Made by a program: the position numbers and the translations under genes. A DNA stretch of 39,036 nucleotides, from IMG/VR virus record IMGVR_UViG_3300047274_000193, positions 1 to 39,036 of that record; one strand, given 5' to 3'. Positions 1 to 39,036 of this stretch are shown piece by piece. The DNA comes from a virus. Below the pieces are notes generated by a model that saw nothing but the letters and a program-made list of their open reading frames with translations, had not been told where the DNA came from and made no database searches. How positions within the stretch are numbered: the first letter of the stretch is position 1; each line of letters begins with the position of its first letter.

Positions 1-1
1 T

Positions 2-547
2 TTATGAATGAACGTGCCCGTCCCGTTCGACGCCGAGGACAATGGACCGCCCGGGGATGGGAACCATAAGGCAAGCCGTCGCCGGGTTGCCGGGCTCCGG
101 GTAGGCGTCGGCCACAAGGGCGGCGACGTCGACCCGCCACCGGGCGGCGGTCCGGATAAGGGCGAGGCGTTGAAGGGTTGTTAACTCATAAACAAACCCC
201 TTCACAAGCCGGGGCGGGGTAAGGTCAAACGCCTCCCTTTCGTCGAGGGCATCCCGGACTCCCTCGGCCCACAAGTGGGCCTCGGCCCACTCGGCGACAA
301 CCGGGGGCAACGGGGCGGGCAAGTTCTGGTTTTCCTCCCGGATGCGGGCGGCAAGTTCCCGGCCGCCCCACTCTGTCAACGTAGACGAGATGAAGGCCCC
401 GCATTTGCCGCAGTTGCAAGGGGCGTCGGACTCTTGGATTGAGTAAAACGGCCCTTTGCGGTTGCCCTCCGGGTCGACGTCCGGGAGCCCGGCCGCACAA
501 GCCGGGCAAAAGAGGTCGGCAAAGTAAATGAAACCGGAGGGGTTCAT
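2..547 (-). CDS. Zinc-ribbon-like small phage protein, unknown function
   Basis: I do not recognise a named family. The 181-residue product has four closely spaced cysteine pairs near the N-terminus (CPAC at about residues 13-16, then CNCGKC at about 43-48), the spacing of a zinc ribbon or zinc finger. The rest is a soluble helical region rich in Ala, Glu and Arg. The start chosen is the ATG at 547, because it overlaps the stop of the upstream gene as ATGA, which indicates translational coupling; the longer reading upstream of it is low-complexity Arg/Pro/Gly out-of-frame sequence. The gene ends with TAA two bases from the window edge, so it is complete. It is the last gene of a three-gene operon and has the very high GC and CAG/CTG-poor composition of the left arm. 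Confidence 0.7.
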   Translation of the reverse strand: MNPSGFIYFADLFCPACAAGLPDVDPEGNRKGPFYSIQESDAPCNCGKCGAFISSTLTEWGGRELAARIREENQNLPAPLPPVVAEWAEAHLWAEGVRDALDEREAFDLTPPRLVKGFVYELTTLQRLALIRTAARWRVDVAALVADAYPEPGNPATACLMVPIPGRSIVLGVERDGHVHS

Positions 548-969
548 TCGGTTACCCCCCTTTCCCTTGCGGCGTCGACCGGATGCCGGGGCACAAGGCC
601 GAGGGCCTCCCGGATGAGGTCGGCGGCTTGCGACACCGGGACCGGGTCCGGGTTGTTTAGGGCGTCGAGGGCGAGAAGCAGGCAAACCCGGAGCCGGGCG
701 GCCGGGAGGCCCCGGTCGAGTCCGGCGGCGAACCCGTTTAGAAAGGCCGTGACCTCCGGCTTTGTCCGTAGGACCGGGCTTGCCCGGTCGACGGCGTGGA
801 AGTCCACAAGGCCGACGCCGGAACGTTCGCCCTTTGTGGCGGCGTCCGGGCCGACCTTAAAGCGGGTCCCGTCGCCGGGGTTGTATCGGCCGACGCCGAG
901 GCCGAGGAAACCCGCCGCCCGCCGGATTTCGGCGGTCGAGAGGCCCCGGGGTTGAACAGGGAAGTTCAC
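544..969 (-). CDS. Hypothetical protein, middle gene of the left-end operon
   Basis: The 141-residue protein is not recognised. It contains a short basic segment with Arg and Gly (about residues 30-50) and a Leu/Ala/Arg-rich helical second half that might mediate protein contacts. A TTG start at 975 is possible, but the GTG at 969 is preferred: it overlaps the stop of the upstream gene as GTGA and is preceded, six bases upstream, by a G-rich AAGGGGGG element that can act as a ribosome-binding site. The stop overlaps the next gene as ATGA. The three genes are therefore translationally chained. Composition is extremely GC-rich, with Leu and Gln encoded almost without CTG or CAG. Confidence 0.65.
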   Translation of the reverse strand: MNFPVQPRGLSTAEIRRAAGFLGLGVGRYNPGDGTRFKVGPDAATKGERSGVGLVDFHAVDRASPVLRTKPEVTAFLNGFAAGLDRGLPAARLRVCLLLALDALNNPDPVPVSQAADLIREALGLVPRHPVDAARERGVTE

Positions 970-1274
970 TTGCAACCCCCCTTCATTTTTTCGACGACTC
1001 CGGCGAACGCCCGGAGGCGGTCGACGTGCGGCCGGGCGTCGGCCCGGAGGCCGTGCCCGCCCGGGAGGGCGAGGGCGGCGTCGGCGAGGGCGTCGAGGAA
1101 GTCGGCGGCCTTTGCGGCGTCGACGGCGACGGCCGCAAGGGCGGCGAGGGAGTCGGCCCGGCAGGGACGGCCCCGGCCGAGGACCTTGCGGGCGAGGGTT
1201 GCGGATGAGAGGGGCCTTCCGGCCCCGGACGTGCGGCTCAAAACCCGGCCGCCGGGCGTGATGCGGTATTGCAT
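966..1274 (-). CDS. Hypothetical Ala/Arg-rich protein, first gene of the left-end operon
   Basis: The product is 102 residues and not recognised. It is rich in Ala, Arg, Leu and Asp, mostly predicted helical, with a basic N-terminal half. The ATG at 1274 was chosen because it lies 11 bases after the TATTAC box of a promoter, in the CTATG context shared by all promoter-proximal genes here. Reading further upstream would run through the promoter and a hairpin. The stop overlaps the GTG of the following gene. The DNA reaches about 81% GC in places (97 of 120 bases at 1021-1140 by hand count), well above the structural genes. Confidence 0.6.
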   Translation of the reverse strand: MQYRITPGGRVLSRTSGAGRPLSSATLARKVLGRGRPCRADSLAALAAVAVDAAKAADFLDALADAALALPGGHGLRADARPHVDRLRAFAGVVEKMKGGCK

Positions 1275-1285
1275 AGGAACCCCTT

Positions 1286-1312
1286 GTAATACAAAGCCGG
1301 GACGGATTGCAA
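1286..1312 (-). promoter_or_regulatory. Sigma70-like promoter, site A (GCTTGCAA-15-TATTAC)
   Basis: On the minus strand this reads TTGCAA, 15 bp, TATTAC, followed 11 bases later by the ATG at 1274. It belongs to a set of similar sites (2919-2945, 4775-4799, 5209-5235, 6362-6389, 6905-6932, 7425-7452 on the plus strand, 38768-38796). Their shared features are GCTTG before the spacer, GTATTACA or a variant, and CTATG at the start codon. The spacer is short and the -35 is imperfect here. No experimental start site is known. Confidence 0.6.
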
Positions 1313-1364
1313 GCGGATTTTTTCGCCCTATTTTTCGGCCCGGTTTTCGCCCCGGAAAAGGGAA

Positions 1365-1391
1365 GGGGGACGGCCTTTCGACCGCCCCCCC
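1365..1391 (-). terminator. Probable rho-independent terminator after the 491-aa gene
   Basis: A GC-rich hairpin pairs GGGGG-A-CGG with CCG-C-CCCCC around a short loop. On the minus strand it is followed by a pyrimidine tract with T-runs (TTCCCTTTT). It lies about 40 bases downstream of the stop of the large left-arm gene and upstream of promoter A, as expected for an operon boundary. The T-tract is interrupted by C, so strength is uncertain. Confidence 0.5.
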
Positions 1392-1407
1392 TTTTGTCCT
1401 ATGCAAT

Positions 1408-1426
1408 CCCGGGCGACGTGCCCGGG
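1408..1426. other. Perfect inverted repeat (7-bp arms, 5-base loop)
   Basis: CCCGGGC and GCCCGGG flank the loop GACGT, just downstream of the stop codon of the large left-arm gene and just before the terminator hairpin at 1365-1391. It may be the first half of a double-hairpin terminator or an mRNA-end stabiliser. Confidence 0.5.
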
Positions 1427-1430
1427 CAAG

Positions 1431-2906
1431 TTAGGCCGGGTCCTCCCATCCCATCCGGGAGGCAAGCCGGACAAGGTCGGCGGCCCCTATTAGGTGGCAT
1501 CCGATTTGCAACAGGGAGGCCCCGGAGTCCGTCGCCGCCGCCGCCGGGGTTGCGGGCTGATACCCGGTCCACAAGTAAAGCCCGGCCCGGCGGGGCTCCG
1601 GGAACCGGAGGGCATAGGGGGAAAGGGCGGCCTCTTTAACCTCGGCCCCGTGCCTGCCCCACAAGGCCCTAACAACCGCAACCGGGACCGACGCCCCGGC
1701 GGTTGTCTTTAACTCCCCGGCCCTAACTTGCACAAGGTCCCGGCCGAAAGCCCCCTTGTGCGGGCTTTCCCTAAACGCCGCCAAACCTACGGCGTCCAGA
1801 ACCTTGTGATAGTTCGGCGTAAAGTCCCTAACCCGTTTGCCGAAAACGCAACGTTCCGGGGAAAGCGGGAAGGGCGGGACAAAGTCGGCGGGCGACGGGA
1901 AGTCCGGGCAAACCTGCCGCATCAGATTGATAAAGGCCCGGCTCCGGTCGAGCCCGGTCCGGTAGAGGTGGCCGTGGTTTATCAGTTCGCCGACGGCCGA
2001 AGCAATCGGGTTCGGCCCGGAAAAGAGGGAGTCGCCCGGGCTCGGCAGTTTGGCAATCTCCCCGGCTTCAAACGCCCGGAGGATGCCCACAAGGCCGCCG
2101 GAGCGTTCGACGTGCGTCGACCGGACGGCCTCGGCGATGCGGCCCAGCAGTTCGGCGTTGTCGGCAATCCATTTGTCCTCTGCCCGGGTAATGTCCCGGC
2201 GGTCCCGTTCAAACTTGGCGGCGGCGGCGTCGCCCCGGGCCTTTGCTTTCTTAATCCGGGCGGCGAGGGCGGCGAAGTCGAACCCGGCGAACGGCTCCGG
2301 CTCGTCGGCCAGAAAGGTGCGGTGATACCGGATTGCGTCGACGAAGGCCGAGGCAATCGGCCGGACGTAAAACCTAATCCCCTTGCGGGTTTCGGAAATC
2401 GAAAGGTCGAACGCCCGGGCAATCAGATGCCGGAGGTTTTCCTTATGGTTTTCCCGGCCGATGCCGACGGAGGTCCCGAGGTTAGGGACGTGAAAAACGA
2501 CGGAGCAAAGGTCGAGAGGGTGGCCCCCTTGTGAAGCAAGTTCATAAGGCATCCCGAACGGGTTGCCATCCCACAAGCCGAGGTTGGGGCTCTCGGCCTT
2601 AAAGGGGATTGCGGCCTCGGCCCGGCCGAGCATTTTGCTCGTCGTTTTGGAGTAGGTCCGGGAGGCGAGCAGGTAAACCCGGCAACCCTCCGGCGTGAAC
2701 GCTTCGAGGCGGTTGCCGACGGGCGTCGCATAGGAGATGAGCCGGAGGCCGTCCGGGGTGCGTTCAGTCCGGGATGAGGTCGAATGAACGTCGACGGCGT
2801 GGCCGTTCGCCCACAGGTGCGGGACCTCTCCGGTTGAGTAGCGGGTGCGGATGCGGTTTGCTTTTCTGCCCTTGTCGGCGGGCTGGCCGTTTGATGCGGG
2901 TTGCAT
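1431..2906 (-). CDS. Large hypothetical protein of the left arm (491 aa)
   Basis: This is the largest protein of the left arm and I do not recognise it. It starts at the ATG at 2906, 12 bases after a TATTAC box and in the CTATG context, which argues against the longer upstream reading that would cross a terminator and a promoter. The protein is soluble. It has a conserved-looking central region with many aromatic and Gly-Asn-Pro residues (about 95-150), a Lys/Arg/Ala-rich helical stretch (about 205-255) and a C-terminal region with several Arg and Tyr. No signal peptide or membrane segment is evident. It forms a single-gene transcription unit with its own promoter and terminator. Its isolation and unusual composition suggest an accessory early gene, perhaps host take-over or anti-defence, but that is inference from position only. 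Confidence 0.7.
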   Translation of the reverse strand: MQPASNGQPADKGRKANRIRTRYSTGEVPHLWANGHAVDVHSTSSRTERTPDGLRLISYATPVGNRLEAFTPEGCRVYLLASRTYSKTTSKMLGRAEAAIPFKAESPNLGLWDGNPFGMPYELASQGGHPLDLCSVVFHVPNLGTSVGIGRENHKENLRHLIARAFDLSISETRKGIRFYVRPIASAFVDAIRYHRTFLADEPEPFAGFDFAALAARIKKAKARGDAAAAKFERDRRDITRAEDKWIADNAELLGRIAEAVRSTHVERSGGLVGILRAFEAGEIAKLPSPGDSLFSGPNPIASAVGELINHGHLYRTGLDRSRAFINLMRQVCPDFPSPADFVPPFPLSPERCVFGKRVRDFTPNYHKVLDAVGLAAFRESPHKGAFGRDLVQVRAGELKTTAGASVPVAVVRALWGRHGAEVKEAALSPYALRFPEPRRAGLYLWTGYQPATPAAAATDSGASLLQIGCHLIGAADLVRLASRMGWEDPA

Positions 2907-2918
2907 AGGACCTCCCTT

Positions 2919-2945
2919 GTAATACAGGGTTGCGGCCGACGTCAA
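2919..2945 (-). promoter_or_regulatory. Sigma70-like promoter, site B (GCTTGACG-15-TATTAC)
   Basis: The minus strand reads TTGACG, a 15-bp spacer, TATTAC, then AAGGGAGGTCCT before the ATG at 2906 (12 bases). This is one of the best matches in the family. The sequence between the -10 box and the ATG contains an AGGGAGG that looks like a Shine-Dalgarno. A normal +1 position would exclude most of it from the transcript. Confidence 0.7.
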
Positions 2946-2950
2946 GCGGG

Positions 2951-2988
2951 AAAAGCAAAAGGCCGTCGACCCCATAAAATCGACGGCC
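2951..2988 (-). terminator. Rho-independent terminator of the 3.0-4.8 kb operon
   Basis: Nine-base arms GGCCGTCGA and TCGACGGCC (forward positions 2961-2969 and 2980-2988) pair perfectly around a ten-base loop. On the minus strand the stem is followed by TTTTGCTTTT. It lies about 60 bases beyond the stop of the gene ending at 3052 and directly upstream of promoter B, so it insulates two leftward operons. Confidence 0.8.
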
Positions 2989-3051
2989 CGACCTTGCGGT
3001 CTTTTCCTATGCCCCCGGGGTCCCCGTAGGGTCCCCAGAAAGTCCGGAGAG

Positions 3052-3801
3052 TCAGAGGTGGAAGTCGACGAAGGCAAGCCACAAGGTCCGGCCGTCGAAG
3101 GCCATTCCGGCGGCCGAGGTCGGCAGGGCGTCCCCGTGCGACGCCGCCCGGAGCCGGGGCGAGGCCGACAAAAGGTCATCCCCGTCGGCGGCGAAAATCT
3201 GCCCGGACTGCAACCGGGGGCGGTTGCGGGGGAAGCCGTGCGGTTGCGTTGACATAACGAGGGCGGCGACGTGGTCCGGGGCGTCGTCGACCCGGCGGTC
3301 CTCCCGCATAACGTTGACCCGGACAAACTCGCAAACCTCGTCGGCCGCATACTCCCGGCCGCCAATCTCGCCGAGGCAATAACCTAACGAGTCCGAACGG
3401 GACAGGCCGAGGGGTAAGGTCGGTTCATAAAACTCCAACGCCTTCCGGCAAAGTTCGTTCGCATCCAACTCGACAGGGGGAAACTCCGGGCCGAACGGCC
3501 TAACCGGATTGACGTCGAGGACTCTGAACATCCCCCGGAAGTTGCCGTTCTCGGCCCCGCCGTGATGCACGAGGCCGAGCCATTTCGGGCCGTCGTCGGA
3601 ACCGAGCAGGGGCTTTGACCTAACGCTGAACAGTCCGATAATCTCGAACCCGTCCGGAGCGTCGCCGGAGTAAGTCCGGGTTTCATCACACTCCTTCGTT
3701 ATGGCTTCGGTCAACTTGGGAATGATTGCCTCGGGGCCGATTGTCTTTGCGGCGTCCGAGGGCGTCCGGGCCCAGAAGTGGAACAGGGAGGTGAAGTGCA
3801 T
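3052..3801 (-). CDS. Hypothetical soluble protein (249 aa), end of a five-gene operon
   Basis: Not recognised. The ATG at 3801 is chosen because it lies just after the stop of the upstream gene (TAA at 3803-3805), with GGAGGA about nine bases upstream inside that gene, a clear ribosome-binding site. Longer readings upstream are out of frame with the real upstream gene. The N-terminus reads as a mixed alpha/beta domain with aromatic residues and a His-His-Gly-Gly motif (about residues 68-71). The C-terminal third is Ala/Arg/Asp-rich with several His and ends in aromatic residues. There is no membrane segment. It is the last gene before a strong terminator. CAG/CTG are scarce here too, though less so than further left. 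Confidence 0.65.
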   Translation of the reverse strand: MHFTSLFHFWARTPSDAAKTIGPEAIIPKLTEAITKECDETRTYSGDAPDGFEIIGLFSVRSKPLLGSDDGPKWLGLVHHGGAENGNFRGMFRVLDVNPVRPFGPEFPPVELDANELCRKALEFYEPTLPLGLSRSDSLGYCLGEIGGREYAADEVCEFVRVNVMREDRRVDDAPDHVAALVMSTQPHGFPRNRPRLQSGQIFAADGDDLLSASPRLRAASHGDALPTSAAGMAFDGRTLWLAFVDFHL

Positions 3802-3802
3802 C

Positions 3803-4006
3803 TTACTGTTCCTCCACTTCTCCGCCGCCCATAGGTTCCAACTCATAGCCCCGGAGTTCCCTAATCTTGCGGCTTTCCGGCTCGGTGTGGTCGAGGATGC
3901 CCTCGACGAAGTCAGCCCCGGCGTTGAACGCTTCTTCCCGGTCCTCGGCGGCAATCTGCACGACGAAGGTGATGGTTTCCCGATACTCAAACATCTTCTT
4001 TGCCAT
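3803..4006 (-). CDS. Small DpnD/PcfM-like beta-beta-alpha protein
   Basis: The 67-residue protein begins with two predicted strands (a YRETITFVVQI segment at about 8-18). An acidic AEDREEA turn then leads into a helix, and an Arg/Glu stretch into a third strand. This strand, acidic 'EEA' turn, helix pattern is what DpnD/PcfM-type small phage and plasmid proteins show. The same pattern recurs in the genes at 4204-4410 and 4969-5196, so they may be distant paralogues. Function is unknown. The start is the ATG at 4006 in a CACCTATG context. The gene is in a leftward operon with four neighbours, separated by only a few bases. Family assignment is by pattern only. Confidence 0.6.
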   Translation of the reverse strand: MAKKMFEYRETITFVVQIAAEDREEAFNAGADFVEGILDHTEPESRKIRELRGYELEPMGGGEVEEQ

Positions 4007-4015
4007 AGGTGTGTC

Positions 4016-4198
4016 TTATTCTTCTACGAGGATTTCATCAATCCAGAGTTCGATGCCGAGGGCCTTGCAAACGGCTTGCAGGACCTTCAACTTGTTTTTG
4101 AGTTCACGTTCCGACCCCTTTTCCGTTCCGAAAGTCTCGATGGAGACAGTTGCGTTTGCGGTGGCGACGTAATGGGTGTGCCGTAGATTGGTTGCCAT
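4016..4198 (-). CDS. Small hypothetical protein (60 aa)
   Basis: Not recognised. It has a predicted strand pair with alternating Thr/Val/Ala (about residues 9-22), a basic-acidic EKGSERELKNKL helix, and a final hydrophobic strand ending in acidic residues. The overall size and strand-helix-strand order resemble its DpnD-like neighbours, but the characteristic acidic turn is weaker. The start is the ATG at 4198 in a CACCTATGG context almost identical to that of the next gene. It is nine bases from the gene downstream and five from the one upstream, so all belong to one operon. Confidence 0.55.
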   Translation of the reverse strand: MATNLRHTHYVATANATVSIETFGTEKGSERELKNKLKVLQAVCKALGIELWIDEILVEE

Positions 4199-4203
4199 AG
4201 GTG

Positions 4204-4410
4204 TCAGTTGTTCACGGGGTTGACGTCGTCGTCCTGCACATCTTCGAGTTCCTGCACGACCTCAATGTCCTCGTGTTCGAGGTTCACGCAGGTCGGCGGG
4301 TCGTCGTTCTCGGCGTCAGCAAGGGCCTGTTCGGCCGTCTCGGCTTCGTATTCCTCGTAAGCGACGTAAGTCCACTTAACGAGCCACTTCTTCATTTTGG
4401 GATTAGGCAT
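4204..4410 (-). CDS. Small acidic DpnD/PcfM-like protein
   Basis: This 68-residue acidic protein has a strand-rich N-terminus (KKWLVKWTYVAYEEYEAE), the turn TAEQA leading into a short helix, and a very acidic C-terminus with repeated Asp. The strand, 'xAETxEQA', helix pattern parallels the genes at 3803-4006 and 4969-5196. Start ATG 4410; an alternative Met lies five codons downstream (MKKW). It lies 15 bases downstream of the DUF3846 gene in the same leftward operon. No function is known. The acidic tail could mimic nucleic acid, which is speculation. Confidence 0.55.
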   Translation of the reverse strand: MPNPKMKKWLVKWTYVAYEEYEAETAEQALADAENDDPPTCVNLEHEDIEVVQELEDVQDDDVNPVNN

Positions 4411-4425
4411 TGGCGTAGGGGAAAG

Positions 4426-4761
4426 TTATCGGGAGTAGGTGAAGATGCGGATGTAGTTTTTGAACCCCTTGGTCAGTTTGAGGTCGGCGTCGTCCTTCAC
4501 CCGGGTGATGACTGCGGGCCCGACGAGGGGGCGGCCTTCGTTGAGGACGAAGCCGTGGCGTTCTTTGAGTTTGAAGGCGGCCTCGTCGTTGACGTAGACG
4601 ACGACCTTGTTGCGGCCGACCTTTCCGGCGTGGCACTCGAAGTAGCCGCCGACGAGTTTCTGGATGGCCTCGACCTTCTGGTCCACGGCGGTCGGAAGTT
4701 CGACCTGCGTGATGGACCAGAAACCTTCGTCGAGGGGCTTGATGTGGATGGCTTTGGGCAT
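4426..4761 (-). CDS. DUF3846-domain protein
   Basis: The 111-residue protein carries the recognisable core of DUF3846. A helix with LVGGYFE (about residues 36-42) is followed by strands with VVYVNDEA (48-54 region), a LKERHGFVLNEGR segment and a final GPAVIT strand. DUF3846 proteins are common in phages and plasmids of many bacteria and have no established role. The start is the ATG at 4761, 13 bases after a TATTAC box, in the ACTATG context. It is the first gene of a five-gene leftward operon that ends at the terminator at 2951-2988. Domain assignment is by motif recall, not by a search. Confidence 0.7.
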   Translation of the reverse strand: MPKAIHIKPLDEGFWSITQVELPTAVDQKVEAIQKLVGGYFECHAGKVGRNKVVVYVNDEAAFKLKERHGFVLNEGRPLVGPAVITRVKDDADLKLTKGFKNYIRIFTYSR

Positions 4762-4774
4762 AGTGGTATTGGTT

Positions 4775-4799
4775 GTAATACGCTTGTGCTGGTTGTCAA
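4775..4799 (-). promoter_or_regulatory. Degenerate member of the promoter family, site E
   Basis: GCTTGACA and TATTACAA are both present and perfectly placed relative to the ATG at 4761, but only 13 bp separate the two hexamers, too short for a standard sigma70 promoter. Another -35 may be used, or this copy may be weak. The stop codon of the upstream gene (TGA, 4796-4798) lies inside the TTGACA. Confidence 0.45.
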
Positions 4800-4972
4800 G
4801 CGTTGGTTTTGAGCCAGCGGTCGACGAAGGCGTCGGCGTCCCTTTCGGTGAGGAAGTAGTATTCGTCCAGAAGTTCGGTCCGGTCGGGCCCGAGGACCTG
4901 TTCCTCACGGATGAGCCACAGGCCGTTGTCGGTCTTTTCGGGGACCAAGTCGATTTGCTTGATGAGTTTCAT
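4796..4972 (-). CDS. Small hypothetical protein (58 aa)
   Basis: Not recognised. The start ATG at 4972 overlaps the stop of the upstream gene as ATGA, so translation is coupled. The protein starts MKLIKQIDL, then has a strand-turn-strand region (NGLWLIREEQVL, about residues 16-27), and ends in an acidic-aromatic helix (LLDEYYFLTERDADAFVDRWL, about 34-54). Its TGA stop forms part of the -35 element of the next promoter. It is the second gene of a two-gene unit driven by site C. Confidence 0.65.
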   Translation of the reverse strand: MKLIKQIDLVPEKTDNGLWLIREEQVLGPDRTELLDEYYFLTERDADAFVDRWLKTNA

Positions 4973-5196
4973 CGGCTGGGTCCCAGATGCTCTTGGGCGG
5001 TTTGGACTTTCACCTCGTCGGTCATCGAAAGGGCGTTCTCGAAGATTTCGAGTTTGTCCCTGTCGTCCAGCATCCTCTCCTCGAACTTCTCGACGGCCTC
5101 CTCCCGGGTCCGGGCGAACACCTCGACGACGACGTCGACCTTGGCGGTGATGAAGTAAGTCTGGAAGCGTTGTTTCCTGCGGTCTGTTTTTTTCAT
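4969..5196 (-). CDS. Small DpnD/PcfM-like protein (75 aa)
   Basis: After a basic N-terminus (KKTDRRKQR) the protein has a strand with alternating Val (AKVDVVVEVFA, about residues 18-28), the turn RTREEA and an acidic helix, then a second strand near the C-terminus. This is the same plan as the genes at 3803-4006 and 4204-4410. The ATG at 5196 is chosen because it lies 12 bases after a TATTAC box in GCTATG context. A longer reading upstream would run through the promoter. It overlaps the next gene as ATGA. Function unknown; a distant DpnD/PcfM-like relationship is inferred from the pattern. Confidence 0.65.
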   Translation of the reverse strand: MKKTDRRKQRFQTYFITAKVDVVVEVFARTREEAVEKFEERMLDDRDKLEIFENALSMTDEVKVQTAQEHLGPSR

Positions 5197-5208
5197 AGCG
5201 GTATGGTT

Positions 5209-5235
5209 GTAATACTCTTTTGTTTCAGTAGTCAA
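5209..5235 (-). promoter_or_regulatory. Sigma70-like promoter, site C (GCTTGACT-15-TATTAC)
   Basis: The minus strand reads TTGACT, 15 bp, TATTAC and, 12 bases on, ATG at 5196. The element is embedded in the last codons and stop of the upstream coiled-coil gene, so it is both coding and regulatory DNA. Confidence 0.65.
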
Positions 5236-5506
5236 GCCGCTTGTGAAGGATGTGCTGGATGGCCCGGAGGGGCTGGACGTAGCGGGTCAGTTCCTTCTGC
5301 TTCCTCTCCCCGGCCGACCGGAGGTCGCCCTCGACCAGAGCCACGAGGCCCTCCACCAGCGGGAGGACCTCGGACTTGACGATGGCGTCGGACTTGCGGA
5401 GGGCGGCGACCTCTGCCTTGAACTTGGCGACTTCCTCATACTTGACCCGAAGTGCGATGCGGCAGTTTTCAAGGTCGGCCCTGAGGCGGGCGTTCTCGTC
5501 GCTCAT
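5225..5506 (-). CDS. Coiled-coil protein downstream of the RecE-type exonuclease
   Basis: The 93-residue protein is predicted to be almost entirely helical. Heptad-like leucines and charged residues run from about residue 5 to 45 (LRADLENC...VAKFKAEVAALRK), followed by a Leu/Val-rich stretch and a second basic helix. There is no membrane segment. The ATG at 5506 overlaps the stop of the exonuclease gene as ATGA, so it is translationally coupled to it and may be a partner or regulator of the nuclease. That role is inferred from coupling alone. The 3' end carries promoter C. Confidence 0.65.
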   Translation of the reverse strand: MSDENARLRADLENCRIALRVKYEEVAKFKAEVAALRKSDAIVKSEVLPLVEGLVALVEGDLRSAGERKQKELTRYVQPLRAIQHILHKRLDY

Positions 5507-6351
5507 CGGACTACCTCCAACTCGACTATGTCGGTGGCGTAGCCCGGCCATACGTTCGCCTTCTGGCATCCGGCGAAGTGCTGGACGCTGACGCTCCATT
5601 CGTCCCAAGCGGTCATAAGGGTCCGGTTGGACAGGACGTAGACGCCGACGGCGTAGGGCGGCTCCTTCTCTTGGGCAATCCAGACGAAGCGGTTGGCTCC
5701 GGGATGGCCCTCGGGACGGAAGGCGGCGTTGATGAGGCCACGATACTGCACTTCCTGCAAGTCGTAGCGGAAGTCCTTGACGGCCCACTTGAAGCCCTCG
5801 GGGCTGGCGTCCTTGCACGTTTTAAGGTCGATGATGGTCCCGGTCTTGTGGTCCCATCCGTCCAGAAGGCCCTTGATGCGGAGCGTCTCATCCGAAGGGT
5901 GGCTGTGATGAAAGTCGCACTCAATAGCCATCTCGGTATCAGTAAGTCCGGCGAGGATTTTGGATGCGACAGGATGGGCCATAAGGGCGGCCTTCATCGC
6001 CTTGATGGCCTCAAACTGCTCGTCCTTGATGTAGACTTTTCGGCCGAGGGACGCCTCGAACTCGGCCTTGATGGCCTTGCCTTCCTTGGTGCGGGCGTCC
6101 CACTCCGGCTTCATCACGACGTTTTCGGAGAAGCGGTCCGGGGTGAGGACGTGGGCGTGGTAGGCCGTTCCGAACATCATAGCGTCGGTCGTCTCCTTCG
6201 GCTTCTCGGTCGAGGCGAGGTAATGGGCCGGGGACCGGAGGAACTCGGTCAGAGACGACTTCGACAGGGCCCGGATGGCCCGGTAGTCGGCGTCCGGGAT
6301 GTTGCGGTGGACCTTGGTGTTGCTGAACAGGTGCGTGGTGCTGGGATTCAT
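5503..6351 (-). CDS. RecE-type (exodeoxyribonuclease VIII-like) PD-(D/E)XK exonuclease
   Basis: The protein likely degrades one strand from double-stranded DNA ends to leave single-stranded tails for annealing. The 282-residue sequence shows the family motifs in order: an N-terminal LSKSSLTEFLRSPAHY segment (about 29-44), MMFGTAYHAHVL with the conserved His (65), ECDF (144-147), KGLLDGWD with metal ligand Asp164, the D175-L-K177-T core of the PD-(D/E)XK site, and the Q-x2-Y helix motif (about 202-203). Length is normal for phage RecE-like (DUF3799 / PDDEXK_12) proteins, which lack the long E. coli RecE N-terminus. The start is the ATG at 6351, 10 bases after a TATTAC box. Its natural partner, an ERF annealing protein, is encoded at 10787-11515 on the other strand. 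Confidence 0.88.
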   Translation of the reverse strand: MNPSTTHLFSNTKVHRNIPDADYRAIRALSKSSLTEFLRSPAHYLASTEKPKETTDAMMFGTAYHAHVLTPDRFSENVVMKPEWDARTKEGKAIKAEFEASLGRKVYIKDEQFEAIKAMKAALMAHPVASKILAGLTDTEMAIECDFHHSHPSDETLRIKGLLDGWDHKTGTIIDLKTCKDASPEGFKWAVKDFRYDLQEVQYRGLINAAFRPEGHPGANRFVWIAQEKEPPYAVGVYVLSNRTLMTAWDEWSVSVQHFAGCQKANVWPGYATDIVELEVVR

Positions 6352-6361
6352 AGCACCCCCT

Positions 6362-6389
6362 GTAATACCCTTTTGCCCTTCGCCGTCAA
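6362..6389 (-). promoter_or_regulatory. Sigma70-like promoter, site D (GCTTGACG-16-TATTAC)
   Basis: The minus strand reads TTGACG, 16 bp, TATTAC, then AGGGGGTGCT and the ATG at 6351 (10 bases). The TGA stop of the RusA gene (6386-6388) lies inside the TTGACG. Confidence 0.7.
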
Positions 6390-6868
6390 GCGTCATCTTT
6401 TGCCGCTATGTCCAGCCGGGGGTTGTCCCCCTCCGTCTTGCACAGCAGGAGCCGGGACACGACGGCGTCGTCGGTGAACCACCCCGCCTTGGCGAGACAG
6501 TCGACCACGGCCTTGGCGGCGTTGTCGAGGTCGGGCTTTACTGTGCAAGGAACCTCGACGCCCTTGTTCGCCTTCCTCGCCCTGCACTTGGGCCGTTTGA
6601 ATGACCAATGTATCATCAGGCACACGGGCCCGGACATTGGTTCGGTCGGCCTGTTGGCCCTCGCCAGCAAAATCAGTTCGTCAAGGAAGGGCTTTATCTT
6701 TGACGTCCTTTTCTTGCCGACGAAGTAGCGGCCTGTCCTCGTTCGTAAAATCTGTGTAGATGATTGATGTGTGGCCCGGGGGGGTTCTTTTTGATAGACG
6801 AACCGAACCCTAACAGGGCCGCCAGATGACAGCCGATGAGGACCGGGACCCCAACCAGAACAAAACAT
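6386..6868 (-). CDS. rusA: RusA-type Holliday junction resolvase
   Basis: RusA-family enzymes are small dimeric endonucleases that cut Holliday junctions and branched replication or recombination intermediates. The 160-residue sequence shows the family signature KPDLDN (about 111-116), followed by Asp123, the GWFTDD segment (129-134) with paired Asp, and Lys144 before the last strand. The N-terminal PPRATHQ...GRYFVGKK region (29-53) matches phage RusA-like proteins. The only in-frame ATG upstream of the core is at 6868 (GGCCTATG). It gives an 18-residue Gly/Pro/Ser leader not expected in the family, so the true start may be further in. The first 175 bases overlap a separate membrane-protein reading frame (6694-6894). 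The gene presumably works with the RecE-type exonuclease downstream and the ERF protein. Confidence 0.82.
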   Translation of the reverse strand: MFCSGWGPGPHRLSSGGPVRVRFVYQKEPPRATHQSSTQILRTRTGRYFVGKKRTSKIKPFLDELILLARANRPTEPMSGPVCLMIHWSFKRPKCRARKANKGVEVPCTVKPDLDNAAKAVVDCLAKAGWFTDDAVVSRLLLCKTEGDNPRLDIAAKDDA

Positions 6869-6894
6869 AGGCCGAGCATTACGAGTAGTTCCAT
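6694..6894 (-). CDS. Small single-span membrane protein overlapping rusA
   Basis: This 66-residue frame starts with a strongly hydrophobic segment (about residues 2-29: LLVMLGLCFVLVG...LAALLGF) followed by a basic tail with several Lys, Arg and His, typical of a small inner-membrane protein. Its ATG at 6894 sits exactly 10 bases after the TCTTAT box of promoter F in GCTATG context, the same geometry as every other first gene. That is the main reason to believe it. Against it, 175 of its 201 bases overlap rusA in another frame. If real, it is the first gene expressed leftward from the central switch. Function unknown. Confidence 0.45.
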   Translation of the reverse strand: MELLVMLGLCFVLVGVPVLIGCHLAALLGFGSSIKKNPPGPHINHLHRFYERGQAATSSARKGRQR

Positions 6895-6904
6895 AGCGGC
6901 GGCG

Positions 6905-6932
6905 ATAAGATTGCGTTTGAAACCCCTGTCAA
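6905..6932 (-). promoter_or_regulatory. Leftward promoter of the central divergent switch, site F
   Basis: The minus strand reads TTGACA (perfect -35), 16 bp, TCTTAT, then 10 bases to the ATG at 6894. It shares the 57-bp intergenic space with the rightward start at 6952. A weak plus-strand candidate (TTGAAA at 6917, 16 bp, TAGCGT) overlaps it, so occupancy of one may exclude the other. Confidence 0.6.
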
Positions 6933-6951
6933 GTCCGATAGCGTAAGGGTT

Positions 6952-7428
6952 ATGAACTTCGACAGCGAACCAAAGAGACTTCCCACCGACCCGAACAACG
7001 AACATACGGGGGGCAATCTGACCGACGAACAGAAGGCCAAGATTCACGAACTGCTGGATGACAACGTCGGGACCAACGAGATTGCCAAGCGGCTCGGGCA
7101 CTCGAAGCATACTGTCCTCGCCGTGCGGCGGGCCCGGGACGACGCCAACGGCGGGCTGAACCTCAACAGTTGGAAGAAGGCCACGGCGGCCACGATGGCG
7201 GCAATCGTGGCGAAGGGTAGCACCCGGCTGTTGACCGAGATTGAGAACATCCCGCCGGGGCAACTTCCCTTGGCTCTGGCGATTATGACCGACAAGGTCC
7301 TCGCCTTGCAGGACGCCCCTGCGGTCGTGGTCGAGCATCGTCTACGTGTCAGCCACGAGGACATAAACAAGATGCTCAAAGGCGACGTCATCGACCTGCC
7401 GAAAGACGACGTCAAACCGGACGCTTGA
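6952..7428 (+). CDS. Helix-turn-helix protein, first rightward gene
   Basis: The 158-residue protein has a homeodomain-like HTH at about residues 24-62 (LTDEQKAKIHELL...TNEIAKRLGHSKHTVLAVRRA). A helical C-terminal part (LPLALAIMTDKVLALQDAPAVVVEHR) then resembles phage HTH proteins often annotated near terminase small subunits. Two roles are possible: a regulator of the divergent switch it sits beside, or a displaced small terminase subunit, since no other clear TerS is seen. The start ATG at 6952 has AAGGG immediately upstream. Its stop forms part of the -35 box of promoter G. Position favours a regulatory role; I cannot decide from sequence alone. Confidence 0.7.
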   Translation: MNFDSEPKRLPTDPNNEHTGGNLTDEQKAKIHELLDDNVGTNEIAKRLGHSKHTVLAVRRARDDANGGLNLNSWKKATAATMAAIVAKGSTRLLTEIENIPPGQLPLALAIMTDKVLALQDAPAVVVEHRLRVSHEDINKMLKGDVIDLPKDDVKPDA

Positions 7429-7452
7429 CATACGTCCGAGCCCGTGTATCAC
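7425..7452 (+). promoter_or_regulatory. Rightward sigma70-like promoter, site G (GCTTGACA-16-TATCAC)
   Basis: This is the plus-strand member of the promoter family. TTGACA (7425-7430, overlapping the stop of the HTH gene) is followed by 16 bp and TATCAC (7447-7452), then AAGGGCCGCT and the ATG at 7463. It heads the replication operon, in which following genes overlap or are tightly spaced up to 12406. Confidence 0.7.
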
Positions 7453-7462
7453 AAGGGCCGCT

Positions 7463-7678
7463 ATGATACACGAGTTCAACAACCCAATGCCCGTCGAGAC
7501 GGACCTCGGCTACGGGATGCTCATCTATGTCCGGTGCGGAGGCACGTTCTCAAACGACGTGTTCGCCGTCGCCTTGGACCACGACGGGGTCATCCGGCAT
7601 TTCACGTCCGAGCAGTTCAAACTTCTCCGGAACGACACCTTCGGCATCCGGACTATTGAGAAAGGATTACGCCGATGA
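7463..7678 (+). CDS. Small conserved phage protein of unknown function (71 aa)
   Basis: The pattern NPMPVETDLGYGMLIYVR...FSNDVFAVAL...IRHFTSEQ...NDTFGI matches a small protein I have seen repeatedly in phages of unrelated hosts, usually among early genes and without assigned function. It is predicted mostly beta. The ATG at 7463 is 10 bases after the TATCAC box of promoter G. The end overlaps the next gene as ATGA. No membrane segment or catalytic motif is evident. Confidence 0.72.
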   Translation: MIHEFNNPMPVETDLGYGMLIYVRCGGTFSNDVFAVALDHDGVIRHFTSEQFKLLRNDTFGIRTIEKGLRR

Positions 7679-7914
7679 GCCAATACGACGACCAGATTGC
7701 CCGCCTCGGCTTCGAGGCATGGGCCGACAATCAGTTCACCAACTCCATCGAGAACTATGTATTCCCGGGAGATGGAAACGTGACCATCGAGGGCAAGGAC
7801 TACACCCAACGGGTCTGGTGGACCCCGGAGTTCATCCACTTCTTCATCCGTTGCTACACCAAAGACGGTTGGAAGGAAGCGTCCCGGACCATCAAGAATG
7901 ACGTCAAGCGATGA
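7675..7914 (+). CDS. Small hypothetical protein (79 aa)
   Basis: Not recognised. It is soluble, rich in aromatic residues (WWTPEFIHFF at about 47-56), with an acidic N-terminal half and a Lys/Arg C-terminus. Start and stop both overlap the neighbours as ATGA, so it is part of a translationally chained run of three genes ending with the PP-loop enzyme. Nothing suggests a specific activity. Confidence 0.65.
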   Translation: MSQYDDQIARLGFEAWADNQFTNSIENYVFPGDGNVTIEGKDYTQRVWWTPEFIHFFIRCYTKDGWKEASRTIKNDVKR

Positions 7915-8768
7915 ATGACCCGTTCATAGAACCACCCAAGACGAGGTGGAACGTAATCAACCTCGGAGCCGGGGTTCAGTCCTCAACCATGGCCCTTATG
8001 GCGGCCCGTGGAGAGATTGGCCCGATGCCGGATTTCGCCGTGTTCGCCGACACCCAAGCGGAACCGACCAATGTTTACGAATGGCTTGGCTGGCTTGAAA
8101 AGCAACTTCCGTTCCCGGTCGTAAGGGTGACGAAGGGAAACCTAACCGACGAGAGCCTCCGCATACGCCAGAGGCTCGACGGCGGGACATACGTCAAACG
8201 TCTCATCCCTGTGTTTGGACTGCTCCCCAACGGCGAAGTTGTCGGGGCCGTCGGCAGGAAATGCACGGCTGACTACAAGGTAATCCCTATCTTGAAGCAC
8301 ATACGCTCTGCCTGTGAGATTAAGCACGGCCAGAAAGAAGTGACTGTCACCCAATGGATTGGCATTTCTTACGACGAGATGCAGAGGATGAAGTTACCTA
8401 AGGACCCTTGGACCCGGCACAGATGGCCGTTGATTGAGAAGCGGATGAGGCGTTCCCATTGTATCGAATGGATGAAGAACAACGGATACCCGGAGCCTCC
8501 GAGGTCTGCCTGTTATTACTGTCCATTCCACTCCGATGATGAATGGCGTAGGCTCCGCAACGACGACCCGGAACACTTTGCCAAGGCAATCGAGTTCGAT
8601 GAGAAGATTAGGCAGACGAACATCGAAGGAGCAAAGGACCTTCGGATGCAGGTCTACCTGCACAGGTCGTGCAAGCCTCTTGGGCAAGTCGACTTTGACT
8701 CGCCTGAGGACAAGGGGCAGTTGAACTTTGACTTCCAATCCGAATGTGAGGGCATGTGCGGAATCTGA
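7911..8768 (+). CDS. PP-loop / PAPS-reductase-like adenine-nucleotide alpha-hydrolase with cysteine motifs
   Basis: The protein belongs to the phosphoadenosine-phosphosulfate reductase-like branch of PP-loop ATP pyrophosphatases. These bind ATP or PAPS and activate a substrate by adenylation, often for sulfur transfer. Seen in the 285 residues: the pyrophosphate loop GAGVQSSTM (19-27), VFADTQAE (44-51), RKCTADYK with Cys118, Cys184, and a CYYCPFH knuckle (201-207). More cysteines follow at 254, 279 and 283. The Cys118 plus Cys201/204 set is typical of this phage subfamily and could hold a metal or Fe-S cluster. DndC, which supplies sulfur for phosphorothioate DNA, is a distant relative. Sulfur modification of nucleic acid is possible but unproven here. 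It lies directly upstream of the replication genes. Confidence 0.8.
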   Translation: MNDPFIEPPKTRWNVINLGAGVQSSTMALMAARGEIGPMPDFAVFADTQAEPTNVYEWLGWLEKQLPFPVVRVTKGNLTDESLRIRQRLDGGTYVKRLIPVFGLLPNGEVVGAVGRKCTADYKVIPILKHIRSACEIKHGQKEVTVTQWIGISYDEMQRMKLPKDPWTRHRWPLIEKRMRRSHCIEWMKNNGYPEPPRSACYYCPFHSDDEWRRLRNDDPEHFAKAIEFDEKIRQTNIEGAKDLRMQVYLHRSCKPLGQVDFDSPEDKGQLNFDFQSECEGMCGI

Positions 8769-8769
8769 C

Positions 8770-9099
8770 ATGAGCCAGCCAAAGTTCACAGGCGTCTGGA
8801 TACCTGCGGCCGTGTTCAACGCCGACCAACTGACCACCTCGGCAAAACTGCTCTACGGGGTCGTGGCGGGCTTGGACGGGGACGACGGGTGCTACGCCTC
8901 CAACGCCTACCTCCAACGCCTTCTGGGCGTCAGCGAGAGGGGTGTGCAGGTCCTTCTGATGGAACTTGAACAGTTCGGGCTCATCGTCCGGGCCCAAGAG
9001 GACGGCCGACGGGTCATCCGGACTGTCGAAGCCATGGCCTTGGGCAAATGTCCGGGCATCAACAGGGGGGGTGCAGAAAACTGCACCCAGATAGAATAG
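8770..9099 (+). CDS. Replication initiator-like protein, N-terminal HTH part (frame 0 product)
   Basis: The 109-residue frame-0 product carries the winged-helix domain found at the N-terminus of phage replication proteins of the O/DnaD type. It has an entry FTGVWIPAAVF, an LTTSAKLLYG helix (about 21-30), CYASNAYLQRLLGVSERGVQVLLMELEQFGLI (about 39-70) as the HTH, and a beta wing. Family members normally run past 200 residues and end in a segment with 'SI.NGW.GLFP'. Here frame 0 stops at 9097-9099 shortly after a run of seven G, while that C-terminal segment is encoded in the -1 frame (9072-9419). The start ATG at 8770 lies just after the stop of the PP-loop gene. A fused product would be 216 residues. 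Confidence 0.75.
   Translation: MSQPKFTGVWIPAAVFNADQLTTSAKLLYGVVAGLDGDDGCYASNAYLQRLLGVSERGVQVLLMELEQFGLIVRAQEDGRRVIRTVEAMALGKCPGINRGGAENCTQIE
9065..9088 (+). other. Putative -1 frameshift site: G7 run overlapping a perfect hairpin
   Basis: Seven G (9065-9071) give the in-frame slippery heptamer G GGG GGT. The arms GGGTGCAG (9069-9076) and CTGCACCC (9081-9088) pair perfectly around AAAA. A -1 slip would join the HTH domain to the C-terminal domain in the other frame. The hairpin starts inside the G run rather than 5-9 bases downstream, so transcriptional slippage on the G7 run, or a miscalled homopolymer length, are real alternatives. Confidence 0.6.
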
Positions 9100-9419
9100 T
9101 AGATAGAATAGATGATAAAGATACAAAGGGGAGGGGGTCCAAGACCAACGACTTCATGCTCACCAAGACCCCGAAGCACGTGGGAAACCCGGAGTTCTGC
9201 AAGATGTGGAACGATTGGCTTCGGTATGCCTTCGGCAAGAAGAAGGTCCCATACCTCACCTACGTCGGACAGGTGGACTTCCTTGACGCCATGCCCGTCG
9301 ACGAGGCAATAGAGTCCATGGGCCAATCCATCCGCAACGGATGGCGTGGCCTTTTCCCCGTCCGCAAAGGCAAGGCCCATACCAAACCCCTTACCCAGAA
9401 AGACCATGAGCAGTTTTGA
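9072..9419 (+). CDS. Replication initiator-like protein, C-terminal part (-1 frame)
   Basis: This frame has no good start of its own. The first convincing Met is at 9156, with a G-rich element about 18 bases upstream, further than usual. The 115 codons after the proposed slip encode an acidic linker, then NPEFCKMWNDWLRYAFGKKK and the end AIESMGQSIRNGWRGLFPVRKG. This is the typical C-terminus of phage replication proteins whose N-terminal half is the HTH domain encoded just upstream in another frame. The stop at 9417-9419 overlaps the helicase-loader gene by 14 bases. I read it as the second half of one protein. An independent 87-residue protein from 9156 is the alternative. Confidence 0.65.
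   Translation, partial: CRKLHPDRIVDRIDDKDTKGRGSKTNDFMLTKTPKHVGNPEFCKMWNDWLRYAFGKKKVPYLTYVGQVDFLDAMPVDEAIESMGQSIRNGWRGLFPVRKGKAHTKPLTQKDHEQF
9089..9111 (+). repeat. Two direct copies of AGATAGAATAG: possible origin element
   Basis: An 11-base AT-rich repeat occurs twice (9089-9099 and 9101-9111), separated by one T, followed by further A/T-rich sequence. It lies inside the initiator gene directly after the hairpin, as iterons and the AT-rich stretch lie inside the O gene in lambda. Only two copies are present, so the origin call is tentative. Confidence 0.4.
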
Positions 9420-10077
9420 CATGTCCTGCCATTGTGGCCGTCGCTGTGCCTTGATGGTCAATGCCGAGGGCAAGTTGACCCGCTACCACCGATGCCGTGA
9501 GCATCTGGACCCGGCCCGTTTGAAGGCCGAAGGCTTCGATGAGGTGATGTTCGTCCCGTCCTATCCGGCCCTTTTTCGGGATACCGAGGTTTCCAAGTTG
9601 CACCCGAGGTTGCAGTCGGCCGCAGAGTGGACCCCTAACGGCCAGAAGTCTGGCCTGTTGCTCCACGGAACCACCGGGGTCGGAAAGACCCGGCTGGCTT
9701 GGCACGTCGTCAACCGCCTGTGGATTGAGAAGGCCCGAAAGGACATGAACATGCCTTACAGGTTCTTGACCATGAGGAAGTTCGAGGGGCTCATCGAGGA
9801 GTCTTTCGGCGAGAAGGCCCATAGCAAGATGCTGGACGAACTCATCAAGACCGACCTGCTGGTCTTTGACGACTTGGGCAAGGAGAGGGCGACGGCCCGC
9901 ATGGCTTCCGACCTGTTCGCCGTCCTCGACGAGAGGACCACGGCCATGAGGCCGACCGTAATCACGACCAACTTCAACGGGTCGGCCCTCGTCGACCGCT
10001 TTGACGACAAGGAGATGGCCGCCGCCCTCGTCCGCAGGTTCCGTGACTACTACACCCTCGTGGGGGCTGGGGCTTGA
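9406..10077 (+). CDS. DnaC-like replicative helicase loader (AAA+ ATPase)
   Basis: The protein should load the host replicative helicase at the phage origin, as DnaC or lambda P do. The 223-residue sequence has an N-terminal Cys/His cluster CHCGRRC...HRCREH (8-33) that may bind zinc. The ATPase core follows: Walker A GTTGVGKT (88-95), Walker B LLVFDDLG (151-158), sensor I ITTN (186-189) and a C-terminal Arg-rich helix (about 208-213) that could carry the arginine finger. Length is normal for the DnaC/IstB family. The start ATG at 9406 overlaps the end of the initiator frame by 14 bases, so the pair forms an O/P-like initiation module. Confidence 0.88.
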   Translation: MSSFDMSCHCGRRCALMVNAEGKLTRYHRCREHLDPARLKAEGFDEVMFVPSYPALFRDTEVSKLHPRLQSAAEWTPNGQKSGLLLHGTTGVGKTRLAWHVVNRLWIEKARKDMNMPYRFLTMRKFEGLIEESFGEKAHSKMLDELIKTDLLVFDDLGKERATARMASDLFAVLDERTTAMRPTVITTNFNGSALVDRFDDKEMAAALVRRFRDYYTLVGAGA

Positions 10078-10086
10078 CAGAAAACC

Positions 10087-10611
10087 ATGGCCTTCCACAA
10101 TGACATACGCAGGGCTTGGTTGGGTCTTGCGGGTTGCATAGCATCAACCGGGGTGCCAGCCAAGTGGCTGGCATCCCTTACCCTGCTCTCATCGGCGGCC
10201 TTCGGTTCGGTCGTGAACGAGGACTACCTCGACAGGTTGGCCCGGGTCGAGAGCGACAACAGGCCGCAAGCCGTCGGCAGGGCCGGGGAACTCGGTGCCT
10301 ATCAGTTGAAGAAGGCGGCTTGGGACGACGCCGTCCGGAGGATGTTCGGACGCATCCCGGAGTCCTACTCCTTCTGCCGCCGCAACTGCTTCGACCCGGC
10401 CAAGTCGAGGTCCGTGGCCCGGGAGCATCTTCTCTGGCTTGAAAGGACCATGGTCCGGGAAGGTCATACTCCGACGAAGATTTCTCTTTACATGTCTTAC
10501 AACTTGGGCATGACTATGTCAGAACGCTATGCACACAATCACAGACACCCGTCGCTTGCTGACCAACGCAAGGCCGTATTCGCAAGGGCTGAACGCATCT
10601 TTTCGCCATGA
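10087..10611 (+). CDS. Lytic transglycosylase-like (SLT-family) protein with N-terminal membrane segment
   Basis: The 174-residue protein probably cleaves peptidoglycan glycan strands and may be the endolysin. The SLT-like core shows catalytic Glu in LARVESDNRP (Glu55), the GELGAYQL substrate-binding motif (67-74), a Cys-containing insert (about 87-101) and the YMSYNLG motif (135-141). Before it, residues 27-42 (WLASLTLLSSAAFGSV) form a hydrophobic segment that could be a signal sequence or a signal-anchor-release element. Placement is odd: it lies within the rightward replication operon, nine bases after the helicase loader, while holin-like and spanin-like genes are leftward at 12.3-13.8 kb. 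An alternative role is local wall opening during infection. Confidence 0.78.
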   Translation: MAFHNDIRRAWLGLAGCIASTGVPAKWLASLTLLSSAAFGSVVNEDYLDRLARVESDNRPQAVGRAGELGAYQLKKAAWDDAVRRMFGRIPESYSFCRRNCFDPAKSRSVAREHLLWLERTMVREGHTPTKISLYMSYNLGMTMSERYAHNHRHPSLADQRKAVFARAERIFSP

Positions 10612-10790
10612 AAACAAAGACCAAGAAACATCTGAAACCGGACGGCTCGGAGCCAATCTCCGACCACATGCTGACCGTGCGTGTGCCGGACAAGACCATG
10701 AAACTTTTGAACAAGGAGTCGAAGAAGCGGGCCGTGTCTCGCTCGGACTTCGTGAGGTACGCCATTGAGAAACAACTTCCCACCGCATGA
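10608..10790 (+). CDS. Ribbon-helix-helix DNA-binding protein
   Basis: This small 60-residue protein has the Arc/CopG plan. A basic, flexible N-terminus leads to a single strand LTVRVP (about 22-27), helix A (KTMKLLNKESKKR) and a turn with Ser-Arg-Ser, then helix B (DFVRYAIEKQL). Such dimers bind DNA through the paired strand and often repress their own operon. Start and stop overlap both neighbours as ATGA, so it is co-translated with the annealing protein. It is a candidate regulator of the replication operon or of late promoters. Target sites cannot be identified here. Confidence 0.8.
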   Translation: MKTKTKKHLKPDGSEPISDHMLTVRVPDKTMKLLNKESKKRAVSRSDFVRYAIEKQLPTA

Positions 10791-11515
10791 ACAACATGAT
10801 TAACAACATCACACCCGAACTCGCCGCCGCCTTAGTGGCCGCCATCAAGGAAGCAGGAACGAGCGTCGTCGCCGACGCCCAGAACCCGTTTCACAAAAAC
10901 TCCTACGCCACCCTCGGGGCTCACCTGACGGCTACCAAGGACGTGTTTGCCAAGCACGGCCTCGCCATCGTGCAGTTCCCGCACGGCGACGGCAATCAGG
11001 TCGGCATCAACACCATGGTCATCCACAGGGATGGAGGTTACATCCAGAACTACGTGACCATCCCGGTCGGAGAAAGCGTGAAAGGTCAGGACGCAGGTTC
11101 CTTGTTCTCCTACCTTCGCCGTTATGCCATCGCCGCAGTAGCAGGTCTGGCTACCACGGATGACGACGCAGAAGCCGACCGCATCGTCCGGACCGTTGCC
11201 CCGGCTCCGGCCGCCAAGGCCGCCCCTGCGGCCCGCCCGGCCGCCAAGCCCGCCGCCCCGGTAGCCATCCCGGCAGGAGACATTGACCCGTCGATGACCC
11301 TGCCGTTCGGACGCAACAAGGGCCAGCAGATTGGCGAACTGTCCACCGACGACCTCGCCTATTGGGCGAATACGTGGGAGCCCCGTCCGTTTGAAAAGAC
11401 CGGGCGTGTCTCCGAGAAGGACCTCAAGTTGAAGCGGACCGCCAAGGCCCTGTTCGAGAAGGCTTCGGTTCCGGCCGAGTCCTCTGACGCCCAGCCGGAC
11501 GACGTTCCGTTCTGA
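10787..11515 (+). CDS. erf: ERF-family single-strand annealing protein with an SSB-like C-terminal tip
   Basis: ERF proteins anneal complementary single strands and drive phage recombination. Residues 1-130 show the ERF core: NPFHKNSYATLGAHL (33-47), KHGLAIVQFP (56-65), an HRDGGYI segment (80-86) and GSLFSYLRRYAIAAVAGLATTDDDAEAD (104-131). An Ala/Pro-rich linker (about 137-163) leads to a second small domain with LPFGRNKGQQIGEL (172-185), like the C-terminal extension seen in some exodeoxyribonuclease X-like proteins. The protein ends DAQPDDVPF, close to the acidic D-D-D-I-P-F tip by which SSB recruits partner proteins. No SSB gene is present in the window. Its exonuclease partner is at 5503-6351. 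Start is coupled to the upstream regulator. Confidence 0.88.
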   Translation: MNNMINNITPELAAALVAAIKEAGTSVVADAQNPFHKNSYATLGAHLTATKDVFAKHGLAIVQFPHGDGNQVGINTMVIHRDGGYIQNYVTIPVGESVKGQDAGSLFSYLRRYAIAAVAGLATTDDDAEADRIVRTVAPAPAAKAAPAARPAAKPAAPVAIPAGDIDPSMTLPFGRNKGQQIGELSTDDLAYWANTWEPRPFEKTGRVSEKDLKLKRTAKALFEKASVPAESSDAQPDDVPF

Positions 11516-11787
11516 TGCCGAGGAAGAAGGACATAAGGAAGGAACTCGTCGAGCAGACAGGGGATGAAAGTCTCCTGTTTGCCGACGGGTTCGACTCCTG
11601 CATCATAGGCGTCTGGTCCTTCAATGACATACTCCGGGTCGTCTATGATGAGGATGAGGTAATCAGAACTCTGATGAAAAGGGACAAGATGAGCCATGAG
11701 GAAGCACACGAGTTTTTTGAGTTCAACATACGTTCAGCCTACGTGGGCCCCAAGACTCCATACTTTACGAGAACCATTACCGAATGA
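11515..11787 (+). CDS. Small conserved phage protein of unknown function (90 aa)
   Basis: The segment IIGVWSFNDILRVVYDEDEVIRTLMKRDKMSHEEAHEFFEFNI...VGPKTPYF (about 30-83) follows a pattern I recognise from small uncharacterised proteins in many phages and some bacteria. It begins with a 'GV' strand, then a Tyr-Asp pair, a helix ending MKRD-M, an 'EEAxEFFEFN' helix and 'VG..TP.F'. No biochemical role is established. The start ATG at 11515 shares a base with the stop of the ERF gene (TGATG). The end overlaps the next gene. The 30 N-terminal residues are basic. Confidence 0.72.
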   Translation: MPRKKDIRKELVEQTGDESLLFADGFDSCIIGVWSFNDILRVVYDEDEVIRTLMKRDKMSHEEAHEFFEFNIRSAYVGPKTPYFTRTITE

Positions 11788-11996
11788 GCCAAAACAACCA
11801 AAAGCCAATCAAGTTGATTGAGTTCACGGTCATCCACGAGGGCAGAAACGTCACCTTCATAAACAAGGAACTGCATGAACTTCTTGTTAAAGAACTCCGT
11901 CTGTCAGAGGCGAGGGTCAGCATGCTACGTCGTGAGTTGGAACACATGGACGCCCGCATGAAGGAAGTGATAGGCCAACAATCAGGCATGCCCTGA
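11784..11996 (+). CDS. Small coiled-coil protein (70 aa)
   Basis: Not recognised. A short strand-rich N-terminus (PIKLIEFTVIHEGRNVTF, about 8-25) is followed by a single long amphipathic helix from about residue 28 to 63 with charged heptads (HELLVKEL, SEARVSMLRRELEHMDARMKEVI), suggesting dimerisation. It overlaps both neighbours (ATGA upstream, one base downstream), so it is part of the coupled operon. It may be a subunit for the nuclease-like protein encoded next, on position only. Confidence 0.65.
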   Translation: MSQNNQKPIKLIEFTVIHEGRNVTFINKELHELLVKELRLSEARVSMLRRELEHMDARMKEVIGQQSGMP

Positions 11997-12406
11997 TGCC
12001 CGGCTGGAACCCAAAGTTCGACGCAGACCTTCAGTTCGGACAGCAGGGGGAACGGTGGCTCATGTGGCTTGGGACTGACCAAGCCAAGGTCGAGGTAAAG
12101 ACCGAGCGTGAGACTTGGATGACGACCAAGAACGCCGTGTTCGAGTTCCGTTCACGTGGCAAGCCGTCAGGCGTGTCGACGACGGAGGCCGACTATTGGT
12201 TGCACATCTTCAGCGAACGGGACAGGGCTGTCATGGCCTTCCTGTTCAGGGTCTTGGAACTCAAGGAGTTCCTGAGGGCCGTGTACAAGAACCCTGAAAA
12301 GTACGGTGCGAGGGTGTGCCGTGGCGGAGACGACAACACATCGGAGGTCATCCTTGTTCCGGTTTCTGAACTTCACCGGGTCGCCCGGTGGCCTTTCTCC
12401 GCCTGA
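11996..12406 (+). CDS. PD-(D/E)XK nuclease-like protein
   Basis: The 136-residue protein has the arrangement of small phage restriction-fold nucleases. An N-terminal FDADLQFGQQGE helix (8-19) with a conserved Glu leads to a strand with KVEVKTE, in which Glu33 and Lys35 form the E-x-K core. A FEFRSRGKPSG...STTEADYW segment (49-68) then has the R-G-K-P-S-G and T-T-E-A-D-Y-W residues typical of the group. Such proteins are often annotated as Holliday junction resolvase-like or VRR-NUC-like. Activity is not proved. It is the last rightward gene. Its final 59 bases overlap the end of the opposing lipoprotein gene. Confidence 0.72.
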   Translation: MPGWNPKFDADLQFGQQGERWLMWLGTDQAKVEVKTERETWMTTKNAVFEFRSRGKPSGVSTTEADYWLHIFSERDRAVMAFLFRVLELKEFLRAVYKNPEKYGARVCRGGDDNTSEVILVPVSELHRVARWPFSA

Positions 12407-13136
12407 CCTCGACGTCGGTGTCGAACAGTTCGTAGACGCCGTAGGCTATCCCGGCCAGAACGACGGCTCCGACCGTCCACTTGAACCAAGCGGCCTCGAC
12501 AATGTCCTGAATGACAAGCGGGGCGGCCCCTACTGAAAGTCCGGCCAAAGCCACGAGGACTCCCGCCTTTATGCCCTTGCCCATCCAATACCCGATGAGG
12601 GCGATGCCGACTCCTGCGACCGTCAGGATTGTGCAGAGCAACAGGCATACGTCCCTCAGGTCCTCATAGGCTTCCTGCCTAATCTCGGCCTGACGCTGTT
12701 CCTCCAGCAGTCTGAGTTTCTCCTTCAGGTCCTTGTTCTCAGAGTCGACCTTCTCGACCCTGTCATAAAGGGCGGTAGTCTCGGCGTCCACCTTGCTGGC
12801 CTTCTCCTTCTCGGCCTTCATGGCGGCCTCGGACTTTAGGGCATCCTCATACTTCTTCACCTGTTCTGCCGAAGGCTTCTTGAGTCCGGACATTCTCTCG
12901 GTGGTCAGTTCGACGAGGGACTTGTGCGGTGGCTGTACTCCGGGCTTGGCGACAATCAAAGCGGCGGCCGCCTCCGAAGCCTCATGCTCGACCCGGTCGA
13001 TGTACTTGTCCTTCTCAGGGTTGTCGACAATCTTGACGACCTCCTTCACCTCCGGCTTCGGCTCGGACTTGGTAGTCCAGCATCCGGTCAGCGTGAGAAG
13101 CGTGACAAGATAAAGGCCCAGAACCTTCTTAGCCAT
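12348..13136 (-). CDS. Lipoprotein with coiled coil and C-terminal membrane segments; unimolecular spanin candidate
   Basis: The 262-residue protein starts with a lipoprotein signal: basic MAKK, a hydrophobic stretch and the lipobox LTGC with Cys19. A Pro/Lys/Glu-rich periplasmic linker leads into a coiled coil (about 90-160), then three hydrophobic segments (about 163-185, 191-208 and 218-237) and a basic tail. One chain carrying an outer-membrane lipid anchor, a coiled coil and inner-membrane spans is the plan of a unimolecular spanin (T1 gp11 type), which fuses the envelopes at lysis. Known u-spanins have one C-terminal span, so three would be unusual. It follows two holin-like genes in the leftward late operon. 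A host-derived membrane lipoprotein is the alternative. Confidence 0.6.
   Translation of the reverse strand: MAKKVLGLYLVTLLTLTGCWTTKSEPKPEVKEVVKIVDNPEKDKYIDRVEHEASEAAAALIVAKPGVQPPHKSLVELTTERMSGLKKPSAEQVKKYEDALKSEAAMKAEKEKASKVDAETTALYDRVEKVDSENKDLKEKLRLLEEQRQAEIRQEAYEDLRDVCLLLCTILTVAGVGIALIGYWMGKGIKAGVLVALAGLSVGAAPLVIQDIVEAAWFKWTVGAVVLAGIAYGVYELFDTDVEVRRRKATGRPGEVQKPEQG
12374..12390. terminator. Possible bidirectional terminator hairpin in the convergent overlap
   Basis: CACCGGG and CCCGGTG (7-bp perfect arms) enclose TCG. It lies inside the last codons of both converging genes. A weak T-rich tail (GCCTTTCTC) follows on the plus strand and none to speak of on the minus strand, so it may slow or block opposing polymerases rather than terminate efficiently. 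Confidence 0.35.
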
Positions 13137-13461
13137 TGTCCGATTTCTTTGTCCGTAGGGCCAGCCTGATGAGGCTTGCGGCTACGACGACGGTTCCGAT
13201 TGCGAGGGCACTTGTGCATACGATTTCAAAGTTGGAAACGATGCGGCTGGCCTGTTCGACGCCGATGCTCTCCTTGTCCGTGACAAGGGAACCGTTCGTT
13301 ATGATGGCTACCGCAGAGTTTGCGTCGGTCATGGCCTTCATCCCGGCGACGACCGTGCTTGATGCCATGAACCCGGCGAGGCCGAAGGCCATCAGGAAAA
13401 GCGACTGCATCAGGATGATGCTCTCAACGACGCTTTGCTTTGGTCTTTCTTGCTTTCGCAT
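13129..13461 (-). CDS. Small membrane protein with two spans, possible holin or antiholin
   Basis: The 110-residue protein has a basic N-terminus and a first hydrophobic segment (about 14-38: IILMQSLFLMAFGLAGFMASSTVV). A hydrophilic loop of about 45 residues follows, then a second segment (about 81-102: IVCTSALAIGTVVVAASLIRLAL) and a basic Lys/Arg tail. It lies between a stronger holin candidate and the spanin candidate and overlaps both (38 and 8 bases), so it is co-expressed with them. Size and topology fit a holin, antiholin or phage-coded inner-membrane lysis helper. No family is recognised. Confidence 0.6.
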   Translation of the reverse strand: MRKQERPKQSVVESIILMQSLFLMAFGLAGFMASSTVVAGMKAMTDANSAVAIITNGSLVTDKESIGVEQASRIVSNFEIVCTSALAIGTVVVAASLIRLALRTKKSDNG

Positions 13462-13765
13462 CGAGGTCTGGTGCGTTGCGGAACTGCCTTATGACCCAAT
13501 CAACGAGTTCGGGTCCGGCCATTCCGGAGAAAGTAAGGATGACTGACTTGTAGATTCCCGCCATCTCCAAAGGCCAGATGGCGAAGTAGGAAAGCACACC
13601 TATGATTACGGACGCCAAGATGCGTCTGGTCCACCAGATTGCAGGATGGGCCTCGTCCGTGATGAGCAGACGTGCCAGCATCCCGGCTCCACCGAACAGG
13701 GCGGTTATCCAACCGCCCCTCTTGAAGTCCTGCATGGCGGCCTCGTAATCTGGAATGTTGCTCAT
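13424..13765 (-). CDS. Holin-like membrane protein
   Basis: The 113-residue protein resembles phage holins of the LydA-like group. A short soluble N-terminus is followed by a segment GGWITALFGGAGMLARLLI (about 17-35), a basic loop with TRR, a second span ILASVIIGVLSYFAIWPL (about 49-66), a third with ILTFSGMAGPELVDWVI (about 75-91), and a strongly basic tail (KARKTKAKRR). Such proteins form the membrane lesions that time lysis. Its ATG overlaps the stop of the giant ejection-protein gene as ATGA, so it is tied to late expression. The likely muralytic partner is the transglycosylase-like protein at 10087-10611 on the other strand. Confidence 0.7.
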   Translation of the reverse strand: MSNIPDYEAAMQDFKRGGWITALFGGAGMLARLLITDEAHPAIWWTRRILASVIIGVLSYFAIWPLEMAGIYKSVILTFSGMAGPELVDWVIRQFRNAPDLDAKARKTKAKRR

Positions 13766-16700
13766 TTGGGCTCATCTCTACGTACACGTCTCTTGGCTTC
13801 CTCAAGGTCGTTGTAGATGCCGACGAGTGCGTTCTGGGGGTTGTAGAGACGGAACTTACGGCCCGCAAGATAGGTGATGGTGTACCCCACCTTGTTACGC
13901 CACATCGAGCCGTTTTCGGTAGTGTCATTGGTCCACGACCTCCAGATGACGGCAGGAGGCGTAGTGGGTCCGGGCAACGGCGGCTGAGGGGGAGGCGTAG
14001 GCGGCGGCGGAGTAGGCGGTGCTGGCGGCGGAGTAGGAGGTGGTGGGACCGGAGGCGGCGGCGAAGGCGGAGCCGGAGGAGGAGTAGGCGGCGTAGGCGG
14101 CGGAGCCGGAGGTCCGGTCGGGGGAGCCTGTTTTCCGCCTGTTTTTTCACGCAACTCTGCACCTCTGAACGGAGTCTGGCCGATGGTTTTCTCGCTCGGA
14201 TTGGCCGAGGTCATCATCAGCATGGTCATCAACTCGGAAATCTGGAAGATGGCCGCAGACTTGTCCTTTATGCGTGAAGTGTCAGGTATGGTCTTGAAAC
14301 TGCCCGTTTCAGGATACGTAGACAGGGCCGAAGCCATCAGTTCGTTGGCCTGTGAAAATGCGTTAGCCATCACCTTCTGCCTCTCTGGCGTAGACCCAAG
14401 AAGGTGCTTCATCACAAAGTCGTAGACCATCTGAGTCGTGCTATCGAACTTGAGTGCATCTACCGAGATTAGGTCACGAATCTGTGAGAAGTTCGTGTGA
14501 ATGGACGTCATAAACTCGGACAACGTGGACCATTGGTAGATTCCCTTTCCAGAGTAGGTAGGATTATTGCGTATTCCGAAGTTCTTGTATCGTGAGATGT
14601 ACTGTGCGACAGTTCCCTTGTGAGGGTCCCTTGGGTCCAAAGGAACATGCTTTGCCGCATGCTCCATGAACTTAACGACCAAGAGTTGAGTGAGAAGATG
14701 CAGGTCCGTTTTCTCAAGCAGACTCGGGTCGCCATCTATCTTCTTCAGAAAATCGTCGGCATTACGGAACCACCCCATGCCGGAGTCGTCTTTGTAAAAA
14801 ACTCCATCAAGCGTGAACCCGCTGTGCGTCATGTACTGTGAAAGTGCATGCTCAAACGGGGTTGCAGTCCGGAAAACAGAAACAGCCTCTGGCCCGGCCC
14901 CAGTATTCTCTCCGTTGACAAACCAAGACTGATTTCTCTGATTGCCAGTAGTTTGCAGGTTTCTGGTTCCTACGTAAGCGTGTGAAACGGCATCAAGTCT
15001 GTCCAACTGGAACGTGTGACCAATCTCATGCAAGATTACCATTCCGTAGGTATCCTGACCGCCATGGTTCCTGCTGTACTTGTGGTCGGTCGAATGTCTT
15101 ATGTCCCTGATTGCTATGTCGGCGAGGTGCGTGTATCCTGACAATGGTATGCCTATGCCTTCTGACTGATGGCTGTAATGGTAAGATTGGTCATCCCTGA
15201 TAAACCTTGCTTCTTCCATGAGATACGGCCTGTCAGCGTTGAACGCAGCAGGTTCAATAACGCCTGTTCCTGCTGGATTCACAGACCTTCCTGTCCTGTG
15301 GTTGCTCTGAAGGGCCCGCCTGTAAAGGTTTGCTACGTGACCTGCGTATCCGCCCTGAACTTCAACCGCCGCAAGAAGCATGAAGTTTGTGACTCCTGAT
15401 TTCTGTCCAGAAGGTTTTGTGGCTGTTCCTTGGAAACTTCCAGCCTGAAGTTTGCTGATGGTCGTATCATCGAAGAACCCGATGTTTGAAGCCTCATAAC
15501 CCGTGTTCCTGATGCCCTTAATGACCATTCCGTCTCCAGTCACCTTCTTTGAACCCGGAGTGTTCCAAGAGAGTGCGTGGATTAGGGCCCTTGCAGAGAC
15601 TGGTAGTCCAGCCCTTTCAAAGTATTCACGGACTGTGGAGATTTTCCTGTTAATCTTCTCCATCAGCAGTTTGTCAGAATCTCCCATGACTCCGGTCTGA
15701 GGCTTAATCCTTGCGTTGAAAGTGTTTTGCGGAGGCTCAATCCTCCTGTAAAGGACTTGAAGTTCGTTGATTTGCTTCGCCATCAAATCATGCAAAGCAT
15801 AGTAGGCTTCATTGAACTGATTGACCTCATCCTTTGTGAGTTGAAGGTCCAAGACTACGTCCGAAAGCGTAATCTTACTGCCGTCATCAGTAATCTTCTT
15901 GGTCTTTGGGTCCTCAAGTGCTGGGCGATAAGGATTAGCCATCTTCCTCAGCAAGTCGCCGATGCCTTTGTGCTTCCCTTTCAGTTTGATTCTTTCGTCA
16001 AGTACACTTGCGATGGCAATAAACTCCTTGACCTCCTTGAGTTGAAGGGCGTCCCTGTGAAGTTCGTCCTTCAGTTGTGCCTTCTGCTCCTTGGTCAGGC
16101 CATAGGTGTTGAGGAGGACCTCGAACATCGGGCCCGGAGGAACTGAGTCAGAAGGTTCAGGAAGCCTGTCGCCTTCTACGGGCTTCATGCTTACCTGAGC
16201 GTCTCCTTCCATGTCGTCAGGCCGGATGGCGTTCTCAAGGGCATCGACGGCTTCGGTGAGGGCTTCAATCTGCTCCTCACGACGCTGATACCCTTCCGTG
16301 TTCTCGAACGCCTCGGAGTTGGACTGCACCTCCTCAAGTTCGTCCAAGATGCTACGCAACTCCTCGATGGAGTCCGCAAGTTCAGAGATGGCGGCTTCCT
16401 TGGCTTCCGGGGTCGTAGCCTTGTCGTAGGCTTCAAGGGCTTCTGCGGCCGTCTTTAGGATGCCCTTCTTGGTTCCGGACTTGTTGCCATACAGGGCCGT
16501 CGTGTGGTCCTTGGTGAACGTCGTGGAGTCGAGCGTGGACTCGGCATCCTCAAGGACCGTCCTGAGGTTTGCGGAGTCAATCTGCGAAGGACGGGTCGGT
16601 TTGGCGGGCTCCGCTTCAGCCGACGGCATCTGGACCTCGTCATAGATGCGGCCAAGCCACTTGTTGAAGTCTGCCGGGTCCTTGTACCTTGAGTACTTGT

Positions 16701-19700
16701 CTCCACCGAACATCTCAGAACCTTCACGGATACGCATGGCCTTGACCTTATCTCCGTCATCGGAGGCCATGATTTTCTGATACTGGTTCTCGTTGATGAG
16801 GCGATAGAACTGACCGTGCTTGTTCTTTCCGAACTCCAAGATACGGGCGTAAATCGGTGTCTCGTCTGCGGAATCCTTACGGTAGCGTAGGAGTGAGCCA
16901 ACGAGTGACTCAGGGTTGAAGTTTGCACCTTGCTCGTCAATCAACTCCTTGATGTTCCGGGGAGGCGGTGCTTCGCCCTCGGCGGGCTTGTAGTAGGCGT
17001 TCCGGTCTATCTTGGTGATGGTAGAACCCAACCGTCCATTAGGTTGCCTCGTAGAACCTTTACCAAAGATTTCCTCACGGATGTGGAAAGGAATGTTATC
17101 CTTGTTGATTACGGAGCCCAAAAGGTATTCAGCACCAAGAGAACGTACACGTTCTCCGGCTTCTGAATAGATAAGTTTTCCGTATCCCTTGTTACGCATG
17201 TCGCTACGAACATCAACCCTTGTGATGTACGCATGGTCGCCGAACTGGGCACCCTTTTCAAAACGAACACCAATCTCTGCTATGGGTTCTTTTCCACCAC
17301 CCTCCCAAGGATTGTCGAATCGAATGGTAAAGCCATACGGGATTTGCTCTCCTGTGAATGGAGAAGCATAGGTATCATAGTCTACCTTGATTGTAAGCCC
17401 ATCAGTAACTTTTGGGTTTTCTTTTGCAAAACGACCCAAGAACTTAGACGTGAAAAGTTTGGAGTTTGTATCGTACTTCCTTCCGGTAGGTTCAAGTTCG
17501 CCCTCGGCGGGCTTGAGGTTCTTGGTGCCTACGGTAAGAGGCTGACCATCCGGGCCCGTGCCACGGGGTAGGGGAGTTGCCCCTTCTTCCATGTCCAAGG
17601 TAGTCTCGATGACTCGATGCTGGTCCTTTGCTACGTCATTCCGAATAACGAACACGGTATCAAAGTCTCCACCGTCATTGATGTTGTTAAACACGACCCC
17701 GTCATGCCCCTTGAGAAATGCCTCTTGAACAAGGAACTTCATCTTTCCTCCGAGTGCGTTTGCAGAATAGTCAAAGACCAACGGGTTGTTCATCTTGAAC
17801 ACCGCCTTAAGCATCTGCGGCTTGACGAAGTCTGGGTTCTTCTGACTGGTCTGATACAGCGGAGACAAGGCAGTCTCATCAGATGCGGCGAAGAAAATGC
17901 CATGGCGTGCTGATTCTGCTCCGGTCGTTTCTCCACCTTTTGATGGGTCAAGTTCACGGACCTTGAGCAACTCAGCAGAGGGCGTTCCGTGTACGCCTAC
18001 TGCTACAAAACCGACACCAGTATCGAACTGTTTGGCGTAGTTGTTTGACTGAAAGAACCGACGCAGAGGTAGTTGTTCTGCCAGATACTTTCCGAGTCCA
18101 TCGTGGACCTTGTCAGGGTCAAGATTGCTGACGTATTCCTTGGCGTCCAATACACGGCTGGCATGCAACTTAAAGTTGGGGCCTTGAACAGAGGACCTTT
18201 GGTAGAAACCACGGTTATTGCCTTGAGTTACTCTCTTAAGTTCGGCCTTAAGCCTCTTGATTTCGTTGCCCATCTTGGCCTGAGCCTCAAGTTCTCCTGC
18301 AAACGGCATCAGGTCACGGACCAGACCCTCTGCATCTTTGATTTGGGTCCTGTTCATGGCCTGAAGGTTTTTGACGAAGTTCGGGATGAACTCATCCATC
18401 GAGGTAGCCTCGTTGGTAAGTCTCAGGGCCGCCTTCATCAAAGCGTCGAAACCACCAAACCAGTTCATCGCAGGTCCGATGGTCTTGCCGCCGATGTACT
18501 TGGAAAGCACATCATTGAGCCCCTTGCTTGACGTTCCGAAACTCGGCTGTCCACCGTCACCAATCTCAAGACGTTCAAGTTGCTTCTCAAGCATCAGTTC
18601 ACGGAGTTCGCCGTTGAAGGCCGCTTCGACCTCCATGATGAGCCTTTCTGCCTGTTGCTTTGTGACGAGTCCTGATTCGATGTTACGCTTGAAGTCTGTG
18701 AACTGTTCGTCGGCCGTCTGACGTACAATAGGAAGATTGCCTACGAAATCTCTCATGGCCGCAGTCTGGAACAGGTCGCCAAGAGAAACGGCTTCACCTG
18801 CTTCATTGTCATCGACTGGCTTGAACATCCTCTGCTCTGAACGAATGTTGCGGATAGACGCCTCAACTTCCTCTTTGTCACGCCTATTGATTTCACGGGT
18901 GATAGCCCGGGATGCTTGGTCTGGATTGGAGAAGGAGCCAATGACTTTACCCTGAGCATCGTAAGCACGGGACAAGGCACCCTTGCTGATGATGTTGTAT
19001 CCTACCGGGTGCTTGTAGACAGTTCCGTTCTGGGTCTGCTCGATGCTGAGTTCGCTCGGCTTGTAGTTCCGGCGGGTGCGGTCGTAGACCTGAGTGTGGT
19101 CGTAGGGTACAATGTCCGGACGAACGGCCACGTGGCTCATGCGGTCGAGACGCAGGGTCTGATAGACGAAGAACTCTCCACGGCCTTCCGGCCCGGCGTA
19201 TCCCGGACGAGGAGGATTGATGTAGGACTCGCCCTGACGCAGAGCCGAGCCGAGGACCTCGTGGAAGAAGTTACGCTTCTTGGCACCGACGTCGCCGCCA
19301 CCGAACAGGTCGGCTGACGGGATGGCGTTCGGGTCGCTGAGGTTCTGAAGGTAGCGGTAGAAGTCCGCTTGGAAGGAGTCGTAGTCGTTTCCGTACAGGG
19401 CCCGGGCTTCAGGCTGGGAGTAAATGGCATAACTGCGACGTCCAAGGTTGTCGTAGTCGAGGGAATGGGCGAGGACGCCGAAGTTGGCGTCGCCGTTCTT
19501 CTTCAGGGTGATGACAGTCTCAAGGCTGTGAGGGACGAACACACGCCGGGTCATCGGTACGGACCTGTTGTCCCCCGTGTTGACCACACGGCGAGGAGTC
19601 CTTCCGGAACCCTGCTCCATGCTTTCGCCCCAGTAGTTTGACTGAACCACGTTCGCCTTCTTGCCCTTGTTAGCGGCAATCTCACGCATGGTCTTGTACT

Positions 19701-22350
19701 TGTCGGCAAGGGCCTGAGTCATGTGGCCGTTCTTGACGATTACCTCGAGTTCACGGTCGGACAGGGTTCCGATGATGGAGGTGTCCCCGTTGACGTCCAC
19801 GATGGTCTGGGTGCCTCGCTCGGCGGCCGGAAGGATGTTGACCGAGTCGATGATGCCTTGGACACGGGTCTGGTTCTCCCGACGCATCTGGGCCTCGGAA
19901 CTCTCACGGGCTCCACCCTTGCGGTCACGACGGAACAGGCCGTCAAGGCCGTGCGTCTCGACGAACCGGGCCCTCTGCTCCGGAGTCATGTTCCGGAGGA
20001 TGATGCTTTCGCCTCCGTTGACGCCAGCCGCCGCACGGACCAAGTCCCTCATCAGGAAGTCCAATGCGGACCTGCGGAGACGGCCGTTGCCCGGACGGAA
20101 CACCTCGTCGATGTAAGCCTGACGGGGCTTTCCGGTCCTCTGGTCGATTACGGTCCGGTTGAAGTCGAAACTCGGCATCGACTTCTTGAGACGGGCTTCG
20201 GTGAAGGACACCCAGCCCATCTTGAGGTTGTCAAAGATGCCACGCAGACCCGGCAGTTTGCCGCCGTAGAACAGGTAGTCCGGGGACTTGTCGTCGAGCC
20301 AATGGTTGAAGTAGTAGGCCCCGAACTCCTCTGACAGATTCTCAAGGACGGCCCTGCCTTCAAGGCCGGACTCCGAGATGAGTTTGCCGCTGGTTTCGTA
20401 CTCCTTGATGGCGGCGTCCAACTGGTCCAACTTGGCCTTCTTCTGGGCCGGGTCCCTGTACTCAATGTCGATGTACCGCTTGAACATCTCATACGCCTCT
20501 GCGGCAGGAATCTCTCCTGCACGGATGAGTTCCCCCTTGGGCCCACGGACGCCAAGGATTGACTGGGTGACGGCATCGGTGAAGTTCTTGGCGAACACCG
20601 ACGTCCGCATGATTCCGTGGAACAGTTCGTGGCCGATGGCGTTCTTGGTCGCCCAGTCGGTGTTGATGAAAATGTCGACCTGACCGGACTTGTCCTTCTG
20701 GATGACGAACCCTTCCCAGCGATGGTACATCTTCGGGTCGTTGGGGTCCTCGCCACGGATGACACGCCCCGGACGGTCCGGGTCGAAGGTGTCGACGAGT
20801 TTGTTCTTCTGAAGGAAAGCCTCGAAGGACGCACCGTCGTGCATGTTCAGACGGGCTCCCGGTGCGACAGTATCCAGACCTACGATGATGTGGTCATAGG
20901 ACTTGTTGTGCTTCTCTCCCAAGGCTCTGAGCAACATCACGGCTTCATACTGGGACTTGTCGGTGTCCTTGAGCCCCTCGATGACCATGTCCGCTTGGAT
21001 GCGGGTACGCTCCTTGTGAATGTCACTCACTCCACGTCCGATGACACCGCCGATGGCCCCAAGTGCGGTTCCTGAGCCAGCCCCTGCGGCCGCACCTTCC
21101 AGACCTCCGGCAAGTCCGCCGAGGGCACCTCCGATGACGGCACCTTCAAGGGCGGCCTCTCCGGCGGCATAGGCGTATCCAAACAGCGGGTCGGCGGCGT
21201 CGATGATTTGGAGCATCCGCTTGGCCTGAGGAGTCAGGTTGTCGGCTTCAGCCTTCAGGGCCCGGGCGGCATAGGAAAGTATGCCCCTCTGTTCCCTGCC
21301 CATCTGGCGTCCGATGGCTCCGACAGTCTCTCCGATGCCCCCTATGACATTGGCGGCATAGTAGGCGTCAGAGACGGTAGACCATCCGGGCACACGGAGG
21401 GCGGAAGTTGCAAGGCCAGCACCCTGAAGGGTTTGCTGGAACGCCTGAGGGGACATTCCGACCACGTCACCGAACAGGGCGGAACCACGGGCTACGGCTC
21501 CGTCAATGGTCCCGCTGACCATGCGGCCAGCGATTTCAAGCGGGGCTCCGGCCACACGCAGGGCACCGGAAAGCACCAAGTCTTTCATGGCCTGAGTGCG
21601 TCCGGCGGCGGCGATGATTTTCTCGGCGAAATGACCAGCACCTACGGCCTTTGCTCCAGCCTTGGCAATAGTGGTAAAGGCACCGGAAGGGATGAAAAGA
21701 CTTGGGTCTGCGATGTACGAGATGGCCTGAGCCACCTCCGGAATCATCATGTCCTTGTCGATTTCAACGTCAAAGACCTCCTTTGAGGCCGAAGTCTGAC
21801 CTTTGAGAATCGCCATGGTTTTGGCGTTGAACTCACGGGCCTTGAGGAACTGCTGATACTCGGCTTCTGGGTCAGAACCATCTCCAGAAAGCACGTTCTT
21901 GAACTGGAAAAGTACGCTGTTAGGGTCCTGAGACTGGGCAAGCATGCCGTAGAAGTCACGAGTGCCACGTGCAAAGCCCTCAAAGATGGTCGGGAGGGCC
22001 TTGGACACCTTGTCGTCGGCTTCGACTCCGGCCTCAATGGCCGTGCCCAAGTCGCTCAAGACCTGACCGAATCCGGACGTAAAGGCGTCGATAATGTCGA
22101 CCTCACGGCTTTTCATCCAGTTCTTGTAAATGTCGTACTCGTCCATGGTCGGAACGTAGTTCTCGTTCTCGGCCATGAGTTGAGCCAACTCATCACCCGT
22201 GATTGGGCCGTTCAGTTCGGCCTCCGCCCGTTCACGCTCCTCGGGAGACAGTTGCGAGAGCAACTGCTGTTCTTCGTCCATCTGCTCGGGAGTCCCGAAC
22301 ATCTCCCCTTGGAGGGGAGCGACGACTTTCTTGCGGATAAGGTCTGCCAT
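13762..22350 (-). CDS. Giant multi-domain polyvalent protein (2862 aa), probable ejected internal virion protein
   Basis: The last and largest of three consecutive core-type genes (334, 763, 2862 residues), in the order of T7 gp14-gp15-gp16, so it is probably packaged and ejected with the DNA. Domains seen, with rough residues: a Gly/Ala-rich membrane-active-looking stretch (388-440); a zincin-like metalloprotease with HELFH at 574-578 and a downstream EEFGAYY; an ADP-ribosyltransferase-like domain of the polyvalent-protein type (1450-1570, with HGTP, GIFFA and GHDGVVFNN motifs); a GNAT acetyltransferase-like domain (about 1630-1755, RNKGYGK); a coiled coil (about 1930-2047); a second metalloprotease with HEIGH at 2441-2445; a Pro-rich linker (about 2738-2798); and a C-terminal small domain also found near 1112-1165. 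No SLT motif was found, unlike T7 gp16. The start ATG at 22350 overlaps the upstream stop (TAATG). Domain calls are by motif reading. Confidence 0.85.
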   Translation of the reverse strand: MADLIRKKVVAPLQGEMFGTPEQMDEEQQLLSQLSPEERERAEAELNGPITGDELAQLMAENENYVPTMDEYDIYKNWMKSREVDIIDAFTSGFGQVLSDLGTAIEAGVEADDKVSKALPTIFEGFARGTRDFYGMLAQSQDPNSVLFQFKNVLSGDGSDPEAEYQQFLKAREFNAKTMAILKGQTSASKEVFDVEIDKDMMIPEVAQAISYIADPSLFIPSGAFTTIAKAGAKAVGAGHFAEKIIAAAGRTQAMKDLVLSGALRVAGAPLEIAGRMVSGTIDGAVARGSALFGDVVGMSPQAFQQTLQGAGLATSALRVPGWSTVSDAYYAANVIGGIGETVGAIGRQMGREQRGILSYAARALKAEADNLTPQAKRMLQIIDAADPLFGYAYAAGEAALEGAVIGGALGGLAGGLEGAAAGAGSGTALGAIGGVIGRGVSDIHKERTRIQADMVIEGLKDTDKSQYEAVMLLRALGEKHNKSYDHIIVGLDTVAPGARLNMHDGASFEAFLQKNKLVDTFDPDRPGRVIRGEDPNDPKMYHRWEGFVIQKDKSGQVDIFINTDWATKNAIGHELFHGIMRTSVFAKNFTDAVTQSILGVRGPKGELIRAGEIPAAEAYEMFKRYIDIEYRDPAQKKAKLDQLDAAIKEYETSGKLISESGLEGRAVLENLSEEFGAYYFNHWLDDKSPDYLFYGGKLPGLRGIFDNLKMGWVSFTEARLKKSMPSFDFNRTVIDQRTGKPRQAYIDEVFRPGNGRLRRSALDFLMRDLVRAAAGVNGGESIILRNMTPEQRARFVETHGLDGLFRRDRKGGARESSEAQMRRENQTRVQGIIDSVNILPAAERGTQTIVDVNGDTSIIGTLSDRELEVIVKNGHMTQALADKYKTMREIAANKGKKANVVQSNYWGESMEQGSGRTPRRVVNTGDNRSVPMTRRVFVPHSLETVITLKKNGDANFGVLAHSLDYDNLGRRSYAIYSQPEARALYGNDYDSFQADFYRYLQNLSDPNAIPSADLFGGGDVGAKKRNFFHEVLGSALRQGESYINPPRPGYAGPEGRGEFFVYQTLRLDRMSHVAVRPDIVPYDHTQVYDRTRRNYKPSELSIEQTQNGTVYKHPVGYNIISKGALSRAYDAQGKVIGSFSNPDQASRAITREINRRDKEEVEASIRNIRSEQRMFKPVDDNEAGEAVSLGDLFQTAAMRDFVGNLPIVRQTADEQFTDFKRNIESGLVTKQQAERLIMEVEAAFNGELRELMLEKQLERLEIGDGGQPSFGTSSKGLNDVLSKYIGGKTIGPAMNWFGGFDALMKAALRLTNEATSMDEFIPNFVKNLQAMNRTQIKDAEGLVRDLMPFAGELEAQAKMGNEIKRLKAELKRVTQGNNRGFYQRSSVQGPNFKLHASRVLDAKEYVSNLDPDKVHDGLGKYLAEQLPLRRFFQSNNYAKQFDTGVGFVAVGVHGTPSAELLKVRELDPSKGGETTGAESARHGIFFAASDETALSPLYQTSQKNPDFVKPQMLKAVFKMNNPLVFDYSANALGGKMKFLVQEAFLKGHDGVVFNNINDGGDFDTVFVIRNDVAKDQHRVIETTLDMEEGATPLPRGTGPDGQPLTVGTKNLKPAEGELEPTGRKYDTNSKLFTSKFLGRFAKENPKVTDGLTIKVDYDTYASPFTGEQIPYGFTIRFDNPWEGGGKEPIAEIGVRFEKGAQFGDHAYITRVDVRSDMRNKGYGKLIYSEAGERVRSLGAEYLLGSVINKDNIPFHIREEIFGKGSTRQPNGRLGSTITKIDRNAYYKPAEGEAPPPRNIKELIDEQGANFNPESLVGSLLRYRKDSADETPIYARILEFGKNKHGQFYRLINENQYQKIMASDDGDKVKAMRIREGSEMFGGDKYSRYKDPADFNKWLGRIYDEVQMPSAEAEPAKPTRPSQIDSANLRTVLEDAESTLDSTTFTKDHTTALYGNKSGTKKGILKTAAEALEAYDKATTPEAKEAAISELADSIEELRSILDELEEVQSNSEAFENTEGYQRREEQIEALTEAVDALENAIRPDDMEGDAQVSMKPVEGDRLPEPSDSVPPGPMFEVLLNTYGLTKEQKAQLKDELHRDALQLKEVKEFIAIASVLDERIKLKGKHKGIGDLLRKMANPYRPALEDPKTKKITDDGSKITLSDVVLDLQLTKDEVNQFNEAYYALHDLMAKQINELQVLYRRIEPPQNTFNARIKPQTGVMGDSDKLLMEKINRKISTVREYFERAGLPVSARALIHALSWNTPGSKKVTGDGMVIKGIRNTGYEASNIGFFDDTTISKLQAGSFQGTATKPSGQKSGVTNFMLLAAVEVQGGYAGHVANLYRRALQSNHRTGRSVNPAGTGVIEPAAFNADRPYLMEEARFIRDDQSYHYSHQSEGIGIPLSGYTHLADIAIRDIRHSTDHKYSRNHGGQDTYGMVILHEIGHTFQLDRLDAVSHAYVGTRNLQTTGNQRNQSWFVNGENTGAGPEAVSVFRTATPFEHALSQYMTHSGFTLDGVFYKDDSGMGWFRNADDFLKKIDGDPSLLEKTDLHLLTQLLVVKFMEHAAKHVPLDPRDPHKGTVAQYISRYKNFGIRNNPTYSGKGIYQWSTLSEFMTSIHTNFSQIRDLISVDALKFDSTTQMVYDFVMKHLLGSTPERQKVMANAFSQANELMASALSTYPETGSFKTIPDTSRIKDKSAAIFQISELMTMLMMTSANPSEKTIGQTPFRGAELREKTGGKQAPPTGPPAPPPTPPTPPPAPPSPPPPVPPPPTPPPAPPTPPPPTPPPQPPLPGPTTPPAVIWRSWTNDTTENGSMWRNKVGYTITYLAGRKFRLYNPQNALVGIYNDLEEAKRRVRRDEPK

Positions 22351-24641
22351 TAGGATGACGGAGGAAGGTTACGTTCGGCCCGCAGACGACGACTACGAAT
22401 CTGCCTGACCACGTCGGAACCCTGACCGCCGACCCTGACATTGAGGCCCATGGACTTGGGCCAGTTGACCAGTTCACGGTCAACACGGGACTTGAGTCCC
22501 TTGAGTGCCGCCAAGTCCTGAGACTCCAGCGAGAAGATGGCCGTCGGGTTTCTCACGATTCTTTCAAGGATTGCCTGTTCCGGAATGGCGACCTGACCCG
22601 GACCGACGATGGGGATACGCAGGGCGGCGATGATTTCCGACTGCAACTGGTCGGCACGAGCCCGGGCGGTCGGCGACAGGGACTCATAACCCATGTCATT
22701 GATGGTGATGAGTTCGTCGATGGCTGAACGGACGTTAGCCATGTGGGCGTAGTCCTTTCGGAAAGCCTGAGCCCCGGCGACGGTTCCACCGAAGATGCCG
22801 TCAAGGATGACGCCGTCGGCGATTTCGGTGTTCTGGAAGGTCAGGGCCTTGGCAGAGGCAATCTTCTCAATGTCCTGTTCCTTGCCGCTGGTAAGCGGAG
22901 TGACGTTGCCCTTGCCGTCGACCATGACCGGGATGCCGTTGACCGTGGTCGTCCGGATTGCCGCCTCGGGATACATCTGACGGTACATCTGGGTGAACCC
23001 TGCGGGAACGGACCCGAAACGCTTGGCATAGAACTCACGGGCAACGGACTCCTTCTCTGCGGCGTTGAGTTGGACTTCGACCATCCTTTCTCCGAGGTTA
23101 AGTTCACCGATTGAGAACGGCTTGGACTGTGGTTTCTGTTCTGGAGTCGTCGCTTTCTTAACTTCCTCAGGTCTTGGAGCCTTCTTGTTGGTGGCGATGA
23201 TGTTCTTAAGACGCTGTTCCTCCTTCTTGTATTCTTCGAGGAGCCTTGCGTCGTTTCCGGTTCTCGCTTCTTCGGCGGAAAGTTTCTGTTTGTCGGTGTA
23301 TCTGGTTATTGCGTCCTCAAGTGCCCTTGTTTCATTGACCGTCAGGTCACGCCCGGCAGACGCAAGAGCCCATCCGTATGGACCAGTAAGTGAAGCAAGA
23401 TACGGCCTAACAACTCCAGAAGCAAAACCAGTAAGAGAAGTTCTTATTCCAAGAGGGTCATACAACTTGGACTCATCTCCATCAAAAGTTCGTTTTACAA
23501 TAACATCTGCAAGTTCAGGAGTAATCTTGACGTCACTTCGTATCATTTCAGCAAAACCAAACACGCTCTGTTTGCCTATGGCTTCATTTATCTTGAGACC
23601 CTGACGTCCAATCCAGTTCTGTGCTTCCCTTCGTTTTCCGGGGGTGATTGCCTCGCCTGAATCAATCTTGTCCTTCAGTTCCTTCATCTTGGCCTGAAGC
23701 GTGGTCAGTTCTCCCTGTGCCTGTGTTGCATAGTCAGGCTTCTTGGGCTTTTGAGCCTTAGGACTCAATGCGGCTTCTGCCGCCTGAGCGTCAGCCATGC
23801 TCTGCTCGTAGGAGGCGTCCTGTTCGGCCCGCATCTTTCCAAAGTCGGTGAGTTCTCCGACCTCGTTGGTTTCCTTCATCGCATACTGCCCGAGTGCGTA
23901 GGCGAACTCGGACTTCTGCTCAGGAGTCATGTCTTTGTTGGCATACTCAGCCTTCACCTTTTCGATGTATTCACGAACACCCTTCTGAACCATGTCGGGC
24001 TGGTCCGGGAACGTCTTTTCAAGGTTAGCCTTCAGGTCCCTGACTCCCTTGAAGAACGGATTGTTAGGGTCGACCAACACGTTCGGAGTGACGACGTCCT
24101 CGGCCACCTGAGCCGTATCAGGCGTCTGGTTTGCGGTCTGTTCAAGACGGTTCTTCAGGATGAAGTCGTTAATCTTCATCTGATGTTCCACCTGTCCCAT
24201 GGCCGCCGAAGCGGCGTTGACCGCTTGCAACTTGGCGTTGAGGCCCTTCGCAGGGGCCACCTTCAGTTGCTGGATGGCCGTGTCCAGTTGCTTCGCATAC
24301 TGAACCATCGGGTTCTTTGATACTTCTGCGAACATGGCGTCATCCGTACCTTCGGACGGGTCATCGGTCATGTACCTGTCGAGGGTCGCACGGTCGATTC
24401 CGGAGGCTTCAAGGAACGCCTCACGCTGAAGTAGCAACTGCTGGCCCTTGAGTTCAATCTCCTGATTGGCCGCCTCTGACTTCGCCTTGGTGTCGTAGTA
24501 TTCCTTAAGCCCGGATGCGAGTGAGGAACCGAGGTTCGAGAACCCGGAACCGAGCATACTGCCGATGTTGGCACCTGCCTGTGCGATGCCCGGAACGGCC
24601 TCGAAGCCTCCGGACTGGTACCTTTGGAACGGGTTTGCCAT
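22350..24641 (-). CDS. Internal virion protein, T7 gp15-like by size and order (763 aa)
   Basis: No domain is recognised with certainty. The 763-residue protein is largely helical. It has an N-terminal Gly/Ser-rich hydrophobic region (about 15-45), long Gln/Ala/Lys/Glu helices (about 50-330) with a coiled-coil stretch at about 310-330, a more hydrophobic middle (about 405-440: TGFASGVVRPYLASLTG) and a mixed C-terminal part. Length (T7 gp15 is 747) and position between a small Ala-rich core protein and the giant protein support a role in the ejectosome that spans the cell envelope. The start is ATG 24641. DNA at 23401-23520 drops to 40% GC (48 of 120 by hand count), hinting at a recombined patch. 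Confidence 0.68.
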   Translation of the reverse strand: MANPFQRYQSGGFEAVPGIAQAGANIGSMLGSGFSNLGSSLASGLKEYYDTKAKSEAANQEIELKGQQLLLQREAFLEASGIDRATLDRYMTDDPSEGTDDAMFAEVSKNPMVQYAKQLDTAIQQLKVAPAKGLNAKLQAVNAASAAMGQVEHQMKINDFILKNRLEQTANQTPDTAQVAEDVVTPNVLVDPNNPFFKGVRDLKANLEKTFPDQPDMVQKGVREYIEKVKAEYANKDMTPEQKSEFAYALGQYAMKETNEVGELTDFGKMRAEQDASYEQSMADAQAAEAALSPKAQKPKKPDYATQAQGELTTLQAKMKELKDKIDSGEAITPGKRREAQNWIGRQGLKINEAIGKQSVFGFAEMIRSDVKITPELADVIVKRTFDGDESKLYDPLGIRTSLTGFASGVVRPYLASLTGPYGWALASAGRDLTVNETRALEDAITRYTDKQKLSAEEARTGNDARLLEEYKKEEQRLKNIIATNKKAPRPEEVKKATTPEQKPQSKPFSIGELNLGERMVEVQLNAAEKESVAREFYAKRFGSVPAGFTQMYRQMYPEAAIRTTTVNGIPVMVDGKGNVTPLTSGKEQDIEKIASAKALTFQNTEIADGVILDGIFGGTVAGAQAFRKDYAHMANVRSAIDELITINDMGYESLSPTARARADQLQSEIIAALRIPIVGPGQVAIPEQAILERIVRNPTAIFSLESQDLAALKGLKSRVDRELVNWPKSMGLNVRVGGQGSDVVRQIRSRRLRAERNLPPSS

Positions 24642-24647
24642 GAATGG

Positions 24648-25652
24648 TTATCGTCCGAGGCTTCCGAGGTACGCCCCGCCGAGCGAACCAAGGCCGGACA
24701 TGATGCCGCTTTGGAGGCCAGCCTGAGCCTGAGCCCGGGCGATGTTGACCTGAGCCTGAGTGCTGTACTGCTGGCCCATGACGCCAGCCATGTACTGAGA
24801 CTCCGGCTGGACGAACTGCGGGCCCTGAGCCCCGGTCATGCCGGATGCGGCTCCCATCAGGCTTCCGGGGCTCATAACGTTGGAAAGCATCGGAGTTGCG
24901 TAAGTGGCGGCGGCTCGGTCGGCTACGCCAGCACCAAGTCCATAGACTCCGGTGGCGTACTGCCGTGCCCTGTTTTCACGTTCCAAGCCAAGTTTGTAGG
25001 AGTTAAGCACTTCCTGACCGACTGCCTGATTCCCGGTGAGCCCACGGGCCGCCATGGCCGCACGGGCTGACTGCTGGGCCAGCGTCTGCATCTGGGGAGT
25101 CAGGGACATTCCGGCGTTCAGGTCGGATTGTGCCTGAGACGTCATCGTTGAAAGAAGCCCCGTAGCACCCGGGGCCATGCTACCCATGTACGTGTCCCTC
25201 GCCAGCGAGGCCGCTTGAGCGTAGGAAGGAGCCATGCTTGCCAGATTGTACTGGCTGATTGCGGCTCCAGCGGGTGCATACTGCTCATACAGCCGACCAA
25301 GGGACCCCAACTGTCCCATGAGCGACTCCTCCTGCAACTGCCGATACATCGGCATCGCCTCACGTTCGGCCTGTGCTATGTCAGGAAGAATCTGGCGTTG
25401 AGCCTCAAGGGCTCCGGTCATCTCGCCGTAGTAAGAACGGGCGTTAGGGGCTGAAATGCCCTTGGCGGCTTTACTGCCAGTACGGTATGCGTCTCCGGCC
25501 ATTCCAAGGGCTCCTCCAACGAGGGCACCTCCCATACCTGCGGCGGCAATAGAACCAACTCCTGCGGTTCCACCAATGGCGGCCCCTACGAGGGCCAGAG
25601 GACCGCAACAGCCCAATCTTGAGGGCATGTTGAAAATGGCAGGAAAACTCAT
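24648..25652 (-). CDS. Internal virion protein, T7 gp14-like by composition and order (334 aa)
   Basis: The protein starts with a Gly/Ala-rich hydrophobic region (about 12-60, LVGAAIGGTAGVGSIAAAGMGGALVGG). Long helices rich in Ala, Gln and Met follow, then Met/Gly/Gln repeats near the end (AQAQAGLQSG, SGLGSLGGAYLGSLGR). These are features of the small podoviral core protein that inserts in the outer membrane during DNA ejection (T7 gp14). It is longer than T7 gp14 (196) but similar to other podoviral versions. It overlaps the upstream gene as ATGA and is followed six bases later by the gp15-like gene. The functional assignment rests on order and composition. Confidence 0.65.
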   Translation of the reverse strand: MSFPAIFNMPSRLGCCGPLALVGAAIGGTAGVGSIAAAGMGGALVGGALGMAGDAYRTGSKAAKGISAPNARSYYGEMTGALEAQRQILPDIAQAEREAMPMYRQLQEESLMGQLGSLGRLYEQYAPAGAAISQYNLASMAPSYAQAASLARDTYMGSMAPGATGLLSTMTSQAQSDLNAGMSLTPQMQTLAQQSARAAMAARGLTGNQAVGQEVLNSYKLGLERENRARQYATGVYGLGAGVADRAAATYATPMLSNVMSPGSLMGAASGMTGAQGPQFVQPESQYMAGVMGQQYSTQAQVNIARAQAQAGLQSGIMSGLGSLGGAYLGSLGR

Positions 25653-26083
25653 GTGTTCAGTCCTTTTGTAAGTTCAAAGTAGCGGTTGTTCAGCAACGAT
25701 ACAACCCCTTTTCTGACGGCAAACTTGCGTTGCTCCTTCCAGTTGGGGTACCGAAGCATGAACTGTGCGGTCAGGGCCCGCCGGGCGGCATCATTCTCAA
25801 AGATGGTATCCATTACGATTAGGTCCTTGGATGATTCATCCGCCTTTGGAACTTCGTCGTCAGAAGGCAGGATTTCGCTCAACTTGCCGTCATAAGGTTT
25901 AGCAACCGGATAGACGACTGAGATGCCCTTCGGGTCCGGCCCGTCAAGGTACAGAAAAAGGTAGTCCTTTGAAAAGGCCCAAGCGAGGTACTGTCCAACC
26001 GCATCATCCTTCCAAGGAAACGCAGTCCCGTCCTTATGCTCAGAGGACCCCTTGATGAACTCAATGAGTCTGCCGAGAAGCAT
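25649..26083 (-). CDS. Small virion-assembly protein in T7 gp13 position, possibly GNAT-like
   Basis: The 144-residue protein sits where T7 has gp13 (138 residues), between the nozzle/fibre genes and the core proteins. It has an aromatic strand region (YLAWAFSKDYLFLYLD, about 32-47), a predicted strand ISVVYPV, an acidic loop, a strand with DLIVMDTIF (about 86-94), a helix (ARRALTAQFMLRYP) and a final R-K-G-V-V...YFEL segment. That order is compatible with a degenerate GNAT fold like that suggested for gp13-type proteins. Start and stop overlap the neighbours. Function is inferred from order and should be treated as tentative. Confidence 0.5.
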   Translation of the reverse strand: MLLGRLIEFIKGSSEHKDGTAFPWKDDAVGQYLAWAFSKDYLFLYLDGPDPKGISVVYPVAKPYDGKLSEILPSDDEVPKADESSKDLIVMDTIFENDAARRALTAQFMLRYPNWKEQRKFAVRKGVVSLLNNRYFELTKGLNT

Positions 26084-27009
26084 CAGGCCGTCTTGTATTT
26101 GTAGATGCGGAACTTGCCGATGCTACCCTTGGTCCCGTCAGGAAATGATGCAAGATTGGTGGAAGTAGGAGTGATGTGAATGTTTGGCTGACTACATTTA
26201 GTCCTAAAAACAAATGACCCTGTGTAAGTAGAAGATGAGCCGATAACTGCTGTGTTTGTTACTTGGAATGGTCTGACAGCACTATTAGTTACATAGTATC
26301 CAATGATGTGATTTACAGAGTCTGAACTATCTGTAACCCTGTAATGAACATTACTGTTGTTATCAGTAAATAAAGTGACATTTACTTCTATTACCCACAC
26401 CTCTCCGGTAAGTTTCGTGTATGATGCGGACGTAAACAGGTTATGAAGCGTATTTGCAGTAGCACCAACGGCATAAGGAATGTCCTCCTCTACAATCTCA
26501 GTAAGCACGTATCCGACCGTTCCATTGACCTGCAAGGCACCCGTAAAGTTTGCCGTTCCGTTGCAAGTGAATCCTGCGTCAGCAACGACGTTTCCGGTCA
26601 AAGTTGAGCCACCAGTAACGGCAAGGTCGCCACTTACGGTGGCATCATCCCCGACGGTAAGGTCATCTACCACATTGACGTCGTCAGCCTCAAGCGGGCC
26701 CGCAACGTCAACCTTGTATGTGGCCGCAGGAGTAATAACGACGTCAGCACCTGCGTTCCCGGTCACGGACCCGGTGGTGATTGCCAGACCGCTGTTAAGC
26801 AGGTCGCCAACGGTCGCTTCACGAAGTGCGGTTGCCGAAAGGTCGTGAAGCAGTACGCTGTCTCCAGATGCCACAGTATTGGCCGTGATGTTGGTCTGGT
26901 CGGTGATTAGGCCCGGAAGAACCGTGGCGTTGTCGACAAGTCCGTTAAGACGAACACCAGTCACCTGTTGTCCGTCTGCGAAAGTATCTCCCTTGTTTAG
27001 TTGAGGCAT
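26083..27009 (-). CDS. Tail fibre-like / appendage protein (308 aa)
   Basis: The sequence is beta-rich. A central part carries repeating short strands with Thr, Val, Gly, Asp and Asn (about 105-170: VGDDATVSGDLAVTGGSTLTGNVVAD) typical of trimeric fibre shafts. The C-terminal domain is rich in Ser, Thr, Asn and aromatic residues and could be a receptor-binding or trimer-tip domain. The ATG at 27009 directly follows the stop of the nozzle gene. The C-terminal coding part is AT-rich (46 GC of 120 at 26221-26340, 38%), well below the genome, as is common when fibre tips are exchanged. It could bind cell-surface glycans; no family was recognised. Confidence 0.65.
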   Translation of the reverse strand: MPQLNKGDTFADGQQVTGVRLNGLVDNATVLPGLITDQTNITANTVASGDSVLLHDLSATALREATVGDLLNSGLAITTGSVTGNAGADVVITPAATYKVDVAGPLEADDVNVVDDLTVGDDATVSGDLAVTGGSTLTGNVVADAGFTCNGTANFTGALQVNGTVGYVLTEIVEEDIPYAVGATANTLHNLFTSASYTKLTGEVWVIEVNVTLFTDNNSNVHYRVTDSSDSVNHIIGYYVTNSAVRPFQVTNTAVIGSSSTYTGSFVFRTKCSQPNIHITPTSTNLASFPDGTKGSIGKFRIYKYKTA

Positions 27010-27010
27010 G

Positions 27011-28606
27011 TTAGTCTTGGCTTTGAGTATTTCTTCCGGGCAGGATGGCGTCAACCAGAAGTCCCCTTACGGATGGCCGTTTGTAGACCGATTCAAACCT
27101 TACCTTGATGCCATAGGCTATCTTCCTGATTGGTACACGTCGTGTGGCATCCTGCCCATCAGCGTTTGAGCCATACTCATCTACAAGGGTGACGACGTCA
27201 GGATTGACTGTGATTGTGGACGCTTTGATTGCTGACCCGGTCGGAATCTTGAGGTCGTACTCAAGGCTTGAGAACCGCTTGTCCTCCATAGAGTCAAAAA
27301 TGTAAGTCCTTGTCTCGCAAAGACCTGCGATGTTATTGGACTGGAAGGCGTTTTCGTTGAGTGTTTCCGGAAGCGTAAAGGGCAGAATAGGGGTTCCGGT
27401 CGCCTGACCATACTCGTCATAGTCCAGTTCCTCCATCAAGAACAGGCCCTGAGCGTTGTCCAAGGCGAACATACGCCTTTGCGAACCCTTCTTGGCTACG
27501 ACGAAGTTCCTGACGTCAAACCCGGTCGGGAACGAGTCAACGGATTCCCAAGCCTTGTTGATGAAGTTGTAGACAAGGATGTGACTGTTCTTGGTGCTGG
27601 AATCCAACGGGACGGCAAGATAGTACCTGTTGTTCCAGTAGATGCCTACGGCCCTGTGGACATAGGACCTGTTGATTCTCTGGATGACGTCGTCAATCGG
27701 GGCTGAAAGCGGTTCTGCAAGCGTAAGCAGACGCATGCCTTCCGGACTGTTGGTCGTTCCGGCCCCTGCCGCCTGAGGACTCAGGGCATAGACTCCATTG
27801 TCAGAAAGGAACAGGATTGCACCTCCGGCTTGGACTACGCTTTTGGCGGCCGCACAACCGACGTCAGTAGCCAGCGACTTGACGTATGAGTCTGCGGCTA
27901 TGTCGTCACCAGTATTGTAGTTCCCGGAACCGACAGAGACGTAGAAGATGCTGTTACGCATCATCACGACAAACTCATTCAGGGTCCAAGGACAGATGCT
28001 TACGAGAGTGTCATTCCCTCCGTCGTTAATCTTGAAAATGTCGCTCTGATTGAAGTTTGTCTGGTCAAGGTAATGGCTGACTGCGACCGAGTCCACAGAG
28101 TCCTGAACAATGACACGGTTTCCGTAGTAAAGTCCGTACACAGAGTTTGGAAACTGATGACCTACGCTTGGCAACGTGATTACCGTTCCTGCCACGTAAT
28201 CGTACTCAAACGGCCTTAGTGAGTATCCACGGGTGATGTAGACGTGACCCATGGCCTGAAACACGGTCACAACATCGGCATTGGTCAGGGTCTGACCAGC
28301 CGGGTAGTTGATGGGCCCGGTAAGGACCGAAGTGTCAGGATTGTACGTGTACAGGCTTGAACTGAGGCAGATTACGATGATTTCCTGCCCAGACGAGTTG
28401 ATGTACACTCCGCTTCCATAGACCGTCTGATTCACAAGGCCGCCTTCAGTCAGGCGTTCCATGCCCTTTCTGACCGTAGCCATGCCACGGTCCAGACGCA
28501 TGTTTTCAGACCGGGAGACAAACCCTGCCGGAATGGCGATAGGGTTGTCCCGGGAGTTAAGTCCGATGAATACCTTATCGCCCGCAAGTAGCGGGGTCGG
28601 AGGCAT
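27011..28606 (-). CDS. Tail nozzle-like beta-propeller protein (T7 gp12 / P22 gp10 type)
   Basis: The 531-residue protein begins with a segment typical of short-tailed phage nozzle or tail-hub proteins (GLNSRDNPIAIPAGFVSRSENMRL at about 14-37, then RKGMERL). Such segments describe a receptor-free tube protein folded mainly as a beta-propeller. The remainder is beta-rich with many aromatic and Asn/Gly turns, no coiled coil and no membrane segment. The gene lies between the adaptor/small tail genes and the fibre/core genes, like T7 gene 12. The start ATG at 28606 overlaps the stop of a 40-codon gene (TAATG). Called by pattern and position. Confidence 0.65.
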   Translation of the reverse strand: MPPTPLLAGDKVFIGLNSRDNPIAIPAGFVSRSENMRLDRGMATVRKGMERLTEGGLVNQTVYGSGVYINSSGQEIIVICLSSSLYTYNPDTSVLTGPINYPAGQTLTNADVVTVFQAMGHVYITRGYSLRPFEYDYVAGTVITLPSVGHQFPNSVYGLYYGNRVIVQDSVDSVAVSHYLDQTNFNQSDIFKINDGGNDTLVSICPWTLNEFVVMMRNSIFYVSVGSGNYNTGDDIAADSYVKSLATDVGCAAAKSVVQAGGAILFLSDNGVYALSPQAAGAGTTNSPEGMRLLTLAEPLSAPIDDVIQRINRSYVHRAVGIYWNNRYYLAVPLDSSTKNSHILVYNFINKAWESVDSFPTGFDVRNFVVAKKGSQRRMFALDNAQGLFLMEELDYDEYGQATGTPILPFTLPETLNENAFQSNNIAGLCETRTYIFDSMEDKRFSSLEYDLKIPTGSAIKASTITVNPDVVTLVDEYGSNADGQDATRRVPIRKIAYGIKVRFESVYKRPSVRGLLVDAILPGRNTQSQD

Positions 28607-28728
28607 TACTTCTGGATGAGGTCAACAATGTCCTTGGCCTTGCCGACCTTGGACGAGTTGGCGTTTTTGATTCCAGCGTAGAACCCGCCAGCAAAGCCGA
28701 CGGCAAGACAGATGAGTGCGGTAATCAT
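28606..28728 (-). CDS. 40-residue single-span membrane protein
   Basis: This small reading frame fills the space between two structural genes. It has an N-terminal hydrophobic segment (about residues 2-19: ITALICLAVGFAGGFYAG) followed by a Lys/Asn/Ser-rich tail. The ATG at 28728 comes one base after the stop of the gene upstream, and its stop overlaps the nozzle start as TAATG, so spacing supports a real gene. The function is unknown. Small membrane proteins in tail gene clusters may be virion-associated or help ejection. Confidence 0.55.
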   Translation of the reverse strand: MITALICLAVGFAGGFYAGIKNANSSKVGKAKDIVDLIQK

Positions 28729-28729
28729 G

Positions 28730-29368
28730 TTAGTATCGGTAAGGGATGTAGCAAGCGGTGTTGTTTATTTCTACAACAAGTTCGTAAGGGTAATCCGTGG
28801 AAGTTTGGCTTCCTGTGTTGTTCTGCGTAGACTGATTGTACAGTTTCAAACTTCCTTGAAGTTGTGGGCCCTGACTGTCCACTCTTACAAAGTAACTTCC
28901 GCTTTCCAGAGAAACTCCACCGGCGACAGTAAGGTTTGCGGTAGAATACGGAGTAAGGCTACCGATTACAGTCTGACCATTTGCGGTTACTACAAATGGA
29001 GTACTGTCAGGGGTTGTTGAATCCTCCACAAGCAAAGCGTGTCCAGTACCACGCTGTTCAATGCGAAGTGCTGGATTAATGGTTCCTGCCGAACAAACAA
29101 TCTGGTTGGGTACGTTGTTGGGGTTAATAATACGCCAAGCACCAGTTGAATCACGATAGTTAAGGTTGTTTCCTCCTGAAGCAATCCACATGTCTCCAGC
29201 CGTAACACTTGCGGTGTCATTACCTCCAATGCCGATGTTGATTCCAGCGACGTTTGAAACGACTCCGCAGTTCAGTTTTCCGGACAACGTGCCTCCGGTA
29301 AGTTTGAGGGCCAGAGGGTCGCTTTCAACGCTGATTCCTCCGACTCCCCCTATGATGCTGATAGCCAT
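28730..29368 (-). CDS. Fibre-like structural protein (212 aa)
   Basis: A beta-rich protein with a Gly/Ile-rich N-terminus and a shaft-like region containing LTGGTLSGKL (about 23-32), a pattern common at the start of fibre shaft domains. It continues through Asn/Gly/Ser-rich turns and a repeated hydrophobic strand pattern, and ends with aromatic residues and Arg-Tyr. There is no catalytic motif. The stop is next to the 40-residue membrane gene and the start overlaps the gene upstream. The DNA is visibly more AT-rich than its neighbours, as in the other fibre gene. Probably a tail or head fibre. Confidence 0.6.
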   Translation of the reverse strand: MAISIIGGVGGISVESDPLALKLTGGTLSGKLNCGVVSNVAGINIGIGGNDTASVTAGDMWIASGGNNLNYRDSTGAWRIINPNNVPNQIVCSAGTINPALRIEQRGTGHALLVEDSTTPDSTPFVVTANGQTVIGSLTPYSTANLTVAGGVSLESGSYFVRVDSQGPQLQGSLKLYNQSTQNNTGSQTSTDYPYELVVEINNTACYIPYRY

Positions 29369-29670
29369 TAGACGAGGGAGTAGGCGAGGTGGACGGGGGT
29401 AGAAGCACCTGAGGCGACGGCCCGGACGGGACCGTTGTAGTTCTCGATGCTGATGCTCTGATTGGGAAGCAGGACGATGCCAGCGGACCCGGCAGAGTTG
29501 AAGATGATTTGAACCGAGTTGGTGGCATGCTGGTTCTGAATCATCAGAAGCACACGCTTGTCATAGGGGTTCGTGGTCGCCGGGAGGATTTCGGCGGCGG
29601 CGACTCCGACGCTGACGTTCGTGTGAGTGAACGCCTTGGTGAATGGGGATGAGAAAGGTACGTTTGCCAT
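29368..29670 (-). CDS. Small beta-structured virion protein (100 aa)
   Basis: The sequence has a run of strands: ILPATT, RVLLMIQNQHATNSVQIIF (about 40-58), GIVLLPNQSISIEN (about 64-77), VRAVASGASTPVHLAYS (about 82-98). This resembles small beta-sandwich proteins found beside capsid and tail genes in many phages, often annotated as head fibre or hypothetical. The second strand, 'LLMIQNQ', and the 'PNQSI' turn are typical. It may decorate the capsid or support the fibre. It overlaps the downstream fibre gene by one base. Confidence 0.6.
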   Translation of the reverse strand: MANVPFSSPFTKAFTHTNVSVGVAAAEILPATTNPYDKRVLLMIQNQHATNSVQIIFNSAGSAGIVLLPNQSISIENYNGPVRAVASGASTPVHLAYSLV

Positions 29671-29672
29671 GG

Positions 29673-30443
29673 TTAGTAAGTCTTGGTCATGTTGATTCTC
29701 TCGAACTGGCCCTGCTGACGCAAGACCTTGTCGAGTTCGAGGTCGAGGATTCCGTTGGCCTTCTGTTCAAGGACGGCGGCCCCTTCGACGTTGCCCTCGG
29801 AAACCATCCAGTCGGCCGCCGCACCCCAAGCCATGTAAGGGCCGAAGGCGTAAGGAATCTCGACCTTGGCCCACTTGGCCGGATGGCTCGTCGGGTTTTC
29901 ACCTGCGTTAGTGACCGAAAGGCAGGTGTAGAAGTTGGCGGAATGAGGACGTCCGGTGATAGGGACGTAGGTTCCGGATGTGGACCCGGTGTCAAAGTAG
30001 ACCTGAACGCCCGGGTAATAGACCGTCGTGGCAGAATACAGGTCGCCGTTGAAAGGCGTGAACTTCACCCGATAGCGGTAAAAGCCGCTATCCAGCAGTT
30101 TTTGACCGAAAACGACCCTCTTGTTGGTGCCGTCATCGTAAAGTTCATAGCCTACGCTCAGGGCCTGAGTGGTGACCTGAGGGTTCTTGTTGTAGACGGC
30201 CAGAATCTCCCCGGCTTCTGAAGCGGGGGTGAAGTAGACGACTTCGGTGATAGGGTCCGTGACCGAGGTGAAGGATACAAGCCGGACAATGTCAGGCCAG
30301 TTTGCCAGTTCCCAGACGGACCTCATCCGGGCGTTGCAGAAGTCCCTGAACTGGGAGAAAGTCTCGCTACGGATGTTGTGCCTGTCCTGTCCGGCGTATT
30401 GGATGGCTTCAAACAGGATGTTGGAAAAGTCGGTAGCCCTCAT
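29673..30443 (-). CDS. Tail adaptor / tail-tube-like protein (T7 gp11 or P22 gp4 type)
   Basis: The protein starts with a helical domain that contains FRDFCNARMRSVWELANWPDIV (about 31-52), a pattern seen in adaptor proteins that link portal and tail. It continues with a beta-rich domain with many Tyr, Thr and Gly residues and ends in a helix with Leu/Glu/Gln. Position (after capsid, before nozzle) and size (256) fit a gatekeeper or adaptor of T7 gp11 type. The start ATG at 30443 overlaps the stop of the upstream gene as ATGA. Function is assigned by pattern and order. Confidence 0.62.
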   Translation of the reverse strand: MRATDFSNILFEAIQYAGQDRHNIRSETFSQFRDFCNARMRSVWELANWPDIVRLVSFTSVTDPITEVVYFTPASEAGEILAVYNKNPQVTTQALSVGYELYDDGTNKRVVFGQKLLDSGFYRYRVKFTPFNGDLYSATTVYYPGVQVYFDTGSTSGTYVPITGRPHSANFYTCLSVTNAGENPTSHPAKWAKVEIPYAFGPYMAWGAAADWMVSEGNVEGAAVLEQKANGILDLELDKVLRQQGQFERINMTKTY

Positions 30444-30805
30444 GGGATAAGGTGGCCGTCAGCCGTGAAAATGGCACCGTTGGATACGGCTCGTTTGACC
30501 CGGTTCCGAACGGCGGTTTCGGGGTTGTCCCGGAAGAACTCCCTCACGAACTGGTCGTCGTCCCAGCACTCATAGCCGAGCCTCTGACCCCAGTAATGAT
30601 AGGCGTCTCCCGGGATAGACCCGAGTTTTTCGCCAACCCCGTCAATGCTACGGGCTTCGTTGGCGTTGTGAAAAACAGCGGTCTGCTTGGCTTCGGCGAC
30701 CGCTTTTACTCTCATCACGTTAAAGCCCATACGAAGTTCCCTCTCCACCTCGTTTCGGAGGTGGGAGGGAATCACGTCAGCCAGACTTTGAACGAAGTCC
30801 GACAC
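30440..30805 (-). CDS. Hypothetical protein after the capsid gene (121 aa)
   Basis: Not recognised. The first half is helical and charged (SHLRNEVERELRMGF...RVKAVAEAKQT, about 14-42). The second has aromatic and acidic residues (YHYWGQRLGYECWDDDQFVREFF, about 69-91) and ends with a short hydrophobic segment. There is no membrane span. It starts eight bases after the capsid gene and overlaps the adaptor gene as ATGA. A head-completion or connector role is possible from position only. Confidence 0.6.
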   Translation of the reverse strand: MSDFVQSLADVIPSHLRNEVERELRMGFNVMRVKAVAEAKQTAVFHNANEARSIDGVGEKLGSIPGDAYHYWGQRLGYECWDDDQFVREFFRDNPETAVRNRVKRAVSNGAIFTADGHLIP

Positions 30806-30813
30806 CTGCCGTA

Positions 30814-31842
30814 TTAGGCGGTGAAGTCGAACACGCCGAAGGCCAGCGGGTTGTAGACGCAGAGGCCAGCAACCGCTTCGATGAGGCGAGCCTCACCGCC
30901 GCCGTTGTTCGTCAGTTCCGAAACCTGAGCGACGTTGCCGCCGTAGCGGACTTCGACCATGTCGAACGGAATGACGTAGCCGACGAACGTGCTACCAGCA
31001 CCAGCGTTGAACTTCAGGAAGTGCGAGGGGTGAAGGCGGAGTTTGCCGAAATCACCCTCGAACACGTCGACGGACGAGATGTACGCCGAGTCCTTGGCTT
31101 CACGGTTGAAGGTGCGAACAGCCGTGGTCGTGTCAGCACCGCCCGTGGAGGGGGTCGTGAACACGAGATTGGTGAACGCCCGCTTCAGGGCCGTGCCGCA
31201 GAGGCAGTCGAAGTTGCGGAACTGTCCGGTCTGGTCGTAGATGCCCGTGAGGACGCCCTGAACGACGGACTCGGTCAGGCTTCCGGTGCCCACCGTGGAA
31301 CGGTTGGCGGTCGGGGTGCAGAAGGCGTCAGGAACGGGCAGGGTGGCGTCCTTCGAGGCCGAAGGCTGGAGCCACTTGTGGAGGCCACGGGTCAGGTAGG
31401 GGTTCGTGCCGTTGTCCAACTGGGCCCCGTTGTTGGAGCAGAAGGTGGATTCCATGTCACGCTTGATGCCCTGAATGCCCTTGGCGACGTTGTTGGCGAG
31501 TTCCGACTTAACGCCAGCCACGGTGGCGATGCTCTCCGTCAGGGGAGAGACACGCACGGAACGGCGGAAAATCTGGATGTAGTTGCTGAGTTCAGCACGG
31601 TAGGTCGTCGCTCCGTCCTTGACGTAGTTTTCGTAGGAGGAGACGTCGGTTCCGTCCACGGTGCCCGTGGTCTTGGGCGTCGGGAGGGAATCGACCTGCC
31701 AGCGGAACTGGGTGTTGCCGGGCTTGGAGCCCTTCTTCGCCATGGAGGTGAAGGGGGTGTCCTTGGCGTCGACAAGGGCGATGAGGTCGGCGAGTTCTTC
31801 CCGCTTGCCGCTGGAGAACCCGGGTTCGGTGAGTAGAGCCAT
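30814..31842 (-). CDS. Major capsid protein, DUF5309 / SU10 type
   Basis: This should be the shell-forming capsid subunit. The 342-residue protein starts with the family pattern R-E-E-L-A-D-L-I...VDAKDTPFTSMAKKGSKPGNT...WQVDSL (about 14-54), typical of DUF5309 / SU10-type capsids with a HK97-like fold. Strongly alternating hydrophobic and Thr/Asn segments follow, and the end is a beta-rich domain. It lies directly downstream of an acidic, coiled-coil scaffolding-type protein, as usual. The start ATG at 31842 has no clear Shine-Dalgarno. The upstream 24-base gap contains the end of a direct repeat (CACCTAAA twice). Confidence 0.85.
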   Translation of the reverse strand: MALLTEPGFSSGKREELADLIALVDAKDTPFTSMAKKGSKPGNTQFRWQVDSLPTPKTTGTVDGTDVSSYENYVKDGATTYRAELSNYIQIFRRSVRVSPLTESIATVAGVKSELANNVAKGIQGIKRDMESTFCSNNGAQLDNGTNPYLTRGLHKWLQPSASKDATLPVPDAFCTPTANRSTVGTGSLTESVVQGVLTGIYDQTGQFRNFDCLCGTALKRAFTNLVFTTPSTGGADTTTAVRTFNREAKDSAYISSVDVFEGDFGKLRLHPSHFLKFNAGAGSTFVGYVIPFDMVEVRYGGNVAQVSELTNNGGGEARLIEAVAGLCVYNPLAFGVFDFTA

Positions 31843-31866
31843 AGTAGTAGTAGACTTTAGGTGTTT

Positions 31867-32889
31867 TTAGGTGAGGAACTTTGATGCGATTATGTCCGCA
31901 AGGTCGTCACGGGACGTGGACTTCATGAAACGAGCCTTGGCACCTTCCGACTTAACTTCCCTTTCGGGCCGTTGTGCGGGGGTGGCACCGGGTCTGGGCT
32001 GGACAGGGGCCTTCTGGACCTGCTTGGTCCGGGAAGAAGCCTCTCTGGCTTGGATGCCTCGAAGGTAGTCGCCCACGACAACCTTGTAGTCCGGGAACCG
32101 CCTGATTTCAGGGAAAGCCTGAAGGAACTTTTCAGCGATGACTCGTTCCTTTGCGGCCTTGTCCTTCCACCAAGGATACTCCTTAACAGCAATCTGCTCC
32201 ATGTGGTTCACCTGTTCGAGATACCTTGCCTGTCTGGGCAGGTGTTCTTCAAGTGCGTCCATGGCCTTGATTTTGATGTTACGGACGTCCTCGGCAGAGT
32301 AATCAGTCTCGTTGCCGTCCTTGTCCTTGACCGTCGCCCCGTCCGGATTCAGTTCGCACCATCGCCTAATCTGCTTCGCCTGTTCCATCTCCTTTTGGAT
32401 AAGGTCCATGCTGGTCAGGTTTGAGTAGGGGTTCTTGGGGTCGTAGTTCTGGACTGGCTTCTGAGAAGCCTCCTGTCGCAGATTCTCTACTTCCTGCCTA
32501 AGTCGTTCTACTTCGGCCTCAGCCTCACGCCGTTTGGCGGTCAACTTGTCGATGCGTTTCTTTACTCCTTTGGGGAGGCCACGCTCGGAATCGTCCTCAT
32601 CTTCTTCCTCGGCCTGTTCGGCTTCGGCTTCAGGTTCGGCCTCCTCCTCCGTGGTTTCATTTGTTTCGTCCTGTGAAAGAACCTCTTGTTCACTTTCGGC
32701 CGTCGCTTCAGGTTCGGCCGTTTCTTCCTCAGGCTTTGTCTCGGACCCCTTGAGGTCCGTCTTTCCGGGTTCGCTCAGGAAAGAGGTGCTGAACTGGTCA
32801 GCGATTTGGTCTACTGAGAGCCCATCGAACTTGGGCCTGTTTTCCGGGGTGTTTTGAGCCTCTCCCGTGTTGGCTTCGTTGTTTTGCAT
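31867..32889 (-). CDS. Scaffolding protein (340 aa)
   Basis: The protein is highly acidic in its first 110 residues, with dense Glu/Asp runs (about 40-105). A helical, coiled-coil middle follows (about 110-150: LTAKRREAEAEVERLRQEVENLRQEA), then a further charged helical part and a basic C-terminus with SRTKQVQK (about 285-292), which could bind the capsid protein. Acidic helical proteins between portal and capsid genes are the standard phage scaffold. There is no protease motif. It starts at ATG 32889, without an obvious ribosome-binding site, and precedes the capsid gene by 24 bases. Confidence 0.8.
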   Translation of the reverse strand: MQNNEANTGEAQNTPENRPKFDGLSVDQIADQFSTSFLSEPGKTDLKGSETKPEEETAEPEATAESEQEVLSQDETNETTEEEAEPEAEAEQAEEEDEDDSERGLPKGVKKRIDKLTAKRREAEAEVERLRQEVENLRQEASQKPVQNYDPKNPYSNLTSMDLIQKEMEQAKQIRRWCELNPDGATVKDKDGNETDYSAEDVRNIKIKAMDALEEHLPRQARYLEQVNHMEQIAVKEYPWWKDKAAKERVIAEKFLQAFPEIRRFPDYKVVVGDYLRGIQAREASSRTKQVQKAPVQPRPGATPAQRPEREVKSEGAKARFMKSTSRDDLADIIASKFLT

Positions 32890-32979
32890 ACGAATGAGTC
32901 GTAAGTCCTTTTATCAGGGTTTTGAGGTCCCAGAACCTTGCCTACAAAATGGGCCCAACATTTAGCCAGACAAGCCTTG

Positions 32980-33279
32980 TCAGCCAATAGAGCCATTTCC
33001 GGATGGATTATTCGATTCCGGGGGCCGTCCTTGGTCTGCAAGCACCTGATTACGGGTTTCGATGAGGATGGTCTTGAACGTAGACAGGGCATCGGCCCGG
33101 CCAGCGTACCAAGCCCTGTCCTCACCCTTGTTTTCCTTGGAAATGGCGGCGGCTACCTCCGATTCAATGGATGCGTCCATTAGAATGTGTAATGCTCGCC
33201 ATAAGGCGTTGTTATTGGGTTCAAAGGCGAACCCATTGATTATTTCAGGCGGTAGGCTCGGCTTCATTGGCGGCGTCAA
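32980..33279 (-). CDS. Small hypothetical protein between portal and scaffold (99 aa)
   Basis: Not recognised. It is helical, with a region ALWRALHILMDASIESEVAAAI (about 25-46), a charged loop, and then AWYAGRADALSTFKTILIETRNQVLADQ (about 56-83), a pattern seen in small phage proteins that follow portal genes. It overlaps the end of the portal gene by 35 bases if it starts at ATG 33279. A start four codons later (33267) is also possible. A 90-base stretch without a convincing gene separates it from the scaffold start. Confidence 0.6.
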   Translation of the reverse strand: MTPPMKPSLPPEIINGFAFEPNNNALWRALHILMDASIESEVAAAISKENKGEDRAWYAGRADALSTFKTILIETRNQVLADQGRPPESNNPSGNGSIG

Positions 33280-35419
33280 TCTGGCCCTGCATCTGCTCTC
33301 CGGCCTGTTGGGCTACCGGGGTTACTCCGGTGCGTCCAATGACCTTGTTCTGCTCCTGCGTGACCGACATTTGCAGGTTCTTGATGTAGTTTTCCACCAA
33401 GGCCCGGAAATGCGGGTCCTGCTGGAGCCTCTGCTGGGCCTGAGGATTCTTCGAGACAATGTCTTGGATGTACTGCATCTTGGCTCCGGCGGCCGGGTCG
33501 TTCTCGACGTAGTTGGCCTCCATGCCGAGCATCATCAGTCCCACGTCGCTCTGAATGTCACGGTAGACCTTCTGGCTGGCGGTTCCGGCTGGCAGGATGA
33601 GTTCCTTAGCCTTGTCCGGGTCGATGGCCTCGACGGCGGCCTTGACCAACTTGTTGCGGTCGATGATGCCTCCGGCGTCGAGGGGTAGGACGAACTGGGT
33701 GATGGCCTTGAGTTTCTCGATGACATAGGAGGCGTCAATGTCACGGACGTCGTACTTCACGTGGAAGTCGAACATCGACGAGATTTCAGACACGTTCTGG
33801 GGCAGTTGCTGGCCGCAGATGCGTTCGACCTCGGTGGGCTCCATGTACTGCAACGTCAGGGAGAAGGTCATGTTGAACGTCTCGCTCCACACGGAGAGCC
33901 AGTTGTTGACCATCAACTGCTGAGTGACCTGAGTCTTGACCTGAGGAACGTTCGGATGGACGAGCCCGAAGTAGGCGGCGTTGTTCATCTCGACCATGTT
34001 GATGAGGTTGAACGCCGTGGCCGTCTCGCCGCCGGGAGGCGGCATGAAACGGTAGTCGTCAGGCGACGTGACGGGAAGATGGACGCCGGGGGCGACCTTG
34101 TTCAGCCCTCCGAGACGCTTCTTGACCATGACCGGAGGCATGGTGACGAAGGCGGTGCGGTCACGGATTGAGTCCTTCTGTGCCTTGACCTCCAACTGGT
34201 CGATAGCGGAGATTTCAGGGACGCCACGGCAGTCCATGATGGGACGGCGGGCCCGTTCACGACGTGAGATGACGAACGGGTACTTTCCGTGTGCGTACCC
34301 GAGAAGTTCGTGCTTTGCGTATCGTTCGGTCCCTGCGATGGGACAGAACACGGTCTGGTAGATGCCCGGGATGCCGTCCTTGTCCAGAAGCCGTGCGTAG
34401 GCGTAGACGACCTCGATGAGATTGTCGTTCCGGTTAATCTGATAGTTCAACAAGGCCGCAGAGGGCAGGATGTTCGGGTCGTTGAAAGCGTTGAGCATCC
34501 CGGCCGTGTTGACGGCCTCGTCGACGAACTTCTTGTCCCAGCCGTCGGAAGCCGCCATCTGACGCAGTTCAAGTTCGGTCATAAACGTCCGGCGGAAAAC
34601 GACACGGGCGTTCTGAAGGTCGATGGTTTCGGGAGGGAACGAGATTTCGTCGAAGGGCTTGAGGGCCACGATGCGAGGCATGTTCTTCGCCACATACTGC
34701 TCCGGGATGTTGGCTACTCCGGTTTCACGCATCTCACGCACGGCGGTCAGGACGTCCTTCAGGGCCATGTCCTTCAGGTACATCGTGATTAGGTCTGCGG
34801 CATACTGCTCCTTGGCAGGGTCGGAGATTGCGTCCATCAGTCCGGCAAGCGGGCTCGTAGGGTCCTGCTGTGCGGCCATCTGTGCGAGGGCGGCGATTTC
34901 CTCGGCCCGGACGACCTGATACCGGGTGCCCATCTCCTGCTCCCAAAACACGTGCAGGGCGGACCATCCGTACTGCTGGGTGTAGTTGGCGAGCAGTTCA
35001 GCCTCGTTCCTAAGTTCAGGACGAATCTTGTTCACGAGCCAGTTCATCAGGACGTTGGCTCCGGCCGAAGGCCCTGCGTCGTTGATTTCGGTTCCGTTGA
35101 CCCTGATGTTGCAACGGTCGAACGTCGTCATCAGGGTGGAGACGATTTCGTTGATAGTGTTGTCGACCATGCGGACACGCACGTCGGACGCACCCTCGAA
35201 AGGGAACGCCGGGTCGCCGTCAGGACGGAGGTCGCTGTGCTTCTTGCCGTCGGCGGACTGGCCCTCCCATCGGGCGAAACGGATGTTGTCGTTGTCGATG
35301 ATGCGGGCCGTGTTGGACCCGTGGTTCAGCGACCGCTGGAACTCCTCGAAAAGATAGCCGACGTCCGGCTTGCTCGTCGAATAGACGAACTGGTCCTCAC
35401 TCTGGTTTTCGTTCTTCAT
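33245..35419 (-). CDS. Portal protein (724 aa)
   Basis: The portal is the dodecameric ring at the capsid vertex through which DNA enters and leaves. This 724-residue protein has the size and plan of long podoviral portals. A wing/stem region carries the acidic WEGQSADGKKHSDLRPDGDPAFPFEGASDVRVR segment (about 50-85). A stretch EIVSTLMTTFDRC leads to the helical stem region, and a long C-terminal part carries Gln/Asn/Leu-rich helices (about 540-700), typical of the barrel. The start ATG at 35419 overlaps the HTH gene upstream by 23 bases. Gene order (terminase, portal, scaffold, capsid) supports the call strongly. Confidence 0.82.
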   Translation of the reverse strand: MKNENQSEDQFVYSTSKPDVGYLFEEFQRSLNHGSNTARIIDNDNIRFARWEGQSADGKKHSDLRPDGDPAFPFEGASDVRVRMVDNTINEIVSTLMTTFDRCNIRVNGTEINDAGPSAGANVLMNWLVNKIRPELRNEAELLANYTQQYGWSALHVFWEQEMGTRYQVVRAEEIAALAQMAAQQDPTSPLAGLMDAISDPAKEQYAADLITMYLKDMALKDVLTAVREMRETGVANIPEQYVAKNMPRIVALKPFDEISFPPETIDLQNARVVFRRTFMTELELRQMAASDGWDKKFVDEAVNTAGMLNAFNDPNILPSAALLNYQINRNDNLIEVVYAYARLLDKDGIPGIYQTVFCPIAGTERYAKHELLGYAHGKYPFVISRRERARRPIMDCRGVPEISAIDQLEVKAQKDSIRDRTAFVTMPPVMVKKRLGGLNKVAPGVHLPVTSPDDYRFMPPPGGETATAFNLINMVEMNNAAYFGLVHPNVPQVKTQVTQQLMVNNWLSVWSETFNMTFSLTLQYMEPTEVERICGQQLPQNVSEISSMFDFHVKYDVRDIDASYVIEKLKAITQFVLPLDAGGIIDRNKLVKAAVEAIDPDKAKELILPAGTASQKVYRDIQSDVGLMMLGMEANYVENDPAAGAKMQYIQDIVSKNPQAQQRLQQDPHFRALVENYIKNLQMSVTQEQNKVIGRTGVTPVAQQAGEQMQGQIDAANEAEPTA

Positions 35420-35588
35420 TGGTAGATTGGTGTTTCAGAAAGTCGTCCCGGTGGTATCTCCGGTGGTTGCCCTTGGTCCGATAGACACGGACTTTGCCTT
35501 CGTCGGCCATCTTCTCGATGATTTTGCGGCCGTATCCGGTCAGGTTCATGGCCTGAGAGCGAGTCAACAATGCGGGTGGTTTGAGCAT
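35397..35588 (-). CDS. Small excisionase/MerR-like HTH protein between terminase and portal
   Basis: The 63-residue protein has the pattern of a small winged HTH of the HTH_17 or excisionase kind. LLTRSQAMNLTGYG (about 6-19) is the first helix-turn-helix, followed by KIIEKMADEGKVRVYRTKGNHRRYHRDDF (about 21-49) with the typical wing and Arg/His-rich end. It starts at ATG 35588, two bases after the large terminase stop, and overlaps the portal start. Possible roles are late-gene regulator, or a small subunit that binds the packaging site; neither is shown. Confidence 0.62.
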   Translation of the reverse strand: MLKPPALLTRSQAMNLTGYGRKIIEKMADEGKVRVYRTKGNHRRYHRDDFLKHQSTNEERKPE

Positions 35589-35590
35589 GG

Positions 35591-37195
35591 TCAGTAGGAG
35601 CCTCCTCCCCAAGAACGCATGGCGTCATTACCCTGATACTCCGGGTCCATGACCATCAGGTACCGTAGGCAGTCGACAGGGTCCTTGGTCGCACCCTTTT
35701 CGCCGTCCTTTCCGGTCCACTCACGGAGGCAGTAAATCAGGTTCTGACAGTCCTCGGAGACGTAAAGTCTGGGATGATTGATTGAAGTCAGGGGCTGATG
35801 ATGGTCGTAGGCAAACCCGTCGTTAATCATGGCAACGCCCTGCTCAATGCGGATGCCAGCGGCAGGACGAAAGTGCATAGGTTCCTCACCCGCATCAAGA
35901 AGTTCGATAAGCGAGACGCCGCCATCGTCCATAGAAGCCTTAGAGCCTCCGGCACGAGGGTCGATGTAACGCTCGCAGATTTCCTCGTTTCCTTCGAGTT
36001 CTCGGATGAGGGACTTGTAGTCCTCGATTGAGCGTCCGCAGTTGTTACGCTGTCCGGAGCCCGCTTTTCCGTCAGGCGACGAGTCCGGCATGGCCCATTC
36101 GCCTTCCGAGAGGTCCGGCCACTCACGGTAGACGTACATTTCTCCGCTTTCAGAGACACGGAGCCAGAGCATGAACCAGTTTCTGGCTCCCGCCGGGTCG
36201 ACGACCATGTAGTTGGTGCCTTCGGCCGGGACTTTGTCCGGCGGGATGATGTTTGCGTCCGTGAACCTCGGGAACTGGTTGCCCGTGACGTTGTCCGCCC
36301 AGCCATACGCTCGGATTCTGATTTCATAAGGCTTCTTGCCCTCCAGCATCTTCTTCAACTGGCTGAACGGGTTGTAAGGGTTGAGTTGCGAGTGGAACCA
36401 CATCACGGAGGCACTCCGTCCGTGGCATCTCGCCTTGTAAGGCATCGTGCCTGACGGGCATCCGGCAACGTGGACTCCGGGCCCGAGCAGTTCGGCTTCC
36501 TTGAACTCCGTGAACTTGCACCCCGAGACGTACTCCTTGACGACAGGGCTGTACCCGTGAATCGGAGTGAAAGTCGTGACCAACTTGCCCATGCGGGTGA
36601 CGATGCGGTAGCGGAGCGTCTCGACCCAGTCCAGAGGCACGAGTTCGTCGCACCAGATTAGGTCCACCTCGCCGCCCTCGATGACCTCACGCTTCTGGGC
36701 GTAGTTCATAAAGAAGCATTGGCTCTTGTTCGGCAGGATGAACGTTCCGTCGGAAAAACCGTTCTTCTGCGTGTACTGGACGTTGGTAATCTTGTTCTTA
36801 CGCAGTTCCTTGTACTCCGAGGGCAGATACTTGTAGACGACGTTCTGTTGCATCTCGATGGACGACTTGTTGGTCGTATGGAGGCACCAGACACGTGCGT
36901 TCGGGTTGTTGATGAGCGTCTGGACGACACGTTTTGCGGCCCATTCGGTCTTGGAGGCACGGTTTCCTCCGAGTACCAGCAGTTCGTTGCACTCGGTGAG
37001 CATCTTGTCGGCCTCCTTCCAATGCGGAAGGTCGAAACCATGGCGGTAAGGGTCCAGTTTCTCGGCCAGAATCTTGTCCTCACGCAGAGTGAGGAGTTCA
37101 GCCACCTTTTCCGCACCGAACTTCTCGGTCAGCGACCGAATGTCCTGAACTGACGGTGCGACAAGCACCGGATGCGGGGTGGGCTGGAAGTTCAT
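35591..37195 (-). CDS. terL: Terminase large subunit
   Basis: This is the ATP-driven packaging motor with its nuclease. The 534 residues have the ATPase domain first: Walker A GGNRASKT (76-83), Walker B VDLIWCDE (177-184) and a TTFTP coupling motif (207-211). The RNase H-like nuclease follows, with acidic ligands in VVDPAG (Asp333), YIDPRAG (Asp412) and KDPVDCLRY (Asp505). Length is normal. It starts at ATG 37195, overlapping the stop of the upstream gene as ATGA. The ASKT form of the P-loop is common in podoviral TerL. A small subunit is not obvious. Candidates are the HTH proteins at 6952-7428, 35397-35588 and 38348-38758. Confidence 0.93.
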   Translation of the reverse strand: MNFQPTPHPVLVAPSVQDIRSLTEKFGAEKVAELLTLREDKILAEKLDPYRHGFDLPHWKEADKMLTECNELLVLGGNRASKTEWAAKRVVQTLINNPNARVWCLHTTNKSSIEMQQNVVYKYLPSEYKELRKNKITNVQYTQKNGFSDGTFILPNKSQCFFMNYAQKREVIEGGEVDLIWCDELVPLDWVETLRYRIVTRMGKLVTTFTPIHGYSPVVKEYVSGCKFTEFKEAELLGPGVHVAGCPSGTMPYKARCHGRSASVMWFHSQLNPYNPFSQLKKMLEGKKPYEIRIRAYGWADNVTGNQFPRFTDANIIPPDKVPAEGTNYMVVDPAGARNWFMLWLRVSESGEMYVYREWPDLSEGEWAMPDSSPDGKAGSGQRNNCGRSIEDYKSLIRELEGNEEICERYIDPRAGGSKASMDDGGVSLIELLDAGEEPMHFRPAAGIRIEQGVAMINDGFAYDHHQPLTSINHPRLYVSEDCQNLIYCLREWTGKDGEKGATKDPVDCLRYLMVMDPEYQGNDAMRSWGGGSY

Positions 37196-38010
37196 GCTAT
37201 GTTTCCAACCCTTTTCTTCGTTTCTTCCCTGTTGTAGTTGTACGCCTTGCCCATGGCGGCCTTCTTCTGCTCATACCGCTGTTTAAGCACGGCCGCCTTC
37301 GAATCATCACGCTCCATGTTCATCTCCGTCTTTTCAGCGGACTGGTCGAGGTCCGGACGCCAGACCAACTCCTGACCGGGAGTCCTCGATTCATCGCTTC
37401 TGGGATTGAAGTTCTGGAATCCGTCGGTGACACGACGGACGTTATGGATGCCCATCAGGAAGTTCGGCTCATACTTGTCTCCACGGACTGCGGCCATGAC
37501 TTCGGCACGTTTGAAGTGGATTGCGTTGATGTTGTACTCGGCGTCCATTTCGGCCTTCTTGCGTTGACGATGACCCTCGATGGTCGCATCGCCCATCTCA
37601 ATCGGGTCGAAAGTGCCCATCAATGAGATGCCACGTGACAAGGCCCTTCCTACCTTGGGTATCTGCTCTATCGTGTTCTCAAGGACGTAACGCTTGGCTA
37701 CCGAACGTGGGTCGTACTTGTCCTTGAGCCTTTTGACAGGTCCGGCCTTGGTCGCCGAGTCCACGGCATCCTCGACGTACTTTCCTACAAACTCATGCTC
37801 AACGGGCTCAGTTTCACGGAGATACTCGGCCGCCGTCACCATCCTTTGCTGGTTATCGCTCCACACCTTCGTCGTATGATACCTTTGCTCATTAACCTTT
37901 CCAAGTACGCCACCAGACATGAACCCCGGGACATACGGAGAAACCGTGTCCTTAGGATAGACGGTCTTGTCCTTGTTGCCAAATCCCCTTCCGTTGTACG
38001 GGTCGTTCAT
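37192..38010 (-). CDS. Hypothetical protein upstream of terL (272 aa)
   Basis: Not recognised. The sequence is hydrophilic with a mixed charge. It has a Gly/Pro/Tyr-rich N-terminus, Lys/Arg/Glu-rich helices (about 55-115), a region with KRYVLENTIEQIPKVGRAL (about 105-123) and a C-terminal coiled-coil-like part (KTEMNMERDDSKAAVLKQRYEQKKAAMGKAY, about 232-262). The ATG at 38010 lies one base after the stop of the upstream gene. The end overlaps terL as ATGA. Position suggests a packaging or minor virion protein, but no motif supports a particular role. Confidence 0.6.
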   Translation of the reverse strand: MNDPYNGRGFGNKDKTVYPKDTVSPYVPGFMSGGVLGKVNEQRYHTTKVWSDNQQRMVTAAEYLRETEPVEHEFVGKYVEDAVDSATKAGPVKRLKDKYDPRSVAKRYVLENTIEQIPKVGRALSRGISLMGTFDPIEMGDATIEGHRQRKKAEMDAEYNINAIHFKRAEVMAAVRGDKYEPNFLMGIHNVRRVTDGFQNFNPRSDESRTPGQELVWRPDLDQSAEKTEMNMERDDSKAAVLKQRYEQKKAAMGKAYNYNREETKKRVGNIA

Positions 38011-38011
38011 G

Positions 38012-38284
38012 TCACCAAGCCTTGCACGACCAATACCGGGCCTTGGTCTTGGGCCCCGGATTGTCGCAGTTGTGACGGGCACGGAAGTTGGCCCGACGTC
38101 CGGGCATGTGCTTCTTGATGCTCATGTTGGGGTCGCCAAAACGCACGATGATGGTCCGTCCGGAAGGGTTCTTAACGTAGACGGCTGACTTCTTCGGGCC
38201 GCCCGGAGTCCGGAACGGCTTGTTCAGCGTCACCTTCCTGCCCTTGTAATCAGCCACGGCGTCCCTTCCTTTTCTTACCGCCAC
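38012..38284 (-). CDS. Conserved phage 'YWSCKAW' family protein (90 aa)
   Basis: The protein carries a pattern I recognise from many marine and gut phages: AVYVKNPSGRTIIVRFGDPNMSIKKHMPGRRANFRARHNCDNPG...KARYWSCKAW (about 34-90). It has conserved Arg/His/Cys and a C-terminal Trp-Ser-Cys-Lys-x-Trp. It is usually near terminase genes and has no agreed function. The Cys/His residues hint at metal binding. Its start ATG at 38284 overlaps a 20-codon microORF, and it is the first gene after the parS palindrome. Confidence 0.75.
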   Translation of the reverse strand: MAVRKGRDAVADYKGRKVTLNKPFRTPGGPKKSAVYVKNPSGRTIIVRFGDPNMSIKKHMPGRRANFRARHNCDNPGPKTKARYWSCKAW

Positions 38285-38312
38285 AGCAACAGCCCTTGGA
38301 TTTGCGTCTCAT
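38250..38312 (-). CDS. MicroORF: 20-residue Cys/Lys/Arg-rich peptide
   Basis: The frame begins MRRKSKG, contains CCC followed by GG, and ends KKRKGRRG, so more than half its residues are basic or cysteine. Its ATG at 38312 lies 10 bases downstream of the parS palindrome and overlaps the start of the next gene by 35 bases. A basic Cys-rich peptide could bind nucleic acid or metal, or the frame may simply be a leader that couples translation of the next gene. No evidence of expression. Confidence 0.35.
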   Translation of the reverse strand: MRRKSKGCCCGGKKRKGRRG

Positions 38313-38322
38313 AATGTCAGGA

Positions 38323-38338
38323 TGTTCCACGTGGAACA
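38323..38338. promoter_or_regulatory. Perfect bacterial parS palindrome
   Basis: TGTTCCACGTGGAACA is a 16-bp perfect palindrome that matches the bacterial parS consensus (tGTTNCACGTGNAACa), the loading site of chromosomal ParB. It sits in the gap between a HTH-like gene (stop at 38348) and the packaging genes. No parA or parB gene is in the window. Chance of the 12 fixed bases occurring in 39 kb is about 0.002 under uniform base use, by my own estimate. Confidence 0.75.
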
Positions 38339-38347
38339 ATCGGTCAA

Positions 38348-38758
38348 TCACCAACGCCCCGGGAAGCGGGGATGACGGGCCGCAACCAGCCTTTCACCGT
38401 CCCGCCTAAGCGGGACCGTCATCCCGACGTTGAAGAAGTCTGAATCACGGACAAGCACCGGGACCTTCTTGTCTCCGACCTCGCACAGAATCAGCCTCGG
38501 GTTGCCATACTTCCCGACCACCTTGCCCTCCGACTTGAACACGGGCTCCTCCTTGATGGCCTCAGCCTCCTTCTCATCGAACCCGAACTGAGCCATCAGT
38601 TTGGCAAGGCCAGCCTCCGTCCACTCCACGTCCCAATACTTCTTCTGCCTCTTGCTCGGTATCTTCGACCAATGCTCATGCTCCATGAACATCCTCCGCA
38701 CCTCCAGCAACTGTTCACGGCTAATCCCCAACTTCTCACAAATCTCTCGTTCAGTCAT
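38348..38758 (-). CDS. HTH-like first gene of the late operon (136 aa)
   Basis: The protein has an N-terminal HTH-like segment (TEREICEKLGISREQLLEVRRMF, about 2-24), a linker with basic KRQKKYWDVEWTEAGLAKL (about 36-54), an acidic helix, and a beta-rich C-terminal part ending RDSDFFNVGMTVPLRRDGERLVAARHPRFPGRW. Its ending resembles small phage proteins that follow the pattern 'LVRD...F..GM.VP.R..G.R.V..R.PRFPG.W'. It could be a late-gene regulator or a small terminase-like DNA binder; it directly precedes parS and the packaging genes. The start ATG at 38758 is nine bases after the -10 box of promoter H. Confidence 0.7.
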   Translation of the reverse strand: MTEREICEKLGISREQLLEVRRMFMEHEHWSKIPSKRQKKYWDVEWTEAGLAKLMAQFGFDEKEAEAIKEEPVFKSEGKVVGKYGNPRLILCEVGDKKVPVLVRDSDFFNVGMTVPLRRDGERLVAARHPRFPGRW

Positions 38759-38767
38759 AGTTCATTC

Positions 38768-38796
38768 CTTATCCGCTAACAGAGCCTTTAGGTCAA
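38768..38796 (-). promoter_or_regulatory. Putative late promoter, site H (GCTTGACC-17-GATAAG)
   Basis: The minus strand reads TTGACC, 17 bp, GATAAG, then nine bases to the ATG at 38758 in ACTATG context. It is the best spaced member of the family and the only candidate at the head of the roughly 26-kb leftward structural operon. The AAGGA that could act as a ribosome-binding site overlaps the -10 box itself. Confidence 0.6.
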
Positions 38797-39002
38797 GCAA
38801 TAATCCACACACCCAACATCAGTTCACCTAATACCAGAACAAGCCCAACAACCCAGCCTTGACACACCCCCACCTCACCTCCCCTCATACTCCCCTCCTG
38901 ACGCTCGCTGACGCTCGCTTCTTTCGCTGACACTTGGACAAGCCAATCCCCAATCCCCAGCAAGCCAGCCCGACCAACGGCATTTGAGACTAAAAACCTC
39001 AT
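38793..39002 (-). CDS. Doubtful small membrane-protein frame upstream of the late promoter (69 aa)
   Basis: The C-terminal part (about residues 49-68: GWVVGLVLVLGELMLGVWII) reads like a membrane segment, and the stop TGA lies in the -35 box of promoter H, as other upstream genes do in this genome. Against it, the ATG at 39002 lacks the CTATG context, the first half is Gly/Glu/Ser-rich with no family likeness, and the region holds repeats and a G-rich tract. It may be noncoding. Confidence 0.3.
   Translation of the reverse strand: MRFLVSNAVGRAGLLGIGDWLVQVSAKEASVSERQEGSMRGGEVGVCQGWVVGLVLVLGELMLGVWIIA
38899..38918. repeat. Tandem direct repeat TGACGCTCGC x2
   Basis: Two exact adjacent copies of a 10-base unit lie in the roughly 280-bp stretch upstream of the late promoter, followed by a partial third (TTCGCTGAC). 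The flanking minus-strand DNA at about 38866-38899 is G-rich with runs of four to five G. The region may hold a packaging or regulatory site. Apart from the doubtful frame above and promoter H, I see no convincing gene here. Confidence 0.45.
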
Positions 39003-39036
39003 GTGGGTGGACCCGTTAGGACAGGCGGGCCCGGCG

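What the first reader, a model, noticed from the sequence alone, without database searches (positions are those of the whole stretch)
13762..22350. Giant ejected protein combining two metalloproteases, an ADP-ribosyltransferase-like and a GNAT-like domain
The 2862-residue protein ends a T7-like core cassette but has polyvalent-protein domains instead of the usual transglycosylase: HELFH at 574-578, an ART-like domain near 1450-1570, GNAT-like RNKGYGK near 1721, HEIGH at 2441-2445 and a Pro-rich linker. If it is injected with the DNA, the phage would deliver a package of effector enzymes in the first seconds of infection, before any gene is expressed. That fits the polyvalent-protein concept of early anti-defence or host reprogramming. 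The combination with two unrelated zincin motifs in one chain deserves structural analysis.
Basis: partly seen in the sequence, partly recalled or inferred. Interest (0 to 1): 0.82.

Follow-up and report, generated by a model that had tools for sequence, protein, structure and literature searches.

The report
Phage giant protein with swappable enzymes
An uncultivated virus of bacteria encodes one 2862-residue protein, probably packed in the virus head and shot into the cell, whose front part is fixed across dozens of related viruses while its back part is an exchangeable set of enzyme-like domains lying between two copies of the same small domain.

Summary
In detail: an intact 2862-aa ORF (minus strand, 13762-22350) with HELFH-574, an ADP-ribosyltransferase (ART) domain, a GNAT domain, HEIGH-2441 and a Pro-rich linker. 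ART is supported by structure prediction, GNAT by Pfam; both zincins rest on motif conservation, not on a fold match. The domain mix is not new: it fits phage-type polyvalent proteins (Iyer 2017, PMC5512222). What IMG/VR relatives add is the layout. The first ~1150 residues, zincin 1 included, are a conserved core; the rest is variable cargo of 270-2122 residues. In 40 of 41 complete family members the cargo lies between exactly two copies of one ~53-aa domain, one after the core and one at the C-terminus. A close relative (84% and 90% identical flanks) has an unrelated module where HEIGH sits. The gene follows conserved 334- and 763-aa genes, like T7 gp14-gp15-gp16 and DEV gp72-gp73-gp71, but capsid and portal are phiEco32/SU10-like, not T7. 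Best reading: a gp16-equivalent ejection protein carrying exchangeable effectors. Packaging, injection and enzyme activity are inferred, not shown.

The parts
13762..22350 (-). giant polyvalent protein gene, 2862 aa
   Evidence: intact ORF; homologous core in 57 IMG/VR loci, 45 non-redundant proteins with the window
20860..22269 (-). N-terminal region, residues 28-497: helical, conserved, with a Gly/Ala-rich glycine-zipper-like stretch ~401-440
   Evidence: domain mapping; invariant glycines; helical but low-confidence model
20017..20727 (-). zincin-like domain 1, residues 542-778: HELFH 574-578 (20617-20631) and EEFGAYY 674-680 (20311-20331)
   Evidence: HExxH in 43 of 44 homologues, EEFG[AS] in most; strands, HExxH helix and Glu helix in the model
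19051..20067 (-). conserved core domain, residues 762-1100, function unknown; much of it modelled at pLDDT 80-88
18895..19041 (-). bookend domain copy 1, residues 1104-1152
   Evidence: found by a profile built from C-terminal copies only, E=2.5e-8 in the window; exactly two copies in 40 of 41 complete proteins
17554..18105 (-). ADP-ribosyltransferase-like domain, residues 1416-1599
   Evidence: AF2 model pTM 0.63; all 50 listed Foldseek PDB matches are ART folds, best E=8.7e-5; invariant HGT
17059..17484 (-). GNAT domain, residues 1623-1764, RxxGxG motif RNKGYG at 1719-1724
   Evidence: Pfam PF00583 E=8.5e-4 in the window; up to 4.4e-16 in relatives' cargo
16168..16953 (-). cargo module of unknown function, residues 1800-2061
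   Evidence: shared with L120 and L133-L137
14125..15903 (-). zincin-like module 2, residues 2150-2742: HEIGH 2441-2445 (15016-15030), candidate third ligand E2612
   Evidence: only homologue is L137, 35% identical, HEIGH and (S/A)EFM kept; no PDB or Pfam match
13954..14124 (-). Pro-rich linker, residues 2743-2799
   Evidence: a Pro-rich stretch precedes the C-terminal bookend in about half of the relatives
13777..13935 (-). bookend domain copy 2, residues 2806-2858, ending 4 aa before the C-terminus
22350..24641 (-). 763-aa protein upstream of the giant gene, gp15-like by position
   Evidence: homologues upstream of the giant gene in nearly all relatives; LysM in three relatives
24648..25652 (-). 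334-aa Gly/Ala-rich protein, gp14-like by position
   Evidence: conserved in 25 of 25 records searched
13424..13765 (-). 113-aa hydrophobic protein, holin-like by appearance only, ATGA-coupled to the giant gene
   Evidence: conserved in 40 records; no significant Pfam match

Best explanation
It is a phage-type polyvalent protein acting as the third ejection (internal virion) protein of an uncultivated podovirus, the positional equivalent of T7 gp16 and of the giant DEV/N4 gp71. Steps: (1) it is made late, translationally coupled to gp14-like and gp15-like genes [gene overlaps shown; timing inferred]; (2) it is packed in the head and ejected, its helical, glycine-zipper N-terminal region reaching or crossing the inner membrane [inferred]; (3) the invariant core zincin processes the chain to free cargo, or cuts a host protein [signature shown, role inferred]; (4) the cargo (here ART, GNAT, an unknown module and a second zincin) modifies host proteins at once, against defence or to redirect the cell [domains shown, activity inferred]. 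Cargo is exchanged between relatives, while a ~53-aa domain is kept on each side of it, perhaps as docking or processing points [layout shown, role unknown].
For: Intact ORF coupled at both ends. Upstream 334- and 763-aa genes and downstream 113- and 262-aa genes conserved in about 40 records. HExxH in 43 of 44 homologues with a downstream Glu motif in most. ART fold. GNAT. ART-PolyVal in relatives' cargo, down to 8.1e-19. Core mean column identity 38% against 13% for cargo. Two bookends in 40 of 41 complete proteins, cargo 270-2122 aa. Module replacement relative to L133 between flanks 84% and 90% identical. LysM in relatives' 763-aa homologue. Core matches predicted viral proteins named large polyvalent, ART-PolyVal-like and NAT_SF, E down to 1.4e-51 for a named one. 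DEV gp71 precedent: a giant enzyme as ejection protein (PMC10925440).
Against: No virion proteomics, and no cultured phage in the 50,697-record set carries the core. No fold match of the core to a solved ejection protein or zincin; matches to 'internal virion protein' are not significant. The core model is poor (pLDDT 57, pTM 0.39). Many relatives' GNAT copies lack a clean RxxGxG motif, and the window's ART has no clear third catalytic residue, so some cargo may be inactive.
Confidence: 0.68

Rival explanations
1. It is a structural core or tape-measure-like protein of the head; the enzyme-like domains are degenerate binding modules, and nothing enzymatic is delivered.
For: Degenerate acetyl-CoA motifs in many GNAT copies; unclear third ART residue; L189 has lost the first His of HExxH; two relatives match tape-measure phrog_167.
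Against: HExxH kept at ~30% identity; HGT and Asp positions invariant in ART; RxxGxG intact in the window GNAT; Pfam-recognisable ART-PolyVal and GNAT recur in the cargo.
Confidence: 0.13
2. The core zincin is a cell-wall peptidase that opens peptidoglycan during entry, replacing the transglycosylase of T7 gp16.
For: Nearly invariant, sits in the putative ejection protein, and no transglycosylase is in this chain.
Against: A peptidoglycan-binding LysM sits in the 763-aa homologue of some relatives and the window has a separate SLT gene. Polyvalent metallopeptidases are proposed to process proteins (PMC5512222).
Confidence: 0.12
3. The protein is not ejected but works inside the producing cell late in infection, for example in lysis timing, and lies next to virion genes only by operon layout.
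For: The coupled downstream gene encodes a small hydrophobic, holin-like protein (by appearance only).
Against: It starts within the stop codon of the gp15-like gene; phage polyvalent proteins typically lie with virion genes (PMC5512222); giant enzyme ejection protein precedent (PMC10925440).
Confidence: 0.07

Closest known systems
Phage-type polyvalent proteins (Iyer et al. 2017, PMC5512222)
   Same: Large chain with metallopeptidase, ART and neighbouring GNAT, encoded next to virion genes; one to five metallopeptidases per chain are described.
   Different: Here a long fixed core precedes variable cargo that lies between two copies of one small domain; a text search of the paper found no such arrangement, though its figures and supplement were not read.
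Schitoviridae (N4/DEV) giant virion RNA polymerase, DEV gp71 (PMC10925440)
   Same: About 3000-residue enzyme-bearing protein in a gp14/gp15/gp16-type gene triplet; N4 vRNAP also carries a metallopeptidase domain (PMC5512222).
   Different: No RNA polymerase domain was recognised here; effector-type cargo instead; no significant sequence or fold match.
T7 gp16 ejection protein
   Same: Third and largest gene of the core triplet by order and size (T7 from general knowledge).
   Different: No lytic transglycosylase domain, no sequence similarity, capsid and portal of another lineage.
BFVD/UniProt proteins of uncultured Caudovirales phages, e.g. A0A6J5R0Z9 and A0A6J7W8Y5
   Same: Strong structural matches to the core, named NAT_SF or large polyvalent protein-associated domain.
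   Different: Database predictions with automatic names; no functional study known to me.

Membership tests
Phage polyvalent protein | two or more domains of disparate activity in one chain | tested here: met
   ART fold, GNAT and two HExxH modules
Phage polyvalent protein | gene among virion genes | tested here: met
   directly after the gp15-like gene; conserved neighbourhood
Phage polyvalent protein | transfer into the host with the DNA | not testable with these tools
   needs virion proteomics and an infection assay
Zincin metallopeptidase, domain 1 | HExxH plus downstream Glu ligand | tested here: met
   HExxH in 43 of 44 homologues; EEFG[AS] in most, EELAAE in L187
Zincin metallopeptidase, domain 1 | zincin fold | tested here: inconclusive
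   secondary structure order fits, but no significant PDB fold or sequence match
Zincin metallopeptidase, domain 2 | HExxH plus Glu conserved in homologues | tested here: inconclusive
   kept in the single homologue, 35% identical; no fold prediction run
ART / ART-PolyVal (PF18760) | ART fold | tested here: met
   Foldseek matches are ART folds, E=8.7e-5, with low TM-score and moderate pLDDT
ART / ART-PolyVal (PF18760) | Pfam ART-PolyVal match in the window itself | tested here: not met
   no match; only separate paralogous domains in relatives match; family profile against those gives hhalign E=5.5e-6, prob 86
GNAT | GNAT profile match and RxxGxG motif | tested here: met
   E=8.5e-4, 0.7 bit under the curated cut-off; RNKGYG present; relatives far above it
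T7 gp16 ejection protein | lytic transglycosylase domain or sequence similarity | tested here: not met
   no match in the giant protein
N4-like virion RNA polymerase | T7-type single-subunit RNA polymerase domain | tested here: not met
   no such Pfam or PHROG match

The most novel reading that the evidence does not exclude
These phages use a standard ejection chassis: a fixed membrane-crossing, zincin-bearing core plus a cargo bay delimited by two matching bookend domains, into which effector enzymes are swapped; the core zincin cuts at or near the bookends after injection to release the cargo.
Probability: 0.25. Interest if true: 0.78.

Novelty: new variant of a known kind. Interest (0 to 1): 0.56.

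Why it matters
If right, this group of small-genome podoviruses spends about a fifth of its genome on a protein that delivers enzymes before any gene is expressed, and natural variation already shows which parts are chassis and which are cargo. That makes polyvalent proteins testable as a delivery system: what crosses the envelope, what is cut and what is released. The exchanged modules also give a list of candidate anti-defence or host-takeover enzymes of unknown target.

Tried and rejected
Megablast and tblastn against 50,697 phage records: no match for the giant protein, its HEIGH module, three divergent relatives' cores or the 334-aa neighbour; one ART-only match of L187 to an Octadecabacter virus. 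Scan of GTDB genomes: no homologue, so no host. Scans for relatives of the HEIGH module: only L137. PDB profile searches of zincin 1, bookends and neighbours: nothing convincing. Core fold search in PDB: nothing significant. Phage C75C1, the best TerL match, also has a giant CDS but no homologous domain was found. The hhalign test against the L121 ART-PolyVal family is not used because that profile had picked up window-type ART. Weak Pfam matches of the 113- and 262-aa neighbours to eukaryotic or unrelated families were set aside as chance. Weak endolysin/transglycosylase PHROG matches of the 763-aa family are not counted separately, since they may reflect the LysM domain.

Full report
WHAT IS THERE. 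The window is a whole IMG/VR virus record of 39,036 bases, classed linear, so it may be a fragment. It overlaps both neighbours (TAATG upstream, ATGA downstream), so it belongs to one operon with the 763-aa and 334-aa genes before it and the 113-aa gene after it.

DOMAINS. Pfam sees only a GNAT, just below its cut-off, but relatives give strong GNAT matches (up to 4.4e-16). The ART region was modelled from 21 sequences (pLDDT 66, pTM 0.63). All 50 listed PDB matches are ART folds, mostly tankyrase catalytic domains, best E=8.7e-5, though TM-scores are low (0.3-0.4). HGT is invariant; the third catalytic residue is unclear. Pfam ART-PolyVal matches separate paralogous domains in relatives, and the window-type ART profile aligns to one such family with E=5.5e-6. 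Zincin 1 has HExxH in 43 of 44 homologues, with EEFG[AS] about 100 residues later in most; the exception, L189, reads SEETFH and is probably inactive. The model places HExxH and the Glu on helices after a hairpin, but no solved zincin matches. The HEIGH module has one homologue, L137, 35% identical, keeping LHEIGH and WST(L/M)(S/A)EFM.

ARCHITECTURE. The major head protein led to 235 IMG/VR relatives and the giant's N-terminus to 57 loci. The first ~1150 residues align throughout (mean column identity 38%); what follows does not (13%). A ~53-residue domain occurs exactly twice in 40 of 41 complete proteins: once after the core, once 1-9 residues from the C-terminus, and in no other ORF of the loci. 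The exception is L189, the most divergent, whose C-terminus looks like a diverged copy. A profile built only from C-terminal copies finds the inner copy independently (2.5e-8 in the window; the twelve best at E below 1e-5). A tree separates inner from C-terminal copies with one exception, so the duplication is old. Cargo between them is 270 to 2122 residues and holds 0-3 GNATs and, in most members, one or more ART-type domains. The smallest, L187, has one ART-PolyVal there (5.2e-17). L133 is 84% identical to the window over residues 1-1621, then carries ~546 extra residues, is 80% identical over 1612-2064, has an unrelated module where the window has HEIGH, and is 90% identical over the last 72 residues. 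That is module exchange between close relatives.

GENOMIC CONTEXT. The 334-aa gene is present in 25 of 25 records and the 763-aa gene in 23 of 25. Homologues of the 763-aa protein carry a LysM domain in three relatives, which suits a periplasm-spanning ejection protein. Head and portal are of the phiEco32/SU10 kind, so 'T7-like' describes gene order only.

MECHANISM. The closest precedent is DEV, in which gp72, gp73 and the giant polymerase gp71 are ejection proteins equivalent to T7 gp14, gp15 and gp16 (PMC10925440). The present protein fits the third place with effector domains instead of a polymerase. Iyer et al. already proposed that polyvalent metallopeptidases process their own chain before packaging, in the head or after injection, or act on host proteins (PMC5512222). 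The data here do not choose between these. The bookends invite the idea that cargo is held or cut at them; nothing here tests it.

NOVELTY. The domain list is a new member of a described class. Homologous cores already exist in UniProt/BFVD from uncultured phages under automatic names. The fixed core with a bookended, exchangeable cargo region is, as far as a text search of the defining paper shows, not described; its figures and supplement were not read.

Noticed in passing
window 10087-10611 (+): A separate small SLT transglycosylase gene (Pfam 3.1e-7) lies on the opposite strand; among the relatives' loci at hand only L137 has a homologue.
   Followed up: partly
L168, L182, L183 763-aa homologues: The gp15-like protein is 1130-1330 aa in some relatives instead of 720-920, with a LysM domain in three of them.
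   Followed up: partly
L189:9884-20572: Divergent 3563-aa relative with the first zincin His replaced (SEETFH) and a C-terminus that looks like a diverged bookend.
   Followed up: no
L126, L127, L128, L131, L139, L156, L158: The window-type ART domain is split by an insertion of roughly 100-300 residues at the same place in several relatives.
   Followed up: no
window 5503-6396 (-), 10787-11515 (+), 9346-10077 (+), 7911-8768 (+): DUF3799 PD-(D/E)XK nuclease, ERF recombinase, DnaC/IstB-like ATPase, and a PAPS-reductase-like protein by sequence appearance only.
   Followed up: partly
L160 (contig of 88,287 bases): One homologue lies on a contig about twice the length of the other long ones; not checked for duplication or a larger genome.
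   Followed up: no
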